From Pisaster brevispinus (taxonomy: Eukaryota; Echinodermata; Asteroidea; Forcipulatida; Asteriidae), in NCBI GenBank assembly GCA_023634235.1, contig JAMKCF010000008.1, forward strand, positions 2,671,001 through 2,735,000: a stretch of 64,000 bases of DNA. The letters run 5' to 3'. This document shows, piece by piece, positions 1 through 64,000 of the stretch. The notes under the pieces are model-generated. The model was not told the DNA's origin. It did no database searches and worked only from the letters and a program-made list of their open reading frames with translations. Made by a program: the position numbers and the translations under genes. Numbering within the stretch: position 1 is the first letter of the stretch; each line of letters starts with the position of its first letter.

Positions 1-710
1 ACTTTTAATAGGAGTAACTGGGGCGCTGTACTCCTTTTTCGATAAGCATATAATTTAGTGAAAAATAACCAGAACTTAGGGAGATAAATTGGTGGCGGGC
101 AGCGGAAAATTTGCCCAATCCTATCTCTTTGCCCACTGGAGTGTAGCTTTACTACCTGCGTCGTTTTTGGTCATGAAACTTGCCGATCGAATGCTACTGT
201 ACTTTGTTGTAAACACATCACACATTTTTGGGGAAAATCATTTTCAAATGCTTTGTGAGTTACAACATGTACAAATGTGAATTTTTGTTCACATCTTAAC
301 CACACCATATAGCTTGAAAATACTTTTTTTCGGGTTCCCTTAACAACTGTACAGCAAGGGTATGATTAACTGCTACGATTTAATGGGGACCAGACTGATT
401 TACCTAGTGCGCCAACCACAATCTTTGCACAGATAGGCGTGAGATGCGTGATCCATGGCCCGCTGCTTAAATGATTTGATGTTAAAATTAATTACATTTT
501 TTATGTTGAAATAAATTTCATTAATTTGCCCTAAAAGCTTTATAGAGAAATTTTGGTGGGTGGGAATACAGTAAATCTTGGCATCTTATGCTTCAAAAAC
601 TAGAACCTTAAATTCTGTTTAGTTTTTTTCTCAATTCCCCCCCCCCCCACCTCTGAAGCCATGAACACATTTGAATAACTTTCAACAGACCACTTGTGTC
701 TACCTTATAG
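1..710. other. Non-coding, no recognisable gene
   Basis: AT-rich sequence with a C homopolymer near 638. I see no supported exon before the one beginning at 711. Confidence 0.5.
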
Positions 711-861
711 GCCTCGAGGCATTGTCAAACGCATACAGAACCAACAGATTGGTGTTTGTTCCAATGAAGAGCAAATGAAGAGCATGGTGCCAGTACATTG
801 GACCCGATTGGTAATTAGAGCACCTGTGAAGATCCATACAAAAGACAATTTTGGTGATAAA
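711..861 (+). CDS. Putative exon of an unidentified gene (upstream of tandem exon copies)
   Basis: Bounded by an acceptor-like CCTTATAG and a donor-like AAA|GTACTT. It encodes PRGIVKRIQNQQIGVCSNEE, then MKSMVPVHWTRLVIRAP. The composition looks coding, but I do not recognise the family and can see neither start nor stop of the gene. Confidence 0.4.
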
Positions 862-1131
862 GTACTTACCAAAACCAATCCTCAAGAGTACCGTCACAGG
901 CAGCCCTAAAAAATCACTGTTGTTTATTTTGACTGCGATGATCAAAATAATCCTATAAACAGTTTTTTGTTGCATACAATGTTTGATTTCTTCACTATTT
1001 TTGATTCAAAGTATAAACAAATCCAAATATAAACCCAAGTTATTTTACTATCTAATCTTACTGTTTTTAAATGATTGGTAATGTTCTTAAACACTAAATG
1101 TCACAAATTGTGCATTATGTTTGTGTTGCAG

Positions 1132-1205
1132 CCAGGCTTTACAAGCAGATGTCCATGACCAACATGACCAGGCTGTGATAAAGGAGCTGCACTCTCCAGT
1201 AAAAG
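1132..1205 (+). pseudogene. Exon-like copy 1 of 4
   Basis: Follows TTTGTGTTGCAG and ends AAAAG|GTGAAT. It encodes QADVHDQHDQAVIKELHSPV in one frame. At 74 nt it lacks the PKTSTRQQ part present in copies 2 and 3. Confidence 0.5.
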
Positions 1206-1803
1206 GTGAATTCCCAAAGTACACTTTGAATACTTACTCCTTGGTCCAAATGAAGCTCTTTAAAAATTGTGCAGAATGCACGCTGTTACTCTTGTTTAAA
1301 CTGAATTAGTATTACCGGTAGTCATTTTCTTGTAGGATTACATTTCATTTCAGAAGTGAAAGGCTGGGTTTTGTTTTTTTCTGTAGGGTGATTTGGGAAA
1401 AGTCCTCATGGATTGTTCATTGTTAAACATAAATATCAATCCAAACTCTTAGCTTGTGGTATTTTCGATTTGATTTGTCATTTGCTGGATAAGTTTCGTT
1501 CTGAGAGAGAGCTCACTGATGATAAAGTTCTTACCAGCACCGATCCTAAAGAGAACTATCCCAGGCATTGAACATCCCCAAAGTCATCAATGCTTAATTT
1601 GATTGCAGAAAATGAAAATAACCTTGAAATGCATGAGTTCCTCTAAACAGTTTGTATGCTATAAATTTTGATTTTTCATTACTTATTTTTTATAAATAGT
1701 GTTTTAAAAATCTGTAGGTAAACACAAGTTAAATAAACTTAACTTTTTTGATGGGTAATGTTCTAAAGCATGTCACAAATTGTGCATTTTGTTTGTGTTG
1801 CAG

Positions 1804-1892
1804 TGGCTCAGGATCTCCAAAGACATCTACCCGTCAACAAGTAGATGTCCAAGACCAGGCTGAGATAAAGGAGCTGCACTCTCCAGTAAAAG
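1804..1892 (+). pseudogene. Exon-like copy 2 of 4
   Basis: 89 nt between TTGCAG and GTGAAT, encoding GSGSPKTSTRQQVDVQDQAE and IKELHSPVK. Two bases shorter at its 5' end than copy 3, so the copies do not share a phase. Confidence 0.5.
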
Positions 1893-2400
1893 GTGAATTC
1901 TCAAAAAATGTACTTTTAATATTTACTGCTGGTTTCAAATGGATCTCTGTGGTCATTGTGAACAATGCATGTTGTTGCTCTTAAGACAGAAGTTACCATC
2001 AGTCATTTGATGTTGTTTGGCAATCGTTTCAGGTTTTCCATAGAGGTTTTAAATATTTGGGTAAAGTCCCTAAATTTGCATCATGTTCGACTTAAATATC
2101 AATCCAAAGAGAGAGAGCTTACTGATGATAAAGTTCATACCAGCACCAATCCTCAAGAGAACTGTCACGGGCATTTGAAGTCACCCAAAACCACCAATGC
2201 TTTATATTTTGATTGCAACAATGAAAATAATCCTGAAATGCATGATTTTCTACAAACAGTTTTTGTTTCTTATGGTGTTTGCTTTTCTTTGATTAAAAGT
2301 ACACCAAGGTAAACACAACTTATCTGCACATAACTGTTTTAATGATGGGTGATGTTTCTAAATGTTTCTAAATGTCACGTGCATTTTGTTTGTGTTACAG

Positions 2401-2491
2401 TCAGGCTCAGCATCTCCAAAGACATCTACCCGTCAACAAGTAGATGATCAATACCAGGCTACGACAAAGGAGCTGCACTCTCCAGTAAAAG
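2401..2491 (+). pseudogene. Exon-like copy 3 of 4
   Basis: 91 nt between TGTTACAG and GTGATT, encoding SGSASPKTSTRQQVDDQYQA and TTKELHSPVK. It has the cleanest reading frame of the four. Confidence 0.5.
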
Positions 2492-3112
2492 GTGATTTCC
2501 CCAAAAGTATACTTAAATAATATATACTAGTGATGACAAATGGAGCTCCGTAAAAATTTTACAGAATGCATGTTGTCTGTTGTTACTCTTTTTTAAACAG
2601 TCTTTAATATCAGTCCATTTCTGGCAGCATTATAATTCATTCAAAGATATTTGTAAGTTGTTTGGCAATCATTTCAGAGTTGAAAGGCTGGGTTGTTTTT
2701 TCTGTCAGGGGATTTGGGCAATGTCCCTAAGGATGCCTCATGTTAAACATAAATATCAATCCACACTCTTAGCTCTTGGTCATTTACATTTTGATATGGC
2801 ATTTGCTGGGTAAGTTTCGTTCTGAGAGAGAGCTCACTGATGATAAATTTCATACCAGCACCGATCCTCACGAGAACTGTCATGGGCAATGAGTGTCTCC
2901 AAACAATCACAAATGCGTATTTTGATTGCAGAAATGTAAATAATCTAGAAATTCATGAGTTTCTCCAACAGTTTTTCGCTGCTTACAATCTTAGGTTTCT
3001 TCCTTGTTTTCATTGAAAGTAAAAATCTGAAGGAAAATATAAGTTCTCTGAACCTAACTGTTATAATGAAGGGCAATGTTCTGAAACATGTCATGCTGTG
3101 TTTGTGTTGCAG

Positions 3113-3205
3113 TCAGGCTTAGCATCTCCAAAGACACATCTACCCGTCAACAAGTAGATGTCAAAGACCGGCCGATGATAAAGGAGCTGCACTCTCCAGT
3201 AAAAG
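3113..3205 (+). pseudogene. Exon-like copy 4 of 4, frameshifted
   Basis: 93 nt between TTGCAG and GTGAAT. A 2-base insertion (GACACATC against GACATC) throws the frame and creates a TAG, so this copy cannot encode the same peptide. Confidence 0.5.
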
Positions 3206-3230
3206 GTGAATTCCCCTTAATATACTTTTA

Positions 3231-3660
3231 AGGATTATTTGCTCTGGTGTTGCTAGTGCTTCACAGGCATGGCATGAGGCCTCTGAAGCTTTCTCGGACC
3301 CTTTAGTGTGGTAGTTACAGAAACTTAGGGTAGCAGATAACCCCATAGGCAGTCATTACAGCAGGACAGACTCCAGTGGAGAAACGGAACTTACTGGATC
3401 TCGTAAGAGGCAATACCGCTATGGTATCCTTTTGGGGCATTCTCCCTCCCCGCTGTTGACCTGTCTGATGATCGCCAGTGATTACCGGATGGGTTCACAT
3501 CCCTACTCCTACAGGGCTTAAAGAACTGACAGCCACTGTGGCATAATTGATGCAAAGCCTACAGGGGACTGTTCTGACCCGTCCCTTACCACAGCTGTGG
3601 GGCCCATTGTCAGCTGAGGTCGGGGATGCAATATCTATACTCATAACCAATGAGTTTTGC
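3231..3660. other. GC-richer segment, unidentified
   Basis: Clearly richer in GC than its surroundings, with no long open frame and no tRNA or rRNA I recognise. It directly abuts the last exon-like copy, so it may be an inserted element. Confidence 0.35.
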
Positions 3661-4474
3661 CACACGGAAGAGGTACCCGACAATGAGTTTGCCCCTTGAA
3701 GGACATGCCATCTTCCATGATTTCTACAAGTTCTTCTGTCATGTCTACCCTCAAACAGACATTCCTCAGTCCATGAGACACAGGGGTTTTCACCAGATCA
3801 TTGGATATGCCATCGAGAGGGCGCTCTCTGGCTCCCTTTCCCTGTCGGGAGAAATCATTAAACTCAGAATATTTCACCCAAATACCTTCCCTGGAAAGAT
3901 ATTAGAAAGAGGAAAATAAATGTTAGTATCTTTTAAACAAACTTACTTGTTGAACTTTTTCACAGAGTACTATGACTGTTTTTCATGAAAAAAAGGTATA
4001 AGAAAAGAACTTGTTAACATTCAAATGAAAAACAATGATGACTGTATATTGAAAAGGTTGGATTTGGCACACTGCAAGTGTTGGTTTGTATAACATTTCT
4101 TATCTGTAAACTTTACCTTTCAGATGCCAGACAAAGCTAATAGTTCCCTGACATCAAGTGCAAAGTGAATCATTTCTACTGACATCTTGAAGGCTACAGG
4201 GTATAAAGGAGAGCAACGCGTATGTAAACATCAGCATCATCAAGACATCTCAGCTGTTCATCTAGCAATCATGAATGAACAACCAAGTCATCTGCTGTCT
4301 TCATTTGTAAGATATTGTAGATGTGTTAGTTTGATGTTTTGATCTTAACTGTTTATGGTTGTATAGTGGGCTGTTTTTGCAGCACTATGCAGTTAACCTC
4401 TTGTAAATAAGTACACCATTGCAAGCAAGCACATACGCGTTTTTTGAACTATGCAGCTGGCGATCTTAGAGCCT
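3661..4474. other. Non-coding or unidentified
   Basis: A short open frame on the plus strand (3650-3919) ends beside an AATAAA but has no recognisable domain. The rest is AT-rich sequence in which I see nothing definite. Confidence 0.3.
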
Positions 4475-4640
4475 TGGTGGTGCGGAGATACGATTTGGTG
4501 GTGCGGAGATACGATTTGGTGGTGCGGAGATTCGATTTGGTGGTGCGGAGATTCGATTTGGTGGTGCGGAGATTCGATTTGGTGGTGCGGAGATACGATT
4601 TGGTGGTGCGTGGTTTCGATTGGTGGTGCGTGGTTTCGGA
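4475..4640 (+). repeat. 21-bp minisatellite, about 8 copies
   Basis: Unit TGGTGGTGCGGAGATACGAT (plus one T), repeated at 21-bp spacing with ATAC/ATTC variants; the last two units have a diverged GTGCGTGG form. Because 21 is a multiple of three, every frame stays open and mimics a repetitive protein on both strands. Confidence 0.92.
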
Positions 4641-4699
4641 GATTTGACGGTGGGGGACTTCCGATTCGGAATCGATGGTGGTACAACACGGAAAATTCC

Positions 4700-5050
4700 G
4701 AATAATAAAAGGGACCTGGACACTTGCACGTGGCATGTGGGGTCCTACTTCCGGCCGGGGTAACAGTCGGTGGTTGATCTTAAAGGTGCATCAGGCTCCT
4801 CAGCGGGTAGGATGGTTCTGGTGTGATCACAATCGGTTGACTAACGGGAGTAGTCCCTAGTCTTGGCCGTGGGGCTAGTGGACCGCGTTACTACAGTAGG
4901 GGACTGCCTCGGGGACTGGTTTGCCTTGGGGTGGCGGACCGGACCCTTCCTAATGGGAGGTGCAATGGCCCTGACGATCTGGAAAGCGTGATGGGGCTGG
5001 TATCCTGGAACCTGCACGTTGGTAGCCCTGCTTTTAACTAATCTCACCAG
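4700..5050. other. GC-rich segment, possible transposable-element fragment
   Basis: About 350 bases of GC-rich DNA between AT-rich flanks. No RNA gene or coding domain can be named. The next segment holds a decayed open frame, so the two may belong to one element. Confidence 0.3.
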
Positions 5051-5056
5051 GATGAA

Positions 5057-5392
5057 TTGGCAAAATTGACTAAATTAAAATGCTTGCGATGGTGTACTTA
5101 TACAATATTTATTGATTTTAATTATAAGATTATGAGTCCAATTGAGATGACTGTTAATCAATCACTTCATATTCCTAGAGCAACTCCAATTAAGAACTGT
5201 CTGTTCTGTATTACTATTTCAGATGTTAAACTTTATCAGTGGTATAAAAAGTAACTTTTATGTGGTAGTTTTGACCCAAATAAGTATGGGATTAATTATA
5301 TTTCTGTTAATAAATGCAATTATGTGAAGTATAGAAATGAGGCTGCTGGGTTGGAGTGTGAGTCAGGCGGACATAAAGTCATCACGCGTTGA
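5057..5392 (+). pseudogene. Decayed open frame with one internal stop
   Basis: One frame reads through 5057-5392 except for a TAA at 5252. It gives KLTKLKCLRWCTYTIFIDF..., then SFDPNKYGINYISVNKCNYV after the stop, ending GGHKVITR. Both halves look protein-like and share the frame. I do not recognise the family; a transposon or other mobile-element remnant is a guess. Confidence 0.35.
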
Positions 5393-5399
5393 CAATTTT

Positions 5400-6435
5400 A
5401 CAACTAATATGAGAGTTTTTGTCTGGTATGAGTAGAGGACATTAATGTTCTTTCACAAGACTCTTTAAAAATGCGCTGGAATGTGTTCTTATTAATTAAT
5501 CCATAATTCACAGACAAATGGACAAATTACAAAATATTACAAGTATGTAAAAAGAGTATGAAAATTCAATGTCTATGTAAAAAGAGTATGAGAATACAAA
5601 GTCAATAAATAAAAACCCAATGTAATTATATGAGATAAATAAAAAAAAACTGAGCCAAAGTACAAAATGTAATTAGTGGAGAAGGCCAGATTCAAGGGGG
5701 AGGGGGATTTACTTTTATCAAAATTTTACAAAGTTGGTGGATCAAACATAGATTTAGTTATACGTTTCTGGATAGGGCTTTGTTGACAACAAAGTTTGTT
5801 TTGTACAACAACTTATTTTTATCTATTTACTAAAATTCCATGAAGTTTCACCATCTAGAAAAACGAATGTCTGTGATGATTTAAAAGACCACATTACAAA
5901 TACCTGTATGTTTGCATTTTAATCAGGAAAATTACAACTTGTAAACTAAAAAATGTATGATAAAATTGTTAAAATATTTCCATTTCACCAATCATTTGCC
6001 AAAAAAAGAAAAGAAAGAAAAAGAAATTGCCCAACAATGTGTCACAATTAACTAACAAAATATTAGTTTACATGCACCTTGTTTGTTTAGAGTAGTGTAG
6101 TAGTTCATGAATTTGAAAATAAATACAAATTTTAATAACTATACATTTTACAATACTAACTACAAGGAAAAGTAAGTTTTTTTAAAGAATAAAGACTGCC
6201 CAATTTTATAATGTACAATGACAGTAAAAAAATAACCAATTAATTGTTAACATTTATGTTATTTGTCTACAATTATTTTAAAAGGTTACATCACTAAGGT
6301 TTTGTTTTTGTTTGTTTGTTTGCTTGTTAGGTTTATTTATTTATTTGTTCATTGTATTTTGTTCATTGATATTTATACTCATTTCAATAATTTAAAATGT
6401 TTGTTTTTGTTATTTGCGCTTTAAGTAGATTTAAC
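5400..6435. other. AT-rich non-coding DNA
   Basis: Very AT-rich with homopolymer runs; no exon, RNA gene or clear inverted repeat is visible. Confidence 0.5.
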
Positions 6436-6439
6436 TTGG

Positions 6440-6606
6440 AGCACAAATAATATAAATGAGGGGGTTCGCACTCAATAAGCTTGCTTCTTGCAAATCCCCT
6501 CCACGTCTTTGTTTAGACTTATCTACTTGTTTAGGTATGTAAAGAATGTACCTCTGCTTTTTATTTTTTGCATTGATGTGGAAATAAAATGAATGAATGA
6601 ATGAAG
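6440..6606 (+). mobile_element. 3' tail of a non-LTR (LINE-like) retrotransposon
   Basis: Sequence CTCAATAAGCTTGCTTCTTG... through TGTGGAAATAAAATGAATG ends in a short (AATG)n run. That 3' UTR plus tetranucleotide tail is typical of CR1/L2-type LINE ends. No reverse transcriptase remnant is visible upstream. Confidence 0.5.
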
Positions 6607-8027
6607 GTGGGTGGTTGGGGTTTGGGGGTGGAGCCCTCTTACATAAGCAGTCCTACATGTAGATTGACACACTTTTAATAGTTATGATTACTAACATTAA
6701 TAACAACAATTACAATTAAACAACCTAAACATTAAATACATTACCGGTAATGAAAACATTTACTTCGATATGAGCTTTATCATTAGTTACTCACGTCCTT
6801 TTAATTTGACCTATATTGAATAAATTAGACCTACATGTACATAGACATGTAGATTTACTTATTAAAAAAAATTTTATAAATAAAAACTAATGTAATGAAT
6901 TACTTTTAACTCATGGAAACAAACAACTCTCAACAATTCAAACTATCTAATATATATTCTGTAAACACTTTAAGAACATTTATTATTATTGTTATTATAT
7001 ATGTATTGTGTGAATGACTTACAGCTTGAGGATCTAAACTCAATCCTCAAGTGGTACTTTACTTTTATTGCAAATAAATATAAGGTAATAAACATACTTA
7101 TATCAATGCAATTATTACAATAAACTTTTTCAGTCAAGAACTGAAAAAGTTAATTTTAACCGTGCAATATTATCTATATGTTATTTCAGTTATCTCAGTT
7201 GCAGTAAATTTAATGAAATCAATGTGTTCAAACATCAGAATGATCCCACATTCTACTTGGTAGTAAGTAAATCAAATTAAAGTAAATTTGGATATTGTAT
7301 AAACCACTTTATCAGACATAAGCAGTTTTACTTAATTCTTAATTTATTTAAAATGCGTGTGGTGGAGTGCAATTTTATCAAGGATGACTAAAATGAGGGG
7401 TGGCTAGGAAGTTGCAGCGCCCTCTAGCAGTGACCAAAATATAAATATTTGCTATTAATATTGAAGTATAATAGTTGATAGAAAGCACTTTATGTTGCAA
7501 GCACTGTGCAGTCTACATAGGTTCTCATTTTACGAACTGAAGTTTAGTGAATTTTCACCCTGCCAAGATTTAGATCAAGGGGCTGACATTACCCTTCCTT
7601 CGAAGAAGAGAATGTGATAATTTGAGCCCACTTTACTGGGAATACTTTCGTAATTAACAGTTTATTTTGTGCATTTTGAGACGACATGCATTTTAGTTTT
7701 GTTTAATACTTAATTTAAAGAGTTACTACCTTGTTTGTATAGTTTGTATTTAATTTTTAATTTCTAATGTTAAAAAACTTGTTAGTATGGTTTGTAGTCT
7801 TAATGTTAATTGTGTTTTCTTTTAGGCATTAAACACATTACGTGCTAAGTAATATTGGGAGGGGGGTTGCTTCTACAAATAAACTGTTTCTAAACAGGCA
7901 TCAACATAATTTTTTGGTTATCTTTTCCCCTCCTGGCTCATGCAAGGTCAAAGGTTGCATCTGTCAATTTTTTTTTTACCTATCCACTCTTAGGTTTATA
8001 TAAAAGGTCTGAGCACAATAATTTAAG
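6607..8027. other. AT-rich non-coding DNA with a small hairpin
   Basis: No gene is visible. At 7126-7149 AACTTTTTCAG and CTGAAAAAGTT form an 11-bp stem. Confidence 0.5.
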
Positions 8028-8029
8028 TG

Positions 8030-8107
8030 GCGATTTAGCCCAGTGGGCTAGCTCACAGCCTGGAATTCTGGGTTGTGAGCTTGGGGGTTCAAATCCTGGT
8101 GAATCCC
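8030..8107 (+). repeat. tRNA-like sequence (SINE head or tRNA pseudogene)
   Basis: An A-box-like TTTAGCCCAGTGGGCTAGC and a B-box-like GGTTCAAATCC lie at tRNA spacing with a T run after. The acceptor and T stems do not pair properly, so it is not a functional tRNA. Confidence 0.6.
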
Positions 8108-8151
8108 TTTTTTACCAGTAAAAACAATTTTTTTTTCTTGTAAAGAAATTG

Positions 8152-8222
8152 GGTAGGGCTTGAACCAGGTACCTTTAGCTCTGTAGCCTCTATCTCTTAC
8201 CACTCTGCTACTGAGCTTTCAT
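8152..8222 (-). repeat. tRNA-like sequence, opposite orientation
   Basis: On the minus strand, GCTCAGTAGCAGAGTGGTAA resembles an A box and GGTTCAAGCC a B box. It faces the tRNA-like sequence at 8030-8107, their 3' ends about 45 bases apart. Confidence 0.55.
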
Positions 8223-9699
8223 GAAAGTTGGTGACCCGATGAATATTAGAATGGCCTTGCTTAAAAAATCTTTTTGAAATATTTCCTTCTGGCTACCCTT
8301 GGATTTCATCTGATTTCACTGTTATAATAATAGTAATAATTGACTGATCTATATGCTGTGAACGATTTTTAAGTACTGTAGGATTGGATTGATTTAAAGG
8401 AAAGCTCAAATTGTTTTGAAGGAATACAAGTACATGTAACTGTCTTACAACATTGATTTAAAGGTGACCACATATTAATTATGATATTGAACCATGTAAA
8501 GATATCACACTTTTTAGGTTTAATGCATTTCACCATGAAGTGGTGACCACTTGAGGGGTACATTTCGTGTTAAAGGTATAATTAGAATGTTTTGGTACTT
8601 TTTGGATGGTAGCCTTATCCTTTATTAAAGGATATAAATAATTACTTTTTAGAAAAGTCAATTCAGTCAACTCAACCTGTAAAACTGTCATCAAATAAGT
8701 TACATGTATTCAATCAATAAACTATACCAAAGACATTATTTTGTTTTGTTTTTCCTTCAGGAATGCTGTACGCATGTGGTTTTGATTTTGTTTTATCAAA
8801 ATGACACCTACTATCTAGGAAAACCTGAAACTTGTTGGTCTTAATTACCATAATTGGGCATATTGTAACAGCCAACATTTACCACAAGGACCTACTTGAG
8901 ATTTCTGTCACCATAAAAAAGCATTTTCTCTAGATTCTGATGAAACTAAATATTTCTAGATAAATACCCAAATCGCATCTATTTTTAAAATTTGGGTCAA
9001 AGTTCAGGGTTTTGCCAGAGCCAGTCTAAAATAAGACCCATCTTGAGAAGGGGCAATGTTTTAAAGTCAGTTTTTGAATTATAAAAACAATTGGATTGTA
9101 CACCTTATTTATGTTCACTAAATCAGCCTGGTTTTTGGGATAAAATAAGTGCACCTTGCAAGCATTTTAATTCTGAGATAAATGTGACCCTCCTGGTAAG
9201 GTTATTTCTCAATCAGTGCCTCCACAACCAGGTCCCAGAACACAACAAGCTCTATGCACTTATGAGACCTTAAGATACGTCTTTCTTTCAGAAGGTTCCG
9301 ATAACCAGTCAAACTATATTGCCTTGATCTCCAACTTCATGAGTTCACAATATGCATCTTGTGTGCTTGCCTTTAAATAGTGCACTTACTTGTTACCAGA
9401 ACATATTTACATTATAGATGTAATAATAGCATCGGGAATGTACATGTACATGTACTCACATCATTATTTAACATGTCCAGAAGCTTACAAATTAACTGGC
9501 ACACCTTCAAAATACCAACAAATTAAAACAACTATTTATTTTTAAGGTACAGTCTGAATACGACCTTTCAAAATGTAATTTCGGTTAATTAAGTAGTCAA
9601 AGGAATCATTAAAAGATGATTGAAGTTATAGGACTTGGGAAAAGTGAGTAGACGGTGCTTTTCACACATCAGTAGTGCAAGGGTAAAACTAAAAATTAC
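8223..9699. other. AT-rich non-coding DNA
   Basis: No exon, RNA gene or clear repeat that I can support. Confidence 0.5.
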
Positions 9700-9759
9700 A
9701 TTCTTCACATCCAACAATATGAGAAATGCTTTTTTAATTAAACTTGCTTCCAAAAAAAT

Positions 9760-10375
9760 TCATTTTTTTCAAACACCGTAAATTTTAAGAGTTTTAGATC
9801 TCTTATCAGCTTAAAACATCTAGAAAACGATTTTTCTGTAAATTTTGAACATAAAAAGTAACTTTTTAAACAAAAACCCTAATAATGAGAAAACCCCCAT
9901 GCTAACTAGCCTGGTTTGACCCAGGGTATGGGCGAATTCCTATGCGGTTATTTTGTACACGGCCTATGGAGCGAGGTGGATCCGGTATATGGGCATATTC
10001 TCAGACGCAGAGTCCCCATACGCTGTGCACAACAAATGGACACAGGAATGTCCTCATATTCGGGGACCCCACGGCCCCATACACTGTGCACAACCAATGG
10101 GCACAGGAATATCGCCATATACGGGGTCCACACGGCCCCATACACTGTGCACAACCAATGGGCACAGGAATATTGCCATATACGGGGTCCACACGGCCCC
10201 ATACACTGTGCACAACAAATGGGCACAGGATTGTCCTCATATTCGGGGACCCCACAGCAATTTTCTTATGGAGGGGGTTTGGCGATTTTTGGAAAACTAT
10301 TAAAATTAATGTTTTTCGGGGTGGATTAAGAAGCGACACGTCGTTTTTAATGCATTTAAAACTTCAGAACAGTTA
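9760..10375 (-). repeat. Inverted copy of the 61-bp satellite complex (left arm)
   Basis: Reverse complement of 10840-11755: the same flank (ATCTCTTATCAGCTTAAAAC), the same satellite and the same end (GAAGCGACACGTCGTTTTTA). Its satellite core, about 10019-10255, is much shorter than in the right-hand copies. Confidence 0.88.
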
Positions 10376-10479
10376 TTGTGAACTTTCAAGTTTTTTTATA
10401 TATATATATATATTTTTTTTTTATTTTCTCTTTTTAAAATTTTTGGAAGCAGGATTAGATAGAGTTAGTGGTTATTTTC

Positions 10480-11775
10480 AAACTCTGACAAGCTAAACTG
10501 GTGGAATCCCTCAGTTTTGACAAAAAGTAAAATAATAAACATCATGAACAAGTTTTTAAAAATAATTTGAAATTTCACAATTAAATTGTTATTTTTTATT
10601 TTAAATATGTCATGCACAAAAAGCATTGAATACTAACTATTTCATTTTATTTTTGGACTTATAGTTTGCGGTTTAAAATTTAAAAAGGAAGAAATTTAAA
10701 CATTTCCAAATTGAAATTAAAATGAGGAATCATCATGGAATTCAAAATCTGCATGCAAGAACCAAAGTGCTTGCGAAAAAAGAGAAAATGAGTTTTTTTA
10801 CTATGAAAAACAAAAAACCGTGAAAGTTCACAATAAAGTGTTCGGATGTTTTAAATGCATTAAAAACGACGTGTCGCTTCTTAATCCACCCCGAAAAACA
10901 TTAATTTTAATAGTTTTCCAAAAAACGCCAAACCCCCTCCATAAGAAAATTGCTGTGGGGTCCCCGAATATGCGGACAATCCTGTGCCCATTGGTTGTGC
11001 ACAGCGTATGGGGCCGTGTGGACCCCGTATATGGCAATATTCCTGTGCCCATTGGTTGTGCACAGTGTATGGGGACATGGGGTCCCCGAATATAAGGACA
11101 ATCCTGTGCCCATTGGTTGTGCACAGTGTATGGGGACGTGTGGACCCCGAATATGAGGACAATCCTGTGCCCATTGGTTGTGCACAGTGTATGGGGCCGT
11201 GTGGACCCCGTATATGGCAATATTCCTGTGCCCATTGGTTGTGCACAGTGTATGGGGACGTGGGGTCCCCGAATATGAGGACAATCCTGTGCCCATTGGT
11301 TGTGCACAGCGTATGGGGCCGTGTGGACCCCGTATATGGCAATATTCCTGTGCCCATTGGTTGTGCACAGTGTATGGGGACGTGGGGTCCCCGAATATGA
11401 GGACAATCCTGTGCCCATTGGTTGTGCACAGTGTATGGGGCCGTGTGGACCCCGTATATGGCAATATTCCTGTGCCCATTGGTTGTGCACAGTGTATGGG
11501 GACTCCGCGTCTAAGAATATGCCCATATACCGGGTCCACCTCGCTCCATAGGCCGTGTACAAAATAACCGCATAGGAATTCGCCCATATCCTGGGTCAAA
11601 ACGCGATTTTTACATGGAGGGGGTTTTCTCATTATTAGGGTTTTGTTTAAAAAGTGACTTTTTATGTTCAAAATTGACAGAAAAATAGTTTTTTAGATGT
11701 TTTAAGCTGATAAGAGATCTAAAACTCTGAAAATTTACGGTTTTTGAAAAAAAAATTAAAATGTTGGTTTGATGC
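10480..11775 (+). repeat. Tandem duplicated block, copy 1 (contains 61-bp satellite)
   Basis: A ~360-bp leader starting near CTGACAAGCTAAACTGGTGG is followed by a satellite array (about 10955-11512) and a ~260-bp trailer. The whole block is repeated at 11776-13050. Together with the left arm it forms a long inverted repeat. Confidence 0.9.
10955..11512 (+). repeat. 61-bp satellite array with two alternating unit types
   Basis: All units share CCTGTGCCCATTGGTTGTGC. One type has GGCCGTGTGGACCCCGTATA, the other GGACGTGGGGTCCCCGAATA, and they mostly alternate, giving a 122-bp higher-order repeat. The units lack stops in all six frames, which creates many long spurious ORFs. Confidence 0.92.
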
Positions 11776-13050
11776 AATCCTGACAAACTAAACTGGTGGA
11801 ATCCCTCAGTTTTGACAAAAAGTAAAATATTAAACATCATGAACAAGTTTTTAAAAATAATTTGAAATTTCACAATTAAATTGTTATTTTTTATTTTAAA
11901 TATGTCATGCACAAAAAGCATTGAATACTAACTATTTCATTTTATTTTTGGACTTATAGTTTGCGGTTTAAAATTTAAAAAGGAAGAAATTTAAACATTT
12001 CCAAATTGAAATTAAAATGAGGAATCATCATGGAATTCAAAATCTGCATGCAAGAACCAAAGTGCTTGCGAAAAAAGAGAAAATGAGTTTTTTTACTATG
12101 AAAAACAAAAAACCGTGAAAGTTCACAATAAAGTGTTCGGATGTTTTAAATGCATTAAAAACGACGTGTCGCTTCTTAATCCACCCCGAAAAACATTAAT
12201 TTTAATAGTTTTCCAAAAATCGCCAAACCCCCTCCATAAGAAAATAGCTGTGGGGTCCCCGAATATGCGGACAATCCTGTGCCCATTGGTTGTGCACAGC
12301 GTATGGGGCCGTGTGGACCCCGTATATGGCAATATTCCTGTGCCCATTGGTTGTGCACAGTGTATGGGGACGTGGGGTCCCCGAATATGCGGACAATCCT
12401 GTGCCCATTGGTTGTGCACAGTGTATGGGGCCGTGTGGACCCCGTATATGGCAATATTCCTGTGCCCATTGGTTGTGCACAGTGTATGGGGACGTGGGGT
12501 CCCCGAATATGAGGACAATCCTGTGCCCATTGGTTGTGCACAGCGTATGGGGCCGTGTGGACCCCGTATATGGCAATATTCCTGTGCCCATTGGTTGTGC
12601 ACAGTGTATGGGGACGTGGGGTCCCCGAATATGAGGACAATCCTGTGCCCATTGGTTGTGCACAGTGTATGGGGCCGTGTGGACCCCGTATATGGCAATA
12701 TTCCTGTGCCCATTGGTTGTGCACAGTGTATGGGGACTCCGCGTCTAAGAATATGCCCATATACCGGATCCACCTCGCTCCATAGGCCGTGTACAAAATA
12801 ACCGCATAGGAATTCGCCCATATCCTGGGTCAAAACGCGATTTTTACACGGAGGGGGTTTTCTCTCATTATTAGGGTTTTGTTTAAAAAGTGACTTTTTA
12901 TGTTCAAAATTGACAGAAAAATAGTTTTTTAGATGTTTTAAGCTGATAAGAGATCTAAAACTCTGAAAATTTACGGTTTTTGAAAAAAAAATTAAAATGT
13001 TGGTTTGATGCAATCCTGACAAACTAAACTGGTGGAATCCCTCAGTTTTG
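11776..13050 (+). repeat. Tandem duplicated block, copy 2 (contains 61-bp satellite)
   Basis: Nearly identical to 10480-11775 over leader and trailer, but with a different number of satellite units (array about 12248-12740). The next copy of the leader start near 13016 breaks off after about 50 bases. High similarity implies a recent duplication. Confidence 0.9.
12248..12740 (+). repeat. 61-bp satellite array, second copy
   Basis: Same two alternating unit types as the array at 10955-11512, one to two units shorter. Confidence 0.92.
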
Positions 13051-13185
13051 ACAAAAAGTAAAATAATTTACTGTTTTGGTTCAAATCTTGCAGTAAATAC
13101 TTTTTCTTAGCTTTAAAATTAAAGGAGACCTCTTTCCTCATTGAATGTTATTTTATTACTATTTTTTTTTATAGGTTATAATTTG

Positions 13186-13207
13186 TCCCCCCCCCCCCCC
13201 CCCCCCC
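13186..13207. repeat. C homopolymer
   Basis: An uninterrupted run of about 22 C residues, prone to length error and able to form unusual DNA structure. Confidence 0.9.
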
Positions 13208-15627
13208 AACATTGATTTATATCCAAATTGAAGCTACGGAAGCAGAATCGTCTGGGAAAACTAGCTCGTTGCTGCACTTTCATATCAATCTTTTTTGTTC
13301 TTCATGAGGTTTGCAAGATATCTGGAAGCCGTAAAAACATAATGAGGATATATAGTAATTAAACTCTTTTAATGAAAACCTAGCCATTCCAATTGCATTT
13401 GTTAATGCTTATTAAAGATTATACTTAACTGTAAGTAATTTATCTCTCTGCCTTCATTGGTCGATTGCTTATTTGTCCTTGGGGTTGGGGGTGGGTGGAT
13501 ACTATTTTCCCGCATTTTCAAATGAGAGAGCATTGCTGTAATTAAATTTAAAATGTTTTGTATTTTTAGGGTACAAAGGTTGCAGGGAATGAGCTTTCAA
13601 TAGGTTTTTAAACTTCTTTGATACTTCATTAATTTTATAATTAAAGGGTTTTGAAAGAAAGGCCCACTTTTTTCATGCAACTTCGGAATGGGACATCCAA
13701 ATTGAAGCTACAAAGGTTTAGTTAAAACTGCGTGGTGTTTCATTGAATTCTCTTCTTAAATATATATATATATTTGTCGTCATTCTTTTCTACTTTGGAG
13801 GGAGAGTTTCAGATTTAGTTTAGGTAGAGAAAACAACCAACCCTTAAGTTTCATAGTGAATGATTCTACTCAACTTTTCGATTCGTTTTTCATCGTTCCT
13901 TTTAATTTCTTTAGCAAAGAAATCGAGAAAAAGCACAAGTATAATTTATATGAAAGTTAGAAGGCGTTTTTGACCAGAAGAATGTCAATCAGGAATTACA
14001 AATTCTACGGAATTGTCAGAGATCACCAGAAAAATAAAAGAAAGTCCTATTTAGGACTTGTATCTCATAATTATGATCAAGTGTAAGACACAATTAGTGA
14101 CTTGTGCCAATTAAGACACATTTATGATATATAATGTCTTAATTATGACTTACAATAAGTCGTATTTATGAGAAGCAAGTCATAAACTAATACTTTATTT
14201 TCTTTCTCTCTCAATGTCCCCTGTAATGCTTCCGTACAATTAAAATCCTTCCCCCCCAAATAAAAAAAACCCGCCAAAAACAGAGAGCTGATTTCACAAC
14301 TAGTTTTACTATTAATTTCCTTTGCAACTGTTTTCTTCCCATGTGTAAAAGGATTCATGCTTTGTTTTGACACATCCAGAGATCATCTTGACGGTCTCAT
14401 TTTAGTCAAATATCCCCCCTTAGGTCCATTCCCAACACTAGAACTTCATGTTGATCACACCTCAAGCTTCTGAGTTTTTTAATTTTTTATTGCCACTTCT
14501 TCTATAAAACATGTCTTTTCAGAAAACATGGAGGGCTAAAGCTGAAAGGTAGCAGGGATTGGGGTTTATTTTGAGTCTGTTGACATCTTTTTCAATAATA
14601 GATTCTCGACATTAAGTTCATCTTCATACACTGAATTATCTTTTATTATTCTAGTCTTTAAGGTTTTAAACAGAAATAAATTTCATTCATGGTGTTATGG
14701 ACGGTATCAACAAAGAATCTCAATTAAACAATTATTGAGGACTAATTTAAATCCAAGACATAAATAATAATCTGATAATTAGTGAAAGCACATTTGTTGA
14801 TAAACATAGTATCCTTGCTCTTAATCTCTCATTGCATACTTCCACTGTTGACCGCAGAAGTTGTTTAATGTTAAATAGTAATTACAAAATACAAATTAGA
14901 ATTTGACATAGCAAATAACTCGTGTCAAAAATACGTGTCAATGTTACGTCTACCTATACTAATTTGTGACCATAATTCTGTTTAAATAAATTCAAACAAT
15001 TAAATACTTTCATCACAGACACTTTCACCCACAGAGGCGAATATAACATGACATAATTGTGTCAAATGTTAAAATGCTTTTGATGATATGGATAAATTTC
15101 CTAGTGTCCCCACCCATATAGAACAACTGCTTTCAACAGTAGTGAAGGGGCAGAGTTCTACCATGCACCATTAAAACTTGAACATATTGCCGCCATCTTA
15201 GTCGGGTTCCCTGTGTATAATACCATTATGGATTACTGATTCTGACCGTTCAAAGAGAGAGCCAGACTAATTTCTCTTCTAGCCTCGGTTTGGTTACAAT
15301 GTGCACTGATTTAAACATACTTAAAATGGTTACACCATAATTGAAGTCCGTGGCCATCTAATTGAACAATCATAATCACAAGAGCGTCTATCCCCCATGA
15401 TTTCATTTATACGTTTAATTTTGTACTGGGTGATTCCATTTTGAGGGTGGGTGGGTTTACTCTTTCAACCAGTTGCTTCTTATTGGTGGCTTTGGAAACA
15501 CAAAAGCTATTTTTATCTTACTGTATATATAAATCCAATAATTTATGAAAGGACGGCCAAGGAATCCCTCATAAGGGATGATTTGCACACAGTGCCAAAA
15601 TCTAAGTACACAGTGTTTCAGAAACTA
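13208..15627. other. AT-rich non-coding DNA with a palindromic patch
   Basis: No supported gene. Around 14040-14190 several short palindromes cluster (AAGTCCTATTTAGGACTT, CTCATAATTATGA and paired AAGTCATA/TATGACTT blocks), which suggests an old inverted-repeat element. Confidence 0.45.
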
Positions 15628-15764
15628 AGGCCATGAACAAATAGGCGGCTACGGCTGCAGCTACATCTCCATGTCATCATGCATTAAGGTATAGGACATC
15701 CTTGGCAACACCCTCACCAACTGCCATAGCTGTAGCCGTAGCCGCCAATTTGGATACGGCTTTA
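15628..15764. mobile_element. Small inverted-repeat element (MITE), GGCGGCTACGG family
   Basis: GGCGGCTACGGCTGCAGCTA at 15644 is mirrored by TAGCTGTAGCCGTAGCCGCC ending at 15746. The similarity continues outward as a diverged GCCGTATCC-like terminus. It is related to the element at 41644-41777. Confidence 0.75.
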
Positions 15765-16167
15765 CATTAAGATGAAATTACTTTAACAATATTATATCCT
15801 AAGGAAATAACAACAAAGTGCTTTCATACAAATTCAACAGAATTGATACCTTGAAGTCTACGAGTACAAAATACAAATGAACCCTAAGTCAATACTTTAA
15901 CTTCCTCAAAATAAATCTTACAACTTATGAAAATCTGTATGAAAAAGTAATAAGGCACCAGTATCCTGACATATAATTTAGACATCTGTAGAAGAATAAT
16001 TGCCAATTATACAAATATTTATTTGTAAAAACATGGAGAAAGGAAAACAACGTTTCAAAGTGCTCTTTGTCCATCGTCAAACTCAAAACAATAGAGAAGA
16101 CTTCGTTCCCCAAGCAGGCCTAGAATTACATGGAGGCAACAAATGGAGGTCATGACCTCTGTTGCCC

Positions 16168-16366
16168 AGAGGGCCCAATTTCATAGCGCTGCTTAAGCAC
16201 AAAAAGTAGCTAAGCACAATAAAACTATGCTTATCAGAATAAGGAAACCAGTCAAAATAACATGTCATATGTACAATCTGTGACTGGTATCCTGCTTATT
16301 GTTGCTAAGCAGAAAATGATTTACTAATATTTTCTGCTTCTGCACCTGAATGAAATTAGGCCTTGG
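16168..16366. mobile_element. MITE, GGGCCCAATTTCAT family
   Basis: Begins GGGCCCAATTTCATAGCGCT and ends in the inverted TGAATGAAATTAGGCC, with TGCTTAAGCACA and internal GCTTAGCA-like blocks. At least six related copies occur in this window. Confidence 0.65.
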
Positions 16367-16671
16367 TCTTTTCCTTGGTGACCCGTTCAAAGTTTCCCCA
16401 ACAGTAAGATTTCCCAATGGCAGTTCCCTTTGCAATATGAAAATGGCCTTCTCTCTCAAAGACGTAACTCCAGGCTGCAAACTGGCATTCTCACCTCAAC
16501 CTTTTGTCTTGTGTTCTCTTTGTTGTCAGGAATCAGAGACTAACGGAACTATTTCCTTGGTCCCAAAATGACACAATGCAAAAAGGCTCTCAGCCTCGAC
16601 TTTCAATCACAATTTTAAATTTGGTCTGAAATAGTAACAGCATAATTTTACGAACAAAAACAACGTGGACC

Positions 16672-16852
16672 CAACTTCATACAGCTGCTTAAGCACAAAA
16701 AAGTAGCCTAGTACAACAAATTTATGCTTTCTAGACTAAGGTTACCAGCCAAATGTGTCACATGTACAATTTGTGAATGGCATCCTGCTCAATTTCAATT
16801 TGTAGCAAATTGTTAAGCAATCATTTTTGCAGTGTCACAAAATTGAGCCCAG
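16672..16852. mobile_element. MITE, second copy of the TGCTTAAGCACA subtype
   Basis: CCAACTTCATACAGCTGCTT on the left and ACAAAATTGAGCCC on the right match the element at 16168-16366, including the inner GGTTACCAGCCAAA block. Confidence 0.6.
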
Positions 16853-17750
16853 ATGTTTTCAATTGAAAACACTCAGTTGTTTCTATTCTCCGACATAAAC
16901 TTTGTTCAATTCTTTAAACATTCCTCTCATAAAAGGACCCCCCAAACCCCACCCCCAAAAAACCCCAATTGACAAAGTAATATACTGTAAAATAATTATG
17001 TACAACTGCTCTCAAGTGAACTGCATGTTTCAGTAAATACATCCGCTAGAGTGCACCTAAATCCAAATAATTTCTACAATAAGCTCTTTTCCAAAAATAT
17101 AACTCCACCGAATAAATTTGATTCAACATTTTCTGTGATTATTTAAAGCTGCAAAAATATGTACAACATCTGTCTACTTGATAACATAATTATTCTTGCT
17201 TTTTCGCAAACAAAATACTGAGACAAATTGCAATTTATTTGTAGTACCAACTAAAATCACTGCACAATTATGCCGATGAATAACTTTTATAAAAAGCACA
17301 TGGTTCGTCGATTATGAAAAACTTGTGTGGAGAATACTACAAAAAGTGTGGAATGTTCCTTAGTGGGTAGTTACCAGATCTCAAGATTCAAATGCATAGG
17401 GAAACTTTTCTTTTGGATTCAAAATAAAAGTATTCACTTGATGGGAAGTTTTCCATCTACTTTTCCTGATGGCGTCCTTCCTGATGTGGAACGTCCAGTC
17501 AGGAATGCGATTGGCATGATAATCAAAATCGGCATGTAATATACTTGTGCCCGATTTGTAACTCTACACATAAGTGATTCTCCACACATATCCATAACAA
17601 AATCATACCACAGCGCCACTCATATATCAAAACTTGTATCATGCAAAGTTGGACACATATTTTAATTTAGGGGGCAGGAAGAGCGATGACTGTAACAATA
17701 AAAACTGAGATAAAAAGTAAACTCTGCTGGGGGCATGCTTTAGGTGCTTT

Positions 17751-17960
17751 TGTCTTCAAGCAAACTTGAATCCTTGATTCTGATTGGTCAACCCATAGCA
17801 GCAAGCGGTGTGATATAAACCCATATCACATAGCCCGTATCACACCTGTATTGCGCTGTTTTCATTCTGCAATTAGCGTTATCGTAAGCTAAGTATCATC
17901 GCAAAGCCCATAGCTGTTCCAACACCATGTTAGTATCAACGTCAAGTTTGCTTGAAGACA
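17751..17960. mobile_element. MITE with perfect 18-bp terminal inverted repeats
   Basis: TGTCTTCAAGCAAACTTG at 17751-17768 is exactly complementary to CAAGTTTGCTTGAAGACA at 17943-17960. Just beyond it, TGGAATACCGAAAA (about 17972) and TTTTTCCGTATTCCA (about 18024) form a second inverted pair. Confidence 0.8.
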
Positions 17961-18177
17961 CACAGGCTCATGGAATACCGAAAATTCAGCCTCAATGTAT
18001 ATGATACGCAGAGGCGGTATGTTTTTCCGTATTCCACTCACGCTTGTGTGATAATTACTATTGTTTCCCTTTATAGCAGTCTGTGTTGAGTGGTTTAATA
18101 AATGCGCATATCATCCATGTCTTGGTCGCTAGGGCTCACATGACGGAGCAAGCTCGACTGCCTCCTTCTGTCTTGTC

Positions 18178-18208
18178 TCCTCCTCCTCCTCCTCCTCCTC
18201 CTCCTCCA
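18178..18208. repeat. (TCC)n microsatellite
   Basis: About ten TCC triplets; reads as poly-Pro in one frame but lies in no supported gene. Confidence 0.85.
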
Positions 18209-18375
18209 TTTGCCTGTACCACCTTCCCGTTGCCTTCCTTCACCATCTTCTGCAGTCGTACAATCAGTGGGTTGAAAGAAGAATAAGAAACAAAAGCATA
18301 AGAACCGAGAAATTTGATGTCACGAACTGAAAGAGGATGTTCAGAGTTGTCAACATTTTTGTACAGCTAGTAGAC

Positions 18376-18394
18376 AGAGAGAGAGAGAGAGAGA
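18376..18394. repeat. (GA)n microsatellite
   Basis: A short uninterrupted GA run. Confidence 0.8.
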
Positions 18395-18892
18395 GTAATT
18401 CTGTCAAGGTTTGTCGCCCTTTCAATGTCTACGACGACCCACAAAGTTTCCCTCCTTCTCGCCACTTTTACCACACCGACAAAATAAATGTTTTCACAAG
18501 AGGTGTACATTTCATCTCAGCCTCTCCCCCAGGGCCCTGGTACTGTTCACTGTACTTCTGCCAAATGTTGACAATTCTGACGGAAATCCTATTCCAAATT
18601 CCTTGTCATGATAGAGATTCATCGTTTGTGCTTTTGGGTGTTTTGAGGAGAATCAAAGTATGAGACATCTGACAAAGTTCCTTTTGCGCAAGTCAGCTTG
18701 ATGGCTTTTAATTTCACATCCCTCCAACCTAACAGTCGCTGGCTTTTGTTCTTGTTGCATTTTTGCTCCAAGTAATTCGGTTCTTTTCAACAAAAATGCT
18801 CCCAAGGAACTTGCATCAGCAAAATATATCTCATCAACAAACACCCAAAACCAAAAAAAGCACAAAGTGTACCTCCCACTCGAATACCGTTC

Positions 18893-19169
18893 ATGTTTTT
18901 ACCCATACACCAATGTGTGTTAAACACTGTATACTCTCCCGTGTCCAGTGAAAAAAATCCACAGGCAACTTCACTTTGTGGGATTCGAACCCACGCCTCT
19001 GGCTCATCTAGAGATGTCTTACCACTAGACCACCGAGCTTGTCCAGTAGGTTGAGTCAGGGTTCAAATCCCACATGAGTAATTTAAGCCTATGGATTTTT
19101 TTTCCCACAGGACTCAAGGAAAGTACTGAGTATACAGTGCTTAATACACATCGGTGTATGGGTAAAACA
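18893..19169. mobile_element. Long inverted repeat with tRNA-like sequence at its centre
   Basis: The left arm (18893-18966, starting GTTTTTACCCATACACCAAT) pairs with the right arm (19086-19169, ending CGGTGTATGGGTAAAACA). Between them, on the minus strand, sits a tRNA-like block: A-box-like GGTGGTCTAGTGGTAAGAC and a perfect T arm GTGGGTTCGAATCCCAC. A second B-box-like GGGTTCAAATCCCAC lies on the plus strand at 19059. This looks like two related SINE-type elements joined head to head. Confidence 0.75.
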
Positions 19170-21260
19170 CAAGTATTCTTTATCCCCGATGCATATTTAA
19201 CATTTATTAAAAAACAATTGCAGAGCAACAAAAATGAAGCAAACCCAACAATATGACAACAAATCAATATGATGAAGTGTACAAACAACAAACATGAAAT
19301 GGACAAGACATAAACATGACTCATTGAGACCATCCAGCCAGGACAGACTGATAACTTCACATTATAGTCTCCTTCCTTATTATTGACTTTGAAACGAAAA
19401 ACAAACCCTCCAACTTTGGGGTCATCTGACTTGACTAATAATCAAATGATCAAAGAATAACTGAATATAAAATGGAAGGTAGGAAAGTGTCTTCAAATGA
19501 CATGATTGAATCTGTTGCTTGCATGGAAGAACTTCTATACAATTGAGAAGTGAATGAATGAATTTATAATGACTTCTAGGGGGTTACACCAGCACTTGCT
19601 TAATTTTAAAAACTATTCACTCATTGCAATTTGCAGGAATTTGTAAGCGAGATTTCAAACTTTGCATTTTGGGAAAACAGTCTAGTTTAGTTTGCGGATA
19701 CATCGTGAAATAATCTCTCTGTAAATTGTGGAAGGACCGGTTGTTTAGCAACATTTTAATCAGCATGCTCTGTTCATGTGACTGCACTACTGCAAACTGT
19801 ACTAGTAAGGAATTCGTAACATGGGGGACTTTTACAGTTTTTTCTAGATGCTAGTTGAGAGACTTATTAGGCAAATGCAATGCTCTTGTCGACATGCGCT
19901 TACATGTACCCATGAATTGCACATTGAAAGCTCTTGACACACGTATCCTGAACATGTGAATATTTTCAAGAACAATGGATTGAATATAGTATGTCTACTG
20001 CCATCTTGTGACTGAAAGTGTCCAACTGATCACTCTGATGAAAACATGCTGATTTTGTCAAGAAAAGAATCGTCATTCCCGATCAAAACCCAGACACTAA
20101 CCACCTTTCAAATGTAGACCAAAAACCAAAGACCTGACTCCAACCTTGACAAACAACACAACACAGCAACAACAAAAAGAGAAGCGAGACGTTATTTAAG
20201 AGTACTTAAGCTGTTGATCCAAGTTTGTAAAGTAAACTTTTAAAAATTCACCAAAACAACAAACAAACAAACAAACTTGTTCAAGAGAAGCAATTTGAAG
20301 TAGGCGGTAAACCCATGATTTGAAATGATTGCCAAATTGTTTTCTTACTTTGTTTAAAAAAATTAATTTGACCAGGTTGAATCATTTTAATAAAAGAGAG
20401 GTACTTCGCTGTGTTTAACCCTCTAAAAAGTGGAAATATTTGTCAACACCCCAAAAAGAAACCTCAAAAGTAAAAGATAAATTTTACTGTGTCTTGCATG
20501 CTCCTTTCAACAATTTGAATTTTCAACATATCCTTTTGCTTTCACAAAAAACATTTTATAAATTCAGTCAGTCAAATTGGTACTCTTTGAAAACTATTTT
20601 CATACATGAAATACTTTTCAAAAGAGCATTGAAATACATAAAGATTTCAACTTCCAGTTTTAATTTGGGTGAAACAAGGACTGTACTGAACTTTTCTCAA
20701 ATTGGACAAGCCTGCTCTCAGACTTTTCAGGACTCAGTGTTATCTCTCCACAAACCACGTTAAAGAGAACAGTAGTTACCAGACTAAAAATGGATAATAT
20801 TCAATCTAAAAGCTTTGTGATTATCAAGTTTATACCAGAAGCAATTCTCAAGAGAAAAACTTCCCTCTGAGTTATTGCAAAAACTGAAGAAATAGCATTT
20901 AAAGACATCACAAAAAACCAATGCTTGTTTCGATTGCCACAATAGAAACAAGCTTGATAATGAACGATCCAAAAATCCCTGATAAAACGTTTTGGTTGTT
21001 TTCTGTAAACAAAATAGAATAAATGAAAACTAAAAAAAAAAGAAGTTTAATAAGTTGTCCAAATGGTGCTGTTATTAAAAACTAGAGGATGGCAAAATAA
21101 TGTAGTTTTCCTTTAGAACTTCTTCCATGTTAAAGAGTGGTTTTGTTTGTTGGGGTGTTTTTTTGTTTGTTTGTTATCACACACACAAAAAGAAACTGTT
21201 GCTTTACATCTTGGATCAAACTGCAGTGACTCTCAGATACAGACAATGAAACCTTGTGCA
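19170..21260. other. Non-coding, no supported gene
   Basis: AT-rich sequence; the open frames here (for example 20440-20763 on the plus strand) have composition like the intergenic DNA and no domain. Confidence 0.5.
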
Positions 21261-21267
21261 TGATCAG

Positions 21268-21298
21268 CAAATAAATAAATAAATAAATAAATAAATAA
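21268..21298. repeat. (AAAT)n microsatellite
   Basis: About seven to eight AAAT units. Confidence 0.85.
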
Positions 21299-21809
21299 CA
21301 CCAACGACAAATACACAATGCATGCCAAGTGAAATATCAAGATGCACACTGTTCAATGAAATGTTTCCGCTCCAACCTCTGACCCCTACCCCTCCCCCCA
21401 ACACACAAACACCCCACGTGGTTATATTTTACAAACAAGATTGATGTGTTCAATCAGTGAAACATGATTTAGTACTTTTGGACCTTTTGTTTTACGAATG
21501 AAGGTTCAAATGGTGTGCGTGCGTGAAGTTGAGATGTCTGTGCAACACGGCAAATCGCAAACAGTGCAGGTGAGTGTGAGTGCAAGAAACTACGGGGGCT
21601 AGTCAAAGAGTAGTAGTAGTGCCTCCAAAGTTGAGCTCCGTCAAACAAGCGGAGTTGATTAAAGACATAATATACCAATAAGAGATTCTCAAAAGGACTT
21701 TTCAAAAGAATTTGTCTCAAATGTATAAGGGATAGTTGCCTAGTTTAACAACCCATCTCGTGGATTTGACTTGTTTTTAAATAGATGGTCTAGTTCCTTT
21801 GATGATCAC

Positions 21810-21895
21810 CACATCATCATGCGTTGAAGTATAGGACAACTTTAGCAACACCCTTAGCAACAGGCGAAGCCGTAGCTGCTAATTCGGATACAGCC
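21810..21895. mobile_element. Truncated MITE of the 15628 family
   Basis: CATCATGCGTTGAAGTATAGGAC through GCCGTAGCTGCTAATTCGGATAC matches the inner and right part of the element at 15628-15764; the left terminus is missing. Confidence 0.6.
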
Positions 21896-23289
21896 TAATA
21901 GTCTCACAAACACAACATCATTGTTTTCACGTTAGTTTATTAGGATTTAGTGTTAGTGCGGTTAGAGGTGTGCAGTGGCAGAAAGTAAACATCCTTGAAA
22001 ATATAAGGCAAATTTCTGTAGAGGAGTCGGTCTTGTCAATGGAACTTTGATTGGCCCATTGCGCAGTCTTAGTGTTATGACATCATAGATGCAAGTAAAG
22101 CAAAGCAACCCAAGCTACAACAACATTTTTATAACATGACAGACGGCCGCAATTATTAATGTGGAGACCATGAGTGCGTCCTGAACTAAATAAATACACA
22201 TTCAACATTAAACATATCATCATTCAAACTGACAAAACATGCTTCTGAGCAAGCAAACAAGACAAAGCTTGTGTTTTTTTGCAGCGGCAGCTTGTTAGTA
22301 AGAGTGGACTTTTTATTTTGTTTATATTTCCCAGCAAGGTGAGGCTATGATTAAAAGGGAAGGGGAGTTTTTAGTTTAGGATTGAGTTAGCGAGGCAAGA
22401 TAGAGAGGCACCAGGATTGACAGCAAGAGAGTAGATCAGAGTCTGTCTGGAAAAAACAGTAATATAAATCAAGCCAGAGAGGACAGAGAGAAATGGTTTT
22501 TATATTATAGATTGTGTACGTGATTGTAGTCAGTTATTATTACATGCTGCGTTATGTTCCTGTTATTCATCTTTTGTCAACCGACTAGGTACGAATGTAA
22601 AATATAATGCCATGCCTACAGCTTTCACTTTGCTTGTATGTAGTTTGTGTGCAGCAGCGGAACCGCACGTTTTCTTAGGGACAGGGAGGTCTATTTAATG
22701 TATCAAACTATTTGTTTGAGCATTTTTAAAAATCTTAACTTGGGGGGGGGGAGTGCAAGAGGGTTCTGAATGACTCCTGTCCCCTGCTCCACCCCCCTGG
22801 TTTTGCCACTGCTCGTTTGTGAGTCGAATCAACACCAGAACAGGTGTTAGCAAAACAACAGCTCTAGATGCACTGTTGCTAAACCTTCTTTGTGTCAAAA
22901 ATATACAACTTCATAGGTATGTCTAACTTGACTAAAGTTTTGTCAGTTTGTTCCTTTTCCTTTCACAGCCAACATGAACGTTAGTTCAAGTTGAAATGCT
23001 TCTGGAACACAAATATTACAATCTTGTTCGATGTGTGATTAGCACTGTTTACTCAGTGCTTTCTGAGTCCTACATGTTACAGTCACAGGCTACTCGAGTG
23101 GGATTCGAACCCATGACCCCCGCATTCTACAAAAGATATGTTAACCTAGACCAACAGTGAGTTTACATCGGTGAAAGGTTTCAATGAAAAAAACCCAACA
23201 ACTTTATACCTTGATGCTATTTTCACTTAAAAAATATCACATGCAACAGGCAGAGAGGAAAAACAGCTGATGAGAATAGCAGAGTCCAA

Positions 23290-23402
23290 TGTCATGGCTC
23301 TGCTTACCGCGTAATTTTTCGCTTACTGCGCCTGTGAAGCTCATAATCATACAGGCCGTAAGCGCAGAATTCCGCTGTAATCAGAGTCACGAAATTGGGT
23401 CA
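23290..23402. mobile_element. MITE, GGGCCCAATTTCAT family (GGCTCTGCTTACCG subtype)
   Basis: Left end CCAATGTCATGGCTCTGCTT, right end TCAGAGTCACGAAATTGGGT, inverted relative to each other, with internal AAGCGCAGAATTC. Same subtype as 41146-41353. Confidence 0.65.
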
Positions 23403-23763
23403 AGATGTTTTACAATATTTCTCCCGATATTTGAAATGTTGATGAGTACATGCTTAAAAAAAAAAAAAACCCAAAACCCCACACATCCAGGGAAAATCCA
23501 AAAGAAGACGTACAACTGTTTCACAAAAGAAAATGTTAGTCAACACCTAAAGAATGAGAAAAAGAAGTTGAAGTGTGACAGCTGATTGTGAGGCCTTAGA
23601 GACACTGTCCTTATCGTCATCTTTTGCAGATCTGATACTTCTCAAATTTAGGACCCCTTAAGTTTACAAGAAATCAGCCCCATCACATCCCTTGATTGAA
23701 TGCAGTGAGTCAAAGATGATCGGACCAGTTGGAGCTTGTGGTTAGGCCTTATTGTTATTATTA

Positions 23764-23769
23764 TTTATT
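23764..23769 (-). promoter_or_regulatory. Candidate polyadenylation signal AATAAA for the kinesin gene
   Basis: AATAAA on the minus strand about 0.93 kb past the proposed stop. Other AATAAA hexamers occur further down in this AT-rich DNA, so the 3' UTR end is not fixed. Confidence 0.25.
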
Positions 23770-24227
23770 TTAGAGAAGCTGAGGGGTCATTTCGGAATAT
23801 GAGAGGGTTGTCTTTAGGATGTCAAAGTTTGCGAATACAAGAAAAGAAGATGAGGTGGAGAGATATTCAGAAATAACTTAAGATTGAATCAACGAGAGAG
23901 AGAGAGAGCTATGTGAGCATAAAGGGGAAGGATTACGAAAAGGGTCCCACAAAGGTCTTGGACATCTTCTGGTCAAATTCTGAAGCTTCTGGAAAATGTT
24001 TTGATTTGACTTTCTCTGAAGGTACCATTCAACAATGTTGATCTTCAATGGTCCATGCATCCTTCTAAATCAGAATTTTGAAACATCAGAAATTTGGTAC
24101 GGTACATGTCCAAGATGTCTGCAAGACAGTTGAATAATTGAACAGGTATTTTAAAGAGATTTTGTTCTCATATTATTTTCCTGACCTAAAGCTTTGAGCA
24201 AGCCTTAAACTTCCAAAGGTTAAGGGT

Positions 24228-24365
24228 GAAAATGAATGCCCCATTAATTGCCTTATTGTCTCTCTTACTCTTTGAAAATGAATGCCCCATTAATTGCCTA
24301 ATTGTCTTCCTTACTCTTTGAAAATGAATGCCCCATTAATTGCCTAATTGTCTTCCTTACTCTTT
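24228..24365 (-). repeat. Three tandem 46-bp repeats in the probable kinesin 3' UTR
   Basis: The phrase GAAAATGAATGCCCC recurs at 24228, 24274 and 24320 with near-identical 46-bp units. It begins about 330 bases beyond the proposed stop codon. Confidence 0.85.
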
Positions 24366-24694
24366 GAAAGAAACTTCATGCAAAGACCTTAGAGGTAACC
24401 CTGTGCTTCTGACTAAGTCACAATTTGATAAAGCTGCTAAGCAGAGGTTATCCCCTAACAAATGTTACTCACTTTTGCAGCTCAATGATATTAGGACCAG
24501 GAAGTTCAAGGCTTGTTCTAATGAAGGGTACAGTGACAGTTAGTTAACAGGGTCAAGAGCGCCCATGGTATAGAGGGAAAAAAAACCCACACAAAAACCA
24601 GAGAACATGCAGACGATGGGATGCATTGATTATTGCTGCAAAGAACTTAGATAAGTTTATGCTCCACCTGGTTCTATGGAAACGGCTACTAGCA

Positions 24695-24754
24695 CTACAT
24701 GAGGGAGCAAACTTGTGACTTTTTTCCTGTTGCTTTTTCTTGGATTTGCCTCAT
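24695..24754 (-). CDS. KIF28: Kinesin exon 26, terminal exon with CaaX-type end
   Basis: A 60-nt terminal exon after a strong acceptor (TTTTTCTTCTTATCCAG), entered in phase 0. It encodes [19 protein letters not shown] and then TAG. The last four residues, CSLM, match a CaaX box (Cys, two mostly aliphatic residues, Met), with lysines just upstream. Evidence is the splice site, phase and an immediate stop; there is no homology I can confirm. If wrong, the true last exon lies elsewhere in 20000-27000. Confidence 0.62.
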   Translation of the reverse strand: MRQIQEKATGKKSQVCSLM

Positions 24755-27700
24755 CTGGATAAGAAGAAAAAGGGGAAGATTAAGAAGAATGACTTTTAGG
24801 GAGGCCGCAAAACAAAAACTCAAAATCTAAGAGCATAGAGGGTCAATTAAGGACACAACTACACCCCAAAAAAACCCTTTAATTTCCCCACCCCCAACAA
24901 CCATAAAAATATATTTTTGTATAAAAGTATTCAGCTTTTAAAGTCCAAACATCTTCCTTAAAGTTCAGCAAATAATAAAAAAAGGAACTTTTTGGGGGTC
25001 TTGTTTAAAATATCTCTGGTGGGAAGTGGAAGTTCTGATCTACAAGATCTTTGCAGAATTAATTTTGAAAATGTTTTTGAAATTCATATGATGGGTATCA
25101 GTTTTGTTCCTGGGGTTCCTTTGAAAAGTTGTTTTTCTTGGAAATCAGGCTACAAGACCTCCTCTGAGCAGCTCCAAGAAGTATAAAGAAAAGAATTTAG
25201 TCAACATTTGAAGGTGAAACTGGTGGCTCACAAATGAGAGTGGAGTTGCCTGTAAGAGAAGCAGATGGTTAATACATGCGGATGGTTTGACTTCTTCGTT
25301 CTGTTTCTTCTTTTGCCTTGCATTAGGCTAAACGGTCTATGAACAACAACAACAAAAGGCTTGTATCATCATCAATTGATTCGAGGATTGAAACACCCAC
25401 CCAAGGAATTTTAGCATTGGGCCGGTAACATCACAACCAAGCGTTAATGAATGTGTTTGGCACAAAAGTACCAGGGCTTGCTCATCTCGAGGTTGCTATA
25501 CAAAAGCTTGCCCCAAACCATGTGACATGGCAACTGTCTCTAGTGTCAGGAATTCAAATTTAAGAAGCCACTGAGACCAAGTCAGTGCACCAGAAATTAC
25601 AAAGTTAAGGAATCAGTTTTAAGTCTGGGTGTATAATTCTGGGCCAGTGAAAGTTCTGACCTACAAGACCAGTGGTCTAGTGGAGATGTTCTTGCAATTC
25701 TAGCACTGTGCTGGCTATATATTTCCTGTAAGAATTCTCCTTGACTATATGTGTGTATTACTTGTTTTATGGCAATTAGACTTCTTCGCATTCTGTCCTA
25801 GACGTAAAGCCAGAAAACAAAAGTACGGGAAAAAAATGAAGTGAACTGAGTTTTTGGTTGCAGTTTGAGAATAGCTAATAGGTATTAACAACATCAAGGT
25901 AAAACTGAAATATGAAGTTCTGAGAACCAATGAACGAGCTAAATAAGATTACTAAAAATAAGTAATAAAGTAAAAAGGTTGCGGGTTCGAATACAGCCGA
26001 GCCAACTGCTGATTTCACAATGACTAATATAAATATTGTCGTCTAGATACTGAAACACGATTTATCGATTTGTGCAATTAATATTCACATACATTAAACC
26101 ATTGTTTGTATGAGAGAGATTGGCTGTTGCCAGCTTGGTGTTTATCATCTCCTTGTGGGAGCTTTGCCGAGTAACCTTGTAGGAAAGATCATCTAAACAA
26201 ACCAAGAAGATGAGTTGTCAATATGTCATAGTGATTATGATTGATGCACAGCTTAAGATTGATCTTAGCTGTTTGTGAAATCTACCCTGGGCTGGGCACT
26301 TTTGAGGGTTACTCGGTTTTATTACCAGACAGATAAAGTAAGAAAAATTTTCATGCAAGAAAGAAAGTAGATGATTGTTAAAAACTGTGGAAATTTGTTA
26401 AGCTTTGTTTGAGTAATTTTTATCTGCAGGATAAATGTTTTAACATTACGTGCATTTTCTTAAAATGTTAACAGTTAATTTTGCAAGAGTGCAAGCTGTT
26501 AATTTGAACTTCACAGAAATTATCAGGCTGTTAATTTTGAATTGTTTACAACGAGATTGTGCAAATGTGAGAACGCTTCACAAAAACACCTGACAAATTG
26601 TTAATAAAACTAACTTTGTACCCTCCATGTTTATACAATGTAGTTGTAATTAACTTAAAAAAATTGTATTTTTGAATTTTTAGGGGGACAGTTTGGTATG
26701 GCTGGTTTGAGATTACAATAAACGCAAAAAAGCAGAGTGGATTTATCGGAAGAACTCTTTGACTAGCACCGGTTTCATGAATGTATTAAGTTACAAGGTT
26801 GAGTTTCATCCAAATGCCGCCTGTCGTACCAATGGTGTTACATAAAGCGATCTTGGAAATAACTGAAAGCTGATCATGCTCAGGCAGTAAAATGGTATAA
26901 AGAAACATACAAACATTCCCAGAGACAACAATATGGGAAGCTATGAGAGAAGGCTGAAGGGGGGAAGGACAGGGTAGAAGGATTTGAAGAACGCCTAGTA
27001 CACACACATTGCTGGGAAACAACAAAACAGTCATCGTTATATTAAAGCTTACGTTCTCGGCTGAAACGTTTACGCTTTCCTTGTTCCCCTCGCTAGGCGC
27101 CTCGCCCCCTTTCGACATGCCGTTTGTCTGGATTGGGGTTGCGGGCGGGGCCTGCTTTGGGCTGGGTATGGGCTCCTCATTGGGTGTGGCCGGTTTGGGG
27201 CTGGGTTTGGGTTCCTCAGGGGGCGGGGCCTGTTTTGAGCTTGGTTCAGGCTCCTCTTTGATTGGCTGCTGTTTTTCCGATGCCGGATCTTCAAGTTCAA
27301 AACTGAACACACTGACAGAGTCCTCCTGGTTTTGTAATAAAATTGTTTTAAATCAAGGATTGTGTCCAAGCAGTTAACAAATAATGATAAAAATTCAAAT
27401 ACATGCCAATCCTAATTCTCAATAGATTGGGTACTTCAAGCTGTACTACAGTAGGCCCCTCTCCCCAATGTTCATCGACAGACCATAACCAATCTATTAA
27501 ATTTCCTCCCCGTTCACAACTCATGAACATTCCTTGTGACTCCCTGTATTTGGCTTCAAGTTTTGAGAATGTTTCTCATAAAAATTAAAAAAAATTAACT
27601 TGCAGATTTAACTTCTGAAGGAACTAAACTTCAAGGCGTCTACTGTGTAGAGTTGAACACTCCTGGAGACAAATTTTGCCATTTTCTATTCTCACTTACT

Positions 27701-30700
27701 TTCAGCTATTCAATAAACGCTTGTTAATAATTATTACCTTGCCATTTTTAAAGTTATGTTGATTGAATTCAGAACTAGGCTGAAGGATTTAAGATTTCAT
27801 GGCCCAATTCAGGCTTTTAAAACTTTTTCTGGGGGTTTACTTTTCTGGTAAGAACTTATTAGTGGTTGTTCTCATGAGTGACTGGTGGATGAATACATGA
27901 CGGGTGAACAGAGAGGGAACTATATTTTTCACTCATGTCACAACTAAATGTTGTTCTAAGATGGCAAGTGCAGGTGAGTTAGGTCCTTACGTCTTGATCG
28001 CCATTTTGAATATCCTTTAGAGCTTTGTGTCCCTGTATAATCTGCTCACGGGGATTTAAGAGATAAATACTTGCCTTTTAAGGTCAGAGGTGAAAGTTCA
28101 AAGGAACAGAAGTTCAAGAGGTGAGAACATCTTTTAGACTCGATTCAGAAAGTGAGAATAGGAACAACGGGTGCAAATAGCTTTGGCTGATTTTAGGAAT
28201 TTTGACTGAATGTACAGTTCACTCAACGTATAGGAATTTCTACCACAATGTGGTTATGAAATTACATTTTTCAGAGCTTAATTTGGTCTTGGACTGGATA
28301 AACTTTTTATGATGGTTATAAAGGCCAGTTCAGTGTGAAGATTTGTTGGAGGAAAAGATAGTTCCACACATTAGTAATAAAGGTAAAAAAAAACCAACTC
28401 AAAACTGGTTAGAATCTGATACCGCTAGAATTTGACGTAAACAAAGAAAAAAGAAGAAGTGTTTTCTGGTAGAATGAAATTCAACTGCAATGTGTCACAC
28501 ACCACTCTAATAGTAAAACTAGCATCTACAGCTTTCATTTCAAAATGAACAACAAACCCCCCAAAAAGTGGGGGGGAATGGCAAGTTCTCATTTCTATCA
28601 ACTCAGTAATATTTCTTCTGACACTACAAAATTGACTCGCAAAGGTGAACTAAAAACTGAAACCCAAACTACGGAACTCTGTGAATGAAGCGAGAGCACA
28701 TTACCTCTCCAGGTTGCAACCACTAGGAGAATTAAAGAAGGAGAGGGAGGAGGGGAAGTACTTGCTCAATCAGATTCTTTGGTTTGGAGTGAAACCGACG
28801 AGAAAAAGGTTCTCAGAGGTCTACAATTTTCAAAGGCGGGAAAAGGGTGCGGGAAGTATGATTTGTTAGAGGCGTTTTAGGAGTAAGGCAGATGCAGAGA
28901 AGTTCTCATTGGGGGTGAGTTCTGGTTTTGAGTTCTGGGGGTGAGTTTCAAAGAGATATGCGACTGTAAAAAAAGTAACACAAAACCAAACAGTGGGTAC
29001 TGGGGTCCTCTTGGTCCGAGGATGAAGCCTCCACAATAACCTGGATGCTACCTTTGAGAGGTTTACAGACTCTCTCCACCACCACAGGTACTAATCCAGA
29101 GGTTTGGTCATGATTGACAAGGTCTGCCACTTTCTTGTCTAAAATGAAACTTCATCTCCGACAAGAAACTCTGGAGGATGACTGTTTTCAACGAAAAATA
29201 CCGAATTCAGGTAAAAATCGGGTCTGCTCAAAGGAAGTGGAAGCCTTTGGTGACAAACCTGTTGACATGTTATAGAGTGGACTTAAAAATCTGGAAACGT
29301 GTCATGCAAACACCACTTAAAGTATGGCATCATCAACTGCTGCACGATTTGAGGGAAAAGTGCAGTTGTTGCAAGGTGTATCAGTAAAATGCCACCTAAT
29401 TTTGACACCTTATGCCAAAATCAGGCAGTTCTTAGAAATAGTAAAATGATATTTAAAGTGAAGACAACTGAAACATCGATGATTTCAAAGTGATGTGATG
29501 TCTGAAACATTTTCTATATATTGAGAATTACTTAATCATTACAGACTGAATCAGACGTTTGAAAGCTCTGCGTCTCCACTCATCAATTTGATGAGCAAAT
29601 AAACCAAGTTTTTAGTTTCGGCCTGAGGAAGTGATTTGCTTTGAAATGCCATCACACCAGGCCGCATGTCGCTCTAGGAAAATTGACACCCATTGCTGTG
29701 TGTTTTGTTCTGGGCAACAACGACAACAAATCTCAGTGGATTAATTGCCACAAAATTTCATTGGGATTTTTAAAACACTGAGACCAGTACTCCCTGTTCA
29801 ATGCATATGACTTACTCCACAAAATGCTTGTCTAATTGGGTTTCGACTAAAGATAGAAATAAAAGACAGAATACTAAGAACTACAATTGAGAGGGGAGGA
29901 AGAAAGGAAGTTTTCTCAGCCCATTGAGGTCTTACTTTGTTCAGCATGTGCACTCGAGTCTTCAGCTTGGACCCCGTGCTGTACGCTACCGCCGAGACTG
30001 AACGATAGAACGGATCAAACTGCTGCTCTTCTCTGGGTTTATCCTCCCACTGTTTGCAAATCTCCTGCAGCGAACAAGAAATGCACCACAAAAACGTTAG
30101 TTTAGGATCAACTTGGGGTGAGCAAAGGTAATTTTATCATAATGAAATTTGAACCTGTGACCTCCAAATTTTCGTGACGACCAGAAACTCAAACGTACAG
30201 AACAGCGTTTCCTTCACTAAGCAGAAAGGCTAGTGACTGGTTTGCATATTGGTTTCAGCCACTTCAAGGACCAAAACTGCCCATGGCGAGCAGAGTTGCA
30301 AGTGTTAAGAGTCTTAAGTGAACCCTAGAGGGCGCACTCTACTTTAATCCGTCATATTGACTCTGATGTTAATCTACAAGGGGAACTATGGTCAACACTG
30401 ACCCCAACTCTGACTTCACACTGAAGCTGATGAGTATCTAGACTGATCCCACTATTGATAAAAACATAACCTGATTAGGATTAACTCTCGACTCTTATGT
30501 TGATCTGAACCTAAACTAGTATGGATCAACAATAGCCCTCATATCAAACCACACTGACTATAAGATGGATTAACATATGGGCCTAATATCAAACCACACT
30601 GAATCTAAGATGGATCAAAGATGGCTCTCATATCAAACCACACCCACCCATCTCTGGATCAACTCTAACCCTGATATGGATCAAGACTGACCTGTAATCG

Positions 30701-33700
30701 TCTCTCTTTCTTCTCCAATCTCTCATACTTCCTCTTGAGGAGCAGTAGTTCCCCTTTGATCTGTCCCACTTCATCCTGTCCATCACCCTCTGGGGCCATG
30801 GAGCCGATGCGAGCCTTCCTCCCAGAATCCTGCATGTTCTCCATCTGCCGCAGCTCCTACAAAGTACAAACAAACGGGGTATATTTCTCATTTAATGGAT
30901 GTAGAAAATTGCATCAGGGATAAAGAAAACCATCCCAAATTTATAACTCTTTACGTGACCTACGGGTAAAACAGAAATCCCATCGAATCCCTTCCAAGTA
31001 GTAGAAATCACTGAGTGTGCAGTGCTTAGTTAGCACACATCGGTGTATTGGGTTAGACCAAAATAATACGTCTGCGAAATGATCAAACTTTCTATCTTCG
31101 CTGTCTCAAAACATGAATTTCACAAGTGGTATTGTTTGTGAATCCCGAAGTGTGACGTTAAAGTGCACCTCGGGCATGGCTTGCGTGGGCTGTCTTATAC
31201 TGGTTTTTAGAGCCCCTCTGCTCACGGTTATCAGCTCTGCAACTATGCAGTAAAATAGGAACTGGTGTCTCCCAGGCTACTTCCGGCAAGAGACAACGGC
31301 TGACAATCCCAACATGAATCTTCTCTCTGCTGGTTGAGCTACAAAGAGCGGATGAGGGTGAAAACCCACAGGGCTGGAATTTCATCTTTGAGAGGGTAAA
31401 GGCTGCTCCATTTTTCAAGGGCCCTTCTATTGGATAAACTTAACGTCTCCGTTGGATCAACTTGACGTCTACGGGAAACATTTGAAGGGGCACGGAGACC
31501 AGAAACCAGGGCAATACAGAGGCCGTGGCCTCCCGTTAATTCCACGCCACAATCTAAGAGCAGCTTTGACCATAGATATTATTATCAGTAAAATACATAA
31601 TGATGGAAGACTGCACTATGCAAGTGCAAGTTGTAGTCCATCGACGGTGACGATGATGACCATTTCCTCAAGTCCATTTTCCCCCACCATGGGTTGGGTA
31701 TTTTCAGAAATTTAACCCAACTCACTGCATCTCTTTGTTGTTATTTTATCATCTGAGATACCGTTGCTGTCTCAGTAAATAACACCAACCTTTGTTGTGA
31801 GTTTAGAGAGCTTAGAGTCCGGGGCCGAGTCCACCTGTTTGCCGTAAACACTGAACTTGATGCTGGAGTTCTCAAAGTAGGCCAAGACCTCTTCAGTGAC
31901 ACTCGGGATGGAGACGATCCTGCTGTGGTTCCACTCCGGCGACAGCGTGTCCTTGATCTCGTTGGTCCAGGTGAACTCTTGCTCGTTGTAGCACTTGTAC
32001 TTCACTTTCAGCCCCTTGGAGAAACGGGACTTGTGGACCTCACCATTACGGATGGACACCTTCAAGAAAATTCCAAATTTTGTTTATTTTTAAATTTTTT
32101 TATGCTCATGACAGGAAGCATAATAAAGTCTTCTGTCAGCAGTATTTCCAGTGGTTGTAATTTTTCTTTAAGTACATGAAACCATCCAAAAGTGTTTCAA
32201 CATGTGAATGGACTTGCAGACTTATATTAAAAACAAATTGAGGTAATAATTTGTTAAAGGCAGGGTATACTTTTGGTAATTGTCAGAGACCAGTATCCTC
32301 ACCAACGTATGCATAAAATATCAAACCTGTGAAAATTTGGCCTCAATTGGTCATTGAAGTCACAAGAAAAAAATGAAAGAAAAAAACACCCTTGTTGCAT
32401 AGAATTGAGATGGCTTCAGGCATGAAGCCTTTCTCAGATTAAATTTCTTTTTGGTGAAAAATTACCTCTTTCTCTAAAAGTACAGGTCTTCAAAGGGTAT
32501 CGTTTCTAACAATGTTTTGTAATATCAACAGCTCTCCAGTGCTCTTTTTATGGTCCTTAATTTTGGAGTGATAGACAAACAGTTACACTGCATTTGTTCA
32601 GATCCAAGATAAATGTTTCAACTTATGTATAATGTTTAAAAGAAATGCATCTGTGCTGTCATCACATTATTTCAAATCGTAACAAAATGTAGGATCTATA
32701 CTAATACATGTGGAAACAAAGCGCACAAACAACTTTTAAAAAATAACTAGTGTTCTAAAATGGACCTCAAGTTTAAAGAATCTTAACAAAAACGATTCAA
32801 TTTGTTTTACTAAGTAACTTTTATATAAAAAAGTTGTGGATAACTAACTACTTTACAAAAAATAAATGGTGTTCTGCAATAACTGCAATAAGAATTTTAA
32901 CAAAAACAACAATTCAATCTGTTTGAATAAGTCAATAGAATATTTCAAAAACGCAAAAAAAAGTGTCCCCAAAAATGTTATTCAACACAAACTATCAAGT
33001 AGTAAACCACGAGGGAACCTGACTGGGTAAATTTTAAATAATTTGGGGTTTGCACAAAGAAAAATCGACTGGAGCTCCAGTCTATTTTTCTTTGTTCAAA
33101 CCAACAAATTGCTCAACACAAACTGATAGAAATTTCTTTGATATTTCCTTCCTTGTTGTTAGTGCTTTGAGGTTTATGTATGGCGCTATATACAAAGCTC
33201 TATTTTTTATTATTATTTAGAAAACATTCTGATTGAAAGGAAACATAATCCTGGGTTATATAACTTACCTTGAAGTGGTAGGGTTTACCCAGGAGCTCGT
33301 TCGGTTCGTCCACAAAGTCGTCTTCTTCTATTGGTTTACCCTTCTGGTCACATGGATCAATGCACACAATGAGAGACCCCTCCTCTTTACCCTGTGACAA
33401 GAAAAAAACAAATCACTTTATGAGGACGGATTTTGTCCAGTTTTTGTTACAAAACAGTGATGTTATTGAAGGGTAAACAATCAACCAAATCATGAGAAGT
33501 GATTAGCTGTCTGTTTATCTTGGTCAAGAGATTAAACCTCTTGAACTTTTAGGATGATACAGTAATGAATTTACAGACTGTCTACATCACTACAAATGAA
33601 AACTTAGATGTTTGACTAATCTTTGGGAGAGTTTTAAGAATTGCTCCGAGGTCAATTTCAGTTTTGTGATGCCCTCGTTTTCCAATCAATGAGAGTCCTT

Positions 33701-36700
33701 ATGCGAAGGGGAAAGAAGTCACAAATGGTACTCTAACAACAGATGGCGGCAGTGTGGTTTGTAATTTCACCTTGAAGTCGGTAACAGTGATCTTCCCATC
33801 AAAGTCCAGGTTGAAGCCCAGACTCTGGAGGAAGGCGTTTGCAGTGCCGATTAAGACGTCCTCGGCTGGCTCCCAAAAGGGATCCTCCTCCTTTGGGATG
33901 GTCATAATTCCCTCGTCACCATCAATGTATCTTTGGTACAGATCCTAAGGATAAATTTGATATTAATAGTATATTGTCACATCATACAAACACCTCAGAT
34001 CTTGAGTTATGTAATAATGTCGTTTGTCATACAAGAGAGCCAGAATGGATCTCAGTGCCTCAAATTTTGTGTGTACATCCGGGAAATTTTAAGCAGGATA
34101 TTTCATTTTTGCATCGACAGGAAACAAAATGAATATTTCGAAAGCACTGGTATCCGCCTTGGTCATTTGACCAGTTAGTTCCTCCCGTAAACCATCTCAG
34201 CTCCCTGGGGAGTACACAGCCTGAGCTGTATGTAGCGCACCGAGCTAAATCAATCACAAGAACCATCTCTGCCCTCAAAGGTATGCTTTTCCTCTCAGGT
34301 GAGAAGCATTTTATCCTTAAGTAGCTTGCTTGATGACAAAAGTGTCTTGATTGGGATTCGAACCATTACCCCGAACTAACACTGCAATAGACCGCTCGGC
34401 CATGACAAGCCACATATTATTATTATCATCATGTTATTTCTGGTAGTGAAACCCATGATGCCTCATAAGTGAACTGCAGGGTGATAAAGAAGAGCTGAAC
34501 TATTACAGAGGTCATTCCATTTTCTAAGTTGTTCCCGGTGAGACAATATCATAAAACCTGAACAGTCAGAATTACTGGGACAGAGTGACAAACATAACAT
34601 TACTTCCAAACTAAACAACGTACCTGGATGACGTAGCGACGATTGATAAACTTCCCTCTCTCCCACAGCCAACTATTACGATTCAGAAGGTCCTTCATCT
34701 TTACCATAACTCTGGAAAAAGCAAGAAGAACAAAACAAACCCGGTTATTCTAACAATCCATTATGATTATCAGTATAAACTAAAGAGCTGTGTAAATTAA
34801 AGAGGTGTAAAACTTGCATTGGGGATAAAGAATATTAGTTGTATTTTGGGGCAAGACGTCTGCTCTAGAATGGGTTTGAATCCCAACCGAATAACATGAA
34901 TGTTTACATTTTTGTCTTCAAAGAATTCAGGAAAAGTACTGAGTATACAGTGCTTTACACACATTGGTGTAAAACACAAATAAAACACTTCTGCAAACAA
35001 ATGTCGTTATTTCTATTATTCTGATTTATTTATTATAAAAGGCAGGGTGTACTTCTGGTAAATTACTCCACAGGGTAATGACCATAAAAACTTACTTGGT
35101 AAAGAGTACTGGAGAGCTGTAGATATTATAAAACATTGTGAGAAACGACCCCCTTTAAAGTAAAGTAGTCTTGGAGAAAGAGGTATATTTTCACCCCAAA
35201 CTTTGAATCTGAGAAAGGCTTCAGGCATGAAGCCTTTCTCAGGCATGTAAGCACACAATTCTATGTAACAAGGGTGTTTCTTCTTTCATTACTTTCTTGC
35301 AACTTCGATGCCCAGTTGAGCCCAAATTTTCACAGGTTTGTTATTTTCTGCATTTGTTTGGATACACCAAGTGAGGATACTGGTCTTTCACAATTACCAA
35401 AAGTATATCCTACCTTTAAAGTAAAAATTGAAACATGTGGACAGAAGGCCAAAATAGTTTCAATGTACAACTACAATTTAATATAAAGATACCCTATAAT
35501 CGGCTAAAAGGTGTAAACAAAAATTGTCAATTACAAGTTTTTGACTCCACAAAGTTACGGATTGTGTTTATTCACAAAGTAAAAGGAAAACCACACAGAT
35601 TCGAGGGCTGGTTGTGTGAAAGTGATCATTATATTTTACTTTTAAAACATCATTCTAACCATATTAATTTCACAACAAATGCTTTTTAGCCCAAAGCAAC
35701 CAATCCACAGGCAATGTGTCCCTTTACTGTCATGACTTGGTGATATTGAAAAAAAAGATGTGACTACTCTCATAAGAAACTGTTTCTCTAAAAGTTGGCA
35801 AAGAAGATGATTCATTGAATGAAGCAAAAGTCGAATTTTCGAAATCAAATTTTGAGGACAACTTGTTTTTTGTTGGATAAATAGAAAGAAGGGAAAGCAA
35901 AAGAAAGGCAACAACTCGAGAACTACGGAAGTTCAGGGTGAACAAAGATGAGGAAAGAAGTTTTGGGGATCTTTGGGAACATCTCAAAGTCATACTTTGT
36001 CTCTCTGTTATTGCCTTCCTGCGCCTCTTCACTGAGCAGCACAATCTCAAAGCCCTTGTGCTTGTCCAACTCTTCACTGACTGCGTTCACCTCGTTCACC
36101 ATGGGCAGCAATTCCAAGATCTGATCCTGTGCCCTCTGTTGATCTGCAGCAATTAAGCAATGAAGGTTTGCAATGACAATATTAATATAACTAATGATAT
36201 TAATTTATATACAGAAATCCTGTCTCACAAGCCAGCAGGTGCCCCACCATATACCACTCCAATGCCCACCCATTGTCTAGGACTTTCAGAATTTGTGTGT
36301 GTTTTTTTTCACGACCTATGGACCAACCCCATCGACCACGTCACAATGACCCTTCCTCCGTGCACTGACCATGTCAGCGACCAGTCCTTGCTCTATCCAG
36401 TGACCAAATAACCAATATATAAATGTCTTATTTCCACTCCCATTCTCTATCCATTCTTGCCTTTCAAACACTTCGCTTCTACTTGATGATAAGTTGTACT
36501 CTTTGTACAGCCCTACAGTTGTGAGAATAAAGCTACAGTCCCTTAGTCCAAAGAGAGCAATCAGTATTATTTTTTTATCTTCATCGTCTAGCTCTATGTG
36601 ACACCATCATTCTTCAAGTGTTACACTAAGAAGTGAACTCCCACCTTTTGTCAGATTCCCGCCTGCCGTCAATCCTCTAGCCTCGGCCAACTCCTTCTGT

Positions 36701-39700
36701 GCGAAATCCCACTCGATATTGTTGGGCGTCCCCTCGGGTGCCTTGGGATTGAGCGGGTTGTGGAAGACAAACATGTGGTTGGAGCCGAACATGACGCGGT
36801 CCAGATGTTCCAAATTGCGAGCTCCGGTCAGGGGAAGACCGTTGACTTTGATCTTGCAGCTCGAGCTGTAAGGCTTGAGGGTGATCTCACCGTTAGCATT
36901 GGTGATGATGGCGTGCTTTTTGGAGATGCTAAACAAAAGAGATAATGACTTGATCAGCACAGATTTTAAAAAACCCACAAAAATACCCAATTATCCTAAA
37001 AATGTTACCCTCTTCTCGTTGGCCCTCACATCAAAATTTGTTCCATCTACAGCATCACCAACGGCTTCTTTTCTTGTGATGCTATTTTTTCCCCAAACTT
37101 TATTGGTTGAATTTGTGATTTTGTTTCTCTGAGATACAGTGGCTGCAATGGAAACCTTTGGAACAAGTGACAACAGGTCCGCCAAACGGGTCAAAGCTTT
37201 ACGTTCTCGTTCAATACCTGAGGCCACTCAGCATAACGGTTGGCTGAGGGTCGGCATCTTTGCGTCCGATTGTCGTCTCACTGGCCGCCAAGAAGTGAAA
37301 GACCACATTGCTCAGCATGACGTCCTCGTTCAAGTTGGCAAAAAAAGGCTCTTTGTTCTTGCGGGATTGCATAACGGCTTTGTCAGTCAAGCCGCCTGGG
37401 TCATCCTCTTTTTGTTGGGCATGCTGAGGTCCAAGAGAAATACAGGGAAGGCAAAAAGTCAGAATAATAATAATAATAATAATATATTGTATTTGTATAG
37501 CGCCTACTGCAGGCCAGCCTCTAAGCGCTTAACATTCAGTATTTCCTGCAAGGTATTTGGGGCTACGTTTGAAGTATGAGACCTACTCCTTTACATAGCA
37601 CCTTGTTATGGTTTACAAGGTGCTGTGGCGCAATATGCAGCCGATCAAACCAGGAACACCGTGGCGGACCCCTTCTCTTTTCGATAAGTGCACTGGGTTC
37701 TTTTTCGTGCGTTACACAACACACGGGACCAACGGCTTTACGTCCCATCCGAAGGACGAAGCAATCATGGTTAAGTGTCTTGCTTAAGGACACAGGTGTC
37801 ACGACCGGGGCTCGAACCCACACTCTGCTGATCAGAAACACCAGAGCTTGAGTCCAGTGATCTTATCCACTCGGCCACGACACGCCAGAATATGTAAGAA
37901 GGGTTCGACCTTCCTTTCTTTAAAGCTTGTAAGAATCTGTTGGCTTGTAATTTAACTTCTTTTAGTCTGACAGCCTTTAAAAAACTACAAACATTTATTA
38001 GGTGCTTTTAACCGATATTTGCCTTACAGTGGGATTTCCTATAGATCAGACAAACAACGTTAGCGCCTAAGGAAAAACTAAAGGAAAACCTGCAGATAAA
38101 CAAGAGGTTATCGTCTGTTTTTGTACTCAATCTACTGGAGATGTGAGATGGGAAACATAGTAAAATATTTATCACATTAAAGAGAATGAGGTGCTCTTCC
38201 CAACAGTATAACGTGTGTTGGGATAAGTTTACTTGCAAGGCAGTAAATAATGAATGTTTATTGTAATGCAGCAGCAAGCGCAACAAGGGCTTAAGGTAGG
38301 AACAGTGTTTATGGACTGTGACCAGTCAGGCAGGTACATTATGGGTTTAACATTGTATCAAAGCGCCTTCCACTATTACTACTCTTGCCGGCAGCCAAAT
38401 GGACGTACAGATTTAAAATCGTTCACATCAATAATCTCTATCCTTGACAGTCACGTTTACAATGAATGGCTTCTGACTGACACCCCAAACAAAATGTTGA
38501 CAAAGTGTGGAGACTGTAAACATTTAGGGCAAGACAGCTCAGTTGGTAGAGCACCAGAGGTTCCAATCACGTTCTCATCAATTTGTATTTGTTCACCCAA
38601 AATTCATTTACAAAACTTCATCTCTATGCGAGCAAAGAGATTGTAGTTTCATTCATTTGTTTCTTCAAAGCGTACCAAAATCAGTTGTCTTTCTGTTGTG
38701 TTCCTGGGGTTCCGGGGTTGAAAGGATGGGCAAGGAGGAGCTTTTTGGGTGTCTTACCTTTTTGTCCCAGTCAAAGTCCTCCATGGCTTCTTGGTTGGCC
38801 AGCAGCTGGGCTTTTATCTCCTCCATCATTTCCTTCCTCATTTTCTCTTTCTCTGTGGAAGTTAACAAATGCAATATAATCAGACTGTATCATCTACACT
38901 GGCTGATGATTGAAACCTGTCTCCAAAGTGTTCAACATCTTGCTGAAAAAGTGAAACAACCAACCAAGTTTCCGTGAACTAAAAGAAGCAAAGAAAAACC
39001 CACCTTCTGGGCTCATGTTTACACCGCCTTGGTCCGCCGTCGGGAGTGTCCCTCCAGACATTGCAGTCTTGAGTCTGTCATTCTCCTCCCGGAGCTCTCT
39101 GATCAGCTTCTCCACCGGGTTCTCGTTGACCACGGCCTTGTTCTTGATCTTCTTGGCACGGTCGGCGTAGCGTAAGGTGCCCAGCGTCTCGTCATGGTTG
39201 ATGTCGGCCGGAGAGAGGGCGGCGATCATGATAGTTTTGCTGGGGTAAGGTGTAAATAAGGATGAAATAAAATCACACAAAAATCACATCTGAAAACTAC
39301 TTTTCTGCAATAACCTTTTATATTAATTTCATCTTGTACAAGAAGGGGCCTTTTTCAAGAAACACACTGTTTGAGATCATGCACAACACATACAAGAAAA
39401 ACATTACACAGAGTGCTTGGTAAACATCAGAAACCTATTTGTCCATTTGGTACCGTTTGTCATACTGCCTATATCCAACCTGGTATTAATATTTTGCTTG
39501 ACCTACAGTGAGCACCTTTCACCCTCCATGAGTTTCTCGAGACATTCCTTGGAAATTTGATTTGACCTTTTCACACTTAAACTTTTCAAACTCACTTGCT
39601 AAACCTTTGCAAACATTGCAGTGGGAAATAGCTACCCCAACTTTGTAGTAGGGTTCAGCCAGATAACCCAGAGGTTAGCATGATCTTCAGCGTGCATTTT

Positions 39701-42700
39701 TTGGAGGAAAGTCACATCAAGTGTGGAACGAACATGGGGTGCTGGTGGGGTTAAAGATCCGCAGGAATTTCATGGGGTTTCATCTCCTGGGAAATGGCTT
39801 GTTAGTGTGGAAAAGGCTAAAAGAGGGCCTACGCAGCCAACATGGATGAAGATCAAGCATAGCATTTTCCTGGCTGTAACTTAATGGCCAACAAATTCCT
39901 GTGAAAATATTTGTTTGCTTCAAAATGAGAAATATTTATTACCTGTTACCACCAAGGGCATTTTGCAGTAGTTTTGTGAGCACCGAGTCACGGTACGGAA
40001 CAAGCACCTTCTTCTTACCCATGGAGAGATCTGCAAGAGCCTGTAAGTTTAAAGGAAGTAATTCAACCAAGTGCTAGAGTTTCAAGAATATTTTTACTAC
40101 ATGTAGGTCTTAAAGCTCAGAACTTTCAAGTTCCGTCAAGCGTATTTCACAAGTCAGCAGGGAGTTTTTCCTTGTGTGCGTGCGTACTCCACGCTACCGC
40201 GCATTCTTCACTTACACAGCTAGCGAAGAATTTTTGCACTTGCCCTGTATTAAGTGAAGAATGGTGATCGCAAGTGCAGACCTTGGTGGTAAGCAGAGCC
40301 ATGAAATTGGGCCCTCCTTTATTTCTTCCGCAGCTTGGAAATGTTTCCATGCAAATTGACAAACTGTAAACAGGGTTCGTACACTTATAATAGCTATAAA
40401 TTCAAGGACTTTCAAGGTCCAGAAATCCCATTATCAAGGACCAAAATCCAGCAAATATTGATGGTTTATTTGAGACTTGTATATAAAACGCTTGGTGTTG
40501 GGTGATTTGATTCTGTACAATTAGTTAAAGTTTGAAGGTTGGCTGGTCACATAAACTTAAACTTGATGAAAAAACACATTACTCTGTATGATTAAATACT
40601 TTAATTACAAAAAGTGAATTTTCAAGGACTTACAAGGACCTAAGATAAATCCAAGGACTTTCAAGGCCTTGAAAAACAGATTTTCAAATTCCAGGACTTT
40701 CAAGGATTTTCAAGGACCGTACGAACCCTGTGTAAAGCATCGACTTATTTGAATTTTATTTTTGCTTTAAGTCACTTTGTACACAGTCATCTCCATTTTC
40801 ATCTTAAGAAGGCTAAACTTGCTAACACTTCTTGTAGTTGGAAAGACTCCCAACCTTTGAGCAAATTAATCTTGAACAAATATGTGGGAAGGGAGTGGAA
40901 GGTCGAAATATCAAAACAGTTGTGTTTTCTTTTGATCACTGCTTGTGTAAGAACTTACAGAGATCACGTTTCCGAGCGAAGACAAGGACTTGTTGATGTT
41001 AGCTCCTTCCTTTAGTCTGTCACCAGTGGCTCCAGTACTGTCTGCACGTTCACTACCTAAATGAGGTCACAAGAAAACAAACTTGATGAGCAAAATAAAT
41101 CCAAAGTTTTAGTTCAGCGACTTGATAACACGGGATTATTAACTGAGCCCAATTTCATGGCTCTGCTTACCGTGAGCAAAGAATCTTTGCTTACGTCAGA
41201 GGGGAATTCTTTGCTTACGTCAAGCGTTTTTCACGGGTTAGCAGGGAATTTTTGCTTGCAGCTAGCGCAGAATTTTGGCGCTTGCACGTTAAACGGAGAA
41301 TGGTGGTCACAAGCGCAGAATTCAGCGGTAAGCAGAGCCACGAAAATGGGCCCTGGTCTCCTTAGTTAACTTTATCTTATGAAAGTGACCCCCATCACTA
41401 AGGTTCACAGCTTGAGTTTCAGTTTTCATTAGATGACCACCAGGTACCTCAGAAATTCCACCGAGCAATAAACTTTTTTTTTGACCAAATAATTTCTTTC
41501 TCTTTAACTATGTAACTTCAGGGTGAACAAACAAAATTGACAAGAGCGGGATTTGAACCTGTGATCTCCAGTTTAATGTGTCGGTGCTCTACAAACTGAA
41601 CTAACTAGTTCTAATGTTGGTAGTCTCCCTATTTTGCCGATATGGCCGTGTCCGAAACGGCGACTTCGGCTACAGCTACGGCTAGATCGCACGCGTCTGC
41701 CTATTCTTTAACACTGGCAGACGCGCTGATCTAGCTGTAGCTGTAGCCGAAGTCTCCGTTTCGGACACGGCCTATCTTTGTTCGGGGGTGCAAGTCAGAA
41801 GCCATGCACTGTAACTGCCGTATAGGCAGGGATTACACCCAAGTTTACAATACAACCTGGGAAGCGGCAGTACAGGGATCACTATAAGTGGATATGACTT
41901 TTTAAATCAAATATCAAGCAATAAATCACAAGGCAAACTGACTGGGTAAATTTAAAATAAATTTGGGGGTGAACAAAGCAAAAAATTACTGAAACTGGAT
42001 TTGAACCTGCAACCGCCAGATTACTGTGCCGTTGAGATATCTTTAAATAGTTGCTGAGTTTTAAGGCAACGCTAAAGTAATCAAATCAAAAAATGTGTTT
42101 GTGAAAAAAAAAAACGCTAAAATTGTTCTGTTGTGATGTTACCGTTTCAATGCTAAAATGACTAGACTCTGTGATCAGTTCGTACTTTAAAACCTGGATT
42201 TAGTTTTTACCTGCGAGATCGACTAGGTTGATAACACTGGTCTTCTTGGTCTCTAGTCCTGCGTCGTTCTTGCTGATTTGGTCAAACTGAATGGTGACGA
42301 CTGTATGAGCTCGGCTGCTGGTTGCGTTCATCTGCGTGGCTGCCACGGTTCTATTGGATGTTCCTATCAACAGAATGCCAAGAGCTCAAAATGATGATGA
42401 CGAAGTTTAAAATATCAAGTAATAAACCACAATGGAAACTGACTTGGGCAATTTTAAAACCTTTTAAATTTTAACTAATTTTGGGTTGAACAAAGAAACA
42501 TTATTATTACCCCCTTTGACCTTCTTATTACTCCTCATTTCACCTTCTTATTACTCCTCATTTCACCTTCTTTTTACTCCTCATTTCACCTTCTTATTAC
42601 TCCTCATTTCACCTTCTTATTACTCCCCCATTTCACCTTCTTATTACCCCCCATTTCACCTTCTTATTACTCCTCATTTCACCTTCTTATTACTCCTCAT

Positions 42701-45700
42701 TTCACCTTCTTATTACTCCTCATTTCACCTTCTTATTACCCCTCATTTCACCTTCTTATTACCCCCCATTTCACCTTCTTATTACTCCCCCATTTCACCT
42801 TCTTATTACTTCCCATTTCACCTTCTTATTACTCTCCCATTTCACCTTCTTATTACTCCTCATTTCACCTTCTTATTACTCCTCATTTCACCTTCTTATT
42901 ACTCCTCATTTCACCTTCTTATTACTCCTCATTTCACCTTCTTATTACTCCTCATTTCACCTTCTTATTACTCCTCATTTCACCTTCTTATTACTCCTCA
43001 TTTCACCTTCTTATTACCCCCCATTTCACCTTCTTATTACTCCCCAATTTCACCTTCTTATTACTCCTCATTTCACCTTCTTATTACCCCCCATTTCACC
43101 TTCTTATTTCTCCCCCATTTCACCTTCTTATTACTCCCCCATTTCACCTTCTTATTACTCCTCATTTCACCTTCTTATTACCCCCCATTTCACCTTCTTA
43201 TTTCTACCCCATTTCACCTTCTTATTACTCCCCCATTTCACCTTCTTATTACTCCTCATTTCACCTTCTTATTACTCCTCATTTCACCTTCTTTTTACTC
43301 CTCATTTCACCTTCTTATTACTCCTCATTTCACCTTCTTATTACTCCTCATTTCACCTTCTTATTACTCCCCCATTTCACCTTCTTATTACTCATTTCAC
43401 CTTCTTATTACCCCCATTTCACCTTCTTATTTCTCCCCCATTTCACCTTCTTATTACTCCCCCATTTCACCTTCTTATTACCCCCCATTTCACCTTCTTA
43501 TTACTTCCCATTTCACCTTCTTATTACTCCTCATTTCACCTTCTTATTACTCCTCATTTCACCTTCTTATTACTCCTCATTTCACCTTCTTATTACTCCT
43601 CATTTCACCTTCTTATTACTCCTCATTTCACCTTCTTATTACTCCTCATTTCACCTTCTTATTACCCCCCATTTCACCTTCTTATTACTCCCCAATTTCA
43701 CCTTCTTATTACTCCTCATTTCACCTTCTTATTACCCCCCATTTCACCTTCTTATTTCTCCCCCATTTCACCTTCTTATTACTCCTCATTTCACCTTCTT
43801 ATTTCTACCCCATTTCATCTTCTTATTACTCCTCATTTCACCTTCTTATTACTCCCCATTTCACCTTCTTATTACTCCTCATTTCACCTTCTTATTACCC
43901 CCCATTTCACCTTCTTATTTCTACCCCATTTCATCTTCTTATTACTCCTCATTTCACCTTCTTATTACTCCTCATTTCACCTTCTTTTTACTCCTCATTT
44001 CACCTTCTTATTACTCCCCATTTCACCTTCTAATTACTCCCCCATTTCATCTTCTTATTACTCCCCATTTCACCTTCTTATTACTCCCCCATTTCACCTT
44101 CTTATTACCCCCCATTTCACCTTCTTAATACTCTGTCCAATCCCTTTCCAACCTCCAGGTACCCACATACACCCTCTTGTGCCTCCACCACCCATTCCCT
44201 TACAGGATCCCCTGACTTGGCATCAGTACTCACCCTCTTCAATTCTGCTCTCAATTTCTCTGTAGCTGCCCACAGCGACCTTCTTCAGTGCCTGGACATA
44301 GAACAGACCCTCCTTAGGATTCTGTCGGACTGCTAGCCCTCCCTTTGGGTTGACCTTCTGCAGCAGGTCACGGACCTGCTCATTGTAAATCTCAAGCATG
44401 GAGAAGGTGACCTCGTATTTCTAAGAAAAAAGAAATATGAAAAGTATGTTAGGTTAAGTTATGGTTTGCCCATGGCAAAACAGATGTTTCAAGAGAGGAG
44501 TGGGCAGTCTTTAAGATTTAAGTTCATTTAAGTTAAGTACAAGATACTGTAATAAAGAGGAGCAATCCAATGTACCAGGGATTGCCAGGTCAAATCATCC
44601 AATCTAATAAAATGGCAAAAACCTTGGAACATTTTTGCCAGCGATCTAACTAGCTCGTGGAAATCGAATTTCACTGGAGGTTGAACTCAGCTCTTCAATT
44701 TTTTTCAATATTATTTTTACTCATCGCATTATTCTTCCAATTGGAGAATTAATAAAGCTTGCTTTGACAATGAAAGGACAAATATATCAGTCACGATATT
44801 TTGAACTGCAAAAATGATGAAATAAGGCAAAAATTCTTCCATTCCTCCAATAAAAATTGGTCTAAATGTGAAAAAGTGCTCTGAAATGGAACTTTGTTTC
44901 ACTTACCACAGCACCATCACTCTTTTCTATCGTCTGGAAGAGGACATCACAGGTAATGGGAACAATACCCCTTTGAAAGAAAATAAATCATTACAGAAAT
45001 GGTACTTAAATGATAATTAATTTTGGAATGTAATTACGTAAAGAGTTTGGCATAAGACTCCTAGCCTGTCCAATATGGATAATTGTATACAACCGCACAC
45101 ATAGATCCTGATCATTTGATTGGTGGAACACGCATCACGTGTCATACTTTATTTTGCCAATTTTAATATAGCAGTCCAACATTAATAAATATCGGACACT
45201 TGAAACGCTTCGCAGCTGATCTTCGTGAGTACTAATAAATTTTTAATTGAGCGCCAAACTGCGTATGGTTTATGAACGCCAAACATGCTTTACCGGTCTT
45301 AAACAGCTCCAGCTATGTCTTTATCATCCATTCAATACCTCATTGATGAAACAAATTATTTATTTCTTGTTGAATATAGGATGCAATTTATTCATACAAT
45401 ATACAGAATAAAAATCCCTTGTTGAAATCTGGACTGTTCCATTTCACTCAGCTTCGCCTCATGAAATGGAACACTCCAGATTTCACCTCATGATTATATT
45501 CTGCTATATTGTACTCTTATGCATCCAATATTTGTATATTATTGGACACTTCACAGTGTCGTTCCAAAAATAATCTTTCCCGGCCATTTGTCAACAAGAG
45601 GCCAGGTCCTGTTAGGGCAGTCAGGGGTGGTGTCTATTTGGAGTCGTCCACGTTGTCTAGAAGGGTTTTTAGATTGTTCACTGTATGGGGTGAATGAGAT

Positions 45701-48700
45701 CTATGTGTGAATTATATATTATAAATATTGAACGCTTTTCATTCATGTTGTTGTTGAAGAATACAATCACTCGGTGAACTCTGGACTAGTCCATTCATCT
45801 CACGTAATGGAATAGTCCAGAGTTCACCTGGTGATTACATTCTGCCACAATGCACTCATAAGCATCCAATAATTGTATAGGAGTCGACTCCTAGAGTTGT
45901 CTACCATTTCCACCATGCATCGCCTCAAATTCTGCATCAGTAATCTTGAAAGATACTCCAGGACGCAACTCTCAGTAGTTTCAAACCCTACCTCACCCAA
46001 ATCAATAACTGAAACAACTTCTTGGGTTTTCTAATGACTTACTTGTTTGGTCCGTAGCCGACCATGGAGTAGGACTTCCCGGATCCTGTTTGCCCATACG
46101 CAAACAGCGAACAGTTGAACCCTGCAGGAAGCAAATATCAGATTTTGTATTTCAAATTTTAAGTTGAACAAAAAAATTAACTAGGGCGAGATTTGACACT
46201 GCGACCTCCCGATTAATGTGACGACCCTCCACCGATTGAGCCATCTAGCTCTAAAGTTGGGGGTCTCTGCATTTTCTCAATATATTTGTTTGGGGGTGCC
46301 AGTCAGTAGCCATTCAATCTATGACTCAAGGTTTTAGCCAGGATTTGGTAAAAGGGAGTCAAAATTTGCTGGAAATTTAAACTCTGGGTGTCTAAATTGT
46401 TCACTTACAATACTTTTACATGTAACTGGCAGATAAAACAGGGTGTCCATATTTAAAACAGGGTGTCCAAAAGACACCCAGACACCCCTCTGGCTAAGAC
46501 TAAGCTATGACTGCCATATAGCCAGGGATCACACTCAAGTTTACAATATAACCTAGGAAGCGGCAGGGGATGCAAATATCAAGTAATAAACCAGTTTCCT
46601 TAGTGATTTATTACTTGGTATTTTGAAAATCATTTTGACAGGAAACCGCTCAATTTGGTTGGCTGCAAAGCCACACAATGGAAGTTTTTCAGGGGTACCA
46701 GTTAGCAACAAGTGAAAAGAGAAATGAAAGATGAAGGACTTTTATAAGTGGGGAGTGTGATTTTCACTGAAGGAGATGATGACATTTTTGACATCCACAC
46801 CAATGAGAAAATCATCTCCAAAACCTTGAGAAGGCAAAGGATTCTCATTGGTGGAGAGGATAAAGTGGACAGGATGAAGCCCTTCAAATTTGGTGCTTGC
46901 CCTGTAAAGCGAAGAACAGTGATCGAAGGGCAGAATTTGGCAGTAAGCAGAGCCATGAAATTGGGCACTGGGGCAACAAAGGCCAAGGTCTCAGGTCCAA
47001 TGACCAATAAGCTTCCAGTGACTTTAAATTAGCCAAAGTAGCCAAAATAGCGTACCTTGAAAAGCATTGTCCAAGACACCTTGGCCGAGATCGTTGAAGA
47101 CATTCTGTTGAGATGCGTAGTTACTGCCGGGGTTTGCTGCTAGAATATTATCACTTTGCTCTGTGAAGCCATCGTGTGACCTGGTAGAGGAATAAAGAAC
47201 AAACACAGATTTCCTCACTATTACTTTTTTATTTTATCAGAAACTGCAATGAATCTTCGCCATTCATACTATTAAGTGCAGCTGACATTTTTTAGGATTT
47301 TGGAAGATATTTTTTTAAGAGGGACTCCAAGGTCACAAGGTCACATTAAGGTTTGTGCTGCACTCATTTTCCAAAAGATAGAGTCCTTATAAAAGTGGGG
47401 GAAAAGTTACAAGTCTCTAACCTTACGTTAAAATAGTGTAAAATGTTTTTTATTTGATACACTTTTAGAGCAAAATTTGAAACGTGACATTATTGGATAC
47501 TAACAACAAATGGGTCTGTACATTCCAAAGAGGAATTTGTGCATAGGACAAAAGGTCAAATTAAATTTACCTTTTTGAATATTATAAATATCAGGAAAAA
47601 ACTAAAAGAATTCCCCTACAAAAATGTACAAACCAATATATCTGAAATGTGGCGTCATTGGATGTTTTAGGATGTTGATAAAATTCGACTGGAAGGGTAT
47701 CAATACAATGGCATTTTACAACATTTTAACATAAGGTTATATGGCTCTATCTATGGGAAAATGAGTGCATCACAAAACTGAATTTGACTTTGGAATCCTT
47801 CTTCGAGTTTGCTTGAAATTAGGAACATTTTAGCACACAATTTATCGTTATGTTGATAAAAGAAATTTGTAAAACATGGACAATCAAGACTAGAACTTCA
47901 TATTTGAGTGGGTAATTTTCATTTTGCAAAGGGGATTTCCATGGGAAACTTTTGGCACCAAGGCCAAGACCAGGGCAATAGAGGCCATGGCCTCCGTGTA
48001 ATCCTAAGGCTGGACAATAATTACAAGTTAATCCGGTTTAATAATATGTGAAGATAAGAAAAGTTATCATTGAATCTTTTCAAATTAACACCAAGTGTTA
48101 CATCTGTGGTATATTTTTGTGTTGAGCTTAACGCTAACAACCTGTGGCATAACAAAATGATGATCCCATTCATTGTGACTTGATGAAATAGACCCGGATT
48201 TTGAGGCTTCCAAAGTCCAATGCTTAAAAACTGTGTCACGTATGTGTTTATCAAGAACTGATTTCAATATACTAACCAAGTTGTACGTGTACATGTAATT
48301 TACTGGGAGTGTACAATATGTCTGATTGTGTCTGGCGCGGCTGGAACGTGTCGGCCAAGAAGTTTGCTTTTTATATGTGAACATTTAACAGCCCAACTCT
48401 GAGCTGGCAATTAAGTATTTTCATGTTTGTTTTATATAAACTGGCCTGATCAATTTGGAGCCTCTGTTTTTTACCCCAAGCAAAAACAGGGTATCTGCAC
48501 ACTTAAAAAAAAAAAAAAATCAAATTTAAGACTTTTTAAGACCATTTTAATGCTACCCTTAACTAAATTTAAGAACAAAAATAAGTGAATGAAAGCAGGG
48601 GAGAAACAGCTATACATGTACTTGCCACAATTTATAAACTTTTTTACACTCAGCGTAATTCGGTTCTTTACCAGCCAATAGGAAAAATTATTTACACTCT

Positions 48701-51700
48701 TCATGATCCATTTTTTCAGACCTCAAATAATTGAAGTTAATACTTGTTAATGCTTTTTAAGGTCTTAAATTTGGATAGTTCAATTGACCATATTTTTGAC
48801 CGCATGAGGGCGCTTTCATCAGGGAATGTCTTGCATCACAATAGCAGTTTTAGCTTCTTATAATTGCCTGTTTGTAGTTTTCTTGCACCAATGAAGAGAT
48901 ACATAAAAATAGCGATACAAAAGGGAAAAAACCCTGTTTGTTTACTTGTTTTTCATCATGTGAAATTTATCCACATACGCCCTCACGTGGTCAAAAATAC
49001 GGCGAATTCAAGACTTTTTAATACTTTAAAAGGATCCACAGAAACCCTGGAAAAATTGGTACTTCACAGAGGCTTACACAAACTGACGTTCATCCTATGA
49101 CATATTCCAAGACAAGCATCATTAGGCTATCCCTAAAAAAGGAACCAATAACGATGCCTGGAGATTCATGTTCAAGAGGGCCACTTTCATTTTGCAAAGA
49201 GGCACTTCCACTGAAGACTCTTTTAAAGTCTATGGGAAACTTTTTGAATGGGAACGAAGGCCTAGAGACCTGTGCAACCTGGCCTCTGTGTAATTCCAGG
49301 CCTGCAACTTTATGTATTGAACTGTTTACGTCACCCTGTGAACACAACAATCCCCTATTCTTGGCAACCAGGAATTACAGACCACTGAACCATAACTGAT
49401 CAATTAAGACATGCAAGTCAAAGCTCTTCATACTCTGCATGTGTGTACTGTAGATCAAGTTATGAATAAGAATTCACATGAACGAAAAAAAGTAATATAT
49501 GTACTGGTAAAAGAGACAGGAATTTGTCACAGACGTGCTTGTTGTTTCGCAACGACTGTACTTTGACCTCTCCAAGATGGTAACTGTCCAGGTGACTACA
49601 TAACTTCCACGAATATTTTGTTTGCAAATAGATTAAATCAATTGTTCGGAACTTTGAGCCATCCCACAATGACCCTGTGCTCCAAAGAGTAGACTGCATT
49701 AATTTGACATTTGCCAGCTAGTTTTATTCAGATATCACGTCAACAATCATTGCTGCTAATCAGCTTGCCAGGTTTAAGTTGTTCCGTATTGCCTCATTAA
49801 ATGCCTATCCAAACATTTCAGTGGAAAATTTACCTCACTGCTACACAATCACAGGGTCCTTTTGAGGGACTTTAAAGGGACTTTCCCCTCAGCAATCACA
49901 AATGTTGCCAGGGATATGTCAAAAACAAACACAGGGAGCAACAATAATCTTTAGTGCAGATTCGCTCATGAGTAAAGTTGTGGTTGAAGAGTTTGTGGAC
50001 CAGTGGAACAGACTTGAATCCAATTGCAGGGTTTGATCTGAACTCAGACCTTTTGATGTCTGGCTCGTGAAAAAAAGGTAGCTGATTTTTTTTTTTTTAA
50101 TACAAAGAAATCCTGCTCCTTGATCTATAGGGATAAGGATACTGTACCCTGAAAGATTCTTGCATTCTGTAACTCCACGGGTTATCTACAATCGGAAATG
50201 TCATCGTTTCATGCCAAAACTTTGGATCCTAACCCGTACCAAAATGTCCAATTCATTCCAATTGGATATCCAGTTGGAAAGAATTGGATTGAAATGGTAC
50301 TGAGTTGCTGTGTGAGTTGGTTTTATATTGGAATATTGAGTTTCCAATTGGAATAAAATCTCAGACCAACTCAGTCCAATTGGAAATCCAATTGGAGTCA
50401 GTTGGCGTGATTAATAGTTGAATTGGAATTAGTTGGCATTTGTTTCTACCAATTGGAAACTTCAACTCCTAATATATTTCCAATTGAAAATTTGACTTCT
50501 CAACAGGGTCTAATTGAAAAAGAAAATGTCATATTACTCAAATTACAGTGTGCCAACTGGATTTAGAATTAATTAATTGCACTTTCAGTAAATCCCTCGA
50601 GTGGGGTGGGATGTACTACATCCCCATAAGTTTGTTTGGACTGTCAGCCCAATGGGTATAAACTACTTTTTTTGCTCAATGGTCCAATGATCGGTATCAA
50701 GACTATTGAGCTGTCAAACTTTATGAGTAAAAACATATTTTTGGGGAATGAACTGAGTCCAATTGTGTCCAATTGGGTCCAATTGGTTTGTGCCAAGAAC
50801 ACAAAAATTTCCAATTGGTTCCAATTGGAAATTTGATGGGAAATTTTAGTAAGGGCTAGTTTCAGAATTTTCTGTCAGCAATGACTCTCAACCCTGCAAA
50901 TAGGTTAAAGCCTGATGCTCCACAAAGGCATAGGATGTAATTGCTTCCATACCCCTGGCCATTGCCTCCATGCTCCTAATCATTGCCTCCATGCCCCTGG
51001 CCATTGCCTCCATGCCCCTGATCATTGCCTCCATGCCCCTGGCCATTGCCTCCATGCTCCTAATCATTGCCTCCATGCCCCTGGTCATTGCCTCCATGCT
51101 CCTAATCATTGCCTCCATGCCCCTGGCCATTGCCTCCATGCCCCTGATCATTGCCTCCATGTCCCTGATCATTGCCTCCATGCCCCGAATTATTGCCTCA
51201 ATGTCACTGGCCATTGCCTCAATGCCCCGAATAATTGCCTCCATGCTCCTAATCATTGCCTCCATGCCCGAATCATTGCCTCCATGCCCCCGGTGATTGC
51301 CCCGGTGCACTTTAAATTGCCTCAATATGGAATTTAAAATTGTCCTCAGTCATAAGGTTGCCCTTGACCACAGAACGGAGCATAAGGCCACAAACCCAAC
51401 TCAAATAGCATATTTGTAAGCAGAACTATAGGAGATCCTGCAGGATAAAAACAAGCCCAAACCTAACCTCAAGGTTTGAAATTTACCTCTGACACTTCAC
51501 AGAGGCAATAGAGGCAGTTACCTCCTCCCTCCCCCCCCATCACTGCCCTGGTGCCCCTTGAATAAAATGTTACAGAAGAAACTTAAATTTCCCTCATACT
51601 GTAGGGGTGCCCTTGCCTATATTCAGGAAGAACTGCCCTGCCCTTTAGGGAGGAATGCAAAATTAAACAGGTGGTAACTCACAGTTAGTCTCATGGTTTT

Positions 51701-53187
51701 GATGGTTTTCTCTGGGGCTATCAGGGGTTCAAACTCGAGTTACCTCTTGTTTAACTTTGCATTTCTCCATTACAGAAACAATGGAGCCGGGAGTGAAAAT
51801 CATTTGGAAATTGAGGGCAACAACAATATGGGAAATCAGATGTTAAATAAGAACACCATGCCGTATAATCTAGTGGACACAGGGCAAGTTTTCCTGTGGA
51901 TATTCTGGGAAATAAATGGAAAGTCCATCCCCGTCAAAATTAATCAACAACTAAAAAACCTTACAGCCAACTTATCTTACATCAAGTCAGTTTGAGTGGC
52001 TAGGTATTGATTTATGCTGGATGGAAAATATTATTCCGAGCTCCTGAAAACATCTTTTAAGCATGCGAGCTAATGATTTACATCTAACTGGCTACCCAGT
52101 CTGGAATATTATTGAGTTTGTCCACCTCAAGCACTAGCTACTTTTTTATAATTACACCAGTGCAAGGTTTATTTCAGTGTCAACACACCGCCACCTCTAG
52201 GCAACAAGTGTGTGTGTTGTATGTGACACAGAGCGCCGTTGCTATGTACACAACTGCATTAGTGTACGCACTGCGGTTAAGCTGTTTTGGCTCTTCAATA
52301 GATGCAAGGAGTGGAGGCTCACAGATCACAGGCAAACTAAAAAAAAGCGTTTTGTTGCAAATCCTGATGGGCAGTGAGGAGGCCTCTGTTATGTAGGCCT
52401 CTGTTATGTAACGGAACAATGTGGCAGGATGGGGTATCCAAACATTGTGCATGGCTAACGAAGGAGGTGGGTTGAGTGCAGAAGAATGGAGCAATGACAC
52501 ACAGGAGCAGGAAGGGGGCATTTTTGGATTTGTGCCCGTTAGTATCTATTCTGTGCGTTTTTGTCTTTCTGGGAAATACGAGCATACTTGATGTTTCAGG
52601 CAATGTGACCAGCTTCGAACAAATCCAATTACACTGCAGAGAAGGGGTACAGTTGACGTGGGTTTTTAAAAATAAATAATAAAGTGTACTGAAGATTTCT
52701 TGCTTAAAATAGTTTGAATGGATTGGATTTTTATGAATCAGAACATCAGCAACAACAAGGTTTCTTGATTAACCAGCCAGGACAATGTGGGAGCCTTTTA
52801 TATATCATGAGATAAGGGCTTGAAAAAGCCACTGGACCGCTGGCCAGCGCCCAATTAAGAATTGGGCCAGTGTGCTACTCAACAACCAAACAAGTCCTGC
52901 AGTCCCCTGTGTTTCCAAGCTGTATTCTTGAGTGTGTTTACCTGAGCTTTTAATTTCAAAACATCCTCCAGAGCGTGCAAATACAGTAGAATAAAGAAAA
53001 AAATAGTTTAGGTCTGATTTTTAAAAACTGATCGATCCTGAGCTGGAGCCTAAATAAGCCCAAGCTGTTGTTTTGAAAAGGGGCTTAGTTTAGCAATGAC
53101 AAGGTTGTCTTTTTTTTTTTTTTTTTTATGCACACTGCTTTCACCCAGAATGACATAGATAGTATGCAAAAAAGTATGGCCTCACAC

Positions 53188-53224
<37 letters not shown>

Positions 53225-56200
53225 GGCTTCTTATATAGCGCTCATATCCATCACTCAGTGACACTCAAGGTGCTTCAACATTAAGTATTTTCCTGCAAGG
53301 TATGTGGGGCTTCGTTTGAAGTAAGAGACCTACTCCTTTACATAGCATCATGTAATGGTTTACAAGGTGCTGTGGCGCCATTTGTATGAGAGAGATTGGT
53401 TGTTGCAAACTTGGCATTTACATCCCATTGTGGGAGCTTTGCTGAGTTAGCTTGTTGGGAGGATCATCTGAAATAAGACTGTATAATATACAGAATGCAG
53501 TGGACTCTTTTTTGCTTGTAATTTATCCTGTTGATCATCCACTCCGCATGTAGCAACGACCAAATAACCTATTCATCAATCAAACCAACAACAGCCCCCA
53601 ACGTCTCAGGTACACGAATCATATTTCACGCTTTATCAAAGGTTGCTTTACAGGGCAGGCCCAATTTCAGCTGCATCAGCACAAAAAACTAGCCAACCGC
53701 AGTAAAAATAATGCTTACCAGAATAAGGTAATCAGCCAAAATACCATGCCACATGAACCATTTGTGACTGCTACTTCGCTTATATTTGCTTAGCACAAAG
53801 TTAAGCAAGCTTCACAGCTCTATGAAATTGGGGTCAGATCTTCTGGCAATCAAAGAAACGCTCAAACTCATCTGATACTATAACCTGCCCTCAGCTATCA
53901 GCCAATCAAACTACACCGGTAAACAAATTTCAGATAACCTTAGAGTTTCTTTTTTCTTTTTCTAACCGTTCATGTCAATTAGTCCAGAAAAGGATAAGGT
54001 TTGCTTGACTGCCCCACTTCTACAAAATCGGGCTTGGATTTGTTTGCTAAACTGTAACCCAATTTGTTCTGAAACACTTGAAAACAATTATAAAAACTGT
54101 GACCAGAGGTGTCTTTTTTGTTAAATCTGAAAGTTATGACTCTTTCTACTATAATTGCCTGTTTGGTTTAGGGGTGTCTCAATGTTGTCAACTTTGAACA
54201 AGTCGTGGAAAGAGCTTAATAGGAGGAGCTCAGGGGGAAGGCTGGGAGTCACAGGCTGTGATTGACTTATTTAAAAATGTTGATATTTCTACAGGAGAAT
54301 CAACAGCTAGGAATTATTTGTTATTATTTGATTAACTTACAAATCTAGAAAGCAATGTTGATTATGCTGTAGAGGTGTGTGGGGTGTTCTAGGAACTACA
54401 TGTATGTGTGCACATTGATTTGATACTGGCTGGCACAAACAAATCTTGATTTCATTCATTCATTGTTGGCTTATAATTCATAAAAAAATATCACATGGCA
54501 GCCAAGGGCTGAATTGCGGACATTTTGTACATCAAGTCAAAGGATAAAAGGAAAGCTAGTCAAAAGAGCAGACAAAACAGAAAAAACATCAGTACTACTA
54601 CTCTCCATTAGTACTATTTGTTTAAATATTTTTTTGTTGGGGGTAAGGGGGTAAAAGTAGTAATCTTTCGAACTCTTTGTTTGACCTTAGAAATTATACA
54701 AACTGATGATCAAGTTGAAAACTGGCAAAATTTTAACTGAAACATAAGTCCTATGAGAATGGTCAATTTATGTTTTGATGATGCAATCGAAAAGAGCCGA
54801 TAGCAATCCAGGTTGCATTTACTTCTTGAATATTCCTACACTCATTTGCATTTTACTGATTACACAATGTAAAAGTTATTAAAATGAATATTCAGAGTCT
54901 CAAAAACCAAAATCCTCCAACATGTAATTTGCATTAAAGTATTTCAATACTGTATAATGTAGGTCATATACTATATATGTTAATAAATTACAAAAAAATA
55001 TTGTCAAGAATCCCATGTTTGTTTGCAGTCCGTGCAGAGTTTGTGGCGATATAACACTTTAATAAATATTCAACAGACCTCACACAGCGAATCAGAATTC
55101 CTGTCTACTATGCAAATCAGCAGTCAGCAGACGTCACAGACATTTGATTGACTCTGAGCACGCGAGAACAACAATTTGGAACTCTTATCTACAGCATTAC
55201 AATTGTTGTTCGAGTCTGTGTTGATTTTGTTTTCGCGCCCGATATTTATGCCATCAATGTGCCCTACTTAATAATTCTCCACCATAAGCCAACTGCACCA
55301 CTACTTTGATTGATAAGCAAATAACCTCAGCAGGGATTTTTCCACTTCACCAGGCAACGGGGGTTTAGGACCTTGGTGTGATGGGTTAAAGGGTTGGGTC
55401 TCATTAATCACAGATGGTTATCAGCCAGAGGTACCCTGTAAATGTAACTATGGAGCACAAAACACTCCGAAGTTGCATCAAGGCATGAGTTCCAATAAGA
55501 ATGTCACGAGGCAACTACATGGTTAGTGTAGTAAAACTATTCAAGAATAACAAACTGGGCTTCTATAAAACGTGATATGTTTGGAATACAATGCATGGTG
55601 GGAAAATTGCTCTGGAAAGATGGGGAAGAGGTAATACTTATAGTATTTTATTAAAAGGGTGAAGATTATTTGTTTTCTTTCAAATAAACCCCTAAAAGTC
55701 TGGAGTAAATTGATGTTGGGTAGAGTATTTCAGTATTAGGGACCAGCCATCGGGTATTAAAAGTTGGGTCAAATATTGGTTTTTAACACCGTACGGTATT
55801 TCAGCTGAATACAGTGTCTAGTTATTGAGAGAAAAGCAACAAACTGTCACAGCTTTTTTATCAAGAAGGTGAAAGCGAGTACAAACTGCATTTCTGGCAG
55901 CAGCTTTCACAAACGGACACCACGGAAATTTGAATCTCCAAAACTAGCCTTGAGGTGAGTTTTGACGATACAAATTCTCGACATACTTTGATTGGATTCT
56001 AATCAACTACAGGCATTTCAGATGAATTAATTTCACAGGATGCCTACTGCCATTACCATCTTTACAACAAGGAGGCTTGAATAGAAATTACACAATTTTC
56101 TTCAGGGTCATTATCAAACTATGATCCTAACTTTAAATTATAAGTGAAGACATATCTTCATCTTTTTCTACTTCTTCATCTTCATCAGATGATAGAAGCT

Positions 56201-59200
56201 TCGAAAATTTGAAGTACTTACTGTTATTACAATCTTTATAAAAGGGAGGCTTTCAGATAGAAATTACAACTTTGTGGGGGGGGGGGGTTACCAAAGTACG
56301 ACCAGAATACATGGCCCAGTTCCCTGCCATTTTGAACAAGTGCTGAGTTTTTAGATTATGGCTGGAGAGGAGACCACTCCTGCCTGGCGTTTCAAAGTTA
56401 GACATGTGTGTCTGTGACGCGCAAGTTTTTTTGAGAGTTCACAGACTTTTTTTTAAGTTGACGCATTGTGGGACAGGTTACCAATGTAGTTGATGAAGGA
56501 GTGGAGAGAAATGGGTGTATTTCGGTTGTGAGAAAACAATTTGTGCAGCATTGTTTCGAAGTCTTTGTAGCCGTTCAACTTTGGATACCATTTAGGAGTG
56601 AGTTACAAAAGTTGGGTCTAGACAGAACTAGTGCCCCAGGGTATCAGATTTCTGGCTGTCTTAAGAATGGTTGTGACTTGATTTGTGGAAATGAGTTATT
56701 GTACAACTTGCTGGAATTATATTAACGATGAAAAATTAACGGATCAAAACAAGCAAATCTTACAAAATCTTTAAAATTCTCAAGGCAGTGGTCCATGTAA
56801 AATAAACAGTGGAAATGGCCTGTGATCATCATTTTGTCACTGGGAGCATTAAGACTTAAAAACAAAAGAGTTTAGACTTACCAGTAGGAGTAATCAAATG
56901 TGAACTGAAGAGATAAACAATAAAAAAGGGCATTTTAATTTGTATTCCTTACTAAAATTGTTTAACATAAAAACAAAAAACAATTGTTGACCTGCAGGTC
57001 AGATTATAATATGCAGAAATCCATTATTACTAAAAGTTAAAACAAATACTGTGCCATGTACAACACACCTTTAAAAAATAAACAGCCATTAAAATAGAAC
57101 CTATATCCAGACTGTGAGTTAGTGCTAAAATTAACAAAGCTTGGTATCAAGTGATAACTTACTGTTTTGGGTTCGTCAGCTGGAGGTCAAAAGTCAGGAA
57201 AAAGAGGAAGAGGTCACATGGGGGTAAAAAAGAGAAAAGGATAACATCATTGAATAAGACATCATGACAAAACACAAATTGTGGCTTTTCCTTCCACAAA
57301 AGTACACAATGATAATAAGTTGAAACTTGTACTTGTTTGTTTTTTGTGCATGCACATTGTAGTCTCTTGATTCACAAATTATTGTGCCATTGTGCCATTC
57401 TGTTGCAGTTTCTTTCCAATGAACCCAAGTCTGAAGATATTCAAGTCAACCCTAACGAGCTTGACCCCCTAGTCAATTTGGCAGAGAACAATACATACAT
57501 CACAGCATGCACTCTAGGGGAAAATGGACAAGAGCTTGATACCCCTCTCCTATTCCTAATTGGGCAGAGCACAATACATACATTGTACTTAGCTATTCTG
57601 AAAGCAATTTTAAAGACAGAATCTAGCAGCAGAAAATAGGAAGGGATAACCACTGTCACTATTTGTACACTAAAGAAGATTCATGAATAATTCATTCTCA
57701 AGGACACTGTGGAGGTTTTTTTTCAGGACAGTCTCTTACAGTTTTGGTCTTTATCCAATGGCAGAGTCAACCCAAGATTGACAAAACAAACCTACAGAGT
57801 AAACAAAGAGCCATAGAACCAATCAATAACTGTAAATAATCCAAGGGGGTAGGGCTTGCTACCCTACAGCAAAATATAAAGTAAGAATAAAACATGGAAT
57901 AAACAATTGCAGCTCAGCGATACTAGACCATGCTTTGCAGCTTTAAAAAAGAAAGAAAAAAGCCAAACCATCTCCAGTTTGGAAAGTGTTTAACCTTTTA
58001 GGCTCTTGCCAGAAGAACTTTTATGGGAAAGTACACTATTTGTATTTACACACAGTCCAACCAACCTGTGAAAATTTCATAAAGATTGGTGCTCACATTT
58101 TAGTTTTTTTTTTGGGGGGGGCAGACACCAAAAAACAACAACAGAATGTTGTCAGGTATTTTGCGCAACATTCAGGTATGATACTTAGCCCATGGGAAAA
58201 AGTAGGAAAAAGTTATTACAAGGGCTGACCTACAAACACAATGGAATCAACTTTAATATAATTTTCAGGCTATTCAATAACAAATTTGCCGACTATTCTG
58301 ATGGCCAAAAAATCAGAAATCAAACTTTAAAGCTAGAAGAATATCATGTCTGAATATTGCGCCAGTCAAAATATAAAAACAACTGTGATTTTGCGGGTCT
58401 AAAAGTTTACCCAATTTTGAGAGCATTTCAGGCACAAAAGACTGTCTAAGAGGATTTTTGTGTCTATGAACTTTATAATGTAAGCTCTTCAAGATTTTTT
58501 CCATTTTATAACATGTATTTATCTACATGTACTTATTTTAATGCTTCCTTTCTGTTTTCTTGTTTGGACAAATTTTCCATTAGGTGAACTAATTTTTATG
58601 TTTGAACTGAGGTTGTAAGAAAGGAAATACTTTCTTTTCAAAGTTTTAAAAAACCTTTGTACAAAATCCTACTTAGAGTCAATCAGAATCTATCATTGAG
58701 CTATGCACTTGGATTTAGTTGACATGCAACGCCACACCAAGCGTGTTTAGGTGAGCTGTTGCAGTTCAAATAAATCCACCTCAATTAGGCAAAAAGATTT
58801 TGTACAGATTTTTGAGAATTCAGGATAGTTCTGGTTTTAGCAATTTATGAAAAATCTCACATCCGTCAACACTGAGAAGTCTTGTCGTTGCTCCTTCCAT
58901 TTCAACGACCAGTTTCGCTCCTCGTTCCTTCTCCCTGTGAGAAACAGAAAAGCAAAAGAAAAACTTTCAATAACTTTCACTCAATCGTGTGGGTTTTTTT
59001 TCCTTCTTTTTTTCAGTTTTTGAGTGAACAATGACAAATTTACTGAGAACGGATTTTGATCCTGCAACCTCCGGATTAACCTGCAAGCACTCTTCCAAAA
59101 GAACTATCTAGCCCTTTGATGGTGGCCGGTCTCCCTAATTTGTCATTGTCTTTGTTCAGGGGGCACCAATCAGAAGCCAATCATCCTGAAACTGTCGTAT

Positions 59201-60951
59201 AACCAGGGATCACACCCATGTTTTGAATCAGCCTGGGCAGCGGCAGTACTTTTTATTTCAAATAGCAAGTAATAAACCACAAGGTTTTTGTGTCAAACAC
59301 ATTTTATTTGCATGAGGTTTATGAAAATTTTGTAGAAAAAGTAAAATCTAATGAGAATGTTATTTTGAAATATAGTTCCCCCCCACCCTGAATTTTGCTT
59401 CTCACTTTAAAAAAACAAAAAAACTTTGCATGTTGAGCCAGTCAAGCTGAGTGCAGTTGCTTAGGAACAGTACTTACACCACGGCTTAGATTTCAGAAAA
59501 AAGTCTTCAGTGAGTACAGGACTTGCATTTCAGAACTTTCACCTGAACAGAAATACTTTTACAACAATTTTATCGTTGAGAGGGCAAGCCATTTTCATCT
59601 GTAATAAGGCACTTCCATTGGAACAGTCTTAAAGTCTATGGGAAACTTTTGAAAGGATGGTCATGGCCATTGTGAAATTTAAAGGATGTCTGTAAGTAAC
59701 AATTACTTAGAAAACCTTAATACTAATAACTTGCTTGGTTGAGAGGTTACAGGTCCAATGTTAATATTACTGGACTCAGTCCAGTGGTTCAGTCGACATT
59801 TCAAACCCATTATTACCGACAATGATTTTTGAGACCTTTGAACTTGTATCAATCATACAATACTGAAGAAATTTATTAAACAAAATTATTATATAATACA
59901 TACCTTGTATTAAATGGTCGGACCCTCACGGCCACCTTCACCCTAAAAAGTGAGAAAAAAAAAACAGTAAAGTAATTTCATCAATAAAATCTGACAACTT
60001 CTATTGTTCTTCTTCTTTTCCCCATCTCTTCATGAAAACATCAAAGTACTGAAAAATGCAGATTGGAAAACAAAGCAGAAAACCCTTGTCTTTTTCTGAG
60101 TAGAAAACAAAGCTTAATTAATAATGACACTTCCCCTCAACAGAAAATAGCATAGTACCCCTCCTTTTGCTATGCAGCAATCCACACCCGTCACTTTTTG
60201 ACATTCAATCATTTTATTCACCAGAAAAGGTAACACAAAAGGCAAGGGTTAAGCCCGGTTCATCACAGCTCTGCGAATGTTTCATTTGATTTTCGCAGGA
60301 GCACATTTCAACTCTTTAAAATTGCTCGTTGCGAATTTGTGACGTCAGAATTTGTATCGCATTCGCATGCGCAGGAAGTTTGAACCGGGCTTGACAGTCA
60401 CTCAAGACTAATTCAACCCCACAAGTTTGAATATCTTTACGTTCAAGAAGTTACACATTTTACATTTCAGATCCTCCCCCCCCCTCCCTCCTCAATTATC
60501 CACACCACACCCACCAACTTTTAATGAATATAAAATAATGCATGATTGGTCAATGTTAAATCTGTGCAAATGGTTGTGCAAAAATGCTAAGCTTGCTAAA
60601 ACTTGAAGTTTTTTGAACTAGTTTTTGAATCCATCTTCTTATAGGCCTACAGTTCTACAACTCCAGGCAACTTATCTTGATTGCTTGAGTAAAACTTGTT
60701 TTATGTAATTTTTTTCCCCAAGCAATACACATAAACAATGACATTCATTTAATCACATTTTACTTGAATTTGCATAAGCCATTGTTAATACAAGTTTTTT
60801 TCAGGGGTTCATTTTTATCTTTTCAGAATGTCTGCACAATCCATGTTACACTTACAGTGTATTGTCAAGACAAATTCAATTGCCACAAAAAAGTTTTTCA
60901 TCAACTTAAAAATGGTTTGACTACTACTTACGATTCTCCCCCGCCCGACAT
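24695..60951 (-). CDS. KIF28: Kinesin-3 family motor protein, KIF28/KLP-6-like (26 coding exons)
   Basis: Plus-end-directed microtubule ATPase motor, assembled by hand from 26 minus-strand exons with GT-AG introns and matching phases (about 1106 aa). The motor domain spans about residues 8-367: [10 protein letters not shown] strand near residue 8, P-loop GQTGSGKS (109-116), switch I NATSSRAH (222-229), switch II DLAGSER (258-264), and [18 protein letters not shown] closing it. A charged neck coil, an FHA domain (about 468-570, with IGRKD, SKKH and VNG), a kinesin-3 associated region with EEDPFWEP, a C2-like block, a short coiled coil and a Pro-rich tail follow. The GSGKSYSM P-loop and this tail fit the KIF28/KLP-6 branch better than KIF1 (GAGKSYTM, C-terminal PH domain); no PH domain is visible. 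C. elegans KLP-6 works in sensory cilia, and rodent KLP6 was linked to mitochondria; the role here is unknown. Exon 24's donor and the last exon are the least certain parts. Family confidence is high, subfamily moderate. Confidence 0.9.
26100..26200. repeat. Dispersed repeat fragment (kinesin intron 25)
   Basis: TTTGTATGAGAGAGATTGGC and GTGGGAGCTTTGCCGAGT recur at 53380-53470, so this is an interspersed repeat. Confidence 0.6.
27053..27325 (-). CDS. KIF28: Kinesin exon 25, proline-rich repeat tail
   Basis: 273 nt (91 codons), both ends phase 0. It encodes [18 protein letters not shown], then about three diverged 11-13 residue repeats of the form EEPxPSxKxAxP, then a Gly/Ser/Glu-rich stretch ending NVSAEN. 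The donor GTAAGC is good. The segment is probably disordered. Its GC content is far above that of the flanking introns. Confidence 0.88.
29041..29133 (-). CDS. KIF28: Kinesin exon 24 (3' end uncertain)
   Basis: Encodes [20 protein letters not shown] and [11 protein letters not shown]. Phase 0 is kept only if the acceptor is ACAAG at 29134 rather than TTTTAG six bases upstream. The donor is unclear: CAG|GTTATT at 29041 is in phase. The frame stays open further, and another phase-compatible donor, TTG|GTTTTG, lies at 28987 and would add [19 protein letters not shown] tidier donor, CCCA|GTACCC, is in the wrong phase. Confidence 0.7.
29936..30064 (-). CDS. KIF28: Kinesin exon 23
   Basis: 129 nt encoding [20 protein letters not shown] and [20 protein letters not shown]. 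It continues the coiled coil into a tail segment of unknown function. Acceptor TCGCTGCAG, donor GTAAGA; both ends phase 0. Confidence 0.92.
30692..30856 (-). CDS. KIF28: Kinesin exon 22, coiled coil
   Basis: 165 nt (55 codons) starting [20 protein letters not shown] and ending in [20 protein letters not shown], a clear heptad coiled coil. Both ends are phase 0. Acceptor ACTTTGTAG, donor GTCAGT. Confidence 0.93.
31005..31065. repeat. Fragment of the 18893-19169 repeat family
   Basis: CAGTGCTTAGTTAGCACACATCGGTGTAT matches the right-arm terminus of that element (CAGTGCTTAATACACATCGG). Lies in kinesin intron 21. Confidence 0.55.
31370..31550. repeat. Interspersed repeat, copy in kinesin intron 21
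   Basis: Contains ACGGGAAACATTTGAAGGGG and GAGGCCGTGGCCTCCCGTTA. Related copies lie at 47920-48010, 49140-49310 and 59580-59680. Confidence 0.6.
31790..32059 (-). CDS. KIF28: Kinesin exon 21, C2-like beta domain
   Basis: 270 nt, GC-rich relative to its introns. It encodes [20 protein letters not shown], the C2-type motif [20 protein letters not shown], and [16 protein letters not shown]. The order W-N-H then hydrophobic strands then I-x-F-x-V-Y-G is that of C2-like domains in the kinesin-3 tail. Confidence 0.95.
32256..32560. mobile_element. MITE, AGGCAGGGTATAC family (partial, kinesin intron 20)
   Basis: Starts AAAGGCAGGGTATACTTTTG and contains ACCTGTGAAAATTTGGCCTC and AACACCCTTGTTGCATAGAA. 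It matches the complete copy at 35038-35417, but the right terminus is not seen. Confidence 0.7.
33269..33391 (-). CDS. KIF28: Kinesin exon 20
   Basis: 123 nt encoding [40 protein letters not shown]. The LIV-x-I-x-P-C start resembles the first strand of a C2-like domain. Acceptor TTGTCACAG, donor GTAAGT. Confidence 0.93.
33771..33944 (-). CDS. KIF28: Kinesin exon 19, DPFWEP region
   Basis: 174 nt encoding [31 protein letters not shown] and then [13 protein letters not shown]. The DPFWxP...IGxAxxFLxSL pattern marks the kinesin-associated (KIF1B/DUF3694-like) region. Both ends are phase 0. Confidence 0.94.
34340..34412 (-). repeat. tRNA-Leu-like SINE head (kinesin intron 18)
   Basis: On the minus strand, TCATGGCCGAGCGGTCTAT is a tRNA-Leu/Ser-type A box and GGTTCGAATCCCAATC a B box, followed by AAGACACTTTTGTC. 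Same head type as the SINE at 37464-37886. Confidence 0.65.
34624..34711 (-). CDS. KIF28: Kinesin exon 18
   Basis: 88 nt encoding [20 protein letters not shown] and FINRRYVIQ, the conserved W-x-W segment following the stalk helix. Acceptor TTTTTCCAG, donor GTACGT; exit phase 0. Confidence 0.92.
34797..34990. mobile_element. Member of the 18893 repeat family (kinesin intron 17)
   Basis: GCATTGGGGATAAAGAATAT, GGGTTTGAATCCCAACC and AGTACTGAGTATACAGTGC occur in the same order as blocks of the 18893-19200 element. Confidence 0.6.
35038..35417. mobile_element. Complete MITE with terminal inverted repeats, AGGCAGGGTATAC family (kinesin intron 17)
   Basis: Left end AAAGGCAGGGTGTACTTCTG pairs with right end AAAAGTATATCCTACCTTT. 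A strong internal palindrome, GAAAGGCTTCAGGCATG with CATGAAGCCTTTC, sits near its middle. Confidence 0.8.
35996..36143 (-). CDS. KIF28: Kinesin exon 17
   Basis: 148 nt encoding a helix [19 protein letters not shown] and [14 protein letters not shown], typical of the kinesin-3 stalk after the FHA domain. The donor is AA|GTATGA; reading on reaches a stop after 26 codons, which supports splicing here. Confidence 0.88.
36645..36928 (-). CDS. KIF28: Kinesin exon 16, remainder of FHA domain
   Basis: 284 nt encoding [40 protein letters not shown] and [14 protein letters not shown]. It contains the FHA residues S-x-x-H, N-G and G-x-N-H, and the post-FHA W-x-x-A-Q-x-E-L motif shared by kinesin-3 members. 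Donor GTGGGA. Confidence 0.95.
37218..37423 (-). CDS. KIF28: Kinesin exon 15, start of FHA domain
   Basis: 206 nt. After a linker ([12 protein letters not shown]) comes [19 protein letters not shown] and the FHA signature TTIGRKDA (GR at residues 489-490). NLNEDxxLS is the usual opening of kinesin-3 FHA domains. Confidence 0.93.
37464..37886 (-). mobile_element. tRNA-headed SINE with (AAT)n tail (kinesin intron 14)
   Basis: Read on the minus strand, it starts GGCGTGTCGTGGCCGAGTGG (tRNA-Leu-like A box) and has B box GTGGGTTCGAGCCCC. The body has TTGCTTCGTCCTTCGGATGG, and the element ends GGCGCTATACAAATACAATA then (TTA)n. Head, conserved core and A/T-rich repeat tail in order make this a nearly full-length SINE. 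Confidence 0.85.
38523..38600 (+). repeat. tRNA-like SINE fragment (kinesin intron 14)
   Basis: GACAGCTCAGTTGGTAGAGC is a clear A box; the B box is deleted, and the sequence runs into TTTGTTCACCCAAAATTCAT, the body of the SINE family seen at 41513-41985. Confidence 0.6.
38758..38852 (-). CDS. KIF28: Kinesin exon 14, charged helix after the neck
   Basis: 95 nt encoding [20 protein letters not shown] and then [12 protein letters not shown]. The pattern predicts a coiled coil just before the FHA domain, a region that controls dimerisation and autoinhibition in kinesin-3 proteins. Acceptor AACTTCCACAG, donor GTAAGA. Confidence 0.92.
39004..39239 (-). CDS. KIF28: Kinesin exon 13, end of motor and neck
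   Basis: 236 nt encoding [40 protein letters not shown] and then [13 protein letters not shown], an acidic/basic heptad segment typical of the kinesin-3 neck coil. A flexible Gly/Ser/Thr linker follows. Donor GTGGGT. Confidence 0.95.
39943..40040 (-). CDS. KIF28: Kinesin exon 12
   Basis: 98 nt encoding [20 protein letters not shown] and [12 protein letters not shown]. The VPYRDSxLTxLLxxxLGGN motif is a kinesin signature. The K-rich GKKK stretch sits at loop 12, which is lysine-rich (K-loop) in kinesin-3 motors. Acceptor TTAAACTTACAG, donor GTAATA. Confidence 0.95.
40130..40318. mobile_element. MITE, GGCTCTGCTTACC subtype (kinesin intron 11)
   Basis: Contains GGTAAGCAGAGCCATGAAAT and TTGGGCCC at its right end, and TTCACAAGTCAGCAGGGAGT on the left. 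It is a left-truncated relative of 41146-41353. Confidence 0.65.
40371..40730. mobile_element. hAT-like non-autonomous element, 360 bp (kinesin intron 11)
   Basis: Terminal inverted repeats CAGGGTTCGTAC and GTACGAACCCTG are flanked by TGTAAA on both sides. Subterminal TTCAAGGACTTTCAAGG motifs are repeated in both arms. CAGGG ends with such arms are typical of hAT MITEs, although hAT target duplications are usually 8 bp. Confidence 0.85.
40959..41056 (-). CDS. KIF28: Kinesin exon 11, rest of switch II
   Basis: 98 nt encoding [20 protein letters not shown] and [13 protein letters not shown]. This completes DLAGSER and the conserved NINKSLxxLGxVI microtubule-binding helix. Exit phase 0. Confidence 0.95.
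41146..41353. mobile_element. Complete MITE, GGGCCCAATTTCAT family (kinesin intron 10)
   Basis: Wait-free reading of both ends: AGCCCAATTTCATGGCTCTG at the left and GCAGAGCCACGAAAATGGGC at the right are inverted repeats, with CTTACCG/CGGTAAG just inside. Internal GCGCAGAATT motifs repeat. It lies 0.1 kb from exon 11. Confidence 0.8.
41513..41985 (-). mobile_element. tRNA-derived repeat interrupted by a MITE (kinesin intron 10)
   Basis: On the minus strand, a degenerate A box (TTAGTTCAGTTTGTAGAGCA) and B box (AGGTTCAAATCC) give a tRNA-like head at 41546-41611. The body AACTGCCGTATAGGCAGGGA and CCTGGGAAGCGGCAG continues after the inserted element at 41644-41777. Related copies lie near 46165-46620 and 59020-59285. 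Confidence 0.7.
41644..41777. mobile_element. Near-perfect palindromic MITE nested in another repeat
   Basis: GGCCGTGTCCGAAACGGCGA at the left is mirrored by CTCCGTTTCGGACACGGCC at the right, and the match continues inward through GACTTCGGCTACAGCTACGG and GATC. TAT lies on both sides. Comparison with the uninterrupted copies at 46280 and 59150 shows where it inserted. Confidence 0.9.
42211..42363 (-). CDS. KIF28: Kinesin exon 10, switch I and start of switch II
   Basis: 153 nt encoding [19 protein letters not shown], then [14 protein letters not shown] and [12 protein letters not shown]. Switch I reads SSRAH where most kinesins have SSRSH. Acceptor CTGTTGATAG, donor GTAAAA. Confidence 0.95.
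42500..44135 (+). repeat. 23-bp minisatellite filling kinesin intron 9, about 70 copies
   Basis: Unit CATTTCACCTTCTTATTACT (plus CCT), repeated with small variation over 1.6 kb of the 1.87-kb intron. It is pyrimidine-rich on the plus strand, so the kinesin pre-mRNA is purine-rich here. The 515-codon plus-strand frame across it is an artefact of stop-free units. Confidence 0.95.
44234..44420 (-). CDS. KIF28: Kinesin exon 9
   Basis: 187 nt with [20 protein letters not shown], the conserved strand and helix SxLEIYNExVxDLL of kinesin motors, then a loop and [14 protein letters not shown] before switch I. The intron that follows is almost wholly a minisatellite. Confidence 0.95.
44907..44970 (-). 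CDS. KIF28: Kinesin exon 8
   Basis: 64 nt encoding [19 protein letters not shown] and AV. The GIVP-x-x-C-x-x-LF helix follows the P-loop in kinesin-3 motors. Acceptor CTTTCAAAG, donor GTAAGT, exit phase 0. Confidence 0.93.
45360..45880. repeat. Two related hairpin elements in tandem (kinesin intron 7)
   Basis: Hairpin 1 pairs TGAAATCTGGACTGTTCCAT (45423) with the arm ending 45485. Hairpin 2 pairs GGTGAACTCTGGACTAGTCC (45773) with the arm ending 45828. Each has one mismatch. Their right flanks (CTCTTATGCATCCAATA and CTCATAAGCATCCAATA) are also related. Confidence 0.8.
46043..46121 (-). CDS. KIF28: Kinesin exon 7, P-loop (Walker A)
   Basis: 79 nt encoding [19 protein letters not shown] and VGYGPNK. 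It holds the ATP-binding P-loop GQTGSGKS at residues 109-116. Acceptor TTCCTGCAG, donor GTAAGT. Confidence 0.96.
46165..46620 (-). mobile_element. tRNA-derived repeat, second copy (kinesin intron 6/7 flank)
   Basis: tRNA-like head at 46183-46252 (GCTAGATGGCTCAATCGGTG on the minus strand). The body includes TTTGTTTGGGGGTGCCAGTC and CCTAGGAAGCGGCAGGGG, and the copy is split by unrelated sequence at about 46330-46500. It begins 40 bases past the intron 6 acceptor side and lies inside intron 7's neighbour sequence, that is, upstream of exon 7 in intron 6. Confidence 0.6.
46885..46972. mobile_element. Truncated MITE, GGCTCTGCTTAC subtype (kinesin intron 6)
   Basis: TTTGGTGCTTGCCCTGTAAA and GGCAGTAAGCAGAGCCATGA then AATTGGGC match the right half of 41146-41353 and 40130-40318. 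Confidence 0.6.
47056..47180 (-). CDS. KIF28: Kinesin exon 6
   Basis: 125 nt encoding [11 protein letters not shown], a linker, then [12 protein letters not shown] and [10 protein letters not shown]. This is the motor segment leading to the P-loop strand. Acceptor CCTCTACCAG, donor GTACGC. Confidence 0.93.
47920..48010. repeat. Interspersed repeat copy (kinesin intron 5)
   Basis: GATTTCCATGGGAAACTTTT and GAGGCCATGGCCTCCGTGTA match the family at 31370, 49140 and 59580. Confidence 0.6.
48487..49049. mobile_element. hAT-like non-autonomous element, about 560 bp (kinesin intron 5)
   Basis: Left end CAGGGTATCTGCACAC and right end CCACAGAAACCCTG form imperfect terminal inverted repeats. Subterminal AATTTAAGACTTTTTAAGAC is mirrored near 48760 and 49010. 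No transposase frame remains. Confidence 0.7.
49140..49310. repeat. Interspersed repeat copy (kinesin intron 5)
   Basis: TTTGCAAAGAGGCACTTCCA, TCTATGGGAAACTTTTTGAA and CTGGCCTCTGTGTAATTCCA place it in the family seen at 31370, 47920 and 59580. Confidence 0.6.
50240..50840. repeat. Cluster of CCAATTGG palindromes (kinesin intron 5)
   Basis: TCCAATTGG or a close variant occurs more than a dozen times across about 600 bases, densest at 50340-50500 and 50755-50835, on both strands since the core is self-complementary. Spacing is irregular, so it is not a simple tandem repeat. Confidence 0.7.
50945..51312 (+). repeat. 21-bp minisatellite, about 17 copies (kinesin intron 5)
   Basis: Unit ATTGCCTCCATGCCCCTGGC (plus C), with TGCTCCTAATC and GCCCCTGATC variants. 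The 21-bp period keeps frames open on both strands and gives false repetitive peptides such as MEAMIRG. Confidence 0.93.
51560..53180. other. Intronic DNA, no further features
   Basis: Part of kinesin intron 5. Short open frames (for example 52112-52396 plus strand) show no domain or splice support. Confidence 0.45.
53187..53400 (-). mobile_element. SINE fragment with (AAT)n tail (kinesin intron 5)
   Basis: (AAT)n at 53187-53224, then CTTATATAGCGCTCATATCC, TTTCCTGCAAGGTATGTGGG and GGTTTACAAGGTGCTGTGGC, the 3' part of the SINE at 37464-37886. The tRNA head is replaced by the GAGAGAGATTGG repeat shared with 26100. Confidence 0.75.
53655..53838. mobile_element. MITE, GGGCCCAATTTCAT family (kinesin intron 5)
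   Basis: Left end GGCCCAATTTCAGCTGCATC, right end CAGCTCTATGAAATTGGGGT, inverted, with ATGCTTACCAGAATAAGGTA inside as in 16168-16366. Confidence 0.7.
53840..56881. other. Intronic DNA, no further features
   Basis: 3' part upstream of exon 5 in kinesin intron 5, AT-rich with a G homopolymer near 56275. I see no additional gene. Confidence 0.45.
56882..56904 (-). CDS. KIF28: Kinesin exon 5, 23-nt microexon (FTFDYSYW)
   Basis: A 23-nt exon encoding FTFDYSYW. The F-x-FDYSYWS motif is strongly conserved in kinesin-3 motors, so the exon is secure despite its size. The Trp codon is split and completed by the first base of exon 6 across a 9.7-kb intron. Confidence 0.88.
57163..57179 (-). CDS. KIF28: Kinesin exon 4, 17-nt microexon
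   Basis: Only 17 nt, encoding SDEPKT. It links VDG of exon 3 to FTFDYSYW of exon 5 in phase. The acceptor is ACCTCCAG and the donor GTAAGT. Because it is so short it rests on phase, splice sites and fit to the kinesin fold, so it is less certain than its neighbours. Confidence 0.7.
58861..58934 (-). CDS. KIF28: Kinesin exon 3
   Basis: Encodes [19 protein letters not shown] and then LLSVDG, the motor segment after the RVRPF strand. Acceptor TTTCTCACAG, donor GTGAGA; 74 nt, exit phase 1. Confidence 0.88.
59020..59285 (-). mobile_element. tRNA-derived repeat, third copy (kinesin intron 2)
   Basis: tRNA-like head at 59047-59115 (GCTAGATAGTTCTTTTGGAA on the minus strand; B box GGATCAAAATCC degenerate). 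Body TCTTTGTTCAGGGGGCACCA and CCTGGGCAGCGGCAGTAC as in 41513-41985, uninterrupted. Confidence 0.65.
59580..59680. repeat. Interspersed repeat copy (kinesin intron 2)
   Basis: GGCACTTCCATTGGAACAGT and TCTATGGGAAACTTTTGAAA match the family at 31370, 47920 and 49140. Confidence 0.6.
59904..59942 (-). CDS. KIF28: Kinesin exon 2, first motor beta strand
   Basis: A 39-nt exon encoding [12 protein letters not shown], the hallmark first strand of the kinesin motor. The acceptor follows a T-rich tract ending TTTTTAG and the donor is GTATGT. Entry phase 2, exit phase 2. Confidence 0.9.
60251..60392. mobile_element. Small MITE in kinesin intron 1, 142 bp
   Basis: AAGCCCGGTTCA at the left and TGAACCGGGCTT at the right are exact 12-bp inverted repeats, with GCGAATG/CATTCGC and further pairing just inside. 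It sits between exons 1 and 2. No clear target duplication. Confidence 0.8.
60932..60951 (-). CDS. KIF28: Kinesin exon 1, start codon
   Basis: Twenty coding bases encode MSGGGE plus two bases of Ser, followed by a consensus donor GTAAGT. This ATG was chosen because it reads in phase into the [10 protein letters not shown] strand two residues later, as expected for a kinesin N terminus. The 5' UTR lies above 60951 and its start cannot be placed. Confidence 0.82.
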
Positions 60952-61475
60952 GTTGCTTTTTTAGGCCACAACACCACACCGAGAGGCCACAATAGACGTC
61001 CTTCACCAAGGCTATTTTCAACGGGTCCACAGCACAAAAAATCCGGTATGCTTCACTCCCTCCAACAGCAACCCTCTTCTTCGGTGAATTTCACAATTTA
61101 CTGACTCCCAGTCCAGATTCCAAGTGTCCGTAACTGCAGTTGTAGGCAGTCAAAATCGTCCCTTTCCACTGATCATGATGTTAGGAAGTTCCAAGCTCTG
61201 TTGGATTTAATTGATTTTGTAACAAATGACATGTATTCCAAAGATTTTTGACGTCAATTGTGTACAACTTGATCAACTTGGGCGATATCTGTGTGCGACG
61301 CTTCCCAGGCAACTAGTCGAACAATGACGTCATTAAATGATTGGAAGCATCCACTCGCACACAAAGGGGTGTCAAATCCAAATACCAACTGAGGGGTGTC
61401 TTATGCTAAGATAAATGGCGCCCTCTTTCAGTACTTACTGGATAGTTTCCCTTTTTGAGAATTTAATCACAAATA
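60952..61475 (-). other. Kinesin 5' UTR and presumed promoter region
   Basis: About 520 bases between the start codon and a large repeat element. No convincing TATA box or initiator can be assigned. There is no open frame of note, and a divergent gene is not visible. Confidence 0.35.
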
Positions 61476-62394
61476 TATGGTGGCCCTGAAGGGACATCGC
61501 ATATCGCAAACGTGTGCGCATACGTATGCGATGTCGCGAAATAAATCGCGAATATGTGCGCACACGTATGCAATGTCGTGAAACAATTCGCGAATATGTG
61601 CGCACACGTATGCAATGTCGTGAAACAATTCGCGAATATGTGCGCACACGTATGCAATGTCGTGAAACAATTCGCGAATATGTGCGCACACGTGTGCAAT
61701 GTCGTGAAACAATTCGCGAATATGTGCGCACACGTTTGCGAATTCATTTGCAATGTCGTGAATTTTATTGCATACCTTGTCGCATACCTTTGGGGTGATG
61801 TCATTTTGCGGGAAATTTTTTAGTAACCTAGGGAGTACGCAAGCTACCTCCATGGTGTGGCCATGCCTAGCCGGCCAGCCACATGGTGATGGTACAGCAT
61901 CATATCACAAAACAAAAGGTCCATGCAAACAATCGTCGGACTATTCTCACTAAAATGAGCACCGGTACAATGGTTAGTATAATAGTTATTCACTTATTAG
62001 AAAAGCGTGAGGAACAGAGTGCGCTCGAAGGTAAATTAGTCAGACCCTATTTATATCTATTTGTACGTCTCGATCCCAGACTAGCTGCTACAACTCCCCA
62101 GTTCATTAGGAATTTTATTGAATGGTATGCGACAAGGTATGCAATAAAATTCACGACATTGCAAATGAATTCGCAAACGTGTGCGCACATATTCGCGAAT
62201 TGTTTCACGACATTGCACACGTGTGCGCACATATTCGCGAATTGTTTCACGACATTGCATACGTGTGCGCACATATTCGCGAATTGTTTCACGACATTGC
62301 ATACGTGTGCGCACATATTCGCGATTTATTTCGCGACATCGCATACGTATGCGCACACGTTTGCGATATGCGATGTCCCTTCAGGGCCACCATA
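61476..62394. mobile_element. 919-bp terminal-inverted-repeat element built from 42-bp repeats
   Basis: Left end TATGGTGGCCCTGAAGGGAC and right end GTCCCTTCAGGGCCACCATA are exact inverses, and CAAATA flanks both sides as a 6-bp target duplication. Each arm (about 61476-61800 and 62120-62394) holds tandem 42-bp units with CGCGAATATGTGCGCACACG. Unit numbers differ between arms. The spacer (61800-62120) has no transposase. Non-autonomous DNA transposon; superfamily not assigned. Confidence 0.92.
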
Positions 62395-62399
62395 CAAAT

Positions 62400-63585
62400 A
62401 AATGCATTCTGCAAAACACTTTTATGGTTACAGCGCCCCCATTTGCCCACGATTTGTAAGAGTTTTATTCTGCACGCAAAAGGGTCTAGGAACAGTCACA
62501 AACAAGTATTTCAGAAGACAATTTACTACTGGGCACTTTATCTCCAAATTCTTGTTACAGTTTTACCGATTTCATGTCTGAGATAAACAGCGCCCTGTTT
62601 TCGTTAATCTGTGATATTCTACTTTTCAAGAATTAACTTCATAAAAAAAAATACAACTTGGAAAACACGTTTATGGTTGCTATAACTCAAATATTTTCAA
62701 GGGACTTAGCTGTTATGGAGTGTTGAAAATGGTCCAATATTGTGCCCTTAGGTTGTTGAATTTTCAACCTGTGGAGTATTTTGGGTACACTAGCCCTCTA
62801 AAAATGACCCTATTTTTGCTGAAGAGTGTAAGGTCAGTTTACCAAGATGGAGTTCGGTCAGTTTACTCGTTAAGAATTGTTTTTATTTTTTGGATGAGCC
62901 TAGCTCTAAATCTCAGCGGCTAATAGCCTAAAATTTGAAAGAAAAATTAAGTTTAGTTGTCAGAAAATATATTTGATTTATTTTCAGGATGCTGAGAGAC
63001 TTTTAAATATTTTGGAGTAATTTTTAATACCAAACATGTTAACATGGGTTGCCTTGGGAAACGTATTTGTTGTGGTTGTACCAAGTAAAATCTGTATACC
63101 GCCCTCTTTTGACAATAGTGTTGAAAATGTTCAAACAACAAAAACATAACTTTTAGAAAAATATTTCTACCAACTCGGTGACGGATTTTTTGAGGGCGAC
63201 TTTTACACTAATTACCATTTGTTTGGTATCCATCTTACAATTATTTTTTTAATCTGAGTTTTCTAATATAAGTGATGATAAAGTCATAAATAAACTCAAA
63301 CTAGTGGCTCAACTCTCGCGTCTTGAAAACCTCTTTTTAAAAATGTCAACAGCAAGGTCAGACTAAGTATACACAAACCAAGACCTGGGGACCTGAGTAA
63401 GCAATGGGTGGTGTCACTCTAGAAAATAGGTTAAAGTTGACAGGTCCTAACAATAGGTGCCAAACATAACAATGGGCCATTAATAAATGATTGTTTAATA
63501 TTGGAGGAATGGGTACTGGCTAGGGTGGGCAACGCGTGTATCTATTGTTCTTCTACTAGGACTTGTTAATGGACAGGGCCTGGGG
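62400..63585. other. Non-coding, no supported gene
   Basis: AT-rich, no exon or repeat that I can support. Confidence 0.45.
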
Positions 63586-63589
63586 GCCC

Positions 63590-64000
63590 ATGGGAAGGTT
63601 TGTTTTTTATGACAGGCGAGTAAAATGCGATTTGACAGGCCGTCCTCCCCCGCGGAACAAACCCCAGTTATCTTAACTGGAGTGGAGCGGGTTCGACGAT
63701 GGCAGTCACCTTCGGCAGATTGTTCCCTTTTGCTCCTGTCGTTTACCAGATTCTACTGTGGAGGACGGTCATTAAAATGGATGATTGAAAGCCTGTAGTT
63801 TGCAAGTTTGCTACACTAACGCTGCAAAAGCAGCCCAGCCGTTGCGATCGGCCAATGACCTACCTGAGGGCCATCCGGCGAATCATCCATCTTCGTGAAG
63901 TACCCAGAGCGTGCATGGGGTGCACCCGATCTGCACGCACCACCTGGGGGGCTTCGGCTTCTGAAGTGAGTGTGGGAAATAATAGCAGTGAGGCTGTGTC
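63590..64000. other. GC-rich segment at the window edge, unidentified
   Basis: Contains short complementary pairs such as CCGTCCTCC with GGAGGACGG (63642 and 63751) and CCAGTTATCTTAACTGG, plus a GCGGGTTCGA B-box-like string. No known RNA gene matches from memory, and the segment is cut by the window end. Confidence 0.35.

What the first reader, a model, noticed from the sequence alone, without database searches (positions are those of the whole stretch)
24695..24754. A kinesin-3 that may end in a CaaX prenylation motif
The proposed last exon ends ...KKSQVCSLM followed at once by TAG. Cys-Ser-Leu-Met fits the CaaX consensus, and Met at the last position favours farnesylation; lysines just upstream resemble the polybasic region of prenylated small GTPases. 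KIF1-type kinesin-3 motors bind vesicles through a C-terminal PH domain, and none is visible here. A lipid anchor would be a different way to hold membrane cargo. The exon has a strong acceptor and the right phase, but I cannot confirm it by homology.
Basis: partly seen in the sequence, partly recalled or inferred. Interest (0 to 1): 0.78.

Follow-up and report, generated by a model that had tools for sequence, protein, structure and literature searches.

The report
Conserved lipid-anchor signal on KIF28 kinesin
A sea-star motor protein of the KIF28 family carries, on each of two candidate last exons, a signal for adding a fatty anchor, and most of its relatives found here share that signal, though none of the roundworm relatives examined does.

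Summary
The minus-strand exon 24754-24695 has a clean acceptor, the right phase, and encodes [23 protein letters not shown]. It is probably not the only last exon: one at 18249-18136 ends SRACSVM-stop and matches the end of Asterias rubens KIF28P X2 at 92%. The reported exon resembles the end of a sea-urchin isoform (SGVCAVM; best of 7058 stop-ended peptides). I read them as alternative last exons, each with a CaaX box.

The box is a family trait. Of 156 retrieved rows not named as nematodes, 142 have Cys at -4; all 142 also have Ser at -7 and aliphatic a2, and 130 end in Gln or Met. In the window only these two exons fit S..C.[ILVM][MQLSIT]-stop. Two further KIF28 paralogues in this genome end SAACSLQ and, by a fitting exon, SGVCVVM. 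None of 39 nematode rows has it.

Ser at -3 to the cysteine is half of a published PDE6-delta/Arl3 ciliary sorting signal. I propose a farnesylated kinesin-3, perhaps sorted by that route. Lipidation, RNA use and sorting are inferred; vertebrates were not seen. My library searches found no report of it.

The parts
24695..24754 (-). Reported last exon (type B): [23 protein letters not shown]; Ser -7, Val -5, CaaX box CSLM
   Evidence: resembles the end of S. purpuratus P0006
18136..18249 (-). Distal last exon (type A): KMVKEGNGKVVQANG...GGSRACSVM-stop; Ser -7, Ala -5, CaaX box CSVM
   Evidence: 92% to the end of A. rubens KIF28P X2; CAG acceptor, phase 0
27053..27325 (-). Cassette exon [14 protein letters not shown]...VSAEN, phase 0 at both ends
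   Evidence: counterparts in P0004, P0005 and P0006
27991..28041 (-). Cassette exon [17 protein letters not shown], phase 0 at both ends
   Evidence: used in A. rubens X2
29936..30067 (-). Last constant exon, ends KTRVHMLNK|gtaaga
31790..32059 (-). Exon in the region after the KIF1B/MBS match ([10 protein letters not shown]...KLTTK)
   Evidence: 95.6% to A. rubens
36646..36930 (-). FHA-region exon ([11 protein letters not shown]...)
   Evidence: FHA match placed on A. rubens P0001
39005..59941 (-). Motor-domain exons ([10 protein letters not shown]... at 59941 to ...[11 protein letters not shown]...MSPE ending 39005); the start-codon exon was not located

Best explanation
The gene at about 59941-18136 (minus) encodes KIF28, a kinesin-3 without a PH domain. 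Its end is probably built by alternative splicing: phase-0 cassette exons, then one of two last exons, 24754-24695 or 18249-18136. Each ends S-x-x-C-a-a-M. Farnesyltransferase would lipidate the cysteine; the last three residues would be removed and the cysteine methylated, leaving a farnesyl anchor on a flexible linker. Shown: the exons, their phases, the conservation of the end, predicted disorder of the A. rubens tail. Inferred: splicing choice, lipidation, membrane binding. A further inferred step, which I put at about 45%: the serine at -3 to the cysteine, with a small or hydrophobic residue at -1, lets PDE6-delta bind the farnesyl tail and Arl3 release it at the cilium, so the motor is loaded onto ciliary membrane. 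The two last exons differ at -1 (Val in type B, Ala in type A) and could tune that affinity. The trait is probably ancestral to the KIF28 clade and lost in nematodes, whose KLP-6 tends to have a Lys/Arg-rich tail. The confidence given is for the CaaX/farnesyl claim with both last exons, not for the ciliary step.
For: Exon, phase, likeness to a sea-urchin isoform. Distal exon. Conservation: Cys at -4 in 112 of the 120 rows listed and 30 of the 36 new rows not named as nematodes, 142 of 156; 0 of 39 nematode rows. Ser at -7 in 142 of 142; a2 Ile/Leu/Val/Met in 142 of 142; X = Gln 93, Met 37, Leu 4, Ser 3, Ile 2, Thr 2, Val 1. a1 varies (1.65 bits) while Ser and Cys are fixed and positions upstream of -8 hold 1.2 bits or less: the pattern a prenyltransferase reads. 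14 of 15 'lgn' rows, each an unbroken frame of 987-1057 codons on contigs of about 3-5 kb and so transcript-like, carry it. Tree built without the tail: 74 of 98 rows have it, 7 changes against a shuffled mean of 21.7, the 17 nematode rows form one clade. Other paralogues of this genome end SAACSLQ and, by a fitting exon, SGVCVVM. No PH domain by Pfam in six relatives; A. rubens tail 978-1018 has pLDDT under 50. PDE6D exons in the genome keep Glu88 and Trp90. Ser(-3) with a hydrophobic -1 gives low-nanomolar PDE6-delta binding and Arl3-only release (PMC5512577, abstract and passages). KLP-6 moves in cilia (PMC12646758, passages).
Against: No lipidation, membrane or RNA data for any member. 14 of 156 rows not named as nematodes lack the cysteine: some are marked partial or end in unrelated sequence, but real isoforms without it are possible; one of them, P0049, is a transcript-like lgn row. 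The type-B exon has one annotated counterpart (P0006), and a search with the tail alone found no protein at E up to 10. The residue at -1 is Ala in 120 of 142, unlike the Ile or Met of known high-affinity PDE6-delta cargo; I saw no published affinity for Ser(-3)/Ala(-1). Nematode KLP-6 reaches cilia while its relatives' tails lack a CaaX box, so the lipid is not needed there. HRAS also has Ser at -3 (PMC8842248, passage). FTase genes could not be searched. Other kinesin-3 families were not examined as a control, and how often other CaaX proteins have Ser at -3 was not measured.
Confidence: 0.82

Rival explanations
1. KIF28 is prenylated through the distal exon, but the reported exon 24754-24695 is a cryptic or relic exon that is seldom or never used.
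For: The annotated A. rubens X2 ends on the distal exon; no protein was found by the tail of the reported exon; only one annotated counterpart, P0006.
Confidence: 0.13
2. The KIF28 end is prenylated for general membrane holding; the fixed serine serves something else, such as phosphorylation or enzyme recognition, and PDE6-delta/Arl3 sorting plays no special part. This shares the farnesyl step with the best explanation and is a rival only to its ciliary step.
For: -1 is Ala in 120 of 142, unlike INPP5E (Ile) and GRK1 (Met); HRAS has Ser at -3.
Against: KLP-6 is a ciliary motor, and the serine is as fixed as the cysteine. The reported exon and the C6 paralogue have Val at -1.
Confidence: 0.5
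3. The conserved end is another C-terminal motif, such as a PDZ ligand, not a prenylation site.
For: PDZ ligands are also read from the free C-terminus, with an aliphatic last residue (recalled).
Against: A class-I PDZ ligand needs Ser/Thr third from the end; only 27 of 73 thinned rows have it (S17, T10). Cys at -4 is fixed and X is mostly Gln or Met.
Confidence: 0.05

Closest known systems
C. elegans KLP-6 (KIF28 clade, kinesin-3)
   Same: Best sequence and fold match in the PDB of the A. rubens protein (7wrg: E 3.6e-217; rank 1); no PH domain found in the C. brenneri orthologue by Pfam.
   Different: None of 39 nematode rows has Cys at -4, some of them fragments. The C. elegans C-terminus itself was not read; C. 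brenneri and C. nigoni were. Word searches for CaaX and prenyl in two KLP-6 papers gave none.
Trypanosoma brucei KinesinCaaX (CVIM)
   Same: A kinesin shown to be farnesylated at a C-terminal CaaX box that is needed for its localisation (PMC3206815, abstract).
   Different: Its authors report orthologues only in kinetoplastids.
CENP-E (kinesin-7)
   Same: Farnesylated kinesin of animals (PMC10630089, listing and start of abstract; passage in PMC8950801).
   Different: Mitotic kinetochore motor of another kinesin family.
INPP5E and GRK1, farnesylated PDE6-delta cargo
   Same: Ser at -3 to the farnesyl cysteine (PMC5512577, passages).
   Different: -1 is Ile or Met there; mostly Ala in KIF28, Val in the reported exon. 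They are enzymes, not motors.
KIF1A/UNC-104 kinesin-3
   Same: Kinesin-3 motor, FHA and KIF1B-type region (motor match to KIF1A).
   Different: Binds vesicle lipid through a C-terminal PH domain (recalled); none found in six KIF28 proteins.

Membership tests
KIF28 / KLP-6 subfamily of kinesin-3 | Kinesin-3 motor followed by FHA and KIF1B/MBS region | tested here: met
   Window exons match A. rubens KIF28P in order, residues 8 to 1018, with small gaps; Pfam Kinesin, FHA and KIF1B in P0001. On the window's own joined model, which lacks junction residues, Pfam gave Kinesin, Microtub_bd and a below-cut-off Kinesin_assoc only.
KIF28 / KLP-6 subfamily of kinesin-3 | Groups with KIF28 proteins in a tree | tested here: met
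   With Asterias 99, with four sea-star rows 100, with ten echinoderm-side rows 98 (FastTree, unrooted, no outgroup)
KIF28 / KLP-6 subfamily of kinesin-3 | No C-terminal PH domain | tested here: met
   No PH family in six relatives; none among the precomputed domains listed
CaaX-box (prenylated) proteins | C-a-a-X at the extreme C-terminus with aliphatic a2 and an X read by FTase or GGTase-I | tested here: met
   CSLM and CSVM here; 142 of 156 rows not named as nematodes have Cys at -4, all 142 with aliphatic a2. FTase preference for Met/Gln/Ser and GGTase-I for Leu is recalled.
CaaX-box (prenylated) proteins | Prenyl group on the cysteine | not testable with these tools
   needs labelling or mass spectrometry
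CaaX-box (prenylated) proteins | FTase present in the genome | not tested
   PF00432 search did not complete:
High-affinity PDE6-delta / Arl3 ciliary cargo | Ser at -3 to the prenyl cysteine | tested here: met
   both exons; 142 of 142 relatives with Cys at -4
High-affinity PDE6-delta / Arl3 ciliary cargo | Ile- or Met-like hydrophobic residue at -1 | tested here: inconclusive
   Val in the reported exon; Ala in the distal exon and in 120 of 142 relatives
High-affinity PDE6-delta / Arl3 ciliary cargo | PDE6-delta with the contact residues in the same genome | tested here: met
   Two PDE6D exons on C2; Glu88 and Trp90 kept by alignment to 150-residue PDB chains
High-affinity PDE6-delta / Arl3 ciliary cargo | Nanomolar binding and ciliary location | not testable with these tools
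   needs peptide binding and imaging

The most novel reading that the evidence does not exclude
KIF28 is an ancient class of farnesylated kinesin, older than animals, whose S-x-x-C-a-a-[M/Q] end is a ciliary import and membrane-loading signal read by PDE6-delta and Arl3. Echinoderms add a splice switch between two last exons (Val or Ala at -1) that sets how much motor goes to the cilium. Nematodes, where this motor has been studied, replaced the lipid with a basic tail.
Probability: 0.35. Interest if true: 0.88.

Novelty: new variant of a known kind. Interest (0 to 1): 0.72.

Why it matters
In the papers I saw, this branch of kinesin-3 is known almost only through C. elegans KLP-6, and none of the nematode relatives read here has this tail. 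A lipid-anchor signal kept from an ichthyosporean and cnidarians to sea stars would explain how a kinesin-3 without a PH domain holds membrane. It also gives a cheap and specific test (two peptides, two point mutations) of whether a motor enters the cilium by the route used for farnesylated cargo such as INPP5E.

Tried and rejected
Read-through of the EDSV exon past 27053 as the end of the protein: the frame runs on for about 90 residues to a stop with nothing like it among the C-termini; judged by eye.

A homology search with the last 110 residues of the model (EDSV exon plus reported exon) gave no protein at E up to 10. The database is clustered at 90% and shows one isoform per cluster, so the other members of the A. 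rubens cluster (9 in all) could not be read.

Vertebrates: no vertebrate name among the 120 listed of 162 or the 97; 42 rows were never seen, and the search needs shared exact words. So vertebrates are untested. Other kinesin-3 families were not examined as a control.

Polybasic region as a family trait: rejected; no Lys/Arg position is conserved upstream.

Tree: FastTree only, unrooted, 27 of 95 inner forks open, with long branches (Daphnia, Anoplocephala, Heterodera, lgn190). Gain and loss are read from the distribution, not from a root. Only 98 of the 195 proteins plus the window were chosen for it, by hand, one or a few per species. The 7 rows without Cys at -4 outside nematodes (Clavelina, Ciona, Dreissena, lgn49, Babylonia, Actinostola, Anoplocephala) were kept in the count. 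The name of row P0161 rests on the gene-id prefix Nk52, which PMC6981761 uses for Chromosphaera perkinsii (passages); the taxonomy tool did not know that name.

AlphaFold model of A. rubens KIF28: pTM 0.42, TM-score to 7wrg only 0.36-0.44; used for tail disorder and to name the nearest fold, nothing more.

C6 paralogue: its last exon was chosen by pattern and position; the join to the exon before it was not checked.

Full report
What was reported.

Check of the observation. The exon is there as described, with a pyrimidine-rich acceptor and a phase-0 join to the donor at 27053. The window lies in a 550-Mb assembly. The nearest protein found is Asterias rubens KIF28P isoform X2 (P0001), 96% identical over 77% of the searched part, so the animal is very probably a sea star. 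tblastn of P0001 places exons in order from 59941 to 18139, minus strand, covering residues 8 to 1018 with small gaps. The start-codon exon was not located.

A second last exon. The C-terminus of A. rubens X2 does not match 24754-24695. It matches 18249-18139 (KMVKEGNGKVVQANG...GGSRACSVM, 92%), followed by TGA. The window therefore holds two candidate last exons, both ending C-S-[L/V]-M. Between the last constant exon (ending 29936) and these lie two cassette exons, 28041-27991 and 27325-27053; these junctions are all phase 0, so any combination keeps the frame. Annotated relatives show such combinations: A. rubens X2 uses the 17-residue cassette and the distal exon; Holothuria (P0004) and Diadema (P0005) have an EDSV/EDTV-type stretch and a distal-type end (GGSKACIVQ, GGSKACIVM); S. 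purpuratus X3 (P0006) has an EDTV-type stretch and ends MNRVHEAATGKKPQSGVCAVM.

The reported exon resembles that sea-urchin end. Against all stop-ended peptides of the window (7058 stops) it scores 53 and the next 32; without the last four residues 42 and 32. I take it as a conserved alternative last exon (type B) beside the distal type A. RNA proof is missing, and a search with the tail alone found no protein.

The CaaX box is a family trait. Two protein searches gave 195 proteins: 120 listed of 162, and 75 new ones among the 97. Cys at -4 is found in 112 of the first 120 and in 30 of the 36 new rows not named as nematodes, 142 of 156. In all 142 the residue at -7 is serine and a2 is Ile, Leu, Val or Met; X is Gln 93, Met 37, Leu 4, Ser 3, Ile 2, Thr 2, Val 1. 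In 73 rows thinned by species, information is 4.32 bits at Ser and at Cys, 3.07 at -5, 2.28 at -6, 2.69 at a2, 2.64 at X, 1.65 at a1, 1.82 at -8, and 1.2 or less further upstream. That is what a prenyltransferase site on a loose linker looks like. In the window only the two last exons of this gene fit S..C.[ILVM][MQLSIT]-stop. Of 15 'lgn' rows, unbroken frames of 987-1057 codons on contigs of about 3-5 kb and so transcript-like, 14 have the box; the exception is P0049.

Distribution. In a FastTree of 98 rows built without the tail, 74 have Cys at -4. The 24 without are one clade of 17 nematodes (support 100) and 7 scattered tips; 7 changes against a shuffled mean of 21.7, none of 500 shuffles as low. 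The trait occurs in the window's branch (cnidarians, Trichoplax, molluscs, annelids, brachiopod, nemerteans, hemichordates, echinoderms, lancelets, tunicates); in KLP-6-like rows of molluscs, echinoderms and corals (for example Acanthaster CNVQ, oysters CSIQ, Oculina CSIQ); and in a further branch that holds Saccoglossus P0163 (CTIM) and Biomphalaria, Lymnaea and two unnamed rows ending in Leu or Ile, which by recalled rules suits GGTase-I. Daphnia (CTIS, long branch) lies there too. It is also in Nk52_evm17s539 (CNIQ), whose prefix belongs to the ichthyosporean Chromosphaera perkinsii and which sits beside the window's branch (98). The simplest reading is presence before animals and loss in nematodes, but the tree is unrooted. 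None of 39 nematode rows has the box, though several of those are fragments and C. elegans itself was not among the rows. In 17 thinned nematode rows the last 60 residues hold 9 to 23 Lys/Arg (mean 17.3), against 4 to 14 (mean 9.5) in the 142 Cys-4 rows. Vertebrates were not seen.

Same genome. The assembly has two further KIF28 genes. One, on C2 (22103874 to 22087554, minus), ends VTSAACSLQ-stop. One, on C6 (from 9274258, plus; best matched by Saccoglossus P0163), has a fitting last exon ...EETQKSGVCVVM-stop after an AG acceptor, about 680 bases past the last matched exon; its join was not checked. Of the four last exons in this genome all have Ser at -3 to Cys; -1 is Val (reported exon), Ala (distal), Ala (C2) and Val (C6).

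How it probably works. Pfam finds no PH domain in six relatives, and the model of the A. rubens protein is of very low confidence over 978-1018, which suggests a flexible tail. A farnesyl group there would hold membrane in place of a PH domain. Fansa et al. (PMC5512577; abstract and passages) showed that Ser at -3 and Ile at -1 give INPP5E about a hundredfold higher PDE6-delta affinity than Rheb and restrict release to Arl3, which sorts it to cilia; GRK1 has Met and Ser at these places. KIF28 has the Ser in every row with the cysteine; -1 is Ala in 120 of 142 and Val in the reported exon. The sea star has PDE6-delta with Glu88 and Trp90. KLP-6 moves in C. elegans cilia and is needed for polycystin localisation (PMC12646758, passages). 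Together this suggests PDE6-delta/Arl3 handling of the motor, with the two last exons as a possible affinity switch. That last part is a hypothesis: Ala at -1, the CaaX-less nematode tails and Ser(-3) in HRAS (PMC8842248, passage) speak against a simple version of it.

What is known. Farnesylated kinesins exist in other families: T. brucei KinesinCaaX (abstract) and CENP-E (listing and start of abstract). A KIF21B variant ending CFLT is a predicted target (PMC3188499, passage). For KIF28 or KLP-6 I found no mention of prenylation. Searches: KIF28: 29 papers, 20 listed; 46, 20 listed; KIF28P with prenylation: 0; 1; KLP-6 with prenyl: 2, of which PMC7043889 was read in passages and concerns Rab28; the other was not read; 4, two read in passages; 4; and word searches inside PMC9314371 and PMC10945585. 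The library holds open-licence papers only, so a report elsewhere is possible.

Verdict. The exon passes the sequence tests made here; the CaaX reading is right; its scope is wider than proposed. It is a new variant of a known kind: a kinesin-3 clade with a conserved prenylation signal.

Noticed in passing
P0121-P0154, P0156, P0174, P0181, P0185, P0186 (nematode KLP-6 rows): None of these 39 rows has Cys at -4; the 17 thinned rows have more Lys/Arg in the last 60 residues (mean 17.3) than the Cys-4 rows (mean 9.5).
   Followed up: partly
P0180, P0182, P0183, P0184, P0187, P0179: These KIF28-like rows end C-x-x-Leu/Ile/Val, which by recalled rules suits geranylgeranylation rather than farnesylation.
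   Followed up: no
42504-44133: About 70 copies of a 23-base unit inside an intron give overlapping long open frames that look meaningless.
   Followed up: partly
50940-51301: Tandem array of a 21/42-base unit with open frames of MEAMIRG-type repeats.
   Followed up: partly
27143-27260: A 39-base tandem repeat, three copies, lies inside the coding cassette exon (13-residue Pro/Glu/Lys-rich unit).
   Followed up: no
18177-18207: A ten-unit CTC run inside the distal last exon encodes its poly-Gly stretch; its length may vary between animals.
   Followed up: no
24918-25048: Interspersed repeat just upstream of the reported exon; seven further partial copies at 71-81% were listed in the genome.
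   Followed up: no
G000:C3:723020-737566 (L009, L012-L014): UNC119-like gene, found with the same Pfam family as PDE6-delta; the name is by recalled resemblance.
   Followed up: no
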